Shown here one piece after another: positions 1-64,000 of a stretch of 64,000 nt of DNA. How positions within the stretch are numbered: position 1 is the first letter of the stretch; every line of letters begins with the position of its first letter. A model generated the notes under the pieces. It had not been told where the DNA came from. It searched no databases and saw nothing but the letters and a program-made list of their open reading frames with translations. Where the stretch lies: contig NZ_JAGPXN010000018.1 in the NCBI RefSeq assembly GCF_018070575.1, forward strand, positions 1-64,000, given 5' to 3'. The stretch comes from Micromonospora sp. C31 (GTDB taxonomy: Bacteria; Actinomycetota; Actinomycetes; Mycobacteriales; Micromonosporaceae). Made by a program: the position numbers and the translations under genes.

Positions 1-2415
1 GGCCTCGAACTCGTAGATGCGGGCGGCGTTGTCGGTGGTGCTGGTGGGCGTGGTGATGGTGAGTCGGATGTGTCTGGCCTGGGTGGGGGAGACGTCGTGG
101 GTGGTGGTGCTGGCGGTGTTGGCGGTGACGGTCGCCGCCGTGGTCCAGGTGCTGCCGTCGGTGCTGGTCTGGATGGTGAAGTCGCGGGTGTTCCAGGCGG
201 TGTTCTCGCCGCCCGCGCCCGCGTGTCTGACGACGAACCGGCTCACGCTGCGGGTGGTGCCGAGGTCGACCCGCAGCCACTTGTTGCTGCCCGACGAGCA
301 CCACTTGTCGAGGTTGCCGCTGGTGGTCGTTCCGTTGACGGCCTTGGCCGGCCGCTCGGTGGCCGAACAGGAGCTGTCGGCGGTCGCCGCCCGGCCGAGC
401 GCGAGGTTGACGGGCGGATCCTGCCCCGGGACGGCGTTGAGCGTGTACCACGCCTCGGTGCTCCACAGCGACTGGCCGTTGCTGGCCGTGAACGGCCGGG
501 GCGATCGGACGTGCACCACCCGACCGGCCTTGAGGCCGTCGATCGCGAGCGTGACCGTCTTTCCGTCCTGCGACAGGGTGGCCGACGAGACCGGCAGGGT
601 CTCCTCGTCGACCTTCGGCCCGCCGTACGCGGCCGTCGCCACGTACCGCCACTGCTTCACCCGGTACCTGGCGGCCAGTGCCGCGGCGGTCGCCGCCGAC
701 AGCGGCTGGGTGTATTCGATCTCGAAGCCGTCGGGTAGCGCCCGCATCGCCCGCATGTCGAAGTGGTTGCCGCCGTTCGGGGCGATCTTCTGCAGGCCGT
801 AGCTGAGCTTGCCCTCCTGCCCCCAGTTGCCGCCGCCGTGCAGGCCGCCGGTGTAGATGGCACCGTCGGGGCCGACGCTCACCTCGGACACCCCCGCCTC
901 CAGGCCCTGGGTCATCCTGAACAGCGCCCCCTGGTACTCGCCGTCGACCTTCTCCAGGTAGGCGCGCTGGAGTCCGCCGTAGGTCACGTCGCCGATGAGC
1001 ATCTGCCCGGCGAAGGGGCCCTGGGTCAGCATGACCGGGGTGCTCGGCGAGTTGCCGATCTCGTTCTGCGGCATCCACAGGACCGGCCGGACCACCGGGT
1101 TGTCGTCGAACGGCCCGGGCGGGTTCATGTAGTGGTTGAAGAAACGGCCCTGCTTGACGTGCACCAGCTTCGACGACGGCAGCCAGCCGCCCTGGTTGTC
1201 GGTGACGAAGATGTCGCCCTCGGGGCCCCAGCCGATGCCGTGCGGGGTGCGCAGACCGCCGGCCACGTAGTCGACCGCGCCGGTGCTGCGGTTCACCCTG
1301 ATGGTCGTGCCCCGGTTCGGGGCCGGTTGCGGGTCGGTCGTGGCCCCGCCGTAGTTGATGGACACCGAGAGGTTCAGGTAGAAGTACCCGTCGCGGTACA
1401 GCAGGCCGAACCCGAACTCGTGGAAGTTGTTGCCGAACGGCCAGGTGGCCACGGTGCGGTACTGGTCGGTGACCCCGTCGCCGTTGGTGTCGTTGAGTTC
1501 GGTGAGCTTGGCCTTCTCCGCGACGTAGATCTTCCCGTCGACGATCTTGAGTCCCATCGGCTCCTGCAGGCCGGTCGCCACCCGCTGCCGGGTCACCTGG
1601 GCGGCGCTGGTGCTGCCGGTGACGTTGCCCAGGATCCACACCTCGCCCACGCTGGTCAGCGAGCCACCCCAGGTCGACACTGCCAGCCGGCCGTCGGGGA
1701 ACCAGTCGAACCCGGTGACCTGCGGCTGGAAGCCGCTCGGGCGCAGGTCGGTCAGGGTGTAGTTCGGATGCACCGAGGTGAGCGGAAGCCCGTCGCCGGG
1801 GGAGTCGCCACTGGCCTCGCACTCCTTGCGACCGGGTGCGGCCACCCGGACGACGCCGGCGTCGGTGCTCAGCGCCGAGTTCGGGACGTTCACGAACGTG
1901 CCGGAGCCGGGGGTGCGCCACTGCAACGTGAGCTGCTGGCCGCCCGTACGCTCGAAGTGCTCGATACGCAGGGAGTGCTGTCCGACGGTCAGGCCGACCG
2001 CGCCGTCCTTCGGCGCCGGGCCGTGTGCGCCGTCGTGGTCGACGACCAGTCTGTCGTCGATCAGCAGGCGCGACCCGTCGTCGCTGACGAGCCGGAAGGT
2101 GTAGCTGCCGGCCTGGGTGATGGTGACGTTGCCGAGGACGTGGACCAGGAAGCGGTCCTCGATGCCGAAGTCCGCCGCGCTCGTCCAGTCGATCGTCGGC
2201 ATGAGTTTGTCGACGTTCGGGGTCTGGCCGGCCTTGATGGTGCAGAGCTCGTCGAGCGGCACCTGGAGGTCGAAGACGCGCAGGGTGACGCCGGGTTCCT
2301 GCGGGGGCGGAGCAGCAGCCGCGCTCGGCGGGGACAGCCACGGGCCGGCGACCGCCATGACGGCGGTGAGGGCGCTCGCGATGGGCACACGTGCTCGTCG
2401 GGACGGTCCGAGCAT
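1..2415 (-). CDS. Secreted PA14 / sugar-dehydrogenase-like propeller / discoidin protein (3' end missing)
   Basis: The gene reads leftwards and leaves the window; 805 codons are visible. ATG at 2415 has GGAGGAG four bases upstream. The N-terminus is a signal peptide (about residues 1-35, ending in an Ala-rich run). A PA14-like carbohydrate-binding region follows (about 40-190, with the DDGSRLLIDD motif). Next is a long six-bladed propeller of the glucose/sorbosone dehydrogenase type (about 215-560, with PHGIGWGPEGDIFVTDN and FHEFGFG). A C-terminal F5/8 type C (discoidin) domain (about 670-805) begins NLALGRAATADSS. Such architectures are extracellular and act on or bind polysaccharide; PQQ-dependent oxidation is family knowledge, not seen here. 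The true C-terminus may carry more domains. The 5' flank (2416-3120) is long, as expected for an independently regulated exported enzyme. Confidence 0.85.
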   Translation of the reverse strand, partial: MLGPSRRARVPIASALTAVMAVAGPWLSPPSAAAAPPPQEPGVTLRVFDLQVPLDELCTIKAGQTPNVDKLMPTIDWTSAADFGIEDRFLVHVLGNVTITQAGSYTFRLVSDDGSRLLIDDRLVVDHDGAHGPAPKDGAVGLTVGQHSLRIEHFERTGGQQLTLQWRTPGSGTFVNVPNSALSTDAGVVRVAAPGRKECEASGDSPGDGLPLTSVHPNYTLTDLRPSGFQPQVTGFDWFPDGRLAVSTWGGSLTSVGEVWILGNVTGSTSAAQVTRQRVATGLQEPMGLKIVDGKIYVAEKAKLTELNDTNGDGVTDQYRTVATWPFGNNFHEFGFGLLYRDGYFYLNLSVSINYGGATTDPQPAPNRGTTIRVNRSTGAVDYVAGGLRTPHGIGWGPEGDIFVTDNQGGWLPSSKLVHVKQGRFFNHYMNPPGPFDDNPVVRPVLWMPQNEIGNSPSTPVMLTQGPFAGQMLIGDVTYGGLQRAYLEKVDGEYQGALFRMTQGLEAGVSEVSVGPDGAIYTGGLHGGGNWGQEGKLSYGLQKIAPNGGNHFDMRAMRALPDGFEIEYTQPLSAATAAALAARYRVKQWRYVATAAYGGPKVDEETLPVSSATLSQDGKTVTLAIDGLKAGRVVHVRSPRPFTASNGQSLWSTEAWYTLNAVPGQDPPVNLALGRAATADSSCSATERPAKAVNGTTTSGNLDKWCSSGSNKWLRVDLGTTRSVSRFVVRHAGAGGENTAWNTRDFTIQTSTDGSTWTTAATVTANTASTTTHDVSPTQARHIRLTITTPTSTTDNAARIYEFEA

Positions 2416-3120
2416 TCTCTCCTCCAGGGGAGCGGGACAACGACGTACGTCGTCGGCGCGGCGCTCGGGCTCAGCGGCGGGGCCCGGACATCGAACGGAC
2501 ATCGTTGTCATGTCCTGATGAGTGGCCTGGCACGCCGCTGCCTGGTCAGGCAAACATTATGATTCTTAAATCTAAATGTCTAGATGTTTGCGCGAGATCG
2601 TTCCAACTTTCGTCCGGACGGTCAAAAGTCGGCACGCCCGCAACGTTCAGCCGGGTGCCCGGCCACGGCTCGGGGTCGGCGGGGGCCGGTGTCAGCCGAA
2701 CCCGCTCGACTGGTCGAATGCCGCCGGCGGGGTGCGGACCCGCCCCGACCGCCGCACCGTCAGCGACGGGGGCGTGGGAGGGGTAGGCTGTGGGAGCGGG
2801 TACCCGACGGCCGATGACGCGCCCCGACCGCCCGCCCTCTTCCCGGCCTGTGGCTGCCAGCGAATCCGACCTGCGCCGCCCTGTGACATCTTGGAGTACG
2901 TCTTGGCAGATATGACGCCGCCCGCCCTGAATCCCTTCGGATCAGAGGGAGACAGGCACACCGATCGCGAACGCGCTCGGACGGTGGACGTCAGCGCGGA
3001 CGCGATGACCCGGATGCGCACCCCGTTCGACTCCGGCGACACCGACCGCGGCACCGCTGACGAGACCGACCGGCACTAGCCGCGGTTCACCGCTGGGGCC
3101 GGACTGTGCAGACTGGGGCG
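2416..3120. other. Divergent intergenic region, no convincing gene
   Basis: About 700 bases separate two divergent genes. The part next to the left gene is locally AT-rich (2551-2590) and holds an inverted repeat, CAAACAT (2551-2557) and ATGTTTG (2584-2590), enclosing a TCTAAATGTCTAGA-like core; this is a plausible operator or promoter for the gene ending at position 1. Several short frames are open (for example 2911-3079 on the plus strand), but they lack a ribosome binding site and have biased composition, so I do not call them. Confidence 0.5.
3109..3114 (+). promoter_or_regulatory. -10 box of a leaderless promoter
   Basis: CAGACT ends 6 nt before the ATG at 3121, so transcription would begin at or next to the start codon. 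A TTCACC -35-like element lies at 3086-3091 with a 17-nt spacer. The identical hexamer with identical spacing occurs before the gene at 5511. Confidence 0.5.
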
Positions 3121-4782
3121 ATGTCCGTCGCCGACCCGCCCGCCCACCGCCGTCGTACCCGGGCGATCGTCGCGCTGGTCGCCGCGCTCGCCGTCGCGGT
3201 CGCGCTCGGCGCCTGGGCGCTGCGCGACCGGACCGGCGGCGAGGACGCCCCGCCGCAGCAGGACGCCGGGACCGCCTCCGGTGCGGCGTCCGGTGCCGCC
3301 CCGACGGACGGCACCCCCGCCTGCGCCGGTCGACCGGCCCGGGCGCCCCGCGAGCTGCGGGGCATGTGGATCACGACGGTGAACAACATCGACTGGCCGA
3401 GCCGGCGGGGACTGCCGGCCGAGACGGTGCGGGCCGAGTTCCGGGGCTGGCTGGACCTGGCCGTCCGGCGCAACCACAACGCGGTCTTCGTGCACGTGCG
3501 CCCGAGCGGGGACGCGCTCTGGCCGTCGGCGTACGCGCCGTGGTCGGAGTGGCTGACCGGGCGACGCGACGGCCGCGACCCGGGCTGGGACCCGATGGAG
3601 TTCATGGTCGCCGAGGCGCACGCCCGCAACCTGGAGTTCCACGCCTGGTTCAACCCGTACCGGGGCGGGCAGCCGGCCACGGTGGGCGGGCCGGGCCCGC
3701 GGCTGGACCGGCTCGCGCCGACGCACCCGCTGCGACGGCACCGCGACTGGGTGGTCACCTATCCCAGCGCCGACCGGCCCGGCAGCCGCCTCTACTTCGA
3801 CCCCGGCATCCCCGAGGCACGCACGTTCGTCGAGGACTCGATGCTGGAGGCGGTCCAGCGCTACGACGTCGACGGCGTGCACTTCGACGACTTCTTCTAC
3901 CCGTACCCGGAGGCCGGGCAGGACTTCCCGGACGACGCGACGTTCGCCCGCCACGGCCGGGGGTTCGCGGACAAGCACGCCTGGCGCCGGGACAACGTCA
4001 ACACCCTGGTCCGCGAGATGAGCGAGCGGATCAAGGCGATCAAGCCGTGGGTCAAGTTCGGCATCAGCCCGTTCGGCATCTGGCGCAACGAGCGCAGCGA
4101 CCCGGCCGGCTCGGCGACCGCCGGGTTGCAGAGCTACGACGACATCCACGCCGACACCCGGCTCTGGGTACGGCGGCAGTGGCTGGACTACGTCGTGCCG
4201 CAGCTCTACTGGCACATCGGGTTCGGCAAGGCCGACTACGCCAAGCTGCTGCCGTGGTGGGCGGCCACGGTGCGGGGCACGAGGGTGCAGCTCTACGTCG
4301 GCCAGGCCGACTACCGGGTTGGCGAGCGTGGCGCCTGGCGCGACCCGACCGAGCTGACCCGCCAACTCGCCCTCAACCGCCGGTACGGCGTCGACGGCAG
4401 CGTGCACTTCAGCGCCAGGCAGGTACGCGCCGACCGGCTCGGGGCCGTCAGCCGCTACAGCGCGGCCCACCACGCCGGCCCGGCGCTGCTGCCCGCGATG
4501 GCGCACCTTCCCTCGGCGCCGCCGGCCGCCCCCACGGTCACCGGCGCGCGGCGCGGAAACGCCGGCGGGGTGACGCTGACCTGGCGCGGGGACGGTGCCA
4601 CGAGCTTCGCCGTCTACCGCGTCGACGGCGACGCGGCCCGGCTCGTCGGCACGGCCCGCAGCCCCGGCTGGGTGGACCGCACCGCCCCGGCGGACCGCCC
4701 GCTGTCCTACTGCGTGTCCGGCCTGGACCGCAGCGGCAACGAGGGCCCGCTCAGCGCGCCGATGTCCGTCGGCACGCGATAG
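3121..4782 (+). CDS. Membrane-anchored GHL10/DUF187-type glycoside-hydrolase-like protein with C-terminal Fn3
   Basis: The protein has 553 residues. A single N-terminal membrane segment (about residues 10-32) follows a short Arg-rich cytoplasmic end, so the rest is outside the cell. After a Pro/Gly/Ala linker, a GHL10-type (beta/alpha)8 domain begins at RELRGMWITTVNN (about 78) and runs to about 400, with the family's YDVDGVHFDDFFYPYPE and YLNL/VPQLYWHIGFG-type motifs. A fibronectin type III module (about 465-550) ends the protein. Family members are associated with cell-wall or exopolysaccharide turnover; the substrate is not deducible. A GTG at 3106 is an alternative start, but the -10 box at 3109-3114 overlaps that region and favours ATG 3121. 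Confidence 0.88.
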   Translation: MSVADPPAHRRRTRAIVALVAALAVAVALGAWALRDRTGGEDAPPQQDAGTASGAASGAAPTDGTPACAGRPARAPRELRGMWITTVNNIDWPSRRGLPAETVRAEFRGWLDLAVRRNHNAVFVHVRPSGDALWPSAYAPWSEWLTGRRDGRDPGWDPMEFMVAEAHARNLEFHAWFNPYRGGQPATVGGPGPRLDRLAPTHPLRRHRDWVVTYPSADRPGSRLYFDPGIPEARTFVEDSMLEAVQRYDVDGVHFDDFFYPYPEAGQDFPDDATFARHGRGFADKHAWRRDNVNTLVREMSERIKAIKPWVKFGISPFGIWRNERSDPAGSATAGLQSYDDIHADTRLWVRRQWLDYVVPQLYWHIGFGKADYAKLLPWWAATVRGTRVQLYVGQADYRVGERGAWRDPTELTRQLALNRRYGVDGSVHFSARQVRADRLGAVSRYSAAHHAGPALLPAMAHLPSAPPAAPTVTGARRGNAGGVTLTWRGDGATSFAVYRVDGDAARLVGTARSPGWVDRTAPADRPLSYCVSGLDRSGNEGPLSAPMSVGTR

Positions 4783-4786
4783 CGGC

Positions 4787-4832
4787 AGCCCGCGTACCGC
4801 CCCCGTGGCGGGGCCGGCCGGTTGCGCGGGCT
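4787..4832 (+). terminator. Nested hairpin after the GHL10 gene
   Basis: AGCCCGCG (4787-4794) pairs with CGCGGGCT (4825-4832), and inside it CCCCG pairs with CGGGG around 4801-4813. It starts five bases after the stop codon. No T-run follows, as is common in actinomycetes. Its last base abuts the -10 box of the next gene. Confidence 0.5.
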
Positions 4833-4837
4833 ACCCT
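4832..4837 (+). promoter_or_regulatory. -10 box of a leaderless promoter
   Basis: TACCCT fits the actinobacterial TANNNT consensus and ends 6 nt before the GTG at 4844. There is no ribosome binding site before that GTG, which supports a leaderless start. Confidence 0.5.
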
Positions 4838-4843
4838 GCGGCG

Positions 4844-5383
4844 GTGGTGGTCGGTGCGGACGGGGAGCGGCTGGCGGCGTCGCTGGCCGACCGGCTCGAC
4901 ACGGTCACCTTCACCGACCTGACCACGGACGAGGTCACCGCCCGCCTGATCGACACGGTGGTCGACTGGGCGACGGCGCAGGGGTGGCGGGTCTACCGGC
5001 GGGCGTCGAGCGTGCTGCCGTTGCCGCCGCCGATGTCCGCGCAGCAGTCGGTGCTCGACGTGGCCTGTGCCCGCCCGGACGGGCCGCCGGTCGTCGTCGA
5101 GATCGACCACGGCACGCGCCGCCGCACCTGGGAGAAGCTGCTCGCCGAAGCCGATGCGGGCCGGGTGCCGCTGTGGGTGCGCTGGGGCGCCGGACGATTC
5201 ACCGGGCCGCCCGCGCCGATCCTGATGGTGACCTGCGAGGTGAGCAGCCGTACGGACCCGACCGGCCGGGGTCGGGTGCACAGCCGATCACCGCGAGCTG
5301 ACATGGCGCCGCCCACCCATTCGGCCGTGCGGGTCGAGACGGTGGCCGCCGTCGAGTTGCCGCTGCCGCCGCCCGGGGCCTGA
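4844..5383 (+). CDS. Small hypothetical protein, possibly nuclease-like fold
   Basis: The protein has 179 residues. I chose GTG 4844 because a TANNNT box lies 6 nt upstream and no Shine-Dalgarno sequence is present; the frame stays open further upstream but only through the preceding gene. The N-terminal half reads as alpha-helical. Residues about 65-100 contain SVLDVACARPDG followed by VVVEIDHG and a basic RRRTWEKLL helix. This D...ExD...K spacing resembles PD-(D/E)XK nuclease-like proteins, but that is a pattern impression only. The C-terminus is low-complexity. No function is assigned. Confidence 0.6.
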   Translation: MVVGADGERLAASLADRLDTVTFTDLTTDEVTARLIDTVVDWATAQGWRVYRRASSVLPLPPPMSAQQSVLDVACARPDGPPVVVEIDHGTRRRTWEKLLAEADAGRVPLWVRWGAGRFTGPPAPILMVTCEVSSRTDPTGRGRVHSRSPRADMAPPTHSAVRVETVAAVELPLPPPGA

Positions 5384-5498
5384 GCCGGGGCCTGTGCCGC
5401 GGGTCGGCCGCAGCGTCGCGGCTGCGCACCCGGCGGCGCCAGGTGGCGCTAGACGGCGCGACGCGCGATCGGGGCACCGCGTAGTCATCGCACCGTGC

Positions 5499-5504
5499 CA
5501 GACT
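5499..5504 (+). promoter_or_regulatory. -10 box of a leaderless promoter
   Basis: CAGACT ends 6 nt before ATG 5511, the same hexamer and spacing as at 3109-3114. No ribosome binding site is present. Confidence 0.5.
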
Positions 5505-5510
5505 GTGATC

Positions 5511-6260
5511 ATGAGCGAGACGCCGAGCTTCCTTCGCCCGTTCGTGCTGACGCCGCCCGCCCGCCGGCACGAGCGGGTGGCGAACCTCGACTGGTACGTA
5601 CCGGACGCTATCGGTCCGCACCCCGCCGTGGTCCTCGTCCACGGGGGGCCGTTACCGGACGGCCTCCCGACGCCCCGTGACTGGCCGGTCTACCGCGGCT
5701 ACGGCTGCCTGCTCGCCGACCTCGGCCTCCTGGCCGTCACCGTCGAGCATCGGATGCGCGTCGTCGCCGGTCCGCAGGGCCCCGTCACCGACTGCGCGAC
5801 GGCCGCCTGCGACGTCGCCTCGGCGGTGGACCGGGTTCGCGCCGACGCGCGCGTCGACGGCGACCGGATCGCCCTCTGGTTCTTCTCCGGCGGGGGACTG
5901 CTGAGCACGGACTGGCTGCGGGAGCGCCCTTCCTGGCTGCGGGCGGTGGCGCTGACGTATCCGCTTCTCGCGCCGATGCCGGGTTGGGGCGTCGACCCGC
6001 GCTTCGACCCGGGCGTGGCGATCCGGGAGCCGGGTGGGCCCGTACCGCCGCTGCTGCTCACCCGCGTCGGCCGGGAGCGGCAGGAGATGGCCGAGACGGT
6101 CGCGGTGTTCCTTGACGCGGCGGGCGACGTCGGCGTACGGGTGGAGGTGATTGACGTACCGGGCGGGCAGCACGCTTTCGACATGCTCGACCACACCGAC
6201 GAGTCCCGGCGGGCGGTCGACCAGGCGGCCGACTGGGTCTCGCAGCGACTGACCGGTTGA
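5511..6260 (+). CDS. Alpha/beta hydrolase, dienelactone-hydrolase-like
   Basis: The protein has 249 residues with an alpha/beta hydrolase fold. Strand b3 and the oxyanion region read HPAVVLVHGGP (about residue 42). The nucleophile elbow is IALWFFSGGG (Ser about 127), a variant of GxSxG lacking the first glycine. A late PGGQHAFDML supplies the catalytic His (about 223). No signal peptide is present, so it is cytoplasmic. The substrate is unknown. The start is set by the leaderless -10 box 6 nt upstream. It converges on the hydroxylase gene at 6403. Confidence 0.8.
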   Translation: MSETPSFLRPFVLTPPARRHERVANLDWYVPDAIGPHPAVVLVHGGPLPDGLPTPRDWPVYRGYGCLLADLGLLAVTVEHRMRVVAGPQGPVTDCATAACDVASAVDRVRADARVDGDRIALWFFSGGGLLSTDWLRERPSWLRAVALTYPLLAPMPGWGVDPRFDPGVAIREPGGPVPPLLLTRVGRERQEMAETVAVFLDAAGDVGVRVEVIDVPGGQHAFDMLDHTDESRRAVDQAADWVSQRLTG

Positions 6261-6402
6261 GCTGGTCCTCCCTCCCGCCCGCACCGGCGACCCTCAGAGG
6301 TGCGGCGGCGTCCTTCGACCGGATCCCGCCCGTCGCGGGCGTGCTCCAGATGCGGGCGAAGGTCAGTCTGGTTCGGCTACGACGCCATGGTGATGCCCGG
6401 GG

Positions 6403-7503
6403 TCAGCATCGAACCCCTGAAGGCGGCGGCACCCGGGCATCGGTAGCGAAAGGTGCGGGCACCGATTCGCCGGTCATGTCGCCGAGCGCCACCACGATCT
6501 TGCGCGGCCCGGTGAAGGGACTGCGCGAGTGGGCGACCAGCATGTTGTCGATGACCAGGATGTCGCCCTCCTGCCAGGTGAACGCGACCGACTCGCGGTC
6601 CATCAGGTCCCGGACCTCGGCCACCACGGCGTCGTCGATGACCGTGCCGTCGCCCCAGAAGACGTTGCGCGGCATACCCTGCTCCTCCTCGCAGATCTCC
6701 AGCAGCGCGGAACGGATCTCCGGGTCCAGCGCCGACGGGTGGTGCAGCGCCAGCTGGTTGAAGAAGACGGCCTCTCCGGTCACCGGATGGCGCAGAACCG
6801 CGTCGGCCTGACGCGAGGTCCGCAAGCCGCCCTCCGCCGTCCACTCGAAGCTCGTTCCCTCCGCGGCGCACCGACGCTCAACCTCAGCGGGATCCTCGGT
6901 ACCGAAGAAGCGCGACCAGCTGACGTCGACGCCCTCGATGAAGTTGCGGACATAACGGAGCTTCTTGGTAGCGAAGAGCTCGACCAGCTCCGGACGCATA
7001 CGGGCCAGCACCGTACGGCAGTCGACGATCGGCGTCTGGCCGCCGGAGCGCGGGGCCACGATGCACGAGAAGAACTGTCGCATCGGCCACTGCGGCAGAT
7101 GGGAACTCTCGTTGTGGAACAGGATCGACAGGTCTTCCGGATACGGCGTCGACTTGTAGACGCGGTTTGACTCGCCCTCTCGCGGGAGGTCCCCGTACTC
7201 GCGGTAGAGGGTGGCACAAAGGGCCGAGGCGGCCTCTTCGAACTTCTCCACCGACCCGCCGTGGAAGCCTCGCAGCAGGACCGCGCCGTGCCGCAGCAGC
7301 CGGGCTTCGACGGCCTCCCGGTGCGCGCGCAGCCAGCCGGGCAGGTCGACGCCGGGACCGGCCGGCGTGACGAGGACGGGCGTCGATGGTGCCTCGGGCA
7401 GGAAACCGAACGTCACCGGGTCTTCCCCGGAGCTCTGCACCGGCCGCCGGTCCACCCCCTCAAGGGAGCGCGGTTTCGACGGCTTGGAAGTCGTTTCGTT
7501 CAT
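6403..7503 (-). CDS. TauD/SyrP-type Fe(II)/2-oxoglutarate-dependent hydroxylase
   Basis: The protein has 366 residues and is a non-heme iron, 2-oxoglutarate-dependent oxygenase of the clavaminate synthase/SyrP branch. The iron ligands are visible as HNE in LSILFHNESSHLPQW (HxE rather than HxD, typical of this branch), with the distal His in DNMLVAHSRSPF and the 2-oxoglutarate-binding Arg in FTGPRKI. SyrP relatives hydroxylate the beta carbon of amino acids, often carrier-bound aspartate, in NRPS pathways including siderophores. No NRPS gene adjoins it. Upstream on the same strand is a 27-codon frame resembling the end of a thioesterase domain. It lies about 18 kb from the main cluster, so whether it serves that cluster is open. 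Confidence 0.87.
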   Translation of the reverse strand: MNETTSKPSKPRSLEGVDRRPVQSSGEDPVTFGFLPEAPSTPVLVTPAGPGVDLPGWLRAHREAVEARLLRHGAVLLRGFHGGSVEKFEEAASALCATLYREYGDLPREGESNRVYKSTPYPEDLSILFHNESSHLPQWPMRQFFSCIVAPRSGGQTPIVDCRTVLARMRPELVELFATKKLRYVRNFIEGVDVSWSRFFGTEDPAEVERRCAAEGTSFEWTAEGGLRTSRQADAVLRHPVTGEAVFFNQLALHHPSALDPEIRSALLEICEEEQGMPRNVFWGDGTVIDDAVVAEVRDLMDRESVAFTWQEGDILVIDNMLVAHSRSPFTGPRKIVVALGDMTGESVPAPFATDARVPPPSGVRC

Positions 7504-7549
7504 CTTCTACGTCCTCATTCACTCTGCGTGGCCCCGGGCGTCGTCTCTG

Positions 7550-7633
7550 TCATGCCTGGAGCTCCCGTCCGATCAGCTCGGCGAGTTGGGCGACCGCTGG
7601 CTGCAAGATGATGCCGTGGTGGGTCGCCGTCAC
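7550..7633 (-). pseudogene. 27-codon frame resembling a thioesterase C-terminus, upstream of the hydroxylase
   Basis: A GTG at 7633 opens a 27-residue frame ending 46 bases before the hydroxylase ATG. Its sequence (THHGIIL then PAVAQLAELIGREL) resembles the last helix of NRPS thioesterases, where the catalytic His is followed by an [IL]Lxxx(V) helix. A TAGGCT -10-like box lies 8 nt upstream (7642-7647, minus strand), so it could instead be a leader peptide in the hydroxylase transcript. I cannot tell a remnant from a leader ORF. Confidence 0.3.
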
Positions 7634-7775
7634 CGAAGCGAAGCCTAGCCTCGGCCCTTCGTCAAGGGCTGTCCAAGGAATGCACGGAGGAACCCGGCCC
7701 GGCGTCGGGGCGGGCCGTCAGCATGCCAGCGAAGCTGACCCGCGAACCCCGGACCAGCCCTATCGAGCAACGGCT

Positions 7776-8228
7776 ATGAACGGGGCCGCCCAGGTGAAAG
7801 ACCGAGGTAGTGGTGCCGCCGGCGCTGGGCGGCCGGCCGCCGCACGGGCGTACGCGGACCCCGAGGCGGTCGACGAGTTGCGGTCGGGGCTGCGGCTGAC
7901 GCCGGCGCACCCTGACTGTCGCGCCGACCGGCTCACCGACCGGTGCCCGGGCCTGTCCGGGCGCGAGGCGACCGCGTCGCGGGCGGCGCTGGCGGCGCAC
8001 CCGGTGCTGCGCCGGCTGGGCCTGCCCCGGCTCCTCGCGGCGGCGTCCGGCAACCCGCTGGCCCTCGGTGGCGTCGTGCTCGTCCTGGTCGGGCCGCCCG
8101 CGATGGACGACGCGACCCAGGTGGAGTCCGGCCGGTGTGATCGTCGATCCGACGTCGGGGAGGCCGTGCCGATCGGCCGCCACCACGTCACGACCGGTCC
8201 GGATCTCGGCCTGGGTGTGCCCGACTGA
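7776..8228 (+). pseudogene. Probable remnant of a STAND/AfsR-like ATPase
   Basis: The plus-strand frame from ATG 7776 contains CPGLSGREA, then PVLRRLGLPRLLAAASGNPLAL, a pattern like the helical region of STAND/AfsR-type regulators and TPR ATPases (LPRLL..AxGxPLAL). There is no ATP-binding part, no ribosome binding site, and the end degenerates to low-quality sequence before the iron box. I treat it as a decayed fragment. It may also be noncoding. Confidence 0.3.
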
Positions 8229-8259
8229 CGGGTCGTCGAACCCCCGTTCGCCGCGACCA

Positions 8260-8276
8260 TTAGGTGAGGCTAACCT
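8260..8276 (+). promoter_or_regulatory. IdeR/DmdR1-type iron box
   Basis: TTAGGTGAGGCTAACCT matches the IdeR/DmdR consensus (TTAGGTTAGGCTAACCTAA) at 16 of 19 positions over the extended site and keeps both half-sites. It lies 27 nt before the GTG of the exporter operon, where Fe(II)-bound repressor would block transcription. Confidence 0.8.
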
Positions 8277-8302
8277 GGCCTCGATCTCCGGGAGGGGCGT
8301 TC

Positions 8303-10009
8303 GTGGCAGCCGAGAAGACCAGCGGCGGGACGGTCCTGCGCCGTGCCCTGCGCCGCCAGCGCGCTCGCGTGGTGGCCGGCACCGTGCTGCTCTGCACCCA
8401 CCAGGCCGCCGAGGCCCTCGTCCCGGTCGCGATCGCCGTGATCATCGACCGCGCCGTCGCCACCGGGGACGTAGGGGCGCTGCTGCTCTCCCTGGCCGGT
8501 CTCGCCGTCCTCTTCACCGTCCTCGCCTTCGCCTACCGCACCGGCGCCCGCCTGGCGTACGCCGCGCTGGAGCAGGAGGCCCACCTCCTGCGCGTCGAGA
8601 TCGCCCGCAGCGCCCTCGACCCGCGCGGGAACCGCTCGGGCATGCGCGACGGCGAACTGCTGTCCGTCACCGCCTCCGACGCCGAGCTGTCCGCGCTCGT
8701 CGTACGGGTCGCGGGGCTCGGTGCCGCAGCGCTCACCGCCATCGTGGTCGCTGCCGTCGCGCTGCTCGTCGTCGACGTCCCGCTCGGGCTGGGGGTACTC
8801 GTCGGCGTGCCGCTGGTGGTCGTCGCCCTGCAGCGGATGGCGCCGTTGCTCAGCCGGCGCAGCGCCGCGCAGCAGGAGGCCCTCGCCGCCACCACCTCGC
8901 TCGCCGTGGACCTCGTCTCGGGCCTGCGCGTGTTGCGCGGCATCGGCGCCCAGGGCCACGCCGCACGCCGGTACGCGGCCGCCAGCCGCCACGCCCTCGA
9001 CGTCACCCTGCGCGCCGCCACCACCAAGGGCCTGCACCTCGGACTCACCACCACGGTCAACGGCCTCCTCCTCGCGGCGGTCGCCGGCGTCGCCGGCTGG
9101 CTCGCGATCCAGGGCCGGCTCACCATCGGCGAACTCGTCGCCGTCGTCGGGCTGGCCCAGTTCATCGCCGAGCCCGTGCAGACGCTCGGCTACTGCGTAC
9201 AGCTGTCCGCCATGGCCCGCGCCTCCGCCGGGCGGGTCGCCCGGGTGCTCGGCGCCGAGCCGCTCACCCGCTCCGGCTCCGCCGCAGCACCCCACCCGGC
9301 CCCGTCGCGGCTCGCCCTCGACACGATCGGGTACGCCGGGCTCGACGGGCTGTGCCTGCGGGTCGGCGCCGGTGAGGTGCTCGGCGTGCTCGCCCACGAT
9401 CCGAGCGAGGCCGACGCGCTGGTGGCGCTGCTGTCCGGCCGCGTGCCCCGGGAGGACTACCGGGGCACGCTGTACGTCGACGGGGTGCCCGCCGAGGGTC
9501 TGCACATCGACGCCGTACGCGGCATCCTCCTGGTCGAGCAGCACGACGTGGCGTTGTTCGAGGGGACACTGCGCGCCAACCTCGCCGCCGGCGCCGACGC
9601 CGACGAGGCGGTGCTGCGCGCCGCGGTGCGCGCCGCGGCGGCCGAGGACGTGCTCGCGGCCCACCCGCACGGCATCGACCGCCTGCTCACCGAGCGGGGC
9701 GCGAACCTCTCCGGCGGGCAGCGGCAGCGGGTCGGACTGGCCCGGGCTCTCGCCGCCGACCCGCCGGTGCTGGTGCTGCACAACCCCACCACGGCGGTCG
9801 ACGCGGTGACCGAGGCGCTACTCGCCGAGGGACTGGCCTCGGCCCGCGCGGCGGCAGCCCGCGGCACGGTGCTGATCACCAACAGTCCGGCCCTGCTGCG
9901 GGTCACGCACCGGGTGGTCGTGATCGACCGTGGACGGGTCGTCGCCGAGGGCCCGCACGAGCAGTTGCTCGCCGGCGACGGCCGCTACCGGGACGAGGTC
10001 CTGCGATGA
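8303..10009 (+). CDS. ABC exporter half-transporter with degenerate ATPase site (subunit 1)
   Basis: The protein has 568 residues: a six-helix exporter domain (about 1-290) fused to a nucleotide-binding domain (about 320-560). GTG 8303 has GGGAGGGG 6 nt upstream; an earlier start at 8264 would fall in the iron box. The signature LSGGQRQR is intact (about 470). However, the Walker A position reads GVLAHDPSEAD with no GKS/T, Walker B reads VLVLHNPTT (no Asp-Glu), and the H-loop His is replaced (ITNSPALL). This subunit can contribute only the signature motif to a composite site and must pair with the next gene product, with which it overlaps by 4 nt. The iron box points to iron-repressed export, for example of a siderophore (inference). 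Confidence 0.88.
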   Translation: MAAEKTSGGTVLRRALRRQRARVVAGTVLLCTHQAAEALVPVAIAVIIDRAVATGDVGALLLSLAGLAVLFTVLAFAYRTGARLAYAALEQEAHLLRVEIARSALDPRGNRSGMRDGELLSVTASDAELSALVVRVAGLGAAALTAIVVAAVALLVVDVPLGLGVLVGVPLVVVALQRMAPLLSRRSAAQQEALAATTSLAVDLVSGLRVLRGIGAQGHAARRYAAASRHALDVTLRAATTKGLHLGLTTTVNGLLLAAVAGVAGWLAIQGRLTIGELVAVVGLAQFIAEPVQTLGYCVQLSAMARASAGRVARVLGAEPLTRSGSAAAPHPAPSRLALDTIGYAGLDGLCLRVGAGEVLGVLAHDPSEADALVALLSGRVPREDYRGTLYVDGVPAEGLHIDAVRGILLVEQHDVALFEGTLRANLAAGADADEAVLRAAVRAAAAEDVLAAHPHGIDRLLTERGANLSGGQRQRVGLARALAADPPVLVLHNPTTAVDAVTEALLAEGLASARAAAARGTVLITNSPALLRVTHRVVVIDRGRVVAEGPHEQLLAGDGRYRDEVLR

Positions 10010-11889
10010 GCGTCGAGTCGACCGCCGCGACCCGGCAACTGCTGCCCACGGCGACCGCCCGGCAGACCTGGGCCGCCCTGCGGGTCGAGTTCGTCCGGCT
10101 ACCCGGGCTCAGCGCCACCGCCGGCACCCTGCTGGTCGCCGCGTCCGCGACCGGGCTCGTCGCCCCGTGGGTGCTCGGCCGCCTCGTCGACGACGTCATC
10201 GCCGGCTCCGACACGCCCCGGATCGTGGCCTGGGCGGGCGTGATCGCGGGCGCCGCCGTGCTCGCCGGCGTCCTCACCGCGATCGGCGCCGCGCTCACGG
10301 CACGCCTCGGCGAGACCGTGCTGGCGCGGCTGCGGGAGCGGGTCCTCGACCGCGCCCTGCACCTGCCGTCGGCCACGCTGGAGCGGGCCGGCACCGGGGA
10401 CCTGGTGGCCCGCGCCGGCGACGACGTGGCCGTGGTGACCAACGTGATCGCCACCAGCGGCCCCGCCTTCCTCGGCGCGCTGCTGTCCATCGTGCTGACC
10501 GCGACGGGGCTCTTCGCCCTCGACTGGCGACTCGGCCTCGCCGGGCTCGCCGCGGCACCGGCCTATGCGATGGCGCTGTCGTGGTACCTGAGGCGGTCGG
10601 TGCCGTACTACGCGCGCGAGCGGGTTGCCACCGGCGAGCGGGCCCAGGTCATGGCCGGAGCGCTGCGCGGCGCGGCGACCGTGCGGGCCTACCGGACGGA
10701 GGACGCACACGTCGGTCGGATCGCCCATCGCTCCGCTGCGGCCCGCGACCTGTCGTTGGAGATCTTCAGCCTGCACATGCGGCTCGGGTTGCGGATGAAC
10801 CGCTCGGAGTTCGTGGGGCTTGCCGCCGTGCTGCTGGTCGGCTTCCTGCTGGTCCGCGACGACCTGGCCACCGTGGGGGCGGCGACCACCGCCGCCCTCT
10901 ACTTCCACCGCCTCTTCAACCCGATCGGCCTGCTGCTGTTCCAGTCCGACTCCGTGCTCCAGGCCGGGGCTAGCCTCGCCCGGCTCGTCGGCGTCACCTC
11001 GCTGCCTGGCGCCGCCTCGCCCGACGGCTGCGGACCCGCCACCCCCCGACGCCCCGGGGCGGCCGAACCTGGTGGCCCGGGACCCGCGACGCTGGAGGTG
11101 GTCGTCGACCGGCACCGCTACGACGACGGGCCCGTCGTGCTGCGGGACGTCACCCTCACCCTGGCACCCGGCGAGCGCGTCGCCCTCGTCGGTGCGAGCG
11201 GCGCGGGCAAGAGCACCCTCGCCGGCATCGCCGCCGGGATCATCGCCCCCACCCGTGGCGCGGTCAGTCTGCGCGGCGTGCCGCTGGCGGACCTGGACGA
11301 GCACCGCGTACGTCGCGAGATCGCCCTGATCAGCCAGGAGGTGCACGTCTTCGCTGGGACGCTCGGCGACGACCTGCGCCTGGCCAACCCGGACGCCACC
11401 GACGCCGAGTTGACCGCCGCCCTCGACCTCGTCGGCGTCACCAACTGGCTCCGTGCGCTGCCGGACGGACTCGACACGCGCGTGGGGGAGGGCGGACGGC
11501 ACCTCACCGCCGCCCAGGCCCAGCAGCTCGCCCTGGCCCGCCTCGTTCTCGCCGACCCCGCCGTCGCGGTCCTCGACGAAGCCACCGCGGAGGCCGGCAG
11601 TGCCGGCGCGCGCGACCTCGACCGCGCCGCCACGGCGGCCACCGAGGGCCGTACCACGCTGATCGTCGCCCACCGCCTCAGCCAGGCGGCGACCGCGGAC
11701 CGCATCGTCGTGATGGAGCACGGGCGCGTCGTCGAGCACGGTACGCACGGCCAGCTGCTGGAGTCCGGGGGCGGGTACAGCCGGCTGTGGCGTTCCTGGA
11801 GCACGCCCGGTCCCGTGCTCGCGAAGGGACGCGACAGCGAGGAACCCGCGGCCGCTCCTCGTCGGCCGCTGGGCGTGTCCCCGGGTTAG
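10006..11889 (+). CDS. ABC exporter half-transporter with catalytic Walker motifs (subunit 2)
   Basis: The protein has 627 residues, starting in an ATGA overlap with subunit 1. A six-helix exporter domain (about 15-320) is followed by a nucleotide-binding domain (about 355-590). Walker A GASGAGKST (about 395), Walker B VAVLDEATA (about 521) and the H-loop VAHRLS (about 555) are complete, whereas the signature is degenerate (HLTAAQAQQ in place of LSGGQ). It is the mirror image of subunit 1, so the heterodimer has one complete composite ATP site. Co-transcription and the iron box suggest export under iron limitation. Confidence 0.9.
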   Translation: MSVESTAATRQLLPTATARQTWAALRVEFVRLPGLSATAGTLLVAASATGLVAPWVLGRLVDDVIAGSDTPRIVAWAGVIAGAAVLAGVLTAIGAALTARLGETVLARLRERVLDRALHLPSATLERAGTGDLVARAGDDVAVVTNVIATSGPAFLGALLSIVLTATGLFALDWRLGLAGLAAAPAYAMALSWYLRRSVPYYARERVATGERAQVMAGALRGAATVRAYRTEDAHVGRIAHRSAAARDLSLEIFSLHMRLGLRMNRSEFVGLAAVLLVGFLLVRDDLATVGAATTAALYFHRLFNPIGLLLFQSDSVLQAGASLARLVGVTSLPGAASPDGCGPATPRRPGAAEPGGPGPATLEVVVDRHRYDDGPVVLRDVTLTLAPGERVALVGASGAGKSTLAGIAAGIIAPTRGAVSLRGVPLADLDEHRVRREIALISQEVHVFAGTLGDDLRLANPDATDAELTAALDLVGVTNWLRALPDGLDTRVGEGGRHLTAAQAQQLALARLVLADPAVAVLDEATAEAGSAGARDLDRAATAATEGRTTLIVAHRLSQAATADRIVVMEHGRVVEHGTHGQLLESGGGYSRLWRSWSTPGPVLAKGRDSEEPAAAPRRPLGVSPG

Positions 11890-11916
11890 CGCGCGACGGC
11901 GTCATCGTCACACCGG

Positions 11917-11997
11917 TCGCCGGTCGCCGGTCGCCGGTCGCCGCACCCGCACCCGCACCCGCACCCGCACCCGCACCCGCACCCGCACCCGCGCCCG
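11917..11997. repeat. Tandem repeat: TCGCCGG heptamers then CACCCG hexamers
   Basis: Three full TCGCCGG units and a partial fourth (11917-11943) run directly into eight perfect CACCCG units (11944-11991) and a CGCCCG variant (11992-11997). The tract is noncoding, between the exporter operon and the DUF2071 gene, and is probably prone to slippage. Confidence 0.9.
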
Positions 11998-12034
11998 CAG
12001 CCGGGGCCAGGGTCGGGGCCGGGCCGGGTCGGGG

Positions 12035-12040
12035 CAGGAT
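12035..12040 (+). promoter_or_regulatory. -10 box of a leaderless promoter
   Basis: CAGGAT ends 6 nt before GTG 12047 and no ribosome binding site is present. The same hexamer precedes the aminopeptidase gene at 21679. Confidence 0.45.
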
Positions 12041-12046
12041 GGACAC

Positions 12047-12796
12047 GTGGACATCGAGCCGGTCGACTGCGCGCCCGAGCAGGCGTTCCCGTGGGCGGTC
12101 CTGCGGCAGCGCTGGGACGACCTGACGTTCCTGCACTGGGCGGTCGCGCCGGAACTCGTCGCGCCGCTGCTGCCCGCGGGAACCCGCCCCGACACCCTCG
12201 ACGGGGTCAGCTACGTCGGCCTGATCGGCTTCCGGATGGTGGGGCTGGGCCTCGGCCGTGGGCCGGGGGTGCCGTACCTCGGGACCTTCGCGGAGACCAA
12301 CGTCCGGCTCTACTCGGTCGACGACACCGGCCGACGGGCGGTGGTGTTCCGTTCGCTCGACGCGTCGCGGCTGGTCCCGGTGCTGGTCGCCCGGGCGACC
12401 CTGCGGCTGCCGTACATGTGGTCGGCGATGCGGCTGGAGCGCGACGGGGACCGCTACACCTACCGGTGCCGGCGCCGGTGGCCCGGTCCGGCCGGTGCGA
12501 CGAGCCGGATGGTGGTGCACGTGGGGGAGCCCATCGCCGAGCCGACCCCGCTGGAGCACTTCGTCACCGCCCGCTGGGGGCTGCACACCCGGGCGTACGG
12601 GCGGACGCTGCACCTGCCGAACTGGCATCCCCGCTGGCCGCTGCACCGGGCGGAGCTGTTGCACCTCGACGACGAGCTGGTCGAAGCCGCCGGGCTGCCG
12701 GCACCCGTCGGGCAACCGGTCAGCGTGCTGTACTCGCCCGGCGTCGCGGTCCGCTTCGGCCCACCGGTCACCCTGCGCCGGCCGCGGAGTGCCTAA
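12047..12796 (+). CDS. DUF2071 (YqjF-like) protein
   Basis: The protein has 249 residues. It shows the DUF2071 pattern: an N-terminal RWDDLTFLHWAVAPE, then LLPAGTRPDTLDG and YVGLIGFRM, a central TFAETNVRLYSVD and a later LEHFVTARWGLH. The fold is related to acetoacetate decarboxylase, but the biological role of the family is unknown. No signal peptide is present. The start is supported by the leaderless promoter box. The gene converges on the regulator at 12806 with a 9-nt gap. Confidence 0.85.
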   Translation: MDIEPVDCAPEQAFPWAVLRQRWDDLTFLHWAVAPELVAPLLPAGTRPDTLDGVSYVGLIGFRMVGLGLGRGPGVPYLGTFAETNVRLYSVDDTGRRAVVFRSLDASRLVPVLVARATLRLPYMWSAMRLERDGDRYTYRCRRRWPGPAGATSRMVVHVGEPIAEPTPLEHFVTARWGLHTRAYGRTLHLPNWHPRWPLHRAELLHLDDELVEAAGLPAPVGQPVSVLYSPGVAVRFGPPVTLRRPRSA

Positions 12797-12805
12797 GTCA
12801 GGCAG

Positions 12806-13375
12806 TCATCCGGAACCGCTGACCTTCGGCTGCTGATGGTCGGTCAGCCGGAAGCCGACGCCCCGCACCGCGTCGATGGCCACCCCGGTGCCGAGTTCGT
12901 GGAGCTTGCGACGCAGCCGCTTCACCAGGGACTGCACGTCCGCCCGGCGCTCGCGTCCCTCGTCGCGCCAGACCGAGCGGTGCAGCTCGGCGTAGCTCCA
13001 GACCCGGACGGGCTCGGTGGTCAGGCAGGCCAGCAGGTCGTGTTCGAGCCGCGTGAGGCCGATCTCGCGGCCCCGGCTGCGCGCCGTCGAGCGGGCCGAG
13101 TCGATCAGCAGCGCGTCGTCGTCGGTCGAGCCCGGCGTGCCGGCGGGCGACCGGGAGGAGGGCTCCGGGGGCAGCCGCGGCGGGGCCGCGATCAGCCTGC
13201 GCAGCTCGTCGAGGTCGGCCACCAGCAGCAGCGGCGCGACGCCCTCCAGGCGTTCCGCCAGTCGTATCCGCTCGGCCGGCGACGGCGTCACCGCGATCAC
13301 CAGCGGAAAGGGTTCGTCGGCCGGCTCTGGAGAGCCCGGCGCCGCATCTTCGTCGCGTGCCCCCACAGCACCCAC
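12806..13375 (-). CDS. Winged-helix (OmpR/PhoB-type) regulator without a normal receiver phosphosite
   Basis: The protein has 189 residues. The C-terminal half (about 95-180) is an OmpR/PhoB DNA-binding domain: GREIGLTRLEHDLLACL, VWSYAELHRSVW, DVQSLVKRLRRKLHELG and the wing AVRGVGFRL. The N-terminal half (PFPLVIAVTPSPAERIRLAERL) looks like a shortened receiver-like fold, but no phospho-acceptor Asp/Lys pattern is seen. It is a paralogue of the regulator at 18120, and the two face away from and towards the S8 protease gene between them. Start GTG 13375 is uncertain; a GTG 9 nt downstream is possible. Its role is likely control of the neighbouring protease (inference). Confidence 0.8.
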   Translation of the reverse strand: MGAVGARDEDAAPGSPEPADEPFPLVIAVTPSPAERIRLAERLEGVAPLLLVADLDELRRLIAAPPRLPPEPSSRSPAGTPGSTDDDALLIDSARSTARSRGREIGLTRLEHDLLACLTTEPVRVWSYAELHRSVWRDEGRERRADVQSLVKRLRRKLHELGTGVAIDAVRGVGFRLTDHQQPKVSGSG

Positions 13376-13654
13376 CCGGAAACTACGGGCAGCCTCTGCC
13401 CATCTTCGTCAAGACCGTGACCAACATTGGCAAGCTCCCCATTCGCCGGCCAACGCCTAGTGACAGATTGCTTACGGCAAGTTCTTGATCGCCCATTCTT
13501 GTCGATCATAGTGTCCACACGGGCAGCCGGCGCGACCCGCGCGGTGCCTGGGGGCGTGGAGGGGTCGGATCCGGATCGTCCGAACGGAGACGAGCACCTG
13601 CGCCCTCCACCATGGCTCGTTCCACTCTGGGCCGTTCTGGAGGAGGCACCACCG

Positions 13655-16600
13655 ATGTTCACACATCCACCCACGAGGCGCTGGGCCAGATCTCTGGTCA
13701 GCGCCGGTGCGGCGATGATCCTGGCCGCGACAGGTCTGGCCGCGACCGGGTCAGCCGCACAGGCCTCCCCGTCCGACAAGATCCGTCCCGAACTCACGAA
13801 GGAACTCCAGGGCAAGACCGAGGGCGACTTCTGGATCCGCTTCAAGGACCGGGCGGACCTGGGCCAGGCCGCCGCGATCGAGGACTGGGCCAAGCGCGGC
13901 ACCGCCGTCGCCGACGCGCTGAAGAAGACCGCCGCCAGCAGCCAGTCCAAGATCCGCGCCGAGCTCGACGGCTCCGGAACGAGGTACGAGACCTTCTGGG
14001 CGACCAACGCGATCAAGGTCAGCGGCGGCTCCCTGACGATGGCGCAGAGCTTCGCCGCGCACGCCGAGGTCGAGGGCCTGTACGCCCCGGTCGCCTACGA
14101 GGTGCCCGAGGTCACCAAGGGCACCGCCGAGAAGACGGTCAACGCCCTCGAGTGGGGCATCGCGAACATCAACGCCGACGACGTGTGGTCCCAGTACGGC
14201 GCCAAGGGCGCCGGCATCACGGTGGCCAACATCGACACCGGGGTGCAGTTCGACCACCCGGCGCTGGTGAACTCCTACCGTGGCAACAACGGCGACGGCA
14301 CGTTCGACCACAACTACAACTGGTTCCGCGCCGCCGGCACCTGCGCCGCGCCCTGCGACACCAACGGCCACGGCACGCACACGATGGGCACGATGGCCGG
14401 CGCCGACGGAGCCAACCAGATCGGTGTCGCCCCGGACGTGAGGTGGATCGCGGCCAACGGCTGCTGCCCGAACGACGCGGCGCTGGTCACCTCCGGTCAG
14501 TGGATGCTCGAACCGACGGACCTCAACGGCCAGAACCCGGACGCCAGCAAGCGGCCGAACATCATCAACAACTCGTGGGGAACCACGCTGCCCTCCAACG
14601 ACCCGTTCATGGAGGACGTGACGCTGGCGTGGACCGCGTCGGGCATCTTCGGCGTCTGGTCCAACGGCAACAGCGGATCGGCGTGCCAGACCAGCGGCTC
14701 ACCGGGCAGCCTGGTCAGCAACTACTCGGCGGGCGCCTACGACGTCAACAACAACATCGCCAGCTTCTCCTCCCGCGGCGCCGGTCAGAACGGCGAGATC
14801 AAGCCCAACATCGCGGCGCCCGGCGTGAACGTCCGGTCGAGCATTCCGGGCAGCGGCTACGCCAGCTACAACGGCACCTCGATGGCCGCTCCGCACCTCG
14901 CGGGCGCGATCGCGCTGCTGTGGTCCGCCGCGCCGGCGCTCGTCGGCGACGTCGACGCCACCCGCGCGCTGCTCGACGGCTCGGCGGTCGACAAGGCCGA
15001 CGCGCAGTGCGGTGGCACCGCGGACGACAACAACGTGTTCGGTGAGGGCCGGCTGGACGCGCTCGCACTGCTCGAGGGCGCCCCGATCGGCGACACCGGC
15101 ACGCTGGCCGGCAAGGTCACGGACGCGGCCACCGGCGCCCCGGTCCCCGGCGCCACGGTTACCCTGACCGGCGCGGCGGACCGCGAGCTGACCACCGGCG
15201 CCGACGGGACGTACTCGTCGCTGCTCCCGGTCGGCGACTACCAGGTCGCCGTGGCGGCGTTCGGCTACCAGGCGAAGACCACGCCGGCTGCGGTCGCCCG
15301 CAACGCGACCACGACGCTCGACGTGGCGCTGACGGCGGTGCCGAGCGTCACCGTCAGTGGAACCGTCACCGACGGCTCCGGGCACGGCTGGCCGCTCTAC
15401 GCGAAGGTCACCGTGGAGGGCCAGTCGGGCGTGTCCGACTACACCACGCCCGTCAACGGCCGCTACACGCTCAAGCTGCCGGCCGGCAGCACCTACGACC
15501 TGAAGGTCGAGCCGCAGTACCCGGGCTACCAGACGGTGACCAAGCAGGTCGTCGTCGGCACCGGCAACGCCACGGCCAACGTGGCGGTGCCGGTGCCGAC
15601 CAACGCCTGCACGACCGCACCCGGATACCGGTTCGGCTCCGACGGCGAGTACGAGACCTTCGACGGCAGCACCGTGCCGGCCGGCTGGTCCGTGGTGGAC
15701 CACGCCGCCAGCGGCCAGGTCTGGAAGTTCACCGACGACGGCGCCCGGGGCAACCTGACCGGGGGCACCGGCAACTTCGCGATCATCGACAGCGACGAGT
15801 ACGGCTCCGGCGGGAAGCAGGACACCTCGCTCGTCAGCCCGGTGGTGGACCTGACCGGCGTCACGGCACCGGTCATCCGCTTCAACCAGGACTACAACTG
15901 GCTGGGCAGCGACCGCGCCGACGTCGACCTCAGCCTCGACGGCGGGACCACGTGGACCAACGTGCTCCGGCAGGCCGCCGACGTCCGTGGTCCGAAGGTC
16001 ACCGAGATCGCCGTCCCGCAGGCCGCCGGCCAGGCCCAGGCCCGGGTCCGGTTCCGCTACTACGACGCCTCGTACGAGTGGTGGTGGTCGGTCGACAACG
16101 TCCTGATCGGCAGCCAGATCACCTGCGAGCCGATCGACGGCGGCCTGGTGCTCGGCCACGTCCGCGACAGGAACGACAACGGCTACGTCGACGGCGCCAC
16201 CGTCATCAGCGACGACCGGCCGACGGAGAAGGCCACCACCGTGGCGACCCCCGACGACACGGGGTTGGCGGACGGCTTCTACTGGCTGTTCTCGACGCTG
16301 ACGGACACCCACAGGTTCACCGCCCGGGCCGGCGACTACGTCAGCCAGAGCAAGCAGGTCGACGTCCAGGCCGACTGGGCCACCGCGGCGAACTTCCAGC
16401 TCGCGGCCGGCCGGCTGTCGGTCAAGCCGGCCCAGGTGACCGGGACCGCCCGGATGCCCAGCGGCAAGGTCACCAAGTCGTTCACGGTGACCAACACGGG
16501 CGGCGCCCCGGTCGCCGTCGAGTTCAGCGAGCGCGCCGGCGGGTTCGAGCTGCTGCGGGCCGACGGGTCCCGGATGAGCAAGCAGGAGGTGCTCGGCTCA

Positions 16601-18037
16601 CCCGGTGCGCCGGTTCAGCGGCTCCAGGTCCCGACCTCGTTCGCGGCGAGGACGTCCGGCAAGTCGACGGCGGCGACCTCGCCCGAGGCCGGTCCGCAGG
16701 CCGCGCCCTGGACCGACATCGCCGACTACCCGGCCGTGGTGATGGACAACCGGGTGGTCAACCTGGGCGGCAAGGTGTACTCCATCGCCGGCGGCACCGG
16801 ATCGGCGTCCTCGGCGAAGAACTACGCCTACGACCCGGTCGCCCAGACCTGGACCCCGATCGCCGATCTGCCCGGCGCGCGTACCGCCATGACGGTGGGC
16901 GTCCTGGACGGCAGGATCGTCGCGACCGGTGGCTGGGGCACGGCCGGCCCCGACGGCACCACCTGGTCGTACGACCCGGCGGCCGACACCTGGACGGAGA
17001 AGGCCGACAATCCCGCGCCGCGCTCCGCCGCCGGCCAGGCGGTCGCGGGCGGCAAGCTGTACGCCGTCGGCGGCTGCACCACGGCGTCCTGCACGCCGAT
17101 GTCGAACGACGTCGTGCGCTACGACCCGGCCGGCGACAGCTGGGAGACGTTGGCCGACTACCCGAAGTCGGTGGCCTTCCTCTCCTGCGGCGGGATCGAC
17201 GGCATCGTCTACTGCACCGGAGGCAACGACGGCTCCGCGGCGCAGAAGGCGAGCTACGCCTACGACCCGGGCGCCGACACCTGGACGGCCATCGCGGACG
17301 CGCCGGCCGACAACTGGGCCAGCTCGTTCGCCGTGGCCAACGGCAAGTTCCTGGTCGTCGGCGGCTCGCAGGGTGGTGCCATCACCAACGTCGGCTTCGC
17401 CTACGACCCGGCCACCTCCTCCTGGTCGAGCCTGCCGAACGCCAACACCGCCCGCTACCGCGGCGGCGCGGCGTGCGGCTTCTACAAGGTCGGCGGTTCC
17501 TCCGGCGGCTTCACCGCGACGCGGGACAGCGAGGTGCTGCCCGGGTTCGAGGAGTGCGCCGCCAGCACCGCCGACGTCAGCTGGATGACGATCGACAGGA
17601 CGGCGGCCACCCTGGCGCCGGGCCAGGCCGTCACGGTCAACGTCGGCATGACGGCGAACGTGGACCAGCCCGGCACCTACACCGCCTCGGTCGCCATCAA
17701 GGAGAACACCCCGTACACGGTGGAGCCGGTGGCGGTCACGATGAACGTGCTGCAGCCGACGACCTGGGGCAAGCTGATGGGCACGGTCACCGGGACGAGC
17801 TGCCAGGGTGCCGGCTCGCCGATCCCCGGAGCCATCGTCCAGGTCGACTCGTGGGCGATGTCCTGGACGTTCGCCACCGACGCCGAGGGCAGGTACGCCT
17901 ACTGGATGGACCGCCGGAACAACCCGTTGACGATGATCGTCGCCAAGGACGGCTGGAAGCCCCAGACCCGGCAGACGAGGATCAACACCGCCGCACCCAC
18001 GGTGGAGGACTTCGCGCTGTCACCCGTGCGCTGCTGA
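13655..18037 (+). CDS. Large secreted subtilisin-family (S8) protease with kelch repeats
   Basis: The protein has 1460 residues. ATG 13655 follows GGAGGAGG by 8 nt. Residues 1-38 are a signal peptide cut near AQA/SP. A propeptide precedes the S8 domain, whose triad is Asp in ANIDTGVQFDHP (about 193), His in NGHGTHTMG (about 239) and Ser in YNGTSMAAPH (about 409). Two carboxypeptidase-regulatory-like modules (about 482-560 and 565-648) follow, then a jelly-roll/MAM-like region with SLVSPVVDL (about 665-825), a third regulatory-like module (to about 915), kelch repeats (about 1022-1295: YDPVAQTWTPIADLPG and similar), and a last regulatory-like module. The protein probably acts outside the cell as a protease with adhesive or substrate-binding modules. 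It is flanked by paralogous regulators. Confidence 0.92.
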   Translation: MFTHPPTRRWARSLVSAGAAMILAATGLAATGSAAQASPSDKIRPELTKELQGKTEGDFWIRFKDRADLGQAAAIEDWAKRGTAVADALKKTAASSQSKIRAELDGSGTRYETFWATNAIKVSGGSLTMAQSFAAHAEVEGLYAPVAYEVPEVTKGTAEKTVNALEWGIANINADDVWSQYGAKGAGITVANIDTGVQFDHPALVNSYRGNNGDGTFDHNYNWFRAAGTCAAPCDTNGHGTHTMGTMAGADGANQIGVAPDVRWIAANGCCPNDAALVTSGQWMLEPTDLNGQNPDASKRPNIINNSWGTTLPSNDPFMEDVTLAWTASGIFGVWSNGNSGSACQTSGSPGSLVSNYSAGAYDVNNNIASFSSRGAGQNGEIKPNIAAPGVNVRSSIPGSGYASYNGTSMAAPHLAGAIALLWSAAPALVGDVDATRALLDGSAVDKADAQCGGTADDNNVFGEGRLDALALLEGAPIGDTGTLAGKVTDAATGAPVPGATVTLTGAADRELTTGADGTYSSLLPVGDYQVAVAAFGYQAKTTPAAVARNATTTLDVALTAVPSVTVSGTVTDGSGHGWPLYAKVTVEGQSGVSDYTTPVNGRYTLKLPAGSTYDLKVEPQYPGYQTVTKQVVVGTGNATANVAVPVPTNACTTAPGYRFGSDGEYETFDGSTVPAGWSVVDHAASGQVWKFTDDGARGNLTGGTGNFAIIDSDEYGSGGKQDTSLVSPVVDLTGVTAPVIRFNQDYNWLGSDRADVDLSLDGGTTWTNVLRQAADVRGPKVTEIAVPQAAGQAQARVRFRYYDASYEWWWSVDNVLIGSQITCEPIDGGLVLGHVRDRNDNGYVDGATVISDDRPTEKATTVATPDDTGLADGFYWLFSTLTDTHRFTARAGDYVSQSKQVDVQADWATAANFQLAAGRLSVKPAQVTGTARMPSGKVTKSFTVTNTGGAPVAVEFSERAGGFELLRADGSRMSKQEVLGSPGAPVQRLQVPTSFAARTSGKSTAATSPEAGPQAAPWTDIADYPAVVMDNRVVNLGGKVYSIAGGTGSASSAKNYAYDPVAQTWTPIADLPGARTAMTVGVLDGRIVATGGWGTAGPDGTTWSYDPAADTWTEKADNPAPRSAAGQAVAGGKLYAVGGCTTASCTPMSNDVVRYDPAGDSWETLADYPKSVAFLSCGGIDGIVYCTGGNDGSAAQKASYAYDPGADTWTAIADAPADNWASSFAVANGKFLVVGGSQGGAITNVGFAYDPATSSWSSLPNANTARYRGGAACGFYKVGGSSGGFTATRDSEVLPGFEECAASTADVSWMTIDRTAATLAPGQAVTVNVGMTANVDQPGTYTASVAIKENTPYTVEPVAVTMNVLQPTTWGKLMGTVTGTSCQGAGSPIPGAIVQVDSWAMSWTFATDAEGRYAYWMDRRNNPLTMIVAKDGWKPQTRQTRINTAAPTVEDFALSPVRC

Positions 18038-18056
18038 CACCGACCGTCGGCTGACA

Positions 18057-18095
18057 GGTCCGGCCCGCCTGGTTTCCGACCAGGCGGGCCGGACC
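18057..18095. terminator. Bidirectional terminator hairpin
   Basis: This is a perfect 17-bp stem (18057-18073 with 18079-18095) with a TTCCG loop, 20 nt after the protease stop codon and 25 nt from the end of the convergent regulator gene. It has no T-run, but the position between convergent genes and the perfect stem make termination very likely. Confidence 0.85.
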
Positions 18096-18119
18096 GCGTC
18101 GGCCCCGGCAGCCCGTGCG

Positions 18120-18629
18120 TCAGACGGGGGCGAGGCGGAAGCCGACCCCACGGACCGCGTGGATCGACGCCGAGGCGTCCAGCCGGGCGAGCTTGTGCCG
18201 CACCCGGCGAACCACCGAGTGCATGTCGGAGCCCCGCCCGAGGTGCACGTTGCCCCAGACCGCGAGGTGCAGCCGCTCGTAGGTCCAGACCTGTCCGGGC
18301 GCCTCTACCAGGCAGCGCAGCAGGTCGTGCTCCAGTCGGGTCAGCTCGACCTCGCGGTCCAGCCAGCGCAGCACCCGTCGGTCGGAGTCGACGCTCAGGT
18401 CGGCCGGCGGTGGGGTCACGGGGCCCGCCACGGGCTCGGCCGGCGCGGCGGGCGCCACCGGCGCCACCGGCGCCACCGGGGGCGTCCCGGCTACGCCGAG
18501 GAACGTGCGCGCCTGGTCGACGCTCGAGACGATCAGGAACGCCTCGGTCCCGCCGAGCAGACGTGCGAGCCGCCTGCGTTCGGCCGGCGAGGAGGCGATG
18601 CCGATGACCAGCGGAGCCACCCCCCTCAT
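18120..18629 (-). CDS. Winged-helix (OmpR/PhoB-type) regulator, paralogue of the one at 12806
   Basis: The protein has 169 residues. ATG 18629 has GGAAGGGG 5 nt upstream, which favours it over the in-frame GTG at 18635. The N-terminal part (LVIGIASSPAERRRLARLL) matches the same region of the other regulator. A Pro/Ala/Val linker with repeated PVA units follows, then a C-terminal winged-helix domain (REVELTRLEHDLLRCL, VWTYERLHLAVW, VVRRVRHKLARLD, HAVRGVGFRL). No phosphorylation Asp is evident, so activity is probably set by another signal. It converges on the protease gene across a strong terminator. Confidence 0.82.
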   Translation of the reverse strand: MRGVAPLVIGIASSPAERRRLARLLGGTEAFLIVSSVDQARTFLGVAGTPPVAPVAPVAPAAPAEPVAGPVTPPPADLSVDSDRRVLRWLDREVELTRLEHDLLRCLVEAPGQVWTYERLHLAVWGNVHLGRGSDMHSVVRRVRHKLARLDASASIHAVRGVGFRLAPV

Positions 18630-19606
18630 TGCCACCCCTTCCGGTGCCCCACCACGGCGGGACGATTCTCGCCACGACGTCGATCGATGGGTCCACTGAC
18701 CCTAGTGACGTCGCGTCTCGCTGCGGTTAAGACAGTGACACGTAGGCGTCCATAAATTGCTTGCACTCCCCGGTCGGAGCAGGGGCGGGGCCCTTCACGT
18801 GGGCTTGCCCCGTCTGATGAGGGCGGCGAGGGCGTCCGGCGACCGGCAGCGCCCGACCTCCCGCCCGTACGCCCTGAGCCGACCCGTGCCGGAGCCCGTC
18901 CGCGGCGACCGGTCCTGCCCGGCCACGTCTAAACGGGCGCGGGTGGACGCGGCCCGGGGCACGGCGACCGGCTCAGGCGCGGGCGGGCGACCAGCCGGCG
19001 GGAACGAGCCGGGGTGGCGTCGGCGCCCTCGCCCTCGCCCTGGAAGAGGAGCCCGTCCCGGTCCGCAGCCACGATCCGATCGACGTAGACCCCCGCCCCT
19101 GGCTGGAGACGTCGGTGGTGCTGCTGAGACGCAGGTGGGTCGCCCGCTCGGGCAACTACGGGCTCCTGGCGGCCCGGCGCAGCGCCGCCGCGCTGTCCTA
19201 CGTGGACCTCGCTGGCACCGTCCAGGGTGCAGACCACGCGCCTCGCCGCGTCCACTTCGATCCGGCAGGAGGCTGGCGCGAGCTACCGGATCGAGGGCGA
19301 ACTCAGCAGGCCCGAGGCGCTCGCGATCGCCCGCTCGCTAAAACAGGGCGCCACTGTCGCCGGGACGTTGATACCTGCGCGGTATGAAGATGCCTGGGTG
19401 GTATCGAGACGACGGGGATTGCACCGCCGGCACGTCGAGGATCCGGCGCAGCGGTTGCGGTTCATGAACGGACCGTAGGGGTAATTGTGCCGGTGCCGGC
19501 CCGGGTGTGCACCCGGCGTGCCGATCCCGTGGCCCGCGCCGGGACCTGGTGGAGTCGGCCGGTGTCCTGACCGTGCACGCACGAGTGGGACGTCGGGAGG
19601 CATGGG
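18630..19606. other. Long stretch without an intact gene; contains a probable decayed gene
   Basis: The first part holds the promoter side of the regulator, including AGTGACA (18734-18740) and ATTGCTT (18756-18762), both also found upstream of the protease at 13459-13473. Between about 19020 and 19390 the plus strand carries protein-like pieces in shifted frames (VPVRSHDPIDVDPRPWLET, then FDPAGG, then YRIEGELSRPEALAIARSL). The last resembles the end of actinobacterial DUF4367-type or lipoprotein-like proteins. I read this as a frameshifted remnant. The rest shows nothing recognisable. Confidence 0.4.
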
Positions 19607-20131
19607 ATGGGTGCAGGACGCGGGGTGTCGCTGGCAACGGTGCTGCTGTTGGCGGGGTGCACGACGGCAGGGCAGCCGGCCGCGCCGGCCGCCGCCCCAC
19701 AGAGCGCGCCGCCGACGGGCGCGCCGTCGGCTGCGGCCCCCGGCTGCGGCTCGCAGGTGGAGACGGGGCCGCTGCCCGACTGGGCGGACGCCGGGTTCAG
19801 CGGGAGCACCCGGATGCCGCACGTCCTCGGCGCGAGCGGCGAGATCGTCGCGGTGCTGTTCGGACACCCGCTGACGCGGGTGAGGAGGAACGGGACGAAC
19901 AACAAGATCCTCTGGGTCGCCCGCCCCACCACGACAAACCCCGCCGTAGCCGCAGGTGGTCCCCTGCGGATCACCGCGACCCTGCATGGCAGCGGAGCCC
20001 GGGTGACCCGGGAGGTCGCCGGCGGCCCTGGTCCGTCGATCGTGGACCTGCCGCAGGCCGGCTGCTGGCGCTTCGAACTGCGCTGGTCCGGGCGCACCGA
20101 CGTGATGGACCTCGTCTACGGGGACAGCTGA
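19607..20131 (+). CDS. Putative lipoprotein of unknown function
   Basis: The protein has 174 residues. ATG 19607 has GGGAGG 6 nt upstream. The N-terminus is a lipoprotein signal with lipobox LLLAGC (Cys about 18), followed by an Ala/Pro/Gly linker. The mature part (about 45-174) contains two further Cys residues (CGSQVETGPLPDWADAGF and AGCWRFELRWSG) and a beta-rich pattern. Similar small proteins occur in actinomycetes, often without assigned function. It would be anchored on the outer face of the membrane. A terminator hairpin follows at 20221. Confidence 0.75.
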   Translation: MGAGRGVSLATVLLLAGCTTAGQPAAPAAAPQSAPPTGAPSAAAPGCGSQVETGPLPDWADAGFSGSTRMPHVLGASGEIVAVLFGHPLTRVRRNGTNNKILWVARPTTTNPAVAAGGPLRITATLHGSGARVTREVAGGPGPSIVDLPQAGCWRFELRWSGRTDVMDLVYGDS

Positions 20132-20220
20132 CGGCCCGGGCAGGGGAGCGCCCCGTCCGCCGGGCCGCCGCCCGGTCCACCCGATCCATCGGCAGGGCCG
20201 GGTCGCCGGGCGGGAAGCGA

Positions 20221-20257
20221 CCGGGGCGGGCGGTGGCGACGCACCCGCCCGCCCCGG
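20221..20257. terminator. Terminator hairpin between convergent genes
   Basis: A 15-base arm (20221-20235) pairs with 20242-20257, with one bulged C and a GCGACG loop. It sits between the lipoprotein gene and the convergent hydrolase gene ending at 20299. Confidence 0.75.
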
Positions 20258-20298
20258 GGCGCCCTCGCCGTGGTGCGGTGCGGGTCGACGGGCTGCGG

Positions 20299-21351
20299 TC
20301 AGGGGGCGCAGCCGGTGAGTTCGGGGCTGGACGGGGTGCCGGTGGCGGGTCCGAAGAAGAGCAACGCGCAGGCGCTGAAGAAGGCCGGGTTCTCCTCGGC
20401 GATCCAGTGGCCGGTGTCGGGGGCCACGACGGTACGCACGTCGGTGGCCACCTGCTGGTAGGAGGCGGCGACGGCCGGCCCGAAGACGGAATCGGCTCCC
20501 ATGGCCAGCACGGGAATGGTGAGGCGCTTCGCCTGCGCGTGGGCCTGGTTGTCGGCGGCGTCTTCCTTGAACGCCCGGTAGTACTCGTATCCCGCCGTCC
20601 GCTTCGCCGGGTCGGAATACGCGCGGTGGTAGACGTTGCGGTCGATCGCCTCCGGGTGCTGCGCCCGGTCGAAGAGCATTCCGAGATACGTCGGGACGTC
20701 CTCGTTGTCCATGATGCGCTCCGGGATGGGCGCGGGTGAGGCGTTGAACAGGAAGTGCCAGCTGATCCCGTAGAAGTCCTCCAACCCGAATCCCGGCAGC
20801 GGGCTTTCGACGACGCCGATCCGGGTGACCTCGGTGGGGAAGTCGCGGGCGTAGTTGTACGCGACCATCGCGCCGAGATCGTGGCCGATCAGGGCCACCT
20901 GCGTGAAGCCGAGCTGGTTGACCGCCTGGCGGATCCGGCGGGCGGTGGTGGCCTTGTCGTAGCCGCCGGCCGGAGCCGTGGAGGCGCCCAGGCCAGGCAG
21001 GTCGAACGTGATGACGGTGTGCTGCCGGGCGAGGGAGGGCAGCACCTTGTGCCACACCCACGACGTCTGCGGCCACCCGTGCAGCAGCACCAACGGCGAG
21101 CCGCTGCCGGTCCTGGTGTAGCGCAGGGTCGCGCCGTCGACCGTGACGTTGCCCTGTCGTACGCCCTGCCCGCCGACGGTCGCCGCGGCCAGCTCCGGCG
21201 TCGGGGTGGGCGCGACGGCCGCGGCACCGGCGCCCGCCGCGCCGACGAGCGCCAGTCCGAGCGCGGCCACGACGGCGATCCGCCCGCCTCGACGACGCGA
21301 ATCACGGCCTGGAGTCGGCTTCATCGCAGAACTCAACGCAGACAATCGCAT
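20299..21351 (-). CDS. Exported epoxide-hydrolase-like alpha/beta hydrolase
   Basis: The protein has 350 residues. ATG 21351 is the first good start; ATG 21324 (MKPTPGRDSRRRG) is an alternative that would begin directly at a twin-Arg-like, hydrophobic export signal (RRRGGRIAVVAALGLALVG). The hydrolase domain starts near residue 75, with oxyanion region LVLLHGWPQTSW, nucleophile Asp in ALIGHDLGAM (the GHDxG of epoxide hydrolases and haloalkane dehalogenases rather than a Ser) and His in PDTGHWIAEE. Cap-domain helices lie between. The natural substrate is unknown. It is transcribed divergently from the aminopeptidase gene. Confidence 0.85.
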   Translation of the reverse strand: MRLSALSSAMKPTPGRDSRRRGGRIAVVAALGLALVGAAGAGAAAVAPTPTPELAAATVGGQGVRQGNVTVDGATLRYTRTGSGSPLVLLHGWPQTSWVWHKVLPSLARQHTVITFDLPGLGASTAPAGGYDKATTARRIRQAVNQLGFTQVALIGHDLGAMVAYNYARDFPTEVTRIGVVESPLPGFGLEDFYGISWHFLFNASPAPIPERIMDNEDVPTYLGMLFDRAQHPEAIDRNVYHRAYSDPAKRTAGYEYYRAFKEDAADNQAHAQAKRLTIPVLAMGADSVFGPAVAASYQQVATDVRTVVAPDTGHWIAEENPAFFSACALLFFGPATGTPSSPELTGCAP

Positions 21352-21665
21352 GGGCACTTCGCTTTCCGTGAGTTGGCGACCGTATCGGACGGTCGGATCA
21401 AACAAATCGGAAACGGCGGCGTTGACGAACGCGCCTGGGACGCCGATCGAGCGGCTTCGAAGAGGTTACAACGGATGTCAAGGCGTCGATCGATTGTGGC
21501 GTTTCGGAAAGTCCCTTCGGTCCGTGCCGCCGGCACAAACGTCGATACCGGCGGCCACAACGGACATCCGGCGGCGACGATCGGGTTCTGGCCGTGCCGC
21601 CGGGGCGCGTCACGGGGGTGCGGTCGAGGGTTCCGGCGGCTTTGCCGAGGCTCCGCGGCGCGTGG

Positions 21666-21671
21666 CAGGAT
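21666..21671 (+). promoter_or_regulatory. -10 box of a leaderless promoter
   Basis: CAGGAT ends 7 nt before ATG 21679, with a TTGCCG -35-like element at 21642-21647 (18-nt spacer). No ribosome binding site is present. Confidence 0.5.
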
Positions 21672-21678
21672 ATCGACC

Positions 21679-23184
21679 ATGACAAGCGACGAGCAGGTGA
21701 AAGCCAGCCACCGCAACACCCCCACGAGCGATCAGTTTCGCGCTTTCATCGCCTCCGGCTGGGCCACTCCGGATGCGGCACCTGTCCCGCGCTCGGAGGT
21801 CGCCGACAACGCGGCCCGTCGCCGGGCGGCCTTGTCACGGCGGTTCCCGGGCGAGCGCCTCATCATCCCCGCCGGCGGCCTCAAGGTGCGCAGCAACGAC
21901 ACGGACTACACCTTCCGCCCGCACACGGCCTTCGCCTGGCTGACCGGCATGGGGTTCGACACCGAGCCCGACAGCGTCCTGGTGCTGGACCCGAAGCCCG
22001 ACGGCCACGAGGCGATCCTGTTCTTCCGGCCGCTGGCCCCGCGCGACAGCGAGGAGTTCTTCGCCGACTCCCGGTTCGGCGAGTTCTGGGTCGGACCCCG
22101 CCCCACGATGCGCGAGGTCGAGCAGCGGCTGGGCATCGGCACCCGGCACATCGACACGCTCCCGGACGTCCTGGCCAAGGACGCCGGCGCGACCGGGGTG
22201 CGTGTCGTGCGGGGGGCCGACGGAGAGCTCGCCCAGCTCGTCGACGAGACCCGGGCCCAGGCGGACACGTCCGCGTCGGTGACGCAGCAGCACGAGGCGG
22301 ACGAGGAACTGGCCCGCCACCTCTCGGGGATGCGGCTGCTCAAGGACGAGTGGGAGGTGGGCGAGATGCGCAAGGCGATCGCCGCCACCCACCGGGGCTT
22401 CGAGGCGATCATCGCCGGGCTGCCCGAGGCCGTCGGCAAGGAGCGCGGCGAGCGGTGGGTCGAGGGCCTCTTCGGCCTGTACGCCCGCCACGACGGCAAC
22501 GGGATCGGCTACGAGACCATCTGCGCGTCCGGCGACCACGCCAACACCATCCACTGGACCAAGAACACCGGGCCGGTCCGCGAGGGCGACCTCATCCTGG
22601 TGGACGCCGGTGTCGAGGTCGACTCCCTCTACACCGCGGACATCACGCGCACCCTGCCGGTGACCGGTCGCTTCACCGACGTGCAGCGCAAGATCTACGA
22701 AGCGGTCCTGGAGGCGCAGGAGGCCGGCCTGGCGGCGGTGAAGCCGGGCAACAGGTTCAGCGACATCCACGCCGCCGCGAACGTGGTCATCGCCCGACGG
22801 CTGCACGAGTGGGGGCTGCTGCCGGAGGGGGTGACCCTCGAGCAGACCCTGGACCGCGAGCGGGGCGGCTGGCACCGGCGATGGATGGTCCACGGCACGT
22901 CGCACCACCTCGGCATGGACGTGCACGACTGTCAGATGCTGCTGCGCCAGGACTACATGGACGGCGAGCTGAAGCCCGGGATGATCCTCACCGTCGAGCC
23001 CGGCCTGTACTTCAAGGCCGACGATCTGCTGGCGCCGGAGGAGTTCCGCGGCATCGGCGTCCGGATCGAGGACAACGTGCTGGTCACCGAGGACGGTCAC
23101 GAGAACCTGTCGTCGGCCATGCCGCGTACCGCCGACGACGTCGAGGCCTGGATCGCCCGGGTGCGCTCCGGCGCGGGTGCGTGA
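21679..23184 (+). CDS. pepP: Aminopeptidase P family (Xaa-Pro aminopeptidase)
   Basis: The protein has 501 residues. An N-terminal creatinase-like domain (about 35-200; FRPHTAFAWLTGMGF) precedes the pita-bread metallopeptidase domain (about 220-490). The dinuclear metal ligands are visible: Asp in LILVDAGVE, Asp in SLYTADITRTLPV, His in HGTSHHLGMDVHD, Glu in LTVEPGLYF and Glu in GVRIEDNVLVTEDG. It removes N-terminal residues preceding proline in the cytoplasm. It is a housekeeping-type gene that marks sequence outside the biosynthetic cluster. A leaderless promoter precedes it and a 15-bp hairpin follows. Confidence 0.93.
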   Translation: MTSDEQVKASHRNTPTSDQFRAFIASGWATPDAAPVPRSEVADNAARRRAALSRRFPGERLIIPAGGLKVRSNDTDYTFRPHTAFAWLTGMGFDTEPDSVLVLDPKPDGHEAILFFRPLAPRDSEEFFADSRFGEFWVGPRPTMREVEQRLGIGTRHIDTLPDVLAKDAGATGVRVVRGADGELAQLVDETRAQADTSASVTQQHEADEELARHLSGMRLLKDEWEVGEMRKAIAATHRGFEAIIAGLPEAVGKERGERWVEGLFGLYARHDGNGIGYETICASGDHANTIHWTKNTGPVREGDLILVDAGVEVDSLYTADITRTLPVTGRFTDVQRKIYEAVLEAQEAGLAAVKPGNRFSDIHAAANVVIARRLHEWGLLPEGVTLEQTLDRERGGWHRRWMVHGTSHHLGMDVHDCQMLLRQDYMDGELKPGMILTVEPGLYFKADDLLAPEEFRGIGVRIEDNVLVTEDGHENLSSAMPRTADDVEAWIARVRSGAGA

Positions 23185-23268
23185 GCCGGTCCGCGGACTG
23201 TCGGCCGGTCCGTGCGGGCGCCCGGCGCCCGGCCGGAACGGCCCCAGCGGCCGGCGCCGACCGCTGAC

Positions 23269-23303
23269 GCCTGTCGGGCACCGCGACCCGGTGCCCGACA
23301 GGC
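23269..23303. terminator. Terminator hairpin between convergent genes
   Basis: A perfect 15-bp stem (23269-23283 with 23289-23303) and a 5-nt loop lie between the aminopeptidase gene and the convergent ATP-grasp-like gene. Confidence 0.85.
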
Positions 23304-23313
23304 GGCGGTACGC

Positions 23314-24696
23314 TCAGCCGCCGTGGAAGGTGCAGCCGATCGTCGCGCCACCGGCCATGCTGACCACACCGACCCCGGGGTCGGTGCTGCCGCGGACGAG
23401 GCAGCCGGCGTAACCGTCCTCGTCGACGACGTCCCGGTCGGCCAGGTAGACCCCCCAGTTGAGGTAGAGGTCCCGCACGCCGCCGGCGCCGTCGGGGAAC
23501 GGTTCCGCGGCGGGCCGGACCCGACGTTGCAGCACGAACGGGCCGTCGACCGCGGCGCGGAGCCGGGCCTGCCACTCGTCCCCGTCGACCGTCCAGCCGG
23601 CGAGGACGCCGTTGCCGCCGTGCAGCAGCGTCGGCTTGAGGACCAGCTCGCCCTGCCGGGCCCGGGCGTAGGCGAGCAGGTCGACCTCGGCCCCCTCGGG
23701 ATCGGTGCCGCGCGGGCGCACGTACCGGGTCCACGGCAGGATCCGGTCGACGCAGGCCAGCTCGTCGGCGTCGAACAGGCCCCGGTGCCGGTCGTCGGAG
23801 AGCATGGCCAGGGTGCCCTTGTTGCCGTACAACTCGGCGTCCAGGCGGCTGAGCAGGCCGACCTTCTCCTGCTCCACGGCGACCAGCAGCGGCTCCACCT
23901 GGGCGGTCACCGCCGGGTCGGCCAGGTCCTCCGGTAGGAAGTACCGCAGGACGACGTCGACGGCGCGGCCCGCCACCGTCGGTCGGCCCGACGGGTACGT
24001 GAACTGGCCGAGGTGGCAGCCGATCGCCTCGATGCCGTATCCGGCGAGCAGTTCGGCCAGCACCTCGAGCCGGGACCCGACTATCGGGTAGTTCTCGATC
24101 GTGTCGACCACGGCGACGACGGGCGGCCGGTCCGCGGGGATCATCGGGGCGCACTCCGCGTACATGGTCCGCACGATGCAGCCCAGCGTGTCCCGGTACC
24201 GGAGCCGGTGCTCGTCCACGAACTCCCGCAGCGGCGGGTACGCCAGCATCGCCCGGTTGATGTCGGCACTCTCGAAACCGCCGAGCGCGCTGGTGATGTT
24301 GAATTCGAGCAGGCGGAAGCCCAGGCCGTCGTGGTAGAGGTCGGCGCGGCCGAGCGGGACGAGCGACCCGGCGCGGGCGCCGCGCGTGATCAGCGCCGTC
24401 TGCAGGGGATCCATGCCGACGGACTGCGCCAGCGCGGTGAGGTCGCCGTCGAACACCCGCTCCGGCAGGGCGCGCAGCAGGTCGTAGACGGTGCGCAGGT
24501 CCCGGGCGACGGCCCGGCACTCGGCCGCGCTGAGGAAGGCGGGGCCGCTCATGAACCGCTCCCGGTACGGCTCGAGAGTGGCCGAGTCCCGGGCGGCGGC
24601 GGTCGGGTCGTCCGTCGCCGCCCTCCGGGTGAGGTGCTCGGCGTACGCGCGGCCCAGGGGCGACCTGCCCACTGCGGGCGGCCGGATGGTCGTCAT
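23314..24696 (-). CDS. preATP-grasp/ATP-grasp-like ligase, copy 1
   Basis: The protein has 460 residues. ATG 24696 has GAGAGGA 6 nt upstream. I recognise the fold type by LLEFNITSALGGFE (about 130), a Rossmann-like VVAVVDTIENYPIVGSRLEV, YGNKGTLAML, ILPWTRYVRP and LVLKPTLLHGGNGVLAG, which resembles the ATP-binding Lys and glycine loop of circularly permuted or glutathionylspermidine-synthase-type ATP-grasp enzymes. ATP-grasp enzymes join a carboxylate to an amine or thiol. The protein at 32142 is a clear paralogue with the same motif order, which ties this gene to the biosynthetic cluster although it lies left of the divergent promoter region. The substrate is unknown. The 3' end is insulated by a hairpin. 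Confidence 0.7.
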   Translation of the reverse strand: MTTIRPPAVGRSPLGRAYAEHLTRRAATDDPTAAARDSATLEPYRERFMSGPAFLSAAECRAVARDLRTVYDLLRALPERVFDGDLTALAQSVGMDPLQTALITRGARAGSLVPLGRADLYHDGLGFRLLEFNITSALGGFESADINRAMLAYPPLREFVDEHRLRYRDTLGCIVRTMYAECAPMIPADRPPVVAVVDTIENYPIVGSRLEVLAELLAGYGIEAIGCHLGQFTYPSGRPTVAGRAVDVVLRYFLPEDLADPAVTAQVEPLLVAVEQEKVGLLSRLDAELYGNKGTLAMLSDDRHRGLFDADELACVDRILPWTRYVRPRGTDPEGAEVDLLAYARARQGELVLKPTLLHGGNGVLAGWTVDGDEWQARLRAAVDGPFVLQRRVRPAAEPFPDGAGGVRDLYLNWGVYLADRDVVDEDGYAGCLVRGSTDPGVGVVSMAGGATIGCTFHGG

Positions 24697-25571
24697 GGTG
24701 TGTCCTCTCGGGGCGGGTGGCGTCCGGTTCCGGTCGGGCGGGGGCCGGCAGGGGGGTGGCGGCGACCGTCGGCCGTCGCCGATCGGGCTCCGCCGGCGGC
24801 GGGGTCCACGTTTCCCCGTGCCCTTTCCCGAACTGCCGACCCGCCGCCGCCGACAATCGACCGGACCGTCCGAGAATGCCAGCACGGTGGAACTGACGAA
24901 GATAGTCGCAAATGGTGGTGGCACAGTCGACGGCGCGGTACCGCCGGTGCGGCGGGACGGATCCGTGGTCCCGGGGGAGGGCGGCGTGGGTCGCGAAAGG
25001 AGCGCGCCGGCGGAAGGGCGGACGAAGTGCCCGAAGAGCGTCGAAGCGCCGTGAGCGGCCGGTGGGGCGCCGATGCACCCACGACCGGCGTACGGCTCTG
25101 TGACGGTCCACACTCCAGCGTGGACTGTCGTGAGAGTGACCCACCAGTCAGGGCCGCTCGCCGTGGCCGTCTGATAGCTTCGATGCCGGCAGATCGTTGC
25201 GGCTGCTGAGAGCGCAATGGCCACATTGCTTGTCGTGCATGTAGACGGGGGCTTCTTCGGTTATTGCGGCGAGACTTCTGAGATTAAGTTGTATGTCCGA
25301 TTGCCGCTCGAGACGAGACAATTCCGGCCGTACGGAAACCGCCGGCCGAGTCCCGGTCACCGCGTGTGCGGACATCCCCCGGCGGGCCTCCGTCTCCCGG
25401 CGTCGCGCTGGCGGCGCGAGGTTCCGCGGCGGGCCGGCGTGTACATCGAATGGTGAGGACGACGCAATTGAGAACCTACGGCCGGGATGCCGCGAGCCAC
25501 GCGACCCGCACCCGCCGAACCCTCGCCCGGCGGTCGCGGACCGACCGGCTCCAGCGCCCTGGAGGCACGCC
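24697..25571. promoter_or_regulatory. Divergent control region at the left end of the biosynthetic genes
   Basis: About 875 bases separate the ATP-grasp-like gene (-) from the aldehyde dehydrogenase gene (+). The section 25130-25330 has clearly lower GC than its surroundings. Inverted repeats are GTCCAC (25106-25111)/GTGGAC (25120-25125) and GCAATG (25214-25219)/CATTGC (25224-25229, 4-nt gap), both candidate operators. A 75-codon minus-strand frame at 25148-25375 is listed separately. No other gene is convincing. Confidence 0.5.
25148..25375 (-). CDS. Possible small peptide gene (75 codons), uncertain
   Basis: ATG 25375 follows GGAGG by 13 nt (a G5 run is directly adjacent). The peptide ends with a natural-looking tail containing SDIQLNLRSLAAITEEAP, then VYMHDKQCGHCALSS and RNDLPASKLSDG. 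Codon use has low third-position GC, unlike the neighbouring genes, which fits either a noncoding AT-rich promoter region or a short precursor or leader peptide. The CxxC comes from the palindrome at 25214-25229, so that motif may be incidental. It reads towards the ATP-grasp-like gene 450 nt away. Function is unknown. Confidence 0.3.
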   Translation of the reverse strand: MSAHAVTGTRPAVSVRPELSRLERQSDIQLNLRSLAAITEEAPVYMHDKQCGHCALSSRNDLPASKLSDGHGERP

Positions 25572-26501
25572 TTGAGTCTCACCGCGGACGTGGCCGACGC
25601 CGATGCCGGCGTCGTCGAACCCGCCACCGTCGCCGTCATCGGCACCGGGGCGATCGGCCAGGACCTGATCAGCAAGATCCACCGATCGCCGCTGCTGGAC
25701 TGCCGCCTGGTGGCCGGGCGCAACCCGGACTCGGCGGGCCTGCGGCACGCCGAGCGGTTCGGCTGTCCGGTCACCGCCGACGGGATCGACGCCGTGCTGG
25801 CGGCGGCGACTCCGTTCGACGTGGTGTTCGACGCCACCAACGCGGCCTCGCACCTGCACCACTGGTCGCTGCTGGAGCCGCTGGGCACGCTGGTGGTGGA
25901 CCTGACGCCCAGCAGGGCGGGCCGGATGGTGGTGCCGACCGTGACCGGGGTGGGTGCGACGACCGGGCGCAACATCAACCTGATCAGCTGCGGCGGCCAG
26001 GCGTCCATCCCGGTCGCGCACGCCCTCGCGGCCCGCTTCCCGGTGAGTTACCTCGAGGTCGTCTCGACGGTGGCCAGCGACGTCGCCGGCCGCGGCACCC
26101 GGCTCAACCTCGACGAGTACGTGGCGACCACCGCGCACGCCATCACGACGTTCTCCGGCGTGCCCGACGTCAAGGCGATCCTCAACATCAGCCCGGCGGT
26201 GCCGCCGGCGACCTTCCGGACGGCCGTGCACGCACGGATCCCCGGTGCCGACGTCGCCGCGGTGCGCGCGGCGGTGGACCCGGTGGCCGAGCGGGTGCGC
26301 TCGTTCGCTCCCGGCTACGTCGTGACCGCCTGCACGGTGGCCGACGACCGGGTCACGGTCGCCCTCCAGGTCACCGCCCACAGCGACGTGCTGCCCCGCT
26401 ACGCCGGCAACCTCGACATCATCAACTCGGCCGCCATCCTGGTCGCCGAGCAGCACGCGGCCCGGCTGGGCCGGACCGCCCGGACGGAGGCGGCCCGATG
26501 A
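25572..26501 (+). CDS. Acylating aldehyde dehydrogenase (DmpF/MhpF/NikA type)
   Basis: The protein has 309 residues. TTG 25572 has a perfect GGAGG 6 nt upstream; the next in-frame ATG/GTG candidates do not fit. The Rossmann motif is [13 protein letters not shown] (about 19). The catalytic Cys lies in [14 protein letters not shown] (about 140), as in acetaldehyde dehydrogenases of meta-cleavage pathways, and the length is normal (307-316). These enzymes interconvert acyl-CoA and aldehyde with NAD(H), channelled to the partner aldolase encoded next (ATGA overlap). In nikkomycin biosynthesis the homologous NikA/NikB pair makes an aldehyde and condenses it with a 2-oxo acid; I infer the same use here. 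First gene of a tightly coupled operon to 31494. Confidence 0.9.
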
Positions 26502-27508
26502 GGAACGTCGTGATCCACGACCCGACGCTGCGCGATGGCCAGCACGCGGTCCGCCACCAGCTCGGGGCGGTCGCCCTGCGCCGGTACGCGCAGGCGGCGG
26601 ACGCGGCGCGGATCCCGGTGGTGGAGGTAGGCCACGGCAACGGCCTGGGCGCGTCGTCGCTCCAGGTCGGCCAGGCCGCGGTCAGCGACGACGAGATGCT
26701 GTCGACGGTACGGGAGGCGCTGCGGCACAGCCGGATGGGCGTGTTCATGCTGCCGGGCTGGGGCACCTCCGACGACCTGCGGCGGGCGATCGGCCACGGC
26801 GCCGACGTCGTCCGCATCGGTGTGCACGCCACCGAGACGTCCCTGGCCGAGCGGCATCTCGACGTCCTGCGCGGAGCCGGCGCCGAGGCGCACTGCGTGC
26901 TGATGATGAGCCACATGGCGTCCCCCGGCGAACTGGCCGAGCACGCGGCCCGGGCCGTCGGGTACGGCGCCCAGGCGGTCGGGATCATGGACTCGGCGGG
27001 TCACTTCCTGCCTGACGACGTCACCGAGCGGATCGCGGCGATCGCCGCGGCGGTCGACACGCCGGTGATCTTCCACGGCCACGACAACCTCGGCATGGCC
27101 GTCGCCAACTCGGTGGCCGCGGCGCAGGCCGGCGCCCGGATCATCGACGGTTGCGCACGGGGCTTCGGCGCCGGGGCGGGCAACACCCAGCTCGAGGTGC
27201 TCGTCCCCGTGCTGGAGCGCAGCGGCTTCGCCACCGGCATCGACCTGTACGCGCTCCTCGACGCCGCCGACCTGGCGGAGCGCGAACTCATGCCGGCGCC
27301 CCCGGTGACCGCCTCGATGTCCATCGTGAGCGGCCTGGCCGGGGTGTTCTCGGGGTTCAAGCACCGGGTGGTCGAGCTGTCCGGCCGCGCCGGCGTCGAC
27401 GCGCGTGACGTGTTCTTCGAACTCGGCCGGCGGCAGGCCATCGCCGGCCAGGAGGACCTGATCGTCGACGTGGTGGCCGAACTCAGCGCCCGCAGGGCCA
27501 CCACGTGA
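26498..27508 (+). CDS. 4-Hydroxy-2-oxovalerate aldolase family (DmpG/MhpE/NikB type)
   Basis: The protein has 336 residues, normal for the family, and is a HMGL-like TIM barrel. The active-site start [15 protein letters not shown] holds the metal Asp and the catalytic His, and the metal-binding HxH is in [15 protein letters not shown] (about 190). In catabolism it splits 4-hydroxy-2-oxoacids to pyruvate and an aldehyde. In a biosynthetic operon the reverse reaction would build a 4-hydroxy-2-oxoacid from the aldehyde supplied by its partner dehydrogenase, with which it overlaps. Transamination, for example by 38956 or 60223, would give a gamma-hydroxy amino acid (inference). Confidence 0.9.
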
Positions 27509-27549
27509 CCGGCCGCGCAGCGCGGCCCCCAGCAGCGAGGAAAGGCGAC

Positions 27550-28416
27550 ATGGGAGTTTCGGACGCAGTGTCCAGTGCGAACGGGTCGGCGGGTGTTCCC
27601 GTGGCCCGCATGACGTTCGACGAGTTCATGGCCGTCGGCCCCGGCGGCCTCTTCAAGGCCGACGTGCCCGTGGTGATCGCGCTGCCCGGTGACGTGCAGG
27701 GGCTCGGCCGCGAGGGCGTGGCGAGCCGGCTGGCCGACATGACCGTCACCCTGTTCAGCGAGCCGGGCGACAAGAACCACCCGGGGCGCTGGGAGACCCG
27801 CGACATCAAGCTGCGCGACTTCTTCGCCGACGAGCGTCACCTGAGCACGCCGGGAACGTGGCACCGGGTGGTGTCGAACATCCGCAACAGCCCGGCCGAC
27901 GTGAACGCCGTCATCGGCTTCGACGCGGACAAGTTCTTCGGCTACGGCGACTCGTTGTACGCGGCGAACCTGTGGATCAGCCACCGCGGCGTGTTCACCA
28001 AGAACCACTTCGACGAGTTCGAGAACTTCAACATCGCGCTGGAGGGCCGCAAGCGCTTCATCATCGCCCCGCCCGGCTCCCGCGAGTACTACCCGCGCTC
28101 GGTGCTGCGCGGCTTCGGGGACAAGTCCCAGGTGTTCGACCTGGACAACGTCGACCTGGCGCGCTTCCCGAGGGTGGCGCCCAAGCTGGCCCAGCGCCGC
28201 GACTTCGTCCTCGAACCGGGTCACATGCTCTACCTGCCGCTGGGCTGGTGGCACCAGGCCGAGTCGCTGGACGAGATGAACATCAACGTCAACTTCTGGC
28301 TGAAGTCGAAGAAGATCCTCCGCAGGCCGCACGCGCTCGGCGTGGCGCTCTACACGTACGCCTACCGGAGGGTCAAGGGCGTCTACAGCTACAAGCCCAC
28401 CGAGGTGAACTCCTGA
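27550..28416 (+). CDS. Cupin-like (JmjC/FIH-type) oxygenase
   Basis: The protein has 288 residues. ATG 27550 follows GAGGAAAGG. The double-stranded beta-helix domain (about 120-265) has the Fe(II) motif HFDEF in TKNHFDEFENFNIALEG and a distal His in LYLPLGWWHQAESLD, the hallmark of the JmjC/FIH-like cupin_8 family. The motif FIIAPPGSREYYPRS sits between, as in FIH relatives. Family members hydroxylate amino-acid or peptide side chains using 2-oxoglutarate. It starts 41 nt after the aldolase gene and overlaps the next gene by one base. The likely role is hydroxylation of a building block or carrier-bound intermediate. Confidence 0.82.
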   Translation: MGVSDAVSSANGSAGVPVARMTFDEFMAVGPGGLFKADVPVVIALPGDVQGLGREGVASRLADMTVTLFSEPGDKNHPGRWETRDIKLRDFFADERHLSTPGTWHRVVSNIRNSPADVNAVIGFDADKFFGYGDSLYAANLWISHRGVFTKNHFDEFENFNIALEGRKRFIIAPPGSREYYPRSVLRGFGDKSQVFDLDNVDLARFPRVAPKLAQRRDFVLEPGHMLYLPLGWWHQAESLDEMNINVNFWLKSKKILRRPHALGVALYTYAYRRVKGVYSYKPTEVNS

Positions 28417-29669
28417 TGAGCGAGCGCAAGACCATCACCCCCACCCACCGCTACCGCAACAACGACAAGCTCATCGGCGTGGGGAACACCTTCTGGAACA
28501 TGTCCGAGGAACACGGGGTCGCCGGCATCGTCGGTGACCTCTCCGACGGCGTGTTCCGGATGGCCGACGGCCACGAGTTCGTCAACTTCACCGTCTGCTC
28601 CTACCTGGACCTGGACACCCATCCGAAGGTGATCGACGGGGCCGTCGCCGCGCTGCGCCGCTTCGGGGTGCTGGACCACTGCATCCCGCGTACCCGGGTG
28701 CAGACGACGGTGCTGCTGGAGTTGGAGGAGTCGCTGGGCGAACTGTTCGACGCGATGGTGATCAGTGCGATCTCCACGGCGGCGGCCAGCACCGGCCTGC
28801 TGCCGCTGATCGCGTCGGGGCACCTCGGCAACGGCACCCGCCCGCTGATGGTCTTCGACAAGAACGCCCACGTGTCGATGGGCAACGCCAAGCCGAACTG
28901 CGCCGACGAGACCGAGGTCGTCACCTGCCGCCACCACGACCTCGACTACATCGAGGACATGTGCCGCACCTACGAGCGCGTCTGCTACGTCGTGGACGGC
29001 TCGGACAGCCTCGGCGGCTACGCGCCCGTCGAGGAGTTGGCGGTGTTGCAGGACAAGTACAACCTGCTGGTCTTCTACGACGACTCGCACTCGCTGTCGG
29101 CGTACGGCGAGCGCGGCATCGGCTACGTCCGCTCGCACTGCCCCGTGCGCGACGACCGGACCATCACCGTCGCCACCCTGAGCAAGGGCTTCGGGGCGGG
29201 TGGCACGGCGATCCTGCTCGACGGCTTCCCCCAGCAGACGCGGCGCATCGTCGAACGCTTCGCGGGGCCGCTGGGCTACTCGCAGAAGATGAACGCCGCC
29301 GCCGTGGGCGCCGCACTCGCCTCGGCCGAGATCCACCGCACCGAGGAACTGACCCTCCTGCAGGGGCGGCTGCGGTCCAACATCGCGCTGTTCGACTCGC
29401 TGCTCGTCACCGAACAGTCCGGCAGCACGTACCCGATCCGGGTGGTGCCGATGAGCGACGAGACCGTCGTCGAGGCTGCCCAGCGGGTCTTCGCGGCCGG
29501 GTTCTACACCTCGCCCGTGTTCTTCCCGATCGTCGCCCGGGGCACCGCCGGCCTGCGGGTCATGCTGCGCGCGGGCCAGACCGAGGAACAGATCACCAGG
29601 CTGTGCTCCGTGCTCGTCGAGGCCGGCGCCCGCCCGGCCGCCGCGCGGCCCGAGCCGGTGACCCGGTGA
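28416..29669 (+). CDS. Alpha-oxoamine synthase (AONS/KBL/CqsA-like), PLP enzyme
   Basis: The protein has 417 residues, a fold-type I PLP enzyme. Recognisable parts are FVNFTVCSYLDLDTHPKV, IPRTRVQTT (a variant of the usual GSRxxxGT), DDSHSLSAYGERGIGY (Asp-x-x-His that holds the cofactor) and the Schiff-base Lys in ATLSKGFGAGG (about 258). Members condense an acyl-CoA or acyl-carrier thioester with an amino acid, releasing CO2, to give alpha-aminoketones. The glycine-binding GSRxxxGT variation suggests a non-standard amino acid or acyl donor. It is translationally coupled on both sides. Decarboxylative C-C coupling of a pathway acyl-CoA is the simplest reading. Confidence 0.85.
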   Translation: MSERKTITPTHRYRNNDKLIGVGNTFWNMSEEHGVAGIVGDLSDGVFRMADGHEFVNFTVCSYLDLDTHPKVIDGAVAALRRFGVLDHCIPRTRVQTTVLLELEESLGELFDAMVISAISTAAASTGLLPLIASGHLGNGTRPLMVFDKNAHVSMGNAKPNCADETEVVTCRHHDLDYIEDMCRTYERVCYVVDGSDSLGGYAPVEELAVLQDKYNLLVFYDDSHSLSAYGERGIGYVRSHCPVRDDRTITVATLSKGFGAGGTAILLDGFPQQTRRIVERFAGPLGYSQKMNAAAVGAALASAEIHRTEELTLLQGRLRSNIALFDSLLVTEQSGSTYPIRVVPMSDETVVEAAQRVFAAGFYTSPVFFPIVARGTAGLRVMLRAGQTEEQITRLCSVLVEAGARPAAARPEPVTR

Positions 29670-30535
29670 CCGGCGCCGCGCGGGCGATCCCGCGCAGCAT
29701 CCTCTACACCCCGGCGCTGTCGCTGGACCGGGTCGTCAAGGCCTGGTCCTACGACGCGGACGTGCACCTGATCGACCTGGAGGACTCCGTACCGGCGGCC
29801 GACAAGCCGGCCGCGCGCAGTGTGTGCCGGGCCGCCCTGGAGAAGGCGCCACGGCCGGAGAACGTCGCGGTCCGCGTCAACCAGTTGGGCAGCGTCGCGG
29901 CGGTGCAGGACCTGGTGGCCCTCACGGAGTCCCCGGTGCGGCCCGGCATCGTCATGATGACGATGGTGACCTCGGCGGCCGAGGTGGCCCTGCTGCGGCA
30001 GATCCTGGCCTCCGCCGACGCGTACCCGGAGATCTACGTGACGGTGGAGACCGTGGAGGCGGTGGCCGGGATCGACGCGATCGCCGGGGCGAGTGACGGG
30101 CTGGTCCTCGGCTCGGCCGACCTGGCCGCGACGCTCGGGGTCGAGATCACCTGGGAGGCCATGCTCGCCGCCCGGCAGGCGATGGCGCTGGCCTGCGCGC
30201 GGCACGGCACCGCCTGCATCGACACCGCCAACTTCCGGCTCGCCGAGCCGGCCGTCCTGGCGCAGGAGACCGCCCGGGTGCGGGCGCTCGGCTTCCACGG
30301 CAAGGCGACGGTGCACCCGGGCGAACTGGACGAGATCAACCGGGTGCTGCGCCCCCAGGCCGACGACCTGCGCCTGGCACGCCGGGTGGCCGAGGCGGTG
30401 CGGGCGGCCAGCGGCGGGATCGCCGTGCTGGACGGGAACATGGTGGGCCCGCCGTTCGCCCGGATGGCCCGCGCCACCGTGGCGCGCGAGGACGCCTGGG
30501 CCGCCCGGTTCGACACCGACGGAGCCGCCGGATGA
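29666..30535 (+). CDS. HpcH/HpaI (CitE/malyl-CoA lyase-type) lyase
   Basis: The protein has 289 residues. GTG 29666 overlaps the previous stop codon. Family motifs are SILYTPAL, HLIDLEDSVP (metal Glu/Asp), NVAVRVNQLG (CoA phosphate Arg), YVTVETVEAV (metal Glu), SDGLVLGSADLAATLG and GFHGKATVHPGELDEIN (CoA adenine pocket). Such enzymes cleave or form beta-hydroxyacyl-CoA esters, for example glyoxylate plus an acyl-CoA to malyl- or methylmalyl-CoA. With the MaoC hydratase (31496) and acyl-CoA dehydrogenase (35294) it suggests a short acyl-CoA modification route feeding the aldehyde dehydrogenase. Confidence 0.87.
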   Translation: MTGAARAIPRSILYTPALSLDRVVKAWSYDADVHLIDLEDSVPAADKPAARSVCRAALEKAPRPENVAVRVNQLGSVAAVQDLVALTESPVRPGIVMMTMVTSAAEVALLRQILASADAYPEIYVTVETVEAVAGIDAIAGASDGLVLGSADLAATLGVEITWEAMLAARQAMALACARHGTACIDTANFRLAEPAVLAQETARVRALGFHGKATVHPGELDEINRVLRPQADDLRLARRVAEAVRAASGGIAVLDGNMVGPPFARMARATVAREDAWAARFDTDGAAG

Positions 30536-31494
30536 CCGGGCCGGTGACGGTCGACGCCGCGCGGATGGCGGGCACGCGGCAACTGGTGCGGGTCATCGAC
30601 GCGCTGGGCGAGATGTTCGTGGACCTCGCCGCCGGCCGGACCGACTCCCCGGCGCGTACCGTCATCGAACACGGCCCCCAGCGGGTCCTGCTGGTCAGCC
30701 CCGCGGTCTGGGAGCGGCGCGGGGTGGGCAGCGTCAAGATCACCACACTGACCCCCGACAACCCCGGGCGCGGGCTGCCGCTGATCCACGGGGTCGTCGC
30801 CCTGACGGACCTGGCCACCGGGCAGATCACGGCCCTGCTGGACGGCGCCGAGCTCACGGCCGTCCGCACCGGCGCGGTCGCCGCCCTGGCGACCCGCTGG
30901 TGCGCCGCCGAGGACGCCGAGGACCTCGCCGTCATCGGGGCGGGGGTGCAGGCGCGGTCGCTGGCGCGCGCGGTGGCGGCGGTGCGCCGCATCCGCACCG
31001 TCCGGGTGTTCTCGCGGACCCGGGACCGGGCCGAGCAGTTCGCCGACTGGGTCCGCGACGCGGTGCCCCACCCGGTGCACGCGAGCGTCTGCGACAGCGC
31101 CAAGGCCGCCGTCGCCGACGCGGCGATCATCTGCACCGCGACCTCGACCAGCGACAACACGCCGTTGGTCGAGGCGGACTGGGTGGCGCCCGGCGCACAC
31201 GTCAACGTCATCGGCGGCACCCACCCGGACGCGATCGAACTCGATCCCGCCCTCCTGGCCGACGCCATGGCGGTCGTCGAGGAACGGACCGCGGCGCTGG
31301 ACGGCGCCGGCGAGGTGCGGGCCGCCGTGGCCGCCGGTCTGCTCGGCGTGAACGACCTGCACGAGCTGGGCGCGCTGGTCGCCGGTCAGGTCCGCGCCGA
31401 CGGGCGGACCTCCGTCCTGCGTACGGTCGGGATGGCCATCGAGGACACGGCCGCCGCGGTGGCGCTGTACGAGGGGGCGGCGTCCGTGGCGTAG
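30532..31494 (+). CDS. Ornithine cyclodeaminase / mu-crystallin family enzyme
   Basis: The protein has 320 residues. ATG overlaps the upstream stop (ATGA). The substrate-facing Lys is in VGSVKITTL, the AVRTGAVAALAT segment follows, and the Rossmann motif DLAVIGAGVQARSLARAV (about 142) leads to VFSRTRDRAEQF. Relatives include ornithine cyclodeaminase, alanine dehydrogenase, imine reductases and SbnB (2,3-diaminopropionate synthesis). With no SbnA-like partner visible, reduction of a cyclic imine or amino-acid deamination/cyclisation are the main options. Last gene of the operon; 1 nt separates it from the convergent MaoC gene. Confidence 0.88.
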   Translation: MTGPVTVDAARMAGTRQLVRVIDALGEMFVDLAAGRTDSPARTVIEHGPQRVLLVSPAVWERRGVGSVKITTLTPDNPGRGLPLIHGVVALTDLATGQITALLDGAELTAVRTGAVAALATRWCAAEDAEDLAVIGAGVQARSLARAVAAVRRIRTVRVFSRTRDRAEQFADWVRDAVPHPVHASVCDSAKAAVADAAIICTATSTSDNTPLVEADWVAPGAHVNVIGGTHPDAIELDPALLADAMAVVEERTAALDGAGEVRAAVAAGLLGVNDLHELGALVAGQVRADGRTSVLRTVGMAIEDTAAAVALYEGAASVA

Positions 31495-31495
31495 G

Positions 31496-31990
31496 TCAGG
31501 AGGAGCTCTCCCGGCACCGGACCATGAAGGAGCGCTCGAAGACGATGACCGTCTCGCCGGTGGACTTCGTGCCCGTCGTCTCCACCGTCACGATGCCCTG
31601 GCCGGGCCGGGACCGGCTGAGGCGCTTGTCGAGGATCCGGCTGGTGGCGTACAACGTGTCCCCGACGAACACCGGCTCCCGCAGGCGGACCTTGTCCCAG
31701 CCCAGGTTCGCCACCGCCCGCGCCGACAGGGCCTGCACGGTCATGCCGCCGATCAGGCACAGCGTGATTCCGCTGTTGACGAGCACCCGCCCGTACTCGC
31801 TGCCGGCGCCGTAGTGCTCGTCGAAGTGCAGCGGGTGCTGGTTCATGGTGAGCAGGGTCAGCCAGGTGTTGTCGGTCTCGGAGATGGTGCGGCCCGGCCA
31901 GTGTCGGATGACCATGCCGGGCTCGAAGTCCTCGTAGTCGCCGCCGTGCTCTTCGCGGTACTCGTTGCCCTGGACATGACGCAGTGCCAT
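31496..31990 (-). CDS. MaoC-like hydratase/dehydratase
   Basis: The protein has 164 residues and a single hot-dog domain. An N-terminal GGDYEDFEPGMVIRH leads to the hydratase helix LLTMNQHPLHFDEHYG, where the canonical D-x-N-P-x-H appears as N-Q-H-P-L-H, then LVNSGITLCLIGGM and the VFVGDTLYATSRI strand. This variant resembles mesaconyl-CoA-type hydratases (family impression). It would add or remove water across a 2-enoyl-CoA. It lies convergent to the operon ending at 31494 and divergent from 32142. Confidence 0.85.
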   Translation of the reverse strand: MALRHVQGNEYREEHGGDYEDFEPGMVIRHWPGRTISETDNTWLTLLTMNQHPLHFDEHYGAGSEYGRVLVNSGITLCLIGGMTVQALSARAVANLGWDKVRLREPVFVGDTLYATSRILDKRLSRSRPGQGIVTVETTGTKSTGETVIVFERSFMVRCRESSS

Positions 31991-32141
31991 CGACAGCTCT
32001 CCCCGGGTCGCGTGTGGACGAACGGGCCCGGTCCACGCCGGACGTGAATGTTAGTCTATGTCGATCATCGTTTCGGAGATACCGGCCCATGGCGAGCGCT
32101 ATGCGGCGGCCGGCCCGACGTGCAACTCCGGAGGGCGTCAG

Positions 32142-33506
32142 ATGACCGTGTGCGAGGACGTCGGCGGTGCGGGGCCGGCCGGGCACCCGTGGTTCGGCAC
32201 CCACCGGCTGGCCCCGGCCGCGCCGGTGGAGACGATCCGGGGGATGCTCCGTCACGAGCTGCGCGACACGGGCTGGCCCTACCAGCGGCTGCTGCCCGCG
32301 GCGCCGATAGCCATCCCGCGCGCGTCCTACGCCGAGATCTTCCGGGTGGCCGCCGCGCTGGTCGACCTGCTGCGCCGCACCGCCCTGGAGACGGCCCCCA
32401 CCACCGAGGGCCGGCTGGCGGCCTACCGGATGCCGCAGAGCGAGCACCAGCTCTTCGTCCGGGACCCGTTCGTCGAGGAGCGCTACCCGGACTCCGTCGT
32501 CCGGCCGGACGTCGTCATCGGGCCGCAGGGGCCGAGGTTCCTGGAGTTCAACGTCAGTGGCGCGCTCGGCGGGGTGGTGGAGACGCACTGCCGTCTCGAG
32601 GTGTGGCGCAAGCTGCACGCCGACGGCGAGGGGCGGACCCCGTTCGCCTCCCCGGACCCGTTCGCCGTGCGCGCGCAGATGTACCGGTCGCTCTGCGCCG
32701 AGCTGGCACTGGCGCCGAGGGTGGCGATCGTGGGCAGCGCCCGGGTCTACGGCGTGCAGAGCCGCTACTTCCAACTGGAGGCCGACTACCTCAACAACCA
32801 CGGCCTGACCGCGCGGTTCTTCGAGCCGGAGGAGTTGCCGCAGGCGTGGGACTGCCCGCCGCACCTGCGCTACCCGGTCGGGTTGCGCAACTTCACCATC
32901 CCGGACTGGCTCGACGCCGGCCTCGACACCAGCTACGTGCAGGACGCGCTCGACAACGGCTGCCTGCTCGTGGGCACCCAGACGTCGACCTTCATGCACA
33001 GCAAGCTGACCATGGGCCTGCTGTCGGAGGGCCGGCCGTGGATGAGCGCGGTCGACCGGAGCCTCGTCGACCGGTACGTGCCGTGGACGCGGATCCTCTC
33101 CGACCGCAGGACCGGCCGCGCGGGTCGCGAGGTCGAGCTGCTCCCGTTCGTCCTGGCCAACCGCGACCTGCTGGTGCTCAAGGCGGGCCTGGGTGAGAGC
33201 GGCAAGCAGGTGGTCATCGGCGGCGAGGTCGACCAGGCGACGTGGGAGTCCGCCGTCGTCGAGGCCGCCGCCGACGGCACCAGCGTGGTGCAGGACTTCG
33301 TGGCCCCCCGCACGTGCCGGGTCGCGTTGGTCGCCGACGGCGCCGACGAGGCCCACGAGGTCGAGGTCGCTCCGGTGATCGGGCCGCTGCTGTTCGGTGG
33401 GCGCCCGGCGGGTCTGTTCTGCCGCTACTACGGCGACGGTTCCGCCGGCATCGTCAGCGCCCGGGGGCGTGACAGCGGCTCCGACAACTGCATGGTGGCG
33501 GTCTGA
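32142..33506 (+). CDS. preATP-grasp/ATP-grasp-like ligase, copy 2
   Basis: The protein has 454 residues. ATG 32142 follows GGAGGG by 8 nt; the open frame from 32058 has no ribosome binding site. It shares its motif order with copy 1 (23314): RFLEFNVSGALGGVVE, a Rossmann-like RVAIVGSARVYGVQSRYFQLE, MHSKLTMGLLSEG, DRYVPWTRIL, LLVLKAGLGESGKQVVIG and a closing VQDFVAP. The ATP-binding Lys (LVLKA) is kept, but the glycine loop differs (GLGESGK versus LHGGNG), so the two copies have probably specialised. Expected chemistry is ATP-dependent ligation of a carboxylate to an amine, perhaps a non-NRPS amide bond in the product. Confidence 0.7.
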   Translation: MTVCEDVGGAGPAGHPWFGTHRLAPAAPVETIRGMLRHELRDTGWPYQRLLPAAPIAIPRASYAEIFRVAAALVDLLRRTALETAPTTEGRLAAYRMPQSEHQLFVRDPFVEERYPDSVVRPDVVIGPQGPRFLEFNVSGALGGVVETHCRLEVWRKLHADGEGRTPFASPDPFAVRAQMYRSLCAELALAPRVAIVGSARVYGVQSRYFQLEADYLNNHGLTARFFEPEELPQAWDCPPHLRYPVGLRNFTIPDWLDAGLDTSYVQDALDNGCLLVGTQTSTFMHSKLTMGLLSEGRPWMSAVDRSLVDRYVPWTRILSDRRTGRAGREVELLPFVLANRDLLVLKAGLGESGKQVVIGGEVDQATWESAVVEAAADGTSVVQDFVAPRTCRVALVADGADEAHEVEVAPVIGPLLFGGRPAGLFCRYYGDGSAGIVSARGRDSGSDNCMVAV

Positions 33507-33680
33507 CCACAGGGGCGGCTCGTCGTCCGCCGCGGGGCCGCGACGATAGGGGTTCGCGCGACGGATGAGGTGTTGTCGCGGCCGGGCACCCGTGTCACGA
33601 TCACTGCCACCGCAGGCCGGTGCCGCGCGACCTGACGGTCGTGCCGCGGCCCGCCGCCGTCGAACGGAAAGGGACCTGCC

Positions 33681-35258
33681 ATGCCTGCCGATGCCGAGGT
33701 GGCCGGGCGGCCGGCCGGGTGGGACCCCGACCGGGCGGTGCCCGCGCTGATCTGGGACGTCGCGGGACGTGCCGGTCGCCGGACGGCCGTCGTCGGCGCG
33801 GACGCGACACTGAGCTACGCCGAACTGCGCCACGCCGTCGCCGGCCTCGCCGACGTGTTGCGGGACCACGGCGTGGCGGTCCCGGTGGCCGTCCTGGCCC
33901 ACCGGGGCGCCGCCCAACTGGTGGCCTGCCTGGCCGCACTGCACGCCGGGGCCGGCTACGCCTGCGTGGACGCCAACCAGCCCCGGGCCCGGATCGACAG
34001 CCAGCTGCGCGGCTGCGGGGCCGCCGTCGTGGTGACCGATCGCGACGATGCGCCGGTCCCCGGTCAGGTGGCGCTCCCCGTGGACCTGGCCCGCTGGATC
34101 GCCGCCGGGGCGGCGGCGGAGCACGCCGGGACGCTGCGCGGCCCGCTGCCGGTGGCCGCGGACCAGCTCGCCTACACCGTGTTCACCTCCGGCTCCACCG
34201 GCGTACCCAAGGTCGTCGAGATCCCCCACGCGGCCCTGGCCAACTACGCGGCCTTCGTCGCCCGGCTGGCCGCAGCGGAACGCGGCGACGGCGGGCAGCT
34301 GCGCTTCGCGTCGGTGACCAGCCTCGCGACGGACCTCGGGCACACGGCGGTCTTCCCGGCCCTCATCGGCGGCGACACCGTCCACCTGGTGCCGACGGAG
34401 ACCGCGACGGACCCCGACGACTTCGCCGACTACCAGGACGCGCACCGCATCGACGTTCTGAAGATCACCCCGTCGCACCTGGCGGCGCTGCTCGACGAGG
34501 CCGGGGAGCGGGCCCTGCCCCGCCGTCTGCTGGTCGTCGGTGGCGAGGTGTGCCGCTGGGACCTGGTGGACCAGGTCCGCGAACTGTCGGACGTGCGGAT
34601 GGTCAACCACTACGGCCCGACCGAGACCACCGTCGGCGCGCTCACCTTCGAGGTGCCGACCGACCCGGCGACGCGCCCTGCCACCGCCACCGTGCCGATC
34701 GGCCGGCCGATCGACAACGCTCGCGTCGCCGTCGTCGACGCCGACCTCCGACCGGTCGCCCCGGGCGTCGAGGGGGAGCTGCTGATCTTCGGGGCGGGGC
34801 TCGCCCGCGGCTACCGCGACGACAGCGTACTGACCGGTGAGATGTTCCCGACCGACCATCGCGACGGCCGGTGCTACCGCACGGGCGACCTGGTGACCCG
34901 GCACCCCGACGGCTTGGTCGAGTTCCACGGCCGGCGGGACGGCCAGGTCAAGATCCGGGGGCATCGCGTCGAGCTGGGCGAGGTGGAACAGGCGGTACGC
35001 CGGTGTGCCGGGGTACGCCGGGCGGCGGTGGTGCCGGTCGGCGGGGCCGGCTCCGTCCCGCGGCTGGTCGCGTACGTCGTGCCGAGCGAGCCGCCCGGGC
35101 CAACCGCCCGCGAGCTGCGCGACCAGCTTCGCGAGACGTTGCCCGACTACCTGCTGCCGGGCGCCGTGGTGTGCCTGGAGGAGCTGCCCCGCACGCCGAG
35201 CGGGAAGCTGGACGTGCGGGCGCTGCCGGTGCCCGGCAGGCCCGGCGCGGCGCGGTAG
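33681..35258 (+). CDS. Stand-alone NRPS adenylation domain
   Basis: The protein has 525 residues: one complete A domain and nothing else. Motifs: A2 near VACLAALHAGAGYACVD, A3 YTVFTSGSTGVPK, A5 MVNHYGPTETT, A6/A7 GELLIFGAGLARGY and YRTGDL, A8 GRRDGQVKIRGHRVELGE, A10 TPSGKLDVRAL with the catalytic Lys. The A4 region is ASVTSLATDLGHTAVF, without the usual F-D motif that anchors the amino group, so the substrate may not be a simple alpha-amino acid. It must load a carrier protein in trans. The A-less PCP module at 56633 is the obvious candidate. ATG 33681 has AAAGGGA 6 nt upstream. Confidence 0.9.
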   Translation: MPADAEVAGRPAGWDPDRAVPALIWDVAGRAGRRTAVVGADATLSYAELRHAVAGLADVLRDHGVAVPVAVLAHRGAAQLVACLAALHAGAGYACVDANQPRARIDSQLRGCGAAVVVTDRDDAPVPGQVALPVDLARWIAAGAAAEHAGTLRGPLPVAADQLAYTVFTSGSTGVPKVVEIPHAALANYAAFVARLAAAERGDGGQLRFASVTSLATDLGHTAVFPALIGGDTVHLVPTETATDPDDFADYQDAHRIDVLKITPSHLAALLDEAGERALPRRLLVVGGEVCRWDLVDQVRELSDVRMVNHYGPTETTVGALTFEVPTDPATRPATATVPIGRPIDNARVAVVDADLRPVAPGVEGELLIFGAGLARGYRDDSVLTGEMFPTDHRDGRCYRTGDLVTRHPDGLVEFHGRRDGQVKIRGHRVELGEVEQAVRRCAGVRRAAVVPVGGAGSVPRLVAYVVPSEPPGPTARELRDQLRETLPDYLLPGAVVCLEELPRTPSGKLDVRALPVPGRPGAAR

Positions 35259-35263
35259 CGCTC

Positions 35264-35293
35264 GGCCCGCCAGCGCGGCGACCGCGCCGGGCC
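35264..35293. terminator. Hairpin between convergent genes
   Basis: GGCCCG and GCGCGG (35264-35278) pair with CCGCGC and CGGGCC (to 35293), with a small bulge and a 3-nt loop. It lies between the A-domain gene and the convergent dehydrogenase gene, overlapping the latter's stop region. Confidence 0.5.
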
Positions 35294-36535
35294 TCAGTCG
35301 GCGAACGGGTCGAGTCCGAGCGCGACCCGCCCGATGAACGGGTGACCGTCCAACGACCCGAACGGCTGCATGAAGCCGCCCGCGCGAGCGTCCCGGTAGA
35401 GCCGGGACAGGGGGTGCCGGCTGCTGAACGACGCCCCGCCGCAGATCGTCATGGCCCGGTCCACCGTGCTCACCGCCGTACGGTTCGCCAGCAGTTTCGC
35501 GGTCTGCCAGGCCCGTACGACGTCCAGGGCGGCCCCCTCGGACCGCTGCGCGGGGTCGGCGGCGAACAGGGCGTCCACCAGGCGGCCGGAGCGTTCCAGC
35601 ACCCCCCGGGTGGCCGCCAGGTCGAGCTCGATCGCGGCGATCTCCCGCTGCACGGACGGGTGGTGCGCCGGCGCCGTCCGCCCGGGGTGCCGGGGGGGCC
35701 TGGTGGCGTGCTCGACAGCGAGCTGCCAGGCCGCCTCGGCGATGCCGAGCGAGGCGCCCAGCAGGGGAAAGTTGATCGCGCAGGAGCGGATCAGGTCCTC
35801 CGACGTCGGCGGACCGAACGGCCCGTCGACCGTGACCCGGTCGGCGGGCACGACGCAGTCCTCCAGCAGGATCGAGTGGCTGCCGGAGCCCCGCATGCCC
35901 AGCGTGTCCCAGTCGCCCAGCACGGTCAGCCCGGGCGTACCGGCCAGGACGACGGCCTCGGCGTGCCGCCACCCGCAGTCGGGGTCGGCGACCCGGACCG
36001 CGACGTTGAACGAGTCCGCGACGGCCGAGTTGGTGACGAACGTCTTGCGTCCGGTGATGACGTACTCGTCGCCCTTCCGGACGGCCTCGGTGAGCGCGGC
36101 GTTCCACGACACGCCCGGTTCCGTGGAGGCGCCCGCCATGATCAGGTCGGAGCCGCCCAACGCCTCCAGGATCGCGTCGAGCTGCGCCGCGCGGGCCCGG
36201 TCGCCGGCCGCCTCCGCCCGCTCCCACCGGCGGACCTGCGCCCAGACCGAGGCCATGTGCATGTTCGCGCAGATGGCGGTCGACCCGCAGCCCCGGGCCA
36301 GCCGGGAGACGGCCACCAGCACGTCGAGCAGGGAGTCGACCCCCAGCCCGCCGTGCCGGGTCGGGGCGCACGCGGAGAGGACCCCGCTGTCGCGCAGGTC
36401 GTCGAAGTTGTCGGCGACGAACGTGTTGTCCCGGTCGTGCCGAGCCGCGCGCTCGGCGAGCGTGTCGAGGTGGTCCTCGGCGAGGGACACCAGGTCCCGG
36501 CCGGCGACGGTCGTGGCGGTGAGTTCCCCGAACAC
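35294..36535 (-). CDS. Acyl-CoA dehydrogenase family flavoenzyme
   Basis: The protein has 413 residues. GTG 36535 lies directly after the stop codon of the PhyH gene. An alpha-helical N-domain (ACAPTRHGGLGVD), the middle beta-domain (ASTEPGVSW, then ITGRKTFVTNSA, WDTLGMRGSGSHSILLEDCVVP) and the C-terminal helical domain (ICGGASFSSRHPLSRLYRDARAGGF) are complete. The usual YEG(T) segment with the catalytic Glu is replaced by GGFMQPFGS, as in the branch that includes dehydrogenases of unusual substrates and flavin monooxygenases. It may therefore oxidise an acyl- or carrier-bound intermediate. Fits a precursor route with the MaoC and CitE-like enzymes. Confidence 0.87.
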   Translation of the reverse strand: MFGELTATTVAGRDLVSLAEDHLDTLAERAARHDRDNTFVADNFDDLRDSGVLSACAPTRHGGLGVDSLLDVLVAVSRLARGCGSTAICANMHMASVWAQVRRWERAEAAGDRARAAQLDAILEALGGSDLIMAGASTEPGVSWNAALTEAVRKGDEYVITGRKTFVTNSAVADSFNVAVRVADPDCGWRHAEAVVLAGTPGLTVLGDWDTLGMRGSGSHSILLEDCVVPADRVTVDGPFGPPTSEDLIRSCAINFPLLGASLGIAEAAWQLAVEHATRPPRHPGRTAPAHHPSVQREIAAIELDLAATRGVLERSGRLVDALFAADPAQRSEGAALDVVRAWQTAKLLANRTAVSTVDRAMTICGGASFSSRHPLSRLYRDARAGGFMQPFGSLDGHPFIGRVALGLDPFAD

Positions 36536-37438
36536 CTACAGCATCCTCAGAATGGAGAGAAACTCCTCGGCCCGCGCGGCGTGGGGCTGCTGCGGGCCGT
36601 CGAAGCGGGCGCCGGTCTCCGTCGGCACCGGCGACGGCAGCACCCTCGGGAACAGCGGGCCGCCGATGGGGTCACCGGGCCGCAGGCCGTGGTCCCACAG
36701 CAGCGGCAGGACGGCGTGCTGCGGCTGGAAGGTGACGCCGTCGCCCACCCATCGGGAGACGAACGCGCGGCGCTGCCGCTCGGGCCCGGTGCCGGTGGCG
36801 CCGTGCAGGGCGGCCGGGTGGAACAGCACGATGTCGCCGGGCGTCAGGTCCCAACTGAGGACGTCCTGGTCGGCGACGTCGGGCACCGCCTCGAGTTCCT
36901 CCCGCCGGCCGAGGTGGGAGGCTCCCGGGGTGATCGGCACGTAGCGCCGGCCCCAGCGGTGCGAGCCGCGTACCACCTGCAGCGCCGCGGTGTCGGGGGT
37001 GCACGGGTCGAGGGGTATCCACATCGCGCAGACCTGGTCGCCGCCGATCGGCCAGGAGCTGACGTCCTCGTGGAACGGCGTCGGGGCACCCGATCCGGCG
37101 GGCTTGGCGAAGATCTGGTCGTAGAAGGCGGTGACCGAGGTGGAGCCGAACAGCTGCTGGGCGATGCGCGCGGCGGGGGAGAAGAACATGAAGTCGCGGA
37201 AGCCGTCGTGGGTCTTCCACATGAAGGCGTCCCCGGCGAAGCCGCCGCCGCCCAGCAACGCGGTCGCCTGCGCGAGCACGGTCGGGTTGGCGAGCAGGTA
37301 CTCCACGCCTTCGGTGATCCGACCGAGCCACCTCTCGTCGATCATGCCGGACAGCCGGACCACGCCGTCGGTGTGGAAGGCGTCGATCTCGGCGGGCGTC
37401 AGGTCACGCGGTGGTGCCTCGGGAGGGTTGATGTCCAT
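36536..37438 (-). CDS. Phytanoyl-CoA dioxygenase (PhyH) family hydroxylase
   Basis: The protein has 300 residues and is a non-heme Fe(II)/2-oxoglutarate oxygenase. The iron triad is visible as HxD in PFHEDVSSWPIGG (about 120) and the distal His in FHPAALHGATGTG (about 214); the 2-oxoglutarate Arg follows in RRAFVSRWVGDGV. The helical N-terminus DAFHTDGVVRLSGMI is typical. PhyH enzymes in biosynthetic clusters hydroxylate, halogenate or epoxidise amino-acid or acyl units. It sits 13 nt after the aldehyde dehydrogenase gene and directly before the acyl-CoA dehydrogenase gene, so the three are co-transcribed. Confidence 0.88.
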   Translation of the reverse strand: MDINPPEAPPRDLTPAEIDAFHTDGVVRLSGMIDERWLGRITEGVEYLLANPTVLAQATALLGGGGFAGDAFMWKTHDGFRDFMFFSPAARIAQQLFGSTSVTAFYDQIFAKPAGSGAPTPFHEDVSSWPIGGDQVCAMWIPLDPCTPDTAALQVVRGSHRWGRRYVPITPGASHLGRREELEAVPDVADQDVLSWDLTPGDIVLFHPAALHGATGTGPERQRRAFVSRWVGDGVTFQPQHAVLPLLWDHGLRPGDPIGGPLFPRVLPSPVPTETGARFDGPQQPHAARAEEFLSILRML

Positions 37439-37451
37439 GAGTGGTCCTCGG

Positions 37452-38969
37452 TCAGGGGAGACGCCGCCAGTGGGCGCCGAAGAGCGTCTCCTCGTCCGGC
37501 AGGCTGAGCGGCAGGGGATGTGAGACGTAGGTGTAGTTGAGGAAGTCGCGCCAGGTCACGTTCTCCGACCGGGAGCAGCCGCCCCAGCTGCCACTGGCGA
37601 TGACCTGGGTGAACGGCATGCCGTTGTCGAAACTGCCGCTGTTGCCGACGGCGGTCGACTGGTTGACCATCACCCGCCCGGCGCGGGCCCGCTCGGCGAG
37701 CCTGGCGACCCGGTCGGGGCGGTCGGTGTGGATGCCGCAGCTGTGGCCCTGCCCGATCCGGGCCAGCAGGGTCTCCACCGCGACCAGTGCGTCGTCGAAG
37801 GCGGTGAACGCCGAGACGGTGAAGACCGGCGCCAGCTTCTCGCCGAGCATCGGGTCGTCGAGCGCCAGGACACCGCCGGGCGCCAGGGGTGGCAGCTGGG
37901 CCACCAGGGCGGTGGTCTTGGTCGGCTCGGCCAGGTCGACCCCGGCGGCGGCGGCGAGCGCCGCGGCGGGACGCCCGACCGCGTCGCGGTTGAGCTGCCG
38001 CCCGTCCGGCCAGAGCAGCGTACGCAGCCGCGCCGTCTCGGCCGGGTCGCACAGGTGCGCGCCCTGCCGGGCCAGCTGGTCGTGGAAGGCGGGCGCGATC
38101 TCGGCGTCCACCAGCACGTTGCTCTCCGACGAGCAGGAGGTGCCGTTGTTGAAGCTGCCACCCAGCACGATCAGCTCCGCCGCGGCGGCGACGTCCGCCG
38201 AGGCGTCCACGATCACCGCCGGGTTGCCCACGCCCGCGCTGATCGCCGGGGTGCCACTGCGGTACGCCCGGCGTACCGTGCCGGGGCCGCCGGCGGCGAT
38301 CACCAGGTCGGCGGCGGCCATCAGGGCCTCGGTGGTCTGCCGGTCGGTGACCGGCAGGCACTGGATGAGGTCGGGCGGGGCGCCCACCGTCTCCAGACCG
38401 CGACGCAGCAGGTCGACGGTGCGGGCCGCGGAGTGCCGGGCCCGTGGGTTGGGGGTGATGACCACGGCGTTGCGGGTCTTGAGCATCGGCAGGGCGTTGC
38501 CGACCACGCCGGAACAGGGCGCCGTGGCGGGGCTGGCCACCGCGATCACCCCGATCGGCTTGGCCAGCTTGCGCAGGCCACGCTCCGGCAGGTCCTCGAT
38601 GATCCCGGTGGTGACGACCCCGTGCAGGTCACGCAGCGTGCCGAGGACCCGGCGCCGGTAGAGGGTGAACAGGTGCTCGGGGTCGCCGAGACCGGTCTCC
38701 CGGTAGGCGAGGTCGGCCAGGGACCGGGCGGTGTCCTCCTGGTAGGCCGCCCAGCCAAGGGCCGCGACCAGGTCGTCGATGCGGTCCTGCGGCCAGAACT
38801 CGACCTCCGCCTGGGCGCGGCGGGCGCGGGCCATGGTGGCTTCGACGTCGGGCCCGGCCGCCCCGGTGGACGACCCGGCGCCGGCCGCCGCCCCGCTCGC
38901 GGCCGCCCCGCCCGGCTCCGCGGTCAGCGTCGCGGCGGCGACGGCCGCGCGGCGGTCACCGCTGGACAC
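37452..38969 (-). CDS. Acylating (CoA-dependent) aldehyde dehydrogenase, EutE/SauS-like
   Basis: The protein has 505 residues. An Ala/Gly-rich N-terminal tail (about 1-40) precedes an aldehyde dehydrogenase fold. Visible are KPIGVIAVASPATAPCSG, AVVITPNPRARHSA, the cofactor segment VIAAGGPGTVRRAYRSGTPAISAGVGNP and the catalytic Cys in FNNGTSCSSESNVLVD. This arrangement, with GVGN and a Cys in the xNGTxC context, is that of CoA-acylating aldehyde or sulfoacetaldehyde dehydrogenases, not ordinary ALDHs. It is unrelated in fold to the enzyme at 25572, so the cluster has two separate acyl-CoA/aldehyde catalysts. Its start overlaps the aminotransferase gene by 14 nt. Confidence 0.83.
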   Translation of the reverse strand: MSSGDRRAAVAAATLTAEPGGAAASGAAAGAGSSTGAAGPDVEATMARARRAQAEVEFWPQDRIDDLVAALGWAAYQEDTARSLADLAYRETGLGDPEHLFTLYRRRVLGTLRDLHGVVTTGIIEDLPERGLRKLAKPIGVIAVASPATAPCSGVVGNALPMLKTRNAVVITPNPRARHSAARTVDLLRRGLETVGAPPDLIQCLPVTDRQTTEALMAAADLVIAAGGPGTVRRAYRSGTPAISAGVGNPAVIVDASADVAAAAELIVLGGSFNNGTSCSSESNVLVDAEIAPAFHDQLARQGAHLCDPAETARLRTLLWPDGRQLNRDAVGRPAAALAAAAGVDLAEPTKTTALVAQLPPLAPGGVLALDDPMLGEKLAPVFTVSAFTAFDDALVAVETLLARIGQGHSCGIHTDRPDRVARLAERARAGRVMVNQSTAVGNSGSFDNGMPFTQVIASGSWGGCSRSENVTWRDFLNYTYVSHPLPLSLPDEETLFGAHWRRLP

Positions 38970-40161
38970 TGGCGTGCTCCCGGTCCGCGGGGCGTGCCGA
39001 CCGCAGTCGAGCGATGGTCTCCTCCAGCATCTCGTCGGTCACGGTGAGGGAGAGCCGCAGGTAACCCGGGGCACCCATCACCGAGGCCGGCAGCACCAGG
39101 AGGCCGTGTTCCTCCAGCAGGGCCGCGTGCGTCCAGTCGTCCGCGTCGGGCACCCGGGCCAGCAGGTAGAACGTTCCCTCGCTCGGCTGGACCTCGTACC
39201 CGGCCTCGCGCAGGGCGTCGACCAGCAGGTCGCGCCGCTGCTCGATCGGCTTGACCTGCACCGCGTGCTGTTCCAGCTCGGGCAGGGCGAACAACAGCGA
39301 GTTGTTGGGGAACGCCCAGCCGGTGGTCAGGCGTGCCACGGTCAGGGCCCGGCGCAGCACCGCCGGATCGGGCATGGTCGGCGGGATCGCCACGTAGCCG
39401 ACCCGCTCGCCGGGCAGCAGCAGCGTCTTGGTGTAGGTGTGTGCCAGGAAGGTGAACGGGTAGTGCGTCGCCGGGCTGGGGCAGGGCCGGCCACCGAACA
39501 CGATGCGCCGGTACGCCTCGTCGGACAGCAGGTAGATCGGCCGCCCGTTGCGGGCGGACGCCTCCCGCAGCACCTCGGCGAGGGCTGCGTACTCGTCGTC
39601 GGTGTAGACGGCACCGGTCGGATTGTTCGGGCTGTTGACGATGACGACGCTGGTCCGGGGAGTGATCGCCGCCGCGATGAGTTCCGCGTCGAGCCGCCAG
39701 GAGCCGGGGGTCAGCGCCACCGGTCGGGGGACGGCACCGACCGAGGCGATGATCGGCTCGTAGTAGAACCAGGCGGGGTCGAGGTAGATCACCTCGTCGC
39801 CCGGGTCGCAGACGCTGCGCAGGCAGATGGTCAGCCCGGCGAACGCCCCGTTGGTCAGGGCCACGTCGTCGGCGGTGAACGGCAGGCCGAGTTCCCGGCT
39901 CAGGGTGGCCGCCACCGACTCCTGGGCCGGCGGGTGGTCCCGGGTGTAGGCGAACCAGTCGGTGTGCTGCGGGCTCAGGTGCCGTTGCAGGACCTCGACC
40001 AGGGCCGGTGCGGGGAACTCGTGCGGGTCGCCGAAGGCCAGGTCGATCACGCCCGGGCCGCCGCGCAGCCGCGAGTAGGACGACTGCTCGAGGTAGGCCC
40101 CCAACCGTCGGCCGTACGCGTCGGTCGCGTCGGTCATCTGCCGACTTATCCGGTGCTCCAT
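38956..40161 (-). CDS. Class I/II aminotransferase
   Basis: The protein has about 401 residues from ATG 40161, which has GGAG 4 nt upstream; ATG 40197 and 40137 are alternatives. Fold-type I PLP motifs: VIDLAFGDPHEFPAP, the VALTNGAFAGLTICL cofactor turn, VIVNSPNNPTGAVY (Asn and Asp/Tyr contacts), LLSDEAYRRIVF (cofactor Asp) and the Schiff-base Lys in YTKTLLLPGERVGY (about 238). It would convert a 2-oxo acid to an amino acid and is the natural partner for the aldolase product (inference). First gene after MFS in the minus-strand operon 41446 to 35294. Confidence 0.88.
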   Translation of the reverse strand: MEHRISRQMTDATDAYGRRLGAYLEQSSYSRLRGGPGVIDLAFGDPHEFPAPALVEVLQRHLSPQHTDWFAYTRDHPPAQESVAATLSRELGLPFTADDVALTNGAFAGLTICLRSVCDPGDEVIYLDPAWFYYEPIIASVGAVPRPVALTPGSWRLDAELIAAAITPRTSVVIVNSPNNPTGAVYTDDEYAALAEVLREASARNGRPIYLLSDEAYRRIVFGGRPCPSPATHYPFTFLAHTYTKTLLLPGERVGYVAIPPTMPDPAVLRRALTVARLTTGWAFPNNSLLFALPELEQHAVQVKPIEQRRDLLVDALREAGYEVQPSEGTFYLLARVPDADDWTHAALLEEHGLLVLPASVMGAPGYLRLSLTVTDEMLEETIARLRSARPADREHASVQR

Positions 40162-40207
40162 CCTGCTCCGATCTCCACCCTGGTCCGTGGCCGGCATCGT
40201 TGCCGGT

Positions 40208-41446
40208 TCACACCTTGGCGGGTTGTGCGTCGGGGACTCTTGCGGGCAACTGCCGCACGGACCGTGCGGAGAAGGTGGCGACGGTCACCAGACCGAGCAC
40301 CCCGCCCGCGACGACCAGCGTCTGGGCGACGCCGATCCGGTCCGCCAGCGGGCCGACGACGGCCAGGCAGAGCGGACCCAGCACGAACGAGCCCATGGCG
40401 TCGTACGAGCTGATCCGCGACAGCGCCTCGTTGGGCACGTGGTTCTGCAGGGCGGTGTCCCACAGCACCTCGAAGATGTCGACGCAGACGCCGTTGACGA
40501 GCATCGAGGCCGCGATCAGCCAGACCGGCGCGCCAGCGGCGATCAGCGCGAACGGTGGCAGGAAACCGAAGGTCGCCAGCACCGCGACCCGCATCGGCCG
40601 GCGGGGGCGGATCCGCATCGCCACGAGGCTGCCGCCGACCAGGCCCACCGCCTGCGCGGTGACGATCACCGACCAGGCGGTGGCGCCGCCGAGCTGTTCC
40701 TTGGCCGTCAGCGGGCCGAGCACGTAGATCGCCGAGAAGCATCCGTTGACGAACGCGAACTGCACGACCACCAGCCACACCCAGGACCGGGAGCTGAACT
40801 CGCGCCAGCCCTCGCGCAGGTCGGCGAGGATGGTGCTGGCGGCGGCCCGGGCGGGGTGGGACACCCGGACGCCGGCGAGCAGCAGCGCCGAGCCGAGGAA
40901 GGTGGCCGCGGGCACCGCCAGCGCCCAGCCGGCGCCGAAAGCCGCCACGAGCACCCCGGCCAGGGCCGCGCCGCCGATGGTGGTGCTGTTGCGGGACAGC
41001 CGCAGCAGCGCGTTGGCCGACTGGAGCTGCTCCCGGGCCACCACCTGCGGCACGACGCCGCGGGAGGCCGGCAGGAACAGCGCGGCGGCGGCGCCGTTGA
41101 CGGCGGACAAGGCGACCACGACCGGCAGCGAGGGCCGGCCGGTGACGAACACCACGGTCAGGACCGCCTGCGCGGCGAAGGCCAGCAGGTCGGAGCCCAC
41201 CATCAGGCGGAAGCGGTTCATCCGGTCGGCGAGGACACCGCCGTACAGCAGCAGCGCGACCTGCGCCAGCGACCGGGCGGCGAGCACGAGGCCGAGGTCG
41301 GTGGCGGAGCCGCCCGGCGCGTCGAGGACGGCGAAGGCGAGCGCCACCGGGATCACGGCGCTGCCCAGCAGCGACAGCGTGCGGGCCAGGAACAGCATCC
41401 GGTACGACCGGTCGGCCAGGATGCGGAGGTCGTCACGCACTGGCAT
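40208..41446 (-). CDS. MFS exporter
   Basis: The protein has about 412 residues. GGAGG lies just before ATG 41446 and 8 nt before an in-frame GTG (41440), which may be the true start. About twelve membrane segments are visible, with the MFS A-loop motif GVLADRMNRFR between helices 2 and 3 and the inner RLSRNSTTIGG segment. The sequence is like MFS_3/enterobactin-exporter-type (EntS) drug and siderophore exporters. Located at the head of the left-reading operon and divergent from the assembly-line genes, it is the likely exporter of the product and could confer self-resistance. Confidence 0.88.
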   Translation of the reverse strand: MPVRDDLRILADRSYRMLFLARTLSLLGSAVIPVALAFAVLDAPGGSATDLGLVLAARSLAQVALLLYGGVLADRMNRFRLMVGSDLLAFAAQAVLTVVFVTGRPSLPVVVALSAVNGAAAALFLPASRGVVPQVVAREQLQSANALLRLSRNSTTIGGAALAGVLVAAFGAGWALAVPAATFLGSALLLAGVRVSHPARAAASTILADLREGWREFSSRSWVWLVVVQFAFVNGCFSAIYVLGPLTAKEQLGGATAWSVIVTAQAVGLVGGSLVAMRIRPRRPMRVAVLATFGFLPPFALIAAGAPVWLIAASMLVNGVCVDIFEVLWDTALQNHVPNEALSRISSYDAMGSFVLGPLCLAVVGPLADRIGVAQTLVVAGGVLGLVTVATFSARSVRQLPARVPDAQPAKV

Positions 41447-41715
41447 CACCTCCGGTCGGACGGGTCGCATGCTGGTCACCGGCGGCGTCGCAGCCGTGCC
41501 AATCATGTGGCAGGCAAACGGCTTGCCCAACCCCTAGGACTCCGGACGGATGTCGTGAATCGTGAGGTCAAACCCCTATAACAGCGCTGTTCGCTGACTG
41601 CACGCTCAGTCACCTGGTACAGATCGAGGATCGGCACCCGCATCGGTGGGACGTGCTCGCACCCGGCGGTGTTCCGGGCTGCGGATCCGGATCGCCGACG
41701 GACAACGGAGGACCA
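41447..41715. promoter_or_regulatory. Divergent promoter region of exporter operon and assembly line
   Basis: The region holds a perfect 12-bp palindrome AACAGCGCTGTT (41580-41591) directly after TATAAC (41576-41581), a good -10 box for the plus strand. The octamer AACCCCTA occurs twice, at 41529-41536 and 41571-41578, 42 nt apart (four helical turns). Both look like operator elements controlling the NRPS genes. Confidence 0.5.
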
Positions 41716-44700
41716 GTGGGACGGCAGGAGCATCCGGTCGCGAGTGACGTCACGCAACGCGTGTCGCGGCTGTCCAGTTCGGCGCGGGCCCTGCTCGACG
41801 AGCGGCTGCGTGCCGGCCGCTCCGATCCGGCGCCCGCCGCCGCCATCCCCCGCCTGGACGCCGAGGAGGCGCCGCTGTCGTTCGCCCAGGAACGGCTCTG
41901 GTTCATCGAGCGCCTGGAGGACGACGCCGTCCACCACAACGACGCCACCCTGCTGATCCTGACCGGCTCGCTGGACCGGGCCGCGCTGCACCGCGCCATC
42001 GAGGAGGTCGTGCGCCGCCACGACATCCTCCGTACCGCCTTCCGTCAGCTCGGCGAGCGGGTCGTGCAGGTCGTCACGCCGCCGGCCCCGCTGACCATCG
42101 ACGTGGTCGACCTGCCCGGGGCCACCGCACGACCCGACGACCCGGTGCTGCGGGCCGCCGTCGAGCAGGAGATGCGGGTCCCGCTCGACCTGGCCGCGGG
42201 CCAGAGCATCCGGGCGGTGCTCTACCGGATCGCCCCGGACGTGCACGTACTCGGGGTAACCGTGCACCACCTCGTGTGCGACCTGTGGTCGTTCACCATC
42301 TTCTGCCGGGAACTGGCCGCCACGTACGCCGCGTTCGTCGCCGGCGCCGCCGCACCGGACCTGCCCGAGCTGCCGATCCAGTACGCCGACTACGCAGCCT
42401 GGCAGCGCACCGCCGTCGGCGAGGAACGGATGGCGGCGCACCTGCGCGAGCGGGTCGACGAACTCGCCGGCGTGCCGCCCCTGCTCACCCTGCCCACCCG
42501 GGGTCCGCGGCCGGCGGTCCAGCAGTTCGTCGGCGCGTCCGAGTGGTTCCGGATCGGCGCGACCGACGCGGACCGGATCCGCTCCCTCGGGCAGAGCCAG
42601 GGCGCCACGACCTACATGATCCTGCTCGCCGCGTTCACCGTGCTGCTCGCCCGGCACAGCGGCCAGCGGGACATCGTCGTCGCCAGCCCCATCGCCACCC
42701 GCGACCAGGACGAACTGGAACACCTCATCGGCTGCTTCCTGAACATGATCGTGGTGCGCGCCGACCTGTCCGGCGAACCGACCTTCGCCGAGCTGGTCGC
42801 CCGGGTCAAGGCGGCCTCGCTGAACGCGTTCCGGCACCGTGACGTGCCGTTCGAACGTCTCGTCGCCGCGTTGCACCCGGAACGCAGCCGTAGCCACCAG
42901 CCGCTCGCGCAGGTGGCCTTCGTGCTTCAGAACGTGCCCACCAGCCGGCTGGACCTGCCGCGGCTGCGGGTCGACGTGCACCAGATGGAGACCGGCCGGT
43001 CCCGGATGGACCTGTCGATGCGGATCACCGAGACCGCCGACGGGCTGGTCGGCGAGATCGAGTACGACACCGGCCTCTTCACGGGCGAGACGGTGCGCTC
43101 CCTGGCCCGGCAGTTCGAGCTGCTGCTTCTCGAGGTGGCGCGGGAGCCCGACACGTGCGTGTGGCGGCTGCCGCTGCTCGACGACACGCAGCGCCACCGG
43201 ATCCTGCACGGGTGGAACGACACCGCGACGGACCTCGGCCCCGAGGCGCTCGTGCACCGCCTCGTCGAGGCGCAGGCGCGGCGCACCCCGGACGCGGTGG
43301 CGGTCGTCGAGGGCAGCGTCCGCACGACGTACCGCGAACTCGACGAACGGGCCAACCGCCTGGCGCACCACCTGCGCGACCTCGGGGTCGGCGTGGAGGA
43401 CCCGGTGGCGGTGTGCCTGCCCCGCTCCACCGCCGAGGTGGTGGCGATCCTGGCGGTGCTCAAGGCCGGCGGCTACCACCTGCCGGTCAACCCGCGTGAC
43501 CCGCAGGCCCGCCGGGACGCGCTGCTCGGCCAGGTCCGCCCGGCGGTCGCGATCTCCGCGGGGGACCTGTGCGACGAGGTCTGGAGCCCCGGGCGGCGGA
43601 TCATCGACCTGGACGGGGAGTCGTCGCTGACCGCCACGTGCCCCGCCACCGACCCCGCCGTGCCGCTGCACCCGGACAACCTGGCCTACACGCTGTTCAC
43701 CTCCGGCTCCACCGGGCAGCCCAAGGGCGTCCAGGTCACCCACCGCGGGTTCACCAACCGGATGCTGTGGGCGCAGCGCAACTTCCCGCTCGGCCCGGAC
43801 GACCGGGTGCTGCGCAAGGCGGCCTGCACGTTCGACGTCTCCCTGGACGAGCTGTTCCGGGCCCTGTTCAACGGCGCCGCCAGCGTGCTGATGCCCGAGA
43901 CGGCGACCTTCGACCCGCGCCGGCTGGCGGCCGTGATCGCCCGGCACGGCGTGACCGACGCCGACTTCGCGCCGACCGCCCTGCGCGAGGTGCTGCTCAC
44001 CGCCGACGCCGCCGACCTGAAGTCGCTGCGGCGGATCGTCTCGGGCGTGGAGGAACTGACCCCCGAGACGCAACGGCTGGTCTTCGACCGGCTCGACGTC
44101 ACCATGTTCAACCTGTACGGCCCGACCGAGGTGTCGGTCTCCTGCACCGCCTGGCCGTGCGACCCGGCCGACGAGCGGCCCTTCGTCCCGATCGGCCGTC
44201 CGATGGCCAACGTGCGGGTGTACGTGCTGGACGAGGCGATGCAGCCCGTACCGCCGGGCGTGGCGGGGGAGGTGTACGTCGGCGGCGCCGGGCTGGCCCG
44301 GGGCTACCTCGACAACTGCGCCCTGACCGCGGAGCGGTTCCTGCCCGACCCGTACGCCGCCACGCCCGGCGCCCGCGTCTACCGCACCGGCGACCTGGCC
44401 CGGTTCGGGCCGGACGGCGTGCTGGAGTTCCTCGGCCGCGGCGACGGGCAGCTCAACCTGCGCGGCTACCGCATCGAGCCGGGCGAGGTGGAGTCCGCGC
44501 TCCGCCGCCACCCGGCGGTCCACGAGGCCGCCGTCGTCGTACGCCGGGATCCGCCCGGTGGGGACGCCCGGCTGGTCGGCTACGTCGTGGGCGACGACCT
44601 GCCGGGCACCGCGGACCTGCGCGCGCACCTGCGCCGGCGGCTGCCGGACTACCTGGTTCCGGCGGCCTTCGTCAGCCTGCCCCGGCTGCCGCTTACCAAC

Positions 44701-45003
44701 CACGGGAAGCTCGACGTCGCGGCGCTGCCGCCCCCGGGCCAGGACGAGCCCGGCACCGCCGGCGCCGACGGCCCGCGCGACGAGCGCGAGCGGGTGCTGC
44801 TGGACATCTGGTGCGACGTGCTCGGACGCGAGGGCATCGGCATCCACGACGACTTCTTCGACCTCGGTGGCGACTCCCTCACGGCCACCCGGATCGTGGC
44901 GCTGGCCGGGGCGAAGCTGGGGGTGGACGTGGAGGTGGCGGTGATCTTCGACGCGCCGACGGTCGCGGAGCTGGCGGCCCGCCTCGTGCCCGGCCAGCCG
45001 TGA
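41716..45003 (+). CDS. NRPS, one module: C-A-PCP
   Basis: The protein has 1095 residues. GTG 41716 has GGAGGA 3-4 nt upstream. The C domain (about 50-480) begins LSFAQERLWFIERLE and has the active motif HHLVCDL (about 183; G replaced by L). The A domain (about 495-1000): A3 TLFTSGSTGQPKG, A4 CTFDVSLDELF, A5 MFNLYGPTEVS, A7 YRTGDLA, A8 GRGDGQLNLRGYRIEPGE, A10 TNHGKLDVAAL. Hand alignment to GrsA gives pocket residues D, V, D, T, V, G, L, V, S, which I cannot assign to an amino acid. The PCP (about 1020-1085) has FFDLGGDSLTATRI. It has no N-terminal docking region. The MbtH-like protein at 61536 may assist it. Confidence 0.93.
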   Translation: MGRQEHPVASDVTQRVSRLSSSARALLDERLRAGRSDPAPAAAIPRLDAEEAPLSFAQERLWFIERLEDDAVHHNDATLLILTGSLDRAALHRAIEEVVRRHDILRTAFRQLGERVVQVVTPPAPLTIDVVDLPGATARPDDPVLRAAVEQEMRVPLDLAAGQSIRAVLYRIAPDVHVLGVTVHHLVCDLWSFTIFCRELAATYAAFVAGAAAPDLPELPIQYADYAAWQRTAVGEERMAAHLRERVDELAGVPPLLTLPTRGPRPAVQQFVGASEWFRIGATDADRIRSLGQSQGATTYMILLAAFTVLLARHSGQRDIVVASPIATRDQDELEHLIGCFLNMIVVRADLSGEPTFAELVARVKAASLNAFRHRDVPFERLVAALHPERSRSHQPLAQVAFVLQNVPTSRLDLPRLRVDVHQMETGRSRMDLSMRITETADGLVGEIEYDTGLFTGETVRSLARQFELLLLEVAREPDTCVWRLPLLDDTQRHRILHGWNDTATDLGPEALVHRLVEAQARRTPDAVAVVEGSVRTTYRELDERANRLAHHLRDLGVGVEDPVAVCLPRSTAEVVAILAVLKAGGYHLPVNPRDPQARRDALLGQVRPAVAISAGDLCDEVWSPGRRIIDLDGESSLTATCPATDPAVPLHPDNLAYTLFTSGSTGQPKGVQVTHRGFTNRMLWAQRNFPLGPDDRVLRKAACTFDVSLDELFRALFNGAASVLMPETATFDPRRLAAVIARHGVTDADFAPTALREVLLTADAADLKSLRRIVSGVEELTPETQRLVFDRLDVTMFNLYGPTEVSVSCTAWPCDPADERPFVPIGRPMANVRVYVLDEAMQPVPPGVAGEVYVGGAGLARGYLDNCALTAERFLPDPYAATPGARVYRTGDLARFGPDGVLEFLGRGDGQLNLRGYRIEPGEVESALRRHPAVHEAAVVVRRDPPGGDARLVGYVVGDDLPGTADLRAHLRRRLPDYLVPAAFVSLPRLPLTNHGKLDVAALPPPGQDEPGTAGADGPRDERERVLLDIWCDVLGREGIGIHDDFFDLGGDSLTATRIVALAGAKLGVDVEVAVIFDAPTVAELAARLVPGQP

Positions 45004-45041
45004 CACCCGGTCCGACCCCTGTGCAGCGAGTGGAGAGCCTG

Positions 45042-48000
45042 ATGACCGAGCACACCGGCGCGTTGACCCACGAGGCGACGGACGTCGTCAACCTGGGCGC
45101 CGCCCTGTCCCACCAGGCGCGGGTCCAGCCCGGCAGCCCGGCCCTGCACCTGGTGGCCGAGGACGGCTCGACCGACACGGTGGACTACGCGACGCTCGAC
45201 GCCCGGGCCCGCCGCGTCGGCGCCGCCCTGGCCGCGCACTGCCGTCCCGGCGACCGGGTGCTGATGCTCGTCGGGGCGGGCGTCGACTTCCTCGCCGGTT
45301 TCTTCGGCTGCCTGTACGCCGGCACCGTGCCGGTTCCGTTGGCCGCCCGGCTCAACCGGGCCAGCGCCCCGGTGGTCGGGCGGATCCTCGACGACGCGCA
45401 GGCCACCGCGGTGCTGGCGGCCCGTGCGGTCACCGGGGCGGTCGACCTGACCACGCTCATGCCCGGTCGCCGCCTGCCGGTGCTGGAGATCGAGTCCCTC
45501 GACACCGCCCCCACCGGCTGGCAGCCGGCGGTGGCCGAGGGCGGGCTGGCGTTCCTGCAGTACACCTCGGGCACCACCAGCACCCCGAAGGGCGTGATGG
45601 TCAGCCACGCCAACCTGCTGGAGAACCTGCGGGCCATCCGCCGCTCGTTCGGCTTCGACGACGCGACGGTGATGGCCTCCTGGCTGCCCCCGCACCACGA
45701 CATGGGGCTGATCGGCACCCTGCTGACCCCCGTCTACCTCGGGGTGCCGACGGTGCTGATGGACCCGGCGACGTTCATCCGCACGCCGGTGCGGTGGTTG
45801 CAGGCGATCAGCCGGTACCGGGCCACCATCAGCGGCGGGCCCAACTTCGCCTACGACCTGTGCGTACGCAAGGTCACCCAGGCCGACCGCGCCGACCTCG
45901 ACCTCAGCTCCTGGCGGGTGGCGTTCAACGGCGCCGAGCCGGTACGCGCGGCGACCCTGCGCGCCTTCGCCGAGGCGTTCGCCCCGCACGGGTTCGACGA
46001 GCGCGCGTTCCTGCCCTGCTACGGCCTGGCCGAGGCGACACTGCTGGTCGCCGGGCGGGCCCGTCCGCGGCGCCCCGTCGTGACCACGGTGGCCGACCCG
46101 GAACCCCACCGCCCCGGCACGGAGGTGGTCGGCTGCGAGATCCTGCCCGAGGCGGAGGTCCGGATCGTCGATGCGAGCGGCCACGAGGTCCCCGACGGCT
46201 CCGCCGGCGAGATCTGGGTCCGCGGCGGCAGCGTCGTCGACGGGTACTGGAACCGGCCGGAGGAGTCCGCCCGCACGCTGCACGCCACCCTCGGCGGCGA
46301 CCCCGCCGACGGTCCCTACCTGCGCACCGGCGATCTCGGCTTCCAGCAGGACGGCCACCTGTACGTCCGCGGCCGGATCAAGGAGACGGTGGTCGTCCGC
46401 GGCCAGAACCACTACCCGGACGACATCGAGCAGACCGTCCGCGCCGCCTGCCCCCGCCTCGGCGGGCGGATCGCGGCGTTCGGCGTGGACGTCACCGACG
46501 ACGGCCACGGCGTCGGCGAGGCCGTGGTCCTGTGGTACGAGACCCGCTCCGAGAACGCGTCGGACGAGGCGTCGGCCATCGCCGAGGCGGCCCGCCGGGC
46601 CGTGGTGACGGTGCACGGCCTGGACCTGCACCGGGTGCTGGCCGTACCGCCCGGCACCATCCCCGTCACCACCAGCGGCAAGACCAGGCGCGGTGACTGC
46701 GCGCGGGCGTACGCCGCGGGCAGCGCGACGATCGTCGCGGACGACCCCCTGCGCCCCGCCGCGCGCCCGGCTCCGGCCGTCGACCAGACCCGGGCGCAGC
46801 GGCTGCGTGTCCTGGCCGGCGGACTGCTCGACGTCGACCCGGAGCGGATCGACGCGGACCGTTCCCTGCCGGAACTCGGGTTCGACTCGCTGCGGGCCGT
46901 GGAGCTGCAACACCTGATCGAGGGGGAGTGGGGCGTCCGCCCGGCCCTGACCGACCTGCTGGGCGACCGCACGGTGGCCGAACTCGCCGCCGCGCTGCCG
47001 TCCGCGCCCGCCCCGGCCGACCCGCCGGCCGCCCCGGGTGTCACCGACCGGCCCTACCCGCTGTCGTACGGCCAGCGCGCCATCTGGTTCCAGGGCGCCC
47101 TCGCCGACGACCCGGCCAACCTCAACCTGTGCCGCGCGGTGACCGTCGACGGCGACCTGGACACCGCCGCGTTGGCGCGCGCCGTGCGCGACCTCGGCGT
47201 GCGGCACCCGGCCCTGCTCACCCGGTACGACGACGCCGGCGCCGAGGCGACCCAGCGGGTGGCCGCCGACGTCGAGGTCACACTGGAGGTGCGCGACGCC
47301 GCCGACTGGCCGGCGGGCCGCCTCGACGAGGAGATCGGGGCGGAACTCGGGATCGGCTTCGACGGAGCACCCCTGCTGCGCGCGGTGCTGTTCCGGCACG
47401 CGGCCGACCGGCACACGTTGCTGCTGTGCACCCACCACAGCGTGATGGACGTCTGGTCGCTGGCGGTGCTGGTCGAGGACCTGGCGACCGGCTACGGCCG
47501 GCACGCCGCCGGGGACGACGCGGCACCGCCCGCACCCACCGCCCACCCGGCCGAGTTCGTCGCCTGGCAACGCTCGTTCCTGGACAGCCCGGCCGGCCGG
47601 GAGCTGACCGCGACGTGCCAGGCCCAGGTCGCCGACCTCGTGCCGCTGGAGCTGCCGACCGACCGGCCCCGCCCGTCGGTGCGCACGTTCCGGGGCGCCG
47701 CGTACGCCTTCCGGCTCGACGCCGACCTCTGCGCCGGCCTCGACGCGCTGGCCGCCTCGCAGGGGGTCAGCCGCACCGCCGTGCTGTTCGCCGGCTACGC
47801 GGCGGTGCTGTCGCGCTACGCCGGCCAGGCGGCGTTCCCCCTCGGGTTCGTGCACGCCGGTCGCGTCCGTGGCCGCTTCGCCGACCTGGTCAGCTACCTG
47901 GTCAACCCGCTGCCGGTGCCGGTGGACCTGTCCGCCGACCCGGAGTTCGGGGCCCTGGCGCGGGCGACGCACGACGCCGTACTGGCCGCCTCCGACCGGG

Positions 48001-51000
48001 CCGAGGTGCCGTTCGGGCGCATCGTCGAGGGGCTCGGGCGGGCCGCCGACGCCAGCCGTGGTGCGCTGCTCAGCGCGGCCTTCGCCTACCAGCACGGGCG
48101 CGGCACCGACCGGCTCGGGCTCGCGCCGATGGTGCTCAACCACGAGGGGGCGCTGGGGGACTGGGCCGGGCTGCGGGTGCGCAGCCGGCCCGTGCGGCAG
48201 CGGGCCACCTACTACGACCTCTCCCTCTATCTCGGCGAGCACGGCGGCGAGCTGCTGGGCACCTTCGACTACAGCACCGACCTGTTCGACGCCGAGACCG
48301 TCGGTGTGCTGGCCGAGGCGCTGACCGCGCTGCTGTCCGCGGCCGTCGCGGCGCCGACGACCCCGGTCGGGGCCCTGCCCCTGCTCGACGCCGAGCGGCT
48401 CCGGCAGGTGCTGGTGCAGTGGAACGACACCACGGCCGACTACGACACCGACCGGTGCGTGCCGCAGGTCGTCGCCGAGCAGGCCGGCCGGACCCCGGAC
48501 GCGCCGGCCGCGATCGACGACACCACCCGACTGACGTACGCCGAGCTCAACGCGGCGGCCAACCGGCTGGCGCACCGGCTGATCGGGCTGGGCGCCGGCC
48601 GGGACACCCGGGTCGGCCTGCTGGTGCCCCGCTCCACGGTCAGCCTCACCGCCGTGCTGGCGATCCTCAAGACCGGCGCCGCCTACGTGCCGCTCGACCC
48701 GTCGTACCCGGTGGAGCGGCTGCGGTTCATGCTCGCCGACTCCGGGGCCCGGCTGCTGGTCGCCGCCCCCGCGGCGGCCGTCGACCTGCCCGGCGTCGAG
48801 GTGGTCGACCCGGCCGACGCGTCGCTCGCCGCCGAGGACGACCGCGACCCGCCGTCGGCGGCCCACCCCGACGACGTGGCCTACGTCGTCTACACCTCCG
48901 GGTCCACCGGCACCCCGCAGGGCGTCCTCGGCCTGCACCGGGGCATCGTCAACCGGCAGCGGTGGATCATGGAGCGCTTCCCGATGGGGCCGGACGAGGT
49001 GGGCAGCCACAAGACCTCGCTGAGCTTCTTCGACTCCGGCGGCGAGATGTTCCTCCCGCTCTTCGCCGGCGCCCCGGTCGTCGTGGTGCCCGAGGACGTC
49101 GGACGCGACCCGGTCCGCCTGGTCGACCTGCTCGCCCGGCACCGGGTCACCCGCCTGGTGGCGGTGCCGTCGCTGCTGCGGGCGATCCTCGACGGCGTCG
49201 CCGACGCCGGGGAGCGCCTGTCGGCGCTGCGCTACTGCCACTCCAGCGGCGAGGCGCTCACCCCGGACCTGGCCGCGCGGTGGCTGGCGGCCCTGCCGGG
49301 CTGCGTCCTGGTCGACCTCTACGGCTCGTCGGAGATCTCCGCCGACGTGACCCTGGACGTGGTCACCGGAGCAGAGCGGGTCGGCAGCGTCGGGCGGCCC
49401 ATCGGCAACACCCGGATCTACGTCCTGGACGAGGCCATGCGGCCGGTCCCGCCCCGCTTCGCCGGGGAGGTCCACGTCGGCGGGGTCGGGCTGGCCCGCG
49501 GCTACCTGGACCAGCCGGCGCTGACCGCGGCGCGGTTCCTCCCCGACCCGTACGGCACCGGTGGGCGGCTGTTCCGCACCGGCGACCGGGGCCGGTTCAG
49601 CCACGACGGTCGGCTGGAGTTCCTGGGCCGGGCCGACCACCAGGTGAAGGTCCGCGGCTTCCGGATCGAGCTGGGCGAGATCGAGGCGACGCTGCGGGCC
49701 CACCCCGGGGTCGCCGCCGCCGTGGCCGCGCTCGCCGAGGCGCCGGGCGGCGGGGAACAGCGGATCGTCGCGGCGGTGGTGCCCCGGGAGCGCGGCGGGT
49801 CGCCGGTGCCGGCCGGGTCCGAACCGACCGGGGCGCCGGCCACCACCCGGGTGTCGGACTGGCGGCTGCTCTACGACCGGATGTACACCGACGCCGGCCC
49901 CGCCGAGGAGGCCCAGCAGGCGATCTGGACCAGCAGCTACACGGGTACGCCCTTCACCGACGTCGAGATGGGCGAGTGGATCGACCAGGCGGTCCGGCGG
50001 ATCCGGGAACTGCGTCCCCGCCGGCTGCTGGAACTCGGCTGCGGCACGGGGAACCTGACCCTGGCGCTGGCGCCGGAGTGCGAGGCGTACGTCGGCACCG
50101 ACTTCTCCGCCGCCGGCCTGAAGGTCCTCGAACAGCGGCTCGACGCCGAGGGGGTCGACCGGGACGCGGTCACGTTGCTGCTGCGCGAGGCCGACGACGT
50201 CACCGGCATCGAGGCGGGCAGCTTCGACACCGTGGTGCTGCACTCGGTGACCCAGTACTTCCCCGACCACGACTACCTGCGCAGGGTGCTGCGCGCGGCG
50301 GTCACCGCGGCCGCGCCCGGCGGGCGGATCTACCTCGGCGACGTGCGTGACCTGGACCTGCTTGAGGTGTTCCACGCCTCGGTGGAGCTGGGCGGCGACC
50401 CCGAACCGGGCCTGACCGTCGCCGAGCTGCGCCGCCGCGTCGCCGCCCGGGTGCTCGCCGACGACGAGCTGGTGCTGGCCCCCGACCTGTTCCTCACCGC
50501 CCCGCACTGGCTGCCCGGGGTGAGCGGGGCGGAGCTGCACCTCAAGCGGGGCCGGCAGGCCAACGAGCTGAGCGCGTTCCGCTACGACGTCGTCCTGCAC
50601 GTCGGCGCCGCCCCGGACCGCCCCGCCGCCGACCCGCTCGACCCGGTGCGGCTCGACTGGGCCGGCGAGGCCCTGGACGTCGCCCGGCTGCGCGGCCTGC
50701 TGCGCGGCAACCGCAACCGCCCGGTGGAGGTGCGCGGCGTGCCGAACGCTCGGCTGGTCACGGTCGCCGGCCCCGTACGCCGGCTGGCCGGGCTCGCCGA
50801 CGCGGACCCGGTGGCGCTCCCGGTGGGCGAGCTGCCGCCCGGGGTCGACCCGGAGGACTGCTGGAGCATCGGCGAGGCGCTGGGCCGGCGGACCTCGGTC
50901 GTGCCGTCGACCGCGCGCGACCCGTACACGATGGACCTGCGGTTCTGGCCGGCGGGCCGGCCCGACGACGCGGTCGGCTGGACCCCGCCGGAGACCCGAC

Positions 51001-51575
51001 GCGGTGAGTGGTCGGAGCTGGCCAACGACCCGCTGCGCGCCAGCGCCCGGCGGGACCTGCTGCACGACCTGCGCACCCACCTGCGGCAGCGGCTGCCGGA
51101 GTTCATGGTGCCGCTGCTGCACCTGGTCGACGAACTGCCCACCACGGCCACCGGCAAGGTGAGCCGCCGCGCCGTGGCGGCCGAGGCCACGGAGGCGCTG
51201 GCCCGGCTCGGCGCGGGCGCCACGGCCCGGCCGCTCACGGCGGGCGGCGGTGGGCTCCAGGCCCAGGTCACCGAGATCTGGCTGGACGTCCTCGGCGTCG
51301 GCGCCGTCGGGCTCGACGACAACTTCTTCGACGTCGGCGGCAACTCGCTGAGCCTGGTCCAGGTGCACATCCGCCTCCAGGAACTCCTCGGCCGGCAGTT
51401 CCCGCTGGTCGACCTGTACGAGCACACCACCGTGCGCAAGCTCGCCGAGCACCTCGGCGAGCCCGTACGTCCGGCGGCGGACCCGCCCGTCGACGCGGGT
51501 CCCGACCGCAACGAGCAGGTGGCGAACCGCCGTCGGCTGATGCGCCAGCGAATCCAGGAAGTGGGAAGTCGATGA
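45042..51575 (+). CDS. NRPS starter: FAAL-ACP-C-A(with methyltransferase)-PCP
   Basis: The protein has 2177 residues. ATG 45042 has GGAG 6 nt upstream; a GTG at 45000 overlapping the previous stop is possible. Domains: fatty acyl-AMP ligase (about 1-570; LQYTSGTTSTPKG, SWLPPHHDMGLIG), ACP (about 585-660; LGFDSLRAVEL), C (about 670-1115; CTHHSVMDVWS), A (from about 1140; A3 YVVYTSGSTGTPQG, A4 SFFDSGGEMF, A5 VDLYGSSEIS, A8 VKVRGFRIELGE), an inserted SAM methyltransferase (about 1600-1850; LELGCGTGNLTLAL), then A10 (TGKVSRRAV) and PCP (about 2070-2150; FFDVGGNSLSLVQ). The FAAL activates a free fatty acid and passes it to the ACP; the C domain acylates the first amino acid, which the MT would N-methylate. 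Pocket residues by eye are D, S, E, S, C, S, L, A, D; substrate not assigned. Confidence 0.93.
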   Translation: MTEHTGALTHEATDVVNLGAALSHQARVQPGSPALHLVAEDGSTDTVDYATLDARARRVGAALAAHCRPGDRVLMLVGAGVDFLAGFFGCLYAGTVPVPLAARLNRASAPVVGRILDDAQATAVLAARAVTGAVDLTTLMPGRRLPVLEIESLDTAPTGWQPAVAEGGLAFLQYTSGTTSTPKGVMVSHANLLENLRAIRRSFGFDDATVMASWLPPHHDMGLIGTLLTPVYLGVPTVLMDPATFIRTPVRWLQAISRYRATISGGPNFAYDLCVRKVTQADRADLDLSSWRVAFNGAEPVRAATLRAFAEAFAPHGFDERAFLPCYGLAEATLLVAGRARPRRPVVTTVADPEPHRPGTEVVGCEILPEAEVRIVDASGHEVPDGSAGEIWVRGGSVVDGYWNRPEESARTLHATLGGDPADGPYLRTGDLGFQQDGHLYVRGRIKETVVVRGQNHYPDDIEQTVRAACPRLGGRIAAFGVDVTDDGHGVGEAVVLWYETRSENASDEASAIAEAARRAVVTVHGLDLHRVLAVPPGTIPVTTSGKTRRGDCARAYAAGSATIVADDPLRPAARPAPAVDQTRAQRLRVLAGGLLDVDPERIDADRSLPELGFDSLRAVELQHLIEGEWGVRPALTDLLGDRTVAELAAALPSAPAPADPPAAPGVTDRPYPLSYGQRAIWFQGALADDPANLNLCRAVTVDGDLDTAALARAVRDLGVRHPALLTRYDDAGAEATQRVAADVEVTLEVRDAADWPAGRLDEEIGAELGIGFDGAPLLRAVLFRHAADRHTLLLCTHHSVMDVWSLAVLVEDLATGYGRHAAGDDAAPPAPTAHPAEFVAWQRSFLDSPAGRELTATCQAQVADLVPLELPTDRPRPSVRTFRGAAYAFRLDADLCAGLDALAASQGVSRTAVLFAGYAAVLSRYAGQAAFPLGFVHAGRVRGRFADLVSYLVNPLPVPVDLSADPEFGALARATHDAVLAASDRAEVPFGRIVEGLGRAADASRGALLSAAFAYQHGRGTDRLGLAPMVLNHEGALGDWAGLRVRSRPVRQRATYYDLSLYLGEHGGELLGTFDYSTDLFDAETVGVLAEALTALLSAAVAAPTTPVGALPLLDAERLRQVLVQWNDTTADYDTDRCVPQVVAEQAGRTPDAPAAIDDTTRLTYAELNAAANRLAHRLIGLGAGRDTRVGLLVPRSTVSLTAVLAILKTGAAYVPLDPSYPVERLRFMLADSGARLLVAAPAAAVDLPGVEVVDPADASLAAEDDRDPPSAAHPDDVAYVVYTSGSTGTPQGVLGLHRGIVNRQRWIMERFPMGPDEVGSHKTSLSFFDSGGEMFLPLFAGAPVVVVPEDVGRDPVRLVDLLARHRVTRLVAVPSLLRAILDGVADAGERLSALRYCHSSGEALTPDLAARWLAALPGCVLVDLYGSSEISADVTLDVVTGAERVGSVGRPIGNTRIYVLDEAMRPVPPRFAGEVHVGGVGLARGYLDQPALTAARFLPDPYGTGGRLFRTGDRGRFSHDGRLEFLGRADHQVKVRGFRIELGEIEATLRAHPGVAAAVAALAEAPGGGEQRIVAAVVPRERGGSPVPAGSEPTGAPATTRVSDWRLLYDRMYTDAGPAEEAQQAIWTSSYTGTPFTDVEMGEWIDQAVRRIRELRPRRLLELGCGTGNLTLALAPECEAYVGTDFSAAGLKVLEQRLDAEGVDRDAVTLLLREADDVTGIEAGSFDTVVLHSVTQYFPDHDYLRRVLRAAVTAAAPGGRIYLGDVRDLDLLEVFHASVELGGDPEPGLTVAELRRRVAARVLADDELVLAPDLFLTAPHWLPGVSGAELHLKRGRQANELSAFRYDVVLHVGAAPDRPAADPLDPVRLDWAGEALDVARLRGLLRGNRNRPVEVRGVPNARLVTVAGPVRRLAGLADADPVALPVGELPPGVDPEDCWSIGEALGRRTSVVPSTARDPYTMDLRFWPAGRPDDAVGWTPPETRRGEWSELANDPLRASARRDLLHDLRTHLRQRLPEFMVPLLHLVDELPTTATGKVSRRAVAAEATEALARLGAGATARPLTAGGGGLQAQVTEIWLDVLGVGAVGLDDNFFDVGGNSLSLVQVHIRLQELLGRQFPLVDLYEHTTVRKLAEHLGEPVRPAADPPVDAGPDRNEQVANRRRLMRQRIQEVGSR

Positions 51576-54016
51576 GCAGCGAGATGGACATCGCCGTCGT
51601 GGGGATGAGCGGACGGTTTCCGGGTGCGGCGAACGTCGCCGAGTTCTGGGAGCTGCTGCGCGACGGTGTCGACGCCGGCCGCCCGCTGACCGACGCCGAG
51701 CTGGACGCGGTCCCGGCCGCGGAACGCACCGACCCGGCGTACGTGCCGATGTGGTCGGGCATCGAGGGCGCCGACCGGTTCGACGCGCAGTTCTTCGGCT
51801 ACTCGCCGACGGACGCGACGCTGATCGACCCGCAGCACCGGATCCTGCTGGAATGCGCCTGGGAGTCGCTGGAGGACGCCGGCTACGACAGCCGCCGCTT
51901 CCCCGGCGACATCGCCGTGTACGCCGGGTGCGGCCTGAACCAGTACCTGCTCTACCACCTGCTGCCCCAGCAGGAGCTGGTCGACTCCGCCGGCCGGTTG
52001 GGCATGGCCGTCGCCAGCGACAAGGACAACCTGGCCACCCGGGTGTCGTACAAGCTCGACCTGACCGGCCCCAGCATGACGGTGCAGACCAACTGTTCCT
52101 CGGCCCTGGTGGGGCTGCACCACGCCATCAGCAGCCTGCTCGACTACCAGTGCGACATGGCGATCGTGGGCGCGGTCAGCGTCAAGAACCCGGTGCCGCG
52201 CGGCTACCGGCACGAGGCCGACGGCGTCAACTCGCCCGACGGCCGCTGCCGGGCGTTCGACGCCGAGGCCGCCGGCTACCACCTGGGCGACGGCGCGGGC
52301 GTGGTGGTGCTGCGCCGCCGGGAGGACGCCGAGGCCGCCGGTGACCGGATCTATGCCCTGGTCAAGGGCTCGGCGGTGAACAACGACGGCGCCGGCAAGG
52401 TCAGCTTCGTGGCGCCCGGCCGGTCGGGCCAGGTGCGGGTGATCCGCCGGGCGCTGCGGGTCGCCGACGTCGAGCCGGGTTCCATCCAGTACGTCGAGGC
52501 CAACGGCAGCGGCACGCTGATGGGCGACTCCATCGAGGTGTCCGCCCTGGAGGAGGCGTACGGCGCCGCCGCACCGGGGGCCGAGTGGGCCATCGGCTCG
52601 GTCAAGCCGAACGTCGGCAACCTCGACACCGCCGCCGGGGTGACCTCGCTGATCAAGGCGGTCCTCGCCGTGCACCACGGCGAGCTGCCGCCGTCGATCC
52701 ACTACCGCAAGCCCAACCCGCAGACCTCGCTCGATCGGGGGCCGTTCCGGGTCAACGACATGCTGCGGGACTGGCCGGAGGCGGCCGGGCCGCGCCGGGC
52801 GGCGGTCAGCTCGTTCGGCGTCGGCGGGACCAACGCGCACGTCATCCTCGAACAGGCGCCGCCGCCCGCGCCGCCGGGGTCGAACCCGTCGGCCGTGCTG
52901 CTCACCGTCTCGGCGGCCGGCGGCGAGGCGCTGGCCGCCGCCGCGGCCCGGCTCGCCGAGCACGTCGGGAGCCACCCCGGGCAGGCCCTCGCCGACGTCG
53001 CCTACACCAGCCAGGTCGGTCGTCGTGCGTTCCGCCACCGGGCCTTCGTGGTGGCCGCCGACGCCGGCGAGGCGGCCCGCGCGCTGTCCGCCGTCGGCGC
53101 GGCGCAGGCGTCGCCGGAGGCCGCCACGGTGGCGTACGCGTTCGGCGCCACCTGCCCCGACCTGGCGGCGCTGTGCGACGCCCTGCCCCGGCTGCGCGCG
53201 GAGGTCGACCGGGTGGCCGGTGAGCTGGACCTCGACCCGGGTGCCGCCGGGGCGGGCTCCGACGCGGCCACCGTCACCGGGCAGCTCGCGCTCGCCCGGC
53301 TGCTGGCCGCCTGCGGCGTGTCGCCGGTCGCCGTCCACGGCGAGGGAGCGGGCGCCGTGACGGCCGCCGTCGTCGACGGCCGCCTCACTCCCGCGGAGGC
53401 GGGCCGCGCGCTGCGCGCCGGCACCCGCCCCCCGGCGTCCGCCGAGGCGCCGGGCGAGGCCGACGTGACCCTGGTCGTCGGCCCGGGTGCGGCCCCGACG
53501 CTGGCCCTGACCGACGACGGCGGCAGCCTGCGGGGGCTGCTCGGCGCGCTGGGCGAGGCGTGGCGCCGGGGCGTCGAGGTGGACTGGACGGCCCTGCACG
53601 AGGGCGCCTCGCGGCGGCGCGTCGGCCTGCCGACGTACCCGTTCCAGCGCTCACGGCACTGGGTCGACCCGGTGGCCGTGGCGCCCGTGGACGGCACGGC
53701 GCCCGCCGCCGCGTCCGCCGACGCCCAGCCGGGCACCGGGACGGTCCTGGAGGAGGCGGTGGCCGCCGTGTGGCGACGCCGGCTCGGGGTGGACCGGATC
53801 GGGCTGCACGACTCGCTGCTGATGCTCGGCGCGGACTCGCTCAACGCCGCCCGGACGCTGCGGGACCTCGCCCAGGCCTTCCACGTCGAGCTGCAACTCG
53901 GCGTGTTCCTGGAGACCCCCACCGTCGCCGCGCTCGCCAGGGTGATCGACGACAAGCTGCGCGAGGCGCAGGAGATCCGGGCCGCGCTCGCCGCGGTCAC
54001 CGAAGAGGGAGCGTGA
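51572..54016 (+). CDS. PKS-like protein KS-(degenerate AT)-ACP with altered catalytic residues
   Basis: The protein has 814 residues, overlapping the NRPS stop (ATGA). The KS (about 1-430) starts DIAVVGMSGRFPGA and keeps the Cys (TNCSSALVG, about 174). However, the first catalytic His is Asn (VEANGSGT instead of VEAHGTGT, about 309), and the second is also Asn (SVKPNVGNLD instead of SNIGH, about 347). The AT-like region (about 450-700) is short: the nucleophile elbow GHSxGE reads VAVHGEGAGAV, without Ser, and the GQGxQ motif is missing. The ACP (about 735-800) is normal (LGADSLNAARTL). Decarboxylative chain extension with self-loaded malonate therefore looks impossible. A transacylase, scaffold or new role must be considered. 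Confidence 0.9.
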   Translation: MSSEMDIAVVGMSGRFPGAANVAEFWELLRDGVDAGRPLTDAELDAVPAAERTDPAYVPMWSGIEGADRFDAQFFGYSPTDATLIDPQHRILLECAWESLEDAGYDSRRFPGDIAVYAGCGLNQYLLYHLLPQQELVDSAGRLGMAVASDKDNLATRVSYKLDLTGPSMTVQTNCSSALVGLHHAISSLLDYQCDMAIVGAVSVKNPVPRGYRHEADGVNSPDGRCRAFDAEAAGYHLGDGAGVVVLRRREDAEAAGDRIYALVKGSAVNNDGAGKVSFVAPGRSGQVRVIRRALRVADVEPGSIQYVEANGSGTLMGDSIEVSALEEAYGAAAPGAEWAIGSVKPNVGNLDTAAGVTSLIKAVLAVHHGELPPSIHYRKPNPQTSLDRGPFRVNDMLRDWPEAAGPRRAAVSSFGVGGTNAHVILEQAPPPAPPGSNPSAVLLTVSAAGGEALAAAAARLAEHVGSHPGQALADVAYTSQVGRRAFRHRAFVVAADAGEAARALSAVGAAQASPEAATVAYAFGATCPDLAALCDALPRLRAEVDRVAGELDLDPGAAGAGSDAATVTGQLALARLLAACGVSPVAVHGEGAGAVTAAVVDGRLTPAEAGRALRAGTRPPASAEAPGEADVTLVVGPGAAPTLALTDDGGSLRGLLGALGEAWRRGVEVDWTALHEGASRRRVGLPTYPFQRSRHWVDPVAVAPVDGTAPAAASADAQPGTGTVLEEAVAAVWRRRLGVDRIGLHDSLLMLGADSLNAARTLRDLAQAFHVELQLGVFLETPTVAALARVIDDKLREAQEIRAALAAVTEEGA

Positions 54017-55044
54017 GGGCCGTGCCCGACGTCAGCTTCATCACCGTGGTGCCCCGCGTCCGGGACCTGACCGCCTACGCGGACACGGCGATGTCCGTCA
54101 TCCGCCGCAGCGACGCGGCGGACCTCGACGGGGTGCTCATCTTCACCGGCAGCGGGGCGGTGCTCGACCCCTGGATCCTGGCGACCGCGGCGGCGGCCGG
54201 CACCACCCGGCTCAGCCCGCTGGTCGCGGTGAACCCCGTCTACCAGCACCCGTTCACCGCGGCCCGGATGGTCGCCTCGCTCGGCCTGCTCTACCAGCGG
54301 CGCATCGACCTCAACCTGATCACCGGCACGGCCGTCAGCGACCTGGACGCGCTCGGCGACCGGCTGGAGCACGACGACCGGTACGCACGCCTCGCCGAGT
54401 ACGTCGAGATCATGATGGGGGTGCTGGGCAGCCGTCGACCGTTCAGCTTCGACGGCCGGTTCTACCAGGTGTCGCGGTTGCAGCTCACGCCCGGGCTGCC
54501 CGCGCACCTGCTGCCCCGGCTGTTCGTCGCGGGGCAGTCCCCGGCCGCCCGCGAGGTGGCCGACCGGGTGGGCGCCACCAGCATCCAGATGCTGACGGCG
54601 GGCCGGTCCGACGCCGACGGCGCGTCGGCCGGCGCGCTGAACTTCGGGCTGCTGACCCGGGCGACGGCGGCGGAGACCGAGCGGGTCGCCGCGGCCCGCT
54701 TCCCGGAGGACCCGGACGGCGCCAAGATCACCGCGATCACCATGGCCAACACCGACTCGGTCTGGAAGCAGCGGCTCTTCGCCGAGGCGGAGGCCGGCCA
54801 CGGCGCGGTAACCGTCGACCCGGCGTACCGGCTCGCGCCGTTCCGCTCCGGCCAGGCGGACGGGCCGTACCTGGTGGCCGACCACGCCGGTGCCGTCGAC
54901 CGGCTGCTGGCCCTGATCCGGGCCGGGGTACGCACCTTCGTGCTGGACACCCCCACCGACGACGAAGACTTCCACAACCTCGCACAGGTCGTCCGGACCG
55001 TCCGTGACCGACTGCGGGTCGACCCGACCGAGGGAGAACGATGA
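54013..55044 (+). CDS. Luciferase-like (LLM class) flavin monooxygenase
   Basis: The protein has 343 residues. GTG 54013 overlaps the PKS stop; a second GTG at 54022 is possible. TIM-barrel motifs are LSPLVAVNPVYQHPFTAARMVASL, IDLNLITGTAVSD, YVEIMMGVLG, FDGRFYQVSRL and LPRLFVAGQSPAAREVADRVG, as in FMN-dependent bacterial luciferase-family enzymes. Homologues fused as MOX domains in FAAL/PKS/aminotransferase synthetases (for example puwainaphycin-type) hydroxylate the alpha carbon of the acyl chain; here it is a separate protein next to the PKS-like gene. I infer hydroxylation of a carrier-bound acyl or aminoacyl intermediate. Confidence 0.87.
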   Translation: MRAVPDVSFITVVPRVRDLTAYADTAMSVIRRSDAADLDGVLIFTGSGAVLDPWILATAAAAGTTRLSPLVAVNPVYQHPFTAARMVASLGLLYQRRIDLNLITGTAVSDLDALGDRLEHDDRYARLAEYVEIMMGVLGSRRPFSFDGRFYQVSRLQLTPGLPAHLLPRLFVAGQSPAAREVADRVGATSIQMLTAGRSDADGASAGALNFGLLTRATAAETERVAAARFPEDPDGAKITAITMANTDSVWKQRLFAEAEAGHGAVTVDPAYRLAPFRSGQADGPYLVADHAGAVDRLLALIRAGVRTFVLDTPTDDEDFHNLAQVVRTVRDRLRVDPTEGER

Positions 55045-56636
55045 ACCAGCCTTTCGCCAGCCACGACCTTGTCCACGCCCGGCCCAACCTGGCGCTGGAA
55101 CCGCTGATCCACCGGTACTACGCCTGGCTCAACCTGGTGTCGCCGGTGCCGGCGGCGATGAACTTCACCAAGCTGCACGGACCGCTGCTGCGCTCGTTCC
55201 TCGACGCGCCGGCGCTGCACCGCCGCTCGGCCCGGGACCCGAAGCTGCGCGGCGGCATGTTCGTCGACCTCGAGGACGACCAGCTCGACGGCGTGACCGA
55301 ACTGGTGGACCGGCTCACCGACGGGCCGATGCCGGAACTGTCGGCGGCGATGGACGAACTGACGGTCAACCTGGAGAAGCTCGCCGACGGGTTCGACCTG
55401 ACGCCCCGCTACAGCGAGATCCCGCCGGCCCTGCGCGGCTACGTCGAGCTGGTCTACGACCTCAACGACCACGCCCGGATCCGGCTCGCGGAGCGGATGC
55501 TCTACCGGTCGCGGCACTTCGACGAGTCCGCCCACTCGGTGGACCTGTCGCTGGCCACCGGCGACGAGCGGCCCTTCGCGATGACCACCCCCCGGTTCCC
55601 CGGCAACGGGCACGTGCAGGCCACGATGCCGCTGCGGGACCCCCGCATCGACCTGCTCTTCTCCACCATGAACACGGCCCGTCCCTTCGGCGAGCTGCGG
55701 GAGGCGTTCGACGTCTCCGACGCCGACCTGGCCACCTTCAGCGGGTTGTTCTCGGCCGAGCCGGGCGGCAGCCCGGACCGCAACCTGGACGGCCCCGGGC
55801 TGCGGGTGCGCTACTTCGGGCACGCCTGCGTGGTGGTCCAGTCCGGCCCGGTCACCGTGATGACCGACCCGTTCCTGTCCGACGCCCTGGGCGACGGCGA
55901 CCGGTACGCCTACGCCGACCTGCCCGACGTCATCGACTACGTGCTGATCACGCACGCGCACCAGGACCACCTCGAACTGGCCACCCTGCTGAAGCTGCGG
56001 CACCGCATCGGCACGGTGGTCGTGCCGAAGACCGCCGCCGGGGCGTTGCAGGACCCGTCGCTGCGGCTGTGCCTGGAGGCGCTCGGCTTCCCCAACGTCG
56101 TGGACGTGGAGCCGGGCGAGGCGATCGAGCTGCCCGACGGCCAGATCGTGGTCTGCCCGTTCGTCGGCGAGCACTGCGACCTCGACATCGCCGCGAAGGT
56201 CACCTACTCGGTGCGTACCGGCGGCAAGAACCTCTACTTCGGCGCGGACAACCGCTGCGTCGACCCGGCGCTGTTCGGCCACATCCACGACATGATCGGC
56301 GACGTCGACATGGCGTTCCTCGGCATGGAGTGCGACGGCGCCCCGCTGTCGTGGATGTACGGCCCGCTCTTCTCCCGCCGGATCGAGCAGAAGATGAGCC
56401 GCAGCCGCAAGCTCAACGGCTCCGACGCCGTCGAGGCGATGGGCATCGTGCGGCGACTGCGGGCCAGGCAGGCGTACGTGTACGCGATGGGCCGCGAGCC
56501 CTGGCTGGTCTTCGTCATGGCCACCAACTACACCGACGAGTCGTACCAGCTCAAGCAGATGGCGGAGTTCTTCCAGCGCTGCGCCGACGTCGGGGTGCAG
56601 GCGCGGGAACTCTACGGACGGGCGGACCTGGTATGA
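55041..56636 (+). CDS. Metallo-beta-lactamase-fold protein with a large N-terminal helical domain
   Basis: The protein has 531 residues, overlapping its neighbours at both ends. Residues about 1-250 are an extra domain with no motif I recognise. The MBL fold begins at LRVRYFGHACVVVQSGPVTVMTDPF (about 255), with the metal motif LITHAHQDHLEL (about 303), a further His in CPFVGEHCDLDIAAK and an Asp/Asn in FGADNRCVDP. The pattern is that of the UlaG/RomA-like branch (lactonase, phosphodiesterase or N-acyl-PE phospholipase D type). Its tight coupling between the monooxygenase and the CocE-NRPS gene suggests it acts on the assembly-line intermediate or product; reaction unknown. Confidence 0.83.
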   Translation: MNQPFASHDLVHARPNLALEPLIHRYYAWLNLVSPVPAAMNFTKLHGPLLRSFLDAPALHRRSARDPKLRGGMFVDLEDDQLDGVTELVDRLTDGPMPELSAAMDELTVNLEKLADGFDLTPRYSEIPPALRGYVELVYDLNDHARIRLAERMLYRSRHFDESAHSVDLSLATGDERPFAMTTPRFPGNGHVQATMPLRDPRIDLLFSTMNTARPFGELREAFDVSDADLATFSGLFSAEPGGSPDRNLDGPGLRVRYFGHACVVVQSGPVTVMTDPFLSDALGDGDRYAYADLPDVIDYVLITHAHQDHLELATLLKLRHRIGTVVVPKTAAGALQDPSLRLCLEALGFPNVVDVEPGEAIELPDGQIVVCPFVGEHCDLDIAAKVTYSVRTGGKNLYFGADNRCVDPALFGHIHDMIGDVDMAFLGMECDGAPLSWMYGPLFSRRIEQKMSRSRKLNGSDAVEAMGIVRRLRARQAYVYAMGREPWLVFVMATNYTDESYQLKQMAEFFQRCADVGVQARELYGRADLV

Positions 56637-59600
56637 GCCGCACCTGGACCTGCCGGTCCGGGTACGTCGCCACGCGCGACGGCACCCGGCTGGCCACGTA
56701 CGTCTTCCGTCCGGTCGGCCAGCGCGACCCCGCGCCGGCCGTCTGGGCCCACGACCGCTACCACCAGGTGTCGCCGCGCCCGGGGCGGGACGACTTCCTG
56801 GCGGTGGTGCGGGCCGAGCTGGCCGACGTCGACCTCACCGACATCGACGACCTCGGGGTGGCCGAGGTGGCACCCGGGGAGGTGACGCTGCGGGCCTTCC
56901 CGATCGCGCAGCGCCTGCTGGCCCGGGGCTACGTCGTGGTGGTGGTGGACAGCCGGGGCAGCGGCGCGTCGTTCGGCACCAGCGACGGTCCGTTCGGCAC
57001 GGCCGAGGCGACCGACACGTACGACATCACCGAGTGGATCGCCGCCCAGCCCTGGTGCGACGGCCGGGTCGGCATGTTCGGCCGCTCCTACCTGGGGGTG
57101 TCGCAGTACCTGGCGGCGAGCACGGCCCCGCCGCACCTGGTGGCGATCTTCCCGCAGATGGCGCTGTTCGACCTGCACCGCTTCGCCTGGGACGGCGGGG
57201 TGTTCCGGGACGACTTCGCCCGCGCCTGGGGCGAGGACGTCCGCGAACTCGACCTGCGTGGCCCCGTCGCGCCCCTCGACGACGACCCGGACGGCCTCCT
57301 GCTGGCCGCCGCCCGCGAGCAGCACGTGGCCAACCGGGACGTCAGGACGATGTTCGCCGGCCTGCCCGCAGCCGAGTCGCGGCTGGCCGACACCGGCGAG
57401 GCGGCGTACCTCACCCGCAGCCCGTCGGCGCTGCTGACGGCGATCAACGCCTCCGGGGTCGCCGTCTACCACCTGGGCGGTTGGCACGACGTCTGGGCGC
57501 GCGACGCGACCGAGTGGGCCCGCCGGCTGACCGTGCCGCACCGGGTGGTCATCGGCCCCTGGCCGCACACCGGGGGTGTGCTGGGCGGCGCCGGCTACAA
57601 CCTGGCCGACGAGCACGTGCGCTGGTTCGACCACTGGCTGCGCGGCAGGGACACCGGGATCATGGACGGCCCGGCCGTGCGCTACCACCTGATGGGCGCC
57701 GACGAGTGGCGGACCGCCCGGTCCTGGCCGCCGGAGCCGGCGCCGACCGGCACCTGGCACCTCGGGCCGGCCGGCGAGCTGGGACCGGAACCCCGGGTCG
57801 GTGCGGACCGCCGGTACGAGGTGGACTACGCCACCACGTCCGGCAAGACCAGCCGGTGGGCCAGCGGCTACGGCTCGCCCTTCCAGCGGCCGGACATGAC
57901 CGACAACGACACCCGGGCGTTGTGCTGGACCTCGCCGCCGCTGACCGAGGCGGTCGAGCTGGTCGGTGCCCCGGTGCTGCGCCTGGCGGCCCGGGTCTCC
58001 GCCGGCCCGACGGACGTCTTCGCCTACCTCGAGTCGGTCGCCCCCGACGGCACCTCCCGGTACGTCACGGAGGGCTGCGGCCAGGCCGACGGGGACGCCC
58101 GGCTGGCCGTCGAGCTGCACCCGATCGCCTACCGGTTCGCGGCCGGCGACCGGATCCGGCTGGCGGTCACCGGTGCGGACACCGACAATGCGCTGACCGT
58201 GGTGCGCGACGTCGCGCCGGTGCTGACGGTGCGGCACGACGCCGGCGCCGCCCCGACGCTGGAGCTGCCCCGGGCGGTGCCCGCCGAACTGCGCGACGGC
58301 GACGAATGGGTCACGGCCCCGCTCTCGGTGGCGCAGCGGGCGATCTGGCTGGCCGAGCAGGCCGGCACGAGCGGGGCGGCCTACCACCTCGCGGCGGCGG
58401 TCGAGCTGACCGGCCCGGTGGACACCGCTGCGCTGCGCGCGGCGGTCGACGAGATCGTCCGGCGGCACGAGGCGCTGCGCACCACCATCGTCGAGGTCGA
58501 CGAGGCGCCGGTGCAGCGGATCCATCCGGCGGCGCCGCTGCAGATCGAGCGGCTGGACCTCACGGACGTGTCCGGGGACGGCTGGGCGAGCGACGAACGG
58601 GTGACGGGCCTGCGGGACCGCCGGTGGGACCTCGGCCGGGAGTGGCCGATCCGGGTCGCCACGGTGCGGCTGCCCGCCGGCCGGACGGCACTGCTGCTGG
58701 TGGTCCACCACGTCGCCGCCGACCCCACGGCGGCGGAGATCTTCTTCGCGGAACTCGCCCTGCTCTACCCCTCCTACGCGCAGGGGCAGCCGGTCCGCCT
58801 GCCGGACGTGCCGTGCCAGTACGCGGAGGTGGCCCGCCGGCAGCAGGCCGAACTCGCCGGGCCCGGCGCGGCCGACCAGCTCGCCCGGTGGCGGCGGTAC
58901 CTGGACGGGGCCCCGCAGGTGATCACCCTGCCGACGGACCGGCCCCGTCCGCCGATGCTGGACAACCGGGGCGGATCGGTCCGCTTCGCCATCGACGAGG
59001 ACCTCGCCGCCCGGCTGGTGGCGGCGGCCGCCGCCGCGCGGACCAGCCCGTTCACCCTGCTGACCGCCGCGTTCGCCCGCACCCTGAACGCGTACGGCGC
59101 GGGCGACGACCTGCTGATCGGCACGCCGAGCCTGCAACGCGACGACGAGTCGACCAGGGACCTGATCGGCTGCCTGGTCAACCTGCTGCCGCTGCGGATC
59201 CGCATCGACAGCGACGCCACCGTTGCCCAGTTCCTGCACGACGTACGCGGTGCCGTGCTGACCGCGTTGGAGCTGCGCCGGGTCCCCTTCGACACGCTTG
59301 TCGGCGAGCTGCGCCCACGCCGGGACCCGGCGGTCTCCGCGCTGGTGCAGGTGTTGGTGCGCTTCGGCCGGGCCGTGCCGGAGAAGTTCCGCCTCGGCGA
59401 GGTCGAGGCGCTGCGCCTGGAGCCGCCCGAGTGGACCTTGGCGAAGTACGACCTGATGCTGGCCGTGGACCAGGTCGGCGAGGACCGGATGGTGGGCAGC
59501 CTCGACTTCCGGCTCGCCCTGTTCGACCGGGCCACCGTCGGGCGGATCCGCGACTCGCTGCTGACCGTGCTCGACCAGCTCGTCTCCGACCAGGAGCGGC

Positions 59601-60226
59601 CGGTCGGGGAGTTGTCGGCCATGCCCCGGCGGGAGCTGCGGGCCGTGCTCGACGGGTGGAACCCGGCGCGGCTGCCGGACGCGCTCGTCGGGCAGGACGA
59701 CCTGCCGCAGGTGGCCCGCTGCTACGTCCTCGACGAGCACCGGCGGCCCGTGCCGGTCAACACCCCCGGGCGGCTGTGGGTCGGCGGCACCGGTGACGTC
59801 GACGATCCGTACGCCGGGACGCCGGGCGCACGGATGCGCGACACCGGGGCCATCGTGCGGTGGAGCACGGCGGGACGGCTGGAACTGGTGCCGCCCGCCA
59901 CCGCCCCCGGGACGCCGGCCGCCCCGCCGGACTCCGCCACCGCCGCGGCCCCGGCGCAGCCGGCCACCGCGGCGGGCCCGACGACCGACGACGGCCGCGC
60001 CGAGCTGCTCGACCAGCTCGGGCAGATCTGGGCCGCCCTGCTCAAGGTCGACGACGTCGCTCCCGGGGACGACTTCTTCGACCTGGGTGGCGACTCGCTC
60101 TTCGCGATCCGCCTGATCGGCCGGATCCGCAAGGCGTGCCAGGTCCGGCTCTCCCTGCAGGACGTGTTCGCGGCGCCGACGCTGGGCGAGCAGGTCGACC
60201 TGGTCCGCGAACGGCAGGCGTCGTGA
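56633..60226 (+). CDS. CocE/S15 hydrolase fused to NRPS C-(A remnant)-PCP
   Basis: The protein has 1197 residues, ATGA-coupled. Residues about 1-420 are a CocE/NonD (peptidase S15) alpha/beta hydrolase: VVVDSRGSGAS, nucleophile MFGRSYLGVSQ (Ser about 151), Asp in LGGWHDVW and His in GPWPHTGG. The jelly-roll domain typical of X-Pro dipeptidyl peptidases follows (about 430-545). Then a C domain (about 560-1000) with VVHHVAADPTA (HHxxxD kept). After it come only about 65 residues of an A domain (YVLDEHRRPVPVNTPGRLWVGG, then RDTGAIVRWS, equivalents of A6/A7); the A1-A5 core and A8-A10 are gone. The PCP (about 1120-1190) has FFDLGGDSLFAIRL. The PCP needs loading in trans. No signal peptide is present, so the hydrolase is cytoplasmic. 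Confidence 0.92.
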   Translation: MSRTWTCRSGYVATRDGTRLATYVFRPVGQRDPAPAVWAHDRYHQVSPRPGRDDFLAVVRAELADVDLTDIDDLGVAEVAPGEVTLRAFPIAQRLLARGYVVVVVDSRGSGASFGTSDGPFGTAEATDTYDITEWIAAQPWCDGRVGMFGRSYLGVSQYLAASTAPPHLVAIFPQMALFDLHRFAWDGGVFRDDFARAWGEDVRELDLRGPVAPLDDDPDGLLLAAAREQHVANRDVRTMFAGLPAAESRLADTGEAAYLTRSPSALLTAINASGVAVYHLGGWHDVWARDATEWARRLTVPHRVVIGPWPHTGGVLGGAGYNLADEHVRWFDHWLRGRDTGIMDGPAVRYHLMGADEWRTARSWPPEPAPTGTWHLGPAGELGPEPRVGADRRYEVDYATTSGKTSRWASGYGSPFQRPDMTDNDTRALCWTSPPLTEAVELVGAPVLRLAARVSAGPTDVFAYLESVAPDGTSRYVTEGCGQADGDARLAVELHPIAYRFAAGDRIRLAVTGADTDNALTVVRDVAPVLTVRHDAGAAPTLELPRAVPAELRDGDEWVTAPLSVAQRAIWLAEQAGTSGAAYHLAAAVELTGPVDTAALRAAVDEIVRRHEALRTTIVEVDEAPVQRIHPAAPLQIERLDLTDVSGDGWASDERVTGLRDRRWDLGREWPIRVATVRLPAGRTALLLVVHHVAADPTAAEIFFAELALLYPSYAQGQPVRLPDVPCQYAEVARRQQAELAGPGAADQLARWRRYLDGAPQVITLPTDRPRPPMLDNRGGSVRFAIDEDLAARLVAAAAAARTSPFTLLTAAFARTLNAYGAGDDLLIGTPSLQRDDESTRDLIGCLVNLLPLRIRIDSDATVAQFLHDVRGAVLTALELRRVPFDTLVGELRPRRDPAVSALVQVLVRFGRAVPEKFRLGEVEALRLEPPEWTLAKYDLMLAVDQVGEDRMVGSLDFRLALFDRATVGRIRDSLLTVLDQLVSDQERPVGELSAMPRRELRAVLDGWNPARLPDALVGQDDLPQVARCYVLDEHRRPVPVNTPGRLWVGGTGDVDDPYAGTPGARMRDTGAIVRWSTAGRLELVPPATAPGTPAAPPDSATAAAPAQPATAAGPTTDDGRAELLDQLGQIWAALLKVDDVAPGDDFFDLGGDSLFAIRLIGRIRKACQVRLSLQDVFAAPTLGEQVDLVRERQAS

Positions 60227-61539
60227 CCGGGGCGGTCTTCTATCCCTGGTCCGCGCAGGAGGAGATCGATCCGGTCCGCGTGGCCGGCGGCGCGGGCAGC
60301 TGGTTCTGGGACGAGCAGGGCAACCGGTGGCTTGACCTGCACGCCCAGATGGGCAACCTGCACCTGGGTCACCAGCACCCGGCGCTGGTGGCGGCGGTGA
60401 CCGAGCAGGCCGGACGGATGTGCACGATCGCGCCGTCGTTCGCGGTCGACATCCGCGACGAGGCGGCCCGGGCGATCGTCGAGGTGGCTCCGGGCGACCT
60501 GGAGACGGTCCTGTTCACCACCGGCGGCGCGGAGGCCGTGGAGCACGCGGTGCGGATGGCGCGGGTGGTCACCGGGCGGCCGAAGGTGCTCGCCGCCTAC
60601 CGGTCCTACCACGGCGCCACGGCGGGGGCGTTGGCGTTGACCGGTGATCCCCGCCGCTGGCCGGTGGACCGGGCCAGCGGCGGCGCCGTGCACTTCCTGG
60701 GCCCGTATCCGTACCGCAGCGAGTTCCACGCGGAGAACGCCGCGCAGGAGGGCGAGCGGGCGCTGGAGCACCTGCGCCGGCTCGTCGGGTACGAGGGGCC
60801 GGAGACGATCGCCGCGATCCTCGTCGAGCCGGTGGTCGGCAGCAACGGCGTGCTGGTGCCGCCGGACGGCTACCTGGCCGGGGTCCGGCGGCTCTGCGAC
60901 GAGCACGGCATCCTGCTGATCGCCGACGAGGTGATGACCGGCTTCGGCCGGTGCGGCCGCTGGTTCGCCGGTGACCTCTGGGACGTGGTGCCGGACCTGC
61001 TGACCTTCGCCAAGGGGGTCAACTCCGGCTACGTGCCGGTGGGTGGGGTGCTGCTGTCCCGCGCGGTGGCCGCCCACTTCGCGCACCGCCGCTACCCCGG
61101 CGGGCTCACCTACTCCGGGCACCCGCTGGCCTGCGCCTCCATCGTGGCGGCGCTGCGGGTGCTGCGGGAGGAGAACCTGGTCGACCGGGCGGCCGTACTC
61201 GGCCGGGACGTGGTGGGACCGGCGCTGGCCGAGCTGGCCGAGCGCCACCCGGTCGTGGGCGACGTCCGCGGCGTCGGGCTGGCCTGGGCCGTCGAGCTGG
61301 TCCGGGACCGGGCGACCCGCGAGCCGCTGGCGCCGTACGCGGCCCCGGGGGCGCTGGCGCCCGAGATGGCCGCCGTCCTGGCGGCGTGCAAGCGGCAGGG
61401 CGTCTGGCCGCTGGCGGCGGGCAACCGGCTGCACCTGTTCCCCCCGTTGACCATCACGGAAGATGAGCTGGGTGCCGGCATCGCCGGCATCGACCGGGCC
61501 CTGACCGAGGTGTCCGAGGTGCGAGGAGGAGAACGATGA
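60223..61539 (+). CDS. Class III aminotransferase
   Basis: The protein has 438 residues. GTG 60223 overlaps the upstream stop. Class III motifs: [81 protein letters not shown] (cofactor Asp), the Schiff-base Lys in [14 protein letters not shown] (about 267) and [13 protein letters not shown]. Class III aminotransferases act on omega- or beta-amino groups, and those in iturin/puwainaphycin-type synthetases convert a carrier-bound beta-keto to a beta-amino acyl group. Its position after the PKS-like, LLM and CocE genes fits such a role (inference), or it could make an amino-acid monomer. Confidence 0.92.
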
Positions 61540-61751
61540 GGGAACAGACCGAGCCGACCGACGTCTGCCGGGTCGTGGTCAACGACGAGGAACAGTACTC
61601 GATCTGGCCGGACGGGCGGGAGATCCCGGCGGGCTGGCGGGAGGAGGGCTTCGTCGGGCCGCGCGCCCGGTGCCTGGAGCACATCGACTCGGTGTGGACG
61701 GACATGCGCCCGCTGAGCCTGCGCCGGGCGATGGCCGGCGAGGCACGCTAG
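61536..61751 (+). CDS. MbtH-like protein
   Basis: The protein has 71 residues, ATGA-coupled, with GGAGGAG before the ATG. The family signature is complete: [22 protein letters not shown], then [18 protein letters not shown]. MbtH-like proteins bind adenylation domains and raise their solubility and activity. It is likely partner of the A domains encoded at 41716, 45042 and perhaps 33681. Last gene of the right-reading operon. Confidence 0.97.
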
Positions 61752-61769
61752 TCCACCCGGGCAGGGCCC

Positions 61770-61811
61770 GGCCGCGTGGGGCGCGACCGTCCGGTCGACC
61801 CCCGCGCGGCC
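61770..61811. terminator. Hairpin between convergent genes
   Basis: GGCCGCGTGGGG (from 61770) pairs with the CCCCCGCGCGGCC arm ending at 61811, with an inner CGACCG/CGGTCG stem. A smaller CCGGGC-AGG-GCCCGG hairpin lies just before it (61757-61771). It separates the mbtH-like gene from the convergent C-TE gene. Confidence 0.6.
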
Positions 61812-61833
61812 GCCCGCGCCGCCCGTCGACCGC

Positions 61834-64000
61834 TCACCGGTCGTCCAGCGCGCGGGCCAGCCACCCGGCGATCCGTTCCACGGTGGGCGGGCGCAGCAGC
61901 GAGTAGTGGTCGCCCTCGTACTCGTGCACGGTGGTCCGGGTGCCCACGTAGCGCTCCCAGCGCGGCTGCCAGCGCGGCGACGCGGCGGCCTGCACGACGG
62001 TCACCGGCAGCTCCGCGCCCTCCGGCCGGTACCCGGCGACGGCCGTCACGTGCCGGCTGAAGGTCTCCACCCGCCGGCGCACCTCACGCACCGGCAGCGC
62101 CACCGGGGTCACCCCGGCGTCCACCAGCCACCGGCGCAGCAGCATCGTCTGCCCCTCGACCGGCAGCGCGGCGAGCGTCTCCGCCGTCGGCACCGGGTGG
62201 TCACGACCGAGCGACGCGGCGAGGTCCGCGGCGAACCGGGCCGCCGTCGCGGCGTCGTCGGTCCCCTCGTGGGTCGGGCGTGCCTGCCCGGGCGCGGTGT
62301 CCACGACCACCAGCAAATCGACGGTACGCCCGGCCCGCACCAGCCGGCGGGACATCTCGTACGCGAGCAGACCACCCATCGACCAGCCGAAGAGCCGGTA
62401 CGGGCCGGCCGGCCAGCGGGCGACGAGTTCTGCCAGGTACGCCTCGGCGAGCGCGTCGATGGAGTCCCCGGTGCTGTCGGCGCCCGACTCGATGCCGACC
62501 AGGTGGTGTGCGGGCAGCAGCCGGGCGAGTTCGGCGTACGCGCCGACGGTGCCGCTGACCGGGTGCGGCAGGACCAGTGGCGGGCGGTCGGTCGGCCCGC
62601 CGAGGTGCACCAGCGTGCCGGAGGCCGTCGCGCCCGCCCGGGTACGCGCCGGCGCCGGGCTCGTCGCGGGGGCGGCCGCGGTCGCCGCCGGACGCCGCAC
62701 GGGCAGCGCGTCGACGGTGACGTCCGGGTCGGCGGCGACCGCGCCCAGCAGCGCGACGAAGTCGTCGGCGACGGCAGCCAGGTCCGCCGGGTCGAACAGC
62801 TCGTCGCGCCAGGTCCAGGCCGCCACGAGCCCGCCCGAGTCGGCCGTCATGACGTCCAGCTGCACGTCGAACTTCGCCGTGTCGATGTGGACGTCGATCC
62901 AGGCGGTGCGCAGGCCGGCGAGCCGGGGCGGGGGCGCGGGGCGGCCCTCGACGCTGAACGCGAACTGCGAGAACGGCATCCGGCCCGGCGCCCGCGCCGG
63001 GCGCACCTCGTCCACGATCCGTTCGAAGGGCAGCGCCATGTGGGCGTACGCCCCGAGGGTCAGCTCCCGGACCCGGTCGACGACCTCGGCGAACGTCGGG
63101 TTCCCCGCCAGGTCGGCGCGCAGCACCATGGTGTTGACGAAGTATCCGATCCGATTCTCGTCGGCCACGCTCGTCCTGCCCGCCGTGGGCGACAGCACGG
63201 CGACGTCGCTGCTACCGGTGCGCGCGGAGAGCAGCACCAGGTACGCGGCCAGCATCGTCATGAACGGGGTGGCCCGCCGGGAGCGACCCAGCCGGGTCAG
63301 GGCGGTCGTCACCTCCCGATCGAGCGGGACGTCCAGCCGCCTCCCGACGGTCGACGTCCCGGGCACCCGCTCCCGTACGCCGGGCAGGTCCAGGTCGGGC
63401 AGGCCCGCCAACCGTTCGCGCCAGTACGCCAGCGCCGTGTCCGCGTCGTCCGGTTCGTCGAGGTCGTCCTCGTCGTCGTCCTCCTCGTCGGTCGCCGGCG
63501 GGTCGAGGTCCGGCACGGCCCCCGCCCGCAGCGCGTCGTACGCCGTGGCGAGGTGCTCGCAGAAGACCGAGCGGGACCAGCCGTCGAAGACGATGTGGTG
63601 CACGGCGACCGCGAGCAGGTGCTCCCCGTCCCCGCACCGGATCACCACCGCCCGCAGCAGCGGCCCGTCGGCGAGGTCGAACAGCTCGTCGTGGGCCTGC
63701 CGCAGCTCCTGCCGGATCCGCTCCTCGCGGATCGTGGCGTCCACCGCACCCAGGTCGACGACCGGCACCGGCACCGGCGCCCGGGGACCGATCCGCACGA
63801 CCACCTCGTCGTCGACCATCGCGAAGGTGGCCCGCAGCAGGTCGTGCCGGTCCGAGACGGCGGCGAGCGCGCCGCGCAGGGCCGGCAGGTCCAGCTCACC
63901 GGTCATCCGCACCACCATCAGGATGTGGTAGGCCCTGCTGGTCGGCTCCAACTGTTGCAGGAACCAGAGCTGGCGCTGCGCCTCGGTGGCGGGACTGGCC
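61834..64000 (-). CDS. NRPS termination protein: C-TE (5' end beyond the window)
   Basis: The reading frame stays open to the right edge, where the C1 motif (SPATEAQRQLWFLQQL) is visible, so the gene starts outside; 722 codons are seen. The C domain has the intact HHxxxDG motif (AVHHIVFDGWS). It carries an unusual acidic insert (DEEDDDEDDLDEPDD, coded about 63440-63495) before LAYWRERLAGL. After a Pro/Ala linker comes a type I thioesterase: LFGWSMGGLLAYE (Ser of GxSxG), VVDTAPGQA (Asp) and EYEGDHYSLL (His). No PCP is visible between C and TE, which is abnormal for a terminal module; upstream domains may lie beyond the window. It would condense the last unit and release the product by hydrolysis or cyclisation. 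Confidence 0.9.
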   Translation of the reverse strand, partial: ASPATEAQRQLWFLQQLEPTSRAYHILMVVRMTGELDLPALRGALAAVSDRHDLLRATFAMVDDEVVVRIGPRAPVPVPVVDLGAVDATIREERIRQELRQAHDELFDLADGPLLRAVVIRCGDGEHLLAVAVHHIVFDGWSRSVFCEHLATAYDALRAGAVPDLDPPATDEEDDDEDDLDEPDDADTALAYWRERLAGLPDLDLPGVRERVPGTSTVGRRLDVPLDREVTTALTRLGRSRRATPFMTMLAAYLVLLSARTGSSDVAVLSPTAGRTSVADENRIGYFVNTMVLRADLAGNPTFAEVVDRVRELTLGAYAHMALPFERIVDEVRPARAPGRMPFSQFAFSVEGRPAPPPRLAGLRTAWIDVHIDTAKFDVQLDVMTADSGGLVAAWTWRDELFDPADLAAVADDFVALLGAVAADPDVTVDALPVRRPAATAAAPATSPAPARTRAGATASGTLVHLGGPTDRPPLVLPHPVSGTVGAYAELARLLPAHHLVGIESGADSTGDSIDALAEAYLAELVARWPAGPYRLFGWSMGGLLAYEMSRRLVRAGRTVDLLVVVDTAPGQARPTHEGTDDAATAARFAADLAASLGRDHPVPTAETLAALPVEGQTMLLRRWLVDAGVTPVALPVREVRRRVETFSRHVTAVAGYRPEGAELPVTVVQAAASPRWQPRWERYVGTRTTVHEYEGDHYSLLRPPTVERIAGWLARALDDR

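Follow-up and report, generated by a model that had tools for sequence, protein, structure and literature searches.

The window analysed here is the whole stretch of 64,000 nucleotides from Micromonospora sp. C31. On its forward strand, positions 56633-60226 form one uninterrupted frame, from ATG to TGA, which encodes a protein of 1197 amino acids. This protein joins a CocE-type hydrolase to an NRPS module in which only a remnant of the adenylation (A) domain is left. The gene is kept in four species.

Neighbouring genes overlap it on both sides. Upstream lies a gene for a CmlA-type diiron beta-hydroxylase (55041-56636, forward strand; CmlA_N 3.8e-64, 8a90 at 399 bits, CmlA at 310 bits). Hydroxylases of the CmlA type act on carrier-bound amino acids. 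The stop codon of this gene and the start codon of the fusion share the letters ATGA, in all four species alike. Downstream, a class III aminotransferase gene (60223-61539, forward strand; Pfam, NCBIfam) overlaps the end of the fusion.

Further upstream on the forward strand are genes for a luciferase-like monooxygenase (54025-55044), a KS-ACP protein without AT (51572-54016), a FAAL-ACP-C-A(MT)-PCP subunit (45000-51575), a C-A-PCP subunit (41653-45003) and a free-standing amino-acid adenylation domain (33681-35258). The last is a candidate loader for the A-less PCP of the fusion, and its specificity code resembles that for Asp. C-TE and A-PCP-C-A-PCP are encoded on the opposite strand and extend past the window.

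No AT match is found in the KS-ACP protein, and both catalytic His positions of its KS are Asn. All four species have NGSGT in place of HGTGT, and an Asn at the end of the second motif. The first motif was readable in 10 of 13 KS domains compared, nine of which have His; only the KS-ACP protein of the window has Asn. From its motifs, the KS-ACP module looks non-elongating. Given a KS without AT and a module without an A domain, two modules unable to load their own extender are found near each other here.

The fusion protein and its domains

The protein starts with a Peptidase_S15 (CocE) catalytic domain at 56678-57571 (Pfam; residues 16-313, 1.1e-48, 166.7 bits against a cut-off of 23), followed by a PepX_C jelly-roll domain at 57656-58189 (Pfam; residues 342-519, 5.4e-23, 82.5 bits, cut-off 22.5). 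The NCBIfam model CocE_NonD matches residues 12-517 with 307.7 bits, where the cut-off is 66.3 (2e-91). A linker (58190-58312) leads to the condensation (C) domain at 58313-59641 (Pfam and alignment; residues 561-1003, 7.1e-72). After the A-domain remnant (59642-59896, residues 1004-1088, by alignment) comes the PCP at 60014-60205 (Pfam PP-binding, residues 1128-1191, 2e-15). Pfam, NCBIfam and alignment thus agree with the sequence-only reading, which had described a CocE hydrolase with its jelly roll fused in frame to a C domain, an A6/A7 leftover and a PCP.

Very little is left of the A domain. Aligned with three complete modules, the remnant consists of a few residues of the domain start and about 58 residues (about 1028-1086) near A6/A7. 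The stretches with A1-A5 and A8-A10 are absent, as are about 15 residues inside A6. Pfam finds no AMP-binding match in the fusion protein up to E = 1, and the NCBIfam A-domain model reaches residues 1028-1054 only (E = 0.002). The module has no complete adenylation domain, and judging by its sequence the remnant should not adenylate.

The rest of the module keeps its catalytic motifs: HHVAADP in the C domain starts at residue 692 and GGDSL in the PCP at residue 1152. The C motif ends in Pro, which is no clear sign of inactivity, since in the alignment the final position of HHxxxDG is often other than Gly in neighbouring C domains too. With a C domain and a PCP but no working A domain, this is an A-less NRPS module.

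In the hydrolase, Ser152, Asp286 and His312 align with the triad of cocaine esterase, although the two cocaine esterase chains shown in the alignment have Ala at the Ser position. Tyr43 aligns with the oxyanion Tyr in a separate, weak piece (0.6 bits). All four residues are unchanged in the four fusions and in the three docked enzymes discussed below, and the catalytic site appears intact by sequence.

By every sequence feature examined, the hydrolase is a member of the CocE/NonD family. Family-model matches place it outside the thioesterase family, and Pfam Thioesterase (PF00975) has no match in the fusion protein up to E = 1; the enzyme may still work like a thioesterase or like SyrC. The N-terminus has no signal-like sequence, and Pfam finds no TubC_N in the protein.

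Pairwise dN/dS between the four fusion species is 0.18-0.30 for the hydrolase, 0.16-0.30 for the C domain and 0.16-0.55 for the PCP. Residues 1004-1088, which hold the A remnant, come to 0.26-0.50, and the two linkers to 0.6-2.2 (0.61-0.96 for the one between hydrolase and C domain). On these ratios the hydrolase domain is under purifying selection. The A remnant seems more weakly constrained, as a structural linker might be.

A structure model of the C domain, A remnant and PCP had been proposed as a check. The whole-protein model has a mean pLDDT of 59 and a pTM of 0.43. The C domain and PCP are better modelled, while most of the CocE part and most of the A remnant are low, and the CocE pocket is not judgeable from it.

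Occurrence of the fusion and its docked relatives

The fusion is found in 4 of 160 genomes of the genus, that of the window and three others; a fifth genome (G035) has a separate relative. By tblastn, the three other species each match in a single piece, with 89-91% identity; it spans residues 1-1197, or 1-1196 in one of them. The A remnant is the same in all four species, and the three other fusions sit on contigs of 4.8 to 7.3 Mb. An in-frame fusion shared by four species rules out an assembly artefact or a chance joining.

No further fusions turned up among these 160 genomes, nor among 300 of the family, 394 of the class, 200 of the order and 296 of the phylum, nor among 295 and 187 of the genus and order of G408, a genome of the same class but another family; the sets beyond the own genus are overlapping, non-exhaustive samples, searched with differing queries at E-value limits of 1e-60 to 1e-140. 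A scan of the genome contigs gave nine loci; by domain models, four of them have CocE, and none has CocE and a C domain in one frame. Plasmid records gave 23 matches, all below 60% identity; the 15 listed of these are CocE/NonD genes or carry no annotation. One 1051-amino-acid frame (G463) does not appear to be a fusion: from the translation, the CocE gene seems to start inside the frame, and another gene overlaps its front.

Among the papers searched in full text, a collection with few subscription papers, none was found on a CocE/S15 enzyme as an NRPS domain or docked partner. Within the portion of PMC2636758 that was available, the sole mention of CocE stands in a table of insertion sites. 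The same literature gave no usable match for a known product of the cluster. Hydrolases on assembly lines are already known; a CocE/S15 member there, or the fused architecture, was not found described. The earlier suggestion that this is no standard NRPS architecture holds up well, and the counter-possibility of a common and characterised fusion found no support, as neither the genomes nor the literature searched gave another case.

It had also been asked whether relatives normally have two genes. In all four species with this cluster the gene is fused; in other clusters the hydrolase is indeed separate, but there it bears TubC_N. These separate enzymes are the closest relatives of the fusion: three free-standing copies in two genomes, all in other PKS/NRPS clusters. 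The G035 enzyme has 627 amino acids, sits in a different PKS/NRPS cluster and carries an N-terminal TubC_N (1.2e-16). G408 has two free-standing hydrolases, both with TubC_N (2.3e-17 and 3.7e-6). The TubC_N domains suggest that these separate relatives act on the assembly line.

The docked CocE gene of G035 and one of the two in G408 each share four bases with a gene for a PCP-C-A-PCP subunit. The NRPS/PKS subunit before this PCP-C-A-PCP ends in a C domain, and a thioesterase gene stands between. Provided that the subunits work in the order of their genes, a C domain is here followed, across subunits, by a PCP with no A domain between them. The C-terminal tails of the PCP-C-A-PCP subunits directly before the docked enzymes read RERGEL in G035 and RELGEL in G408. 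Going by gene order, the neighbouring subunit is the putative docking partner.

Around the second G408 copy, the genes are a 3HCDH-type gene, an ACP, the CocE gene and an amino acid:ACP ligase homologue; the actual gene order rules out an acyl-CoA dehydrogenase gene beside it. G035 has a relative of the ligase homologue (3mey at 123 bits; the G035 and G408 genes are 49% identical). It also has a relative of the aminotransferase, 61% identical, in its cluster; the G408 stretch showed none.

A tree of 19 rows includes the four fusions, the three docked forms and eight other CocE relatives. The fusions group together (100/100), and so do the docked forms (99/98). The two groups join, apart from the eight others, with support of 90/97, of which the 90 is below treekit's own star threshold. 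All eight outside relatives have signal- or lipoprotein-like N-termini (by eye), and none of the eight matches a TubC_N model built from the three docked enzymes. Since fused and docked forms group together, apart from these eight, a CocE subfamily appears to have been recruited to assembly lines by fusion or docking; on the tree, this likely happened once. Wide flanks were fetched for three of the eight outside relatives: in G872, NRPS genes lie at a distance of about 7.5 kb, and its close relatives G947 and G775 have none in the stretch fetched.

Possible role of the hydrolase

The active site is intact, the loader of the module is lost and the fusion is kept in three related species. For these reasons the hydrolase probably handles building blocks that are tethered to the assembly line. 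The sequence-only reading had proposed that it trims, transfers or hydrolyses the chain, or takes off the FAAL lipid; the sequence is compatible with each of these.

The reading preferred here, tentatively, is that the CocE domain is an in-line serine acyl or aminoacyl transferase, with hydrolase activity as well, which serves the PCP of the module that lost its A domain. An amino acid would first be activated and loaded onto a different carrier of the cluster. There it would be tailored, for instance by the CmlA-type beta-hydroxylase from the neighbouring upstream gene. Ser152 would then accept the modified aminoacyl unit as an ester and pass it to the PCP in its own protein, where the C domain would use it. 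In this scheme we infer the carrier-bound state of the substrate, its transfer rather than its hydrolysis, the identity of the amino acid and the donor carrier. Possible too, if more doubtful, is that the CocE domain is a built-in loader replacing the deleted A domain, which takes a tailored aminoacyl or acyl unit from another carrier. The subfamily, docked elsewhere by TubC_N, would then be a portable transfer part.

Transfer is supported by where the hydrolase is found. The A domain is deleted in the very module that bears CocE, in all four species, and such a deletion is more in keeping with loading or transfer. In G035 and for one of the G408 copies, the gene of the docked enzyme overlaps the PCP-C-A-PCP gene whose first PCP follows, across subunits, a C domain without an A domain, and the second G408 copy stands between a free ACP and the amino acid:ACP ligase homologue. 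The invariant triad, with a hydrolase dN/dS of 0.18-0.30 against 0.6-2.2 in the linkers, also argues for it, as do TubC_N on the three docked enzymes and the overlap of the fusion start with the CmlA-type gene. In both lineages, then, the hydrolase is on, or judging by gene order and TubC_N probably beside, a polypeptide with an A-less PCP, and in the window it is also coupled to the hydroxylase. This resembles CysB and LgnA, which is why CocE is taken to be a transferase.

Some observations weaken this reading. The free-standing A domain could itself load the PCP, in the way that CmnA-A1 loads CmnI. Elsewhere in the genome, 5 of 38 C-domain matches (on stretches of six contigs) are A-less C-PCP arrangements with no CocE in the same protein; this also weakens the A-less module as a marker for CocE by itself. 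Finally, the regions searched in G035 and G408 gave no relative of the CmlA type, and the P450s in those clusters best match BioI, CYP164A2 and CalO2, none of them a known NRPS beta-hydroxylase.

The CocE domain might instead be an on-line thioesterase that hydrolyses or cyclises carrier-bound chains, either editing stalled intermediates at the junction of the KS-ACP and A-less modules or releasing a product. Its serine triad does belong to a hydrolase family, stalling is conceivable at a KS-ACP that looks non-elongating, and the docked enzyme of G035, like one of those in G408, comes directly after an NRPS subunit ends, where a thioesterase would be expected. Each cluster already has thioesterase domains of the usual family, however (C-TE in that of the window, a stand-alone TE and a PCP-TE in G035 and G408), and fusion to an A-less module is left unexplained. 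This role is rather unlikely.

Deprotection is less likely again. Here CocE would be an amidase or aminopeptidase that strips an N-acyl or N-aminoacyl group, such as the FAAL fatty acid, from the tethered chain, in a step of the prodrug or protecting-group kind. The S15 family does include peptidases, and all three cluster types have full-length matches to a FAAL model, which was built from the single FAAL of the window (G000 has one such match, G035 and G408 have two each). A cytoplasmic precedent is reportedly the vicenistatin enzyme VinJ, which takes off a protecting aminoacyl group; for this, the full-text literature gave no match. Prodrug hydrolases usually act after export, but this hydrolase sits on an internal module. 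Nor does deprotection account for the missing A domain, or for the G408 copy that lies next to an ACP and a homologue of amino acid:ACP ligases.

That the hydrolase is a mere passenger, inactive or without a role in the pathway and fused by stop loss between neighbouring genes, is highly improbable: such chance fusions can occur, but the triad is invariant, dN/dS is 0.18-0.30 while the linkers drift, and the sister enzymes in other NRPS clusters bear a docking domain.

Among alpha/beta-hydrolases, thioesterases, type II thioesterases and SyrC-type shuttles are known to act on carrier-bound units. If the transferase reading is true, adenylation in a module can be replaced by a hydrolase that imports a finished residue, either in cis or through docking. 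This would be a useful part for engineering, and a clue for reading other A-less modules.

Comparison with known systems

The nearest family is that of the CocE/NonD hydrolases (TIGR00976; cocaine esterase, PDB 1ju3), which is alike in its S15 and PepX_C domains and in the positions of the triad and oxyanion Tyr. The window enzyme differs in being fused to C-(A remnant)-PCP and in having no signal-like N-terminus, unlike its eight nearest non-NRPS relatives.

LgnA, according to the available part of PMC8748450, is a type II thioesterase that moves Thr between T domains and is also able to hydrolyse. It is stand-alone and of the thioesterase family, whereas the window enzyme is S15/CocE and fused.

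CmnI resembles the window module in having C and T domains and no A domain, and is charged by the A domain of another module, CmnA-A1 (PMC12400406, in part). The available text of that paper mentions no hydrolase for it, which sets it apart from the window module.

Docking by TubC_N (PF18563) is a further comparison: the sister hydrolases carry this domain, and the window protein is fused instead.

SyrC, CmaE and CysB have a Cys nucleophile, where the window enzyme has Ser. They are also stand-alone proteins, where the window enzyme is a fused CocE/S15 domain. In the part of PMC7966384 available here, CysB of the cystobactamid pathway takes a residue from CysH and brings it to module 3 of CysK, whose A domain is inactive; SyrC and CmaE are its relatives. 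The logic would be much the same, by analogy: a tailored aminoacyl unit goes from another carrier to a module whose own A domain does not work, as may happen by transfer in the window enzyme.

Assembly-line proteins beside the CocE fusion

The KS-ACP protein of the cluster (51572-54016) has lost its AT, and both catalytic His residues of its KS are replaced by Asn. The same state, with Asn at both positions and the AT absent, is found in all four species of the genus compared, each of which carries the CocE fusion. Judging by its sequence, this KS looks non-elongating. On the minus strand lies a C-TE protein in which no PCP stands between C and TE (6835-9120 of the stretch L010, or 61834-64119 of contig C11, which runs past the window end).

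A docked CocE in a genome of another family

In G408, a genome from another family of the same class, the gene order (L037, 807-1055 and 1135-4316) is a 3-hydroxyacyl-CoA dehydrogenase-type gene, a free ACP, a CocE hydrolase with a TubC_N docking domain, and an amino acid:ACP ligase homologue. This unit looks like a maker of an ACP-bound amino acid.

Further genes

Four genes hint at sulfonates: one related to acylating sulfoacetaldehyde dehydrogenase (37452-38969; 444 bits, under the model cut-off of 600), an alkanesulfonate-monooxygenase-like LLM (54025-55044), a PRK06062-type aminotransferase (60223-61539) and a TauE-type exporter (C11 72768-73529). A 482-aa protein (32058-33506) has zero matches in Pfam and NCBIfam, and is 94% identical to its counterpart in the compared genome G093.

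The PLP enzyme (38956-40197) is kin to GntC, of guanitoxin, and to capreomycidine synthase, scoring under both cut-offs; the product of its step is perhaps a modified arginine.
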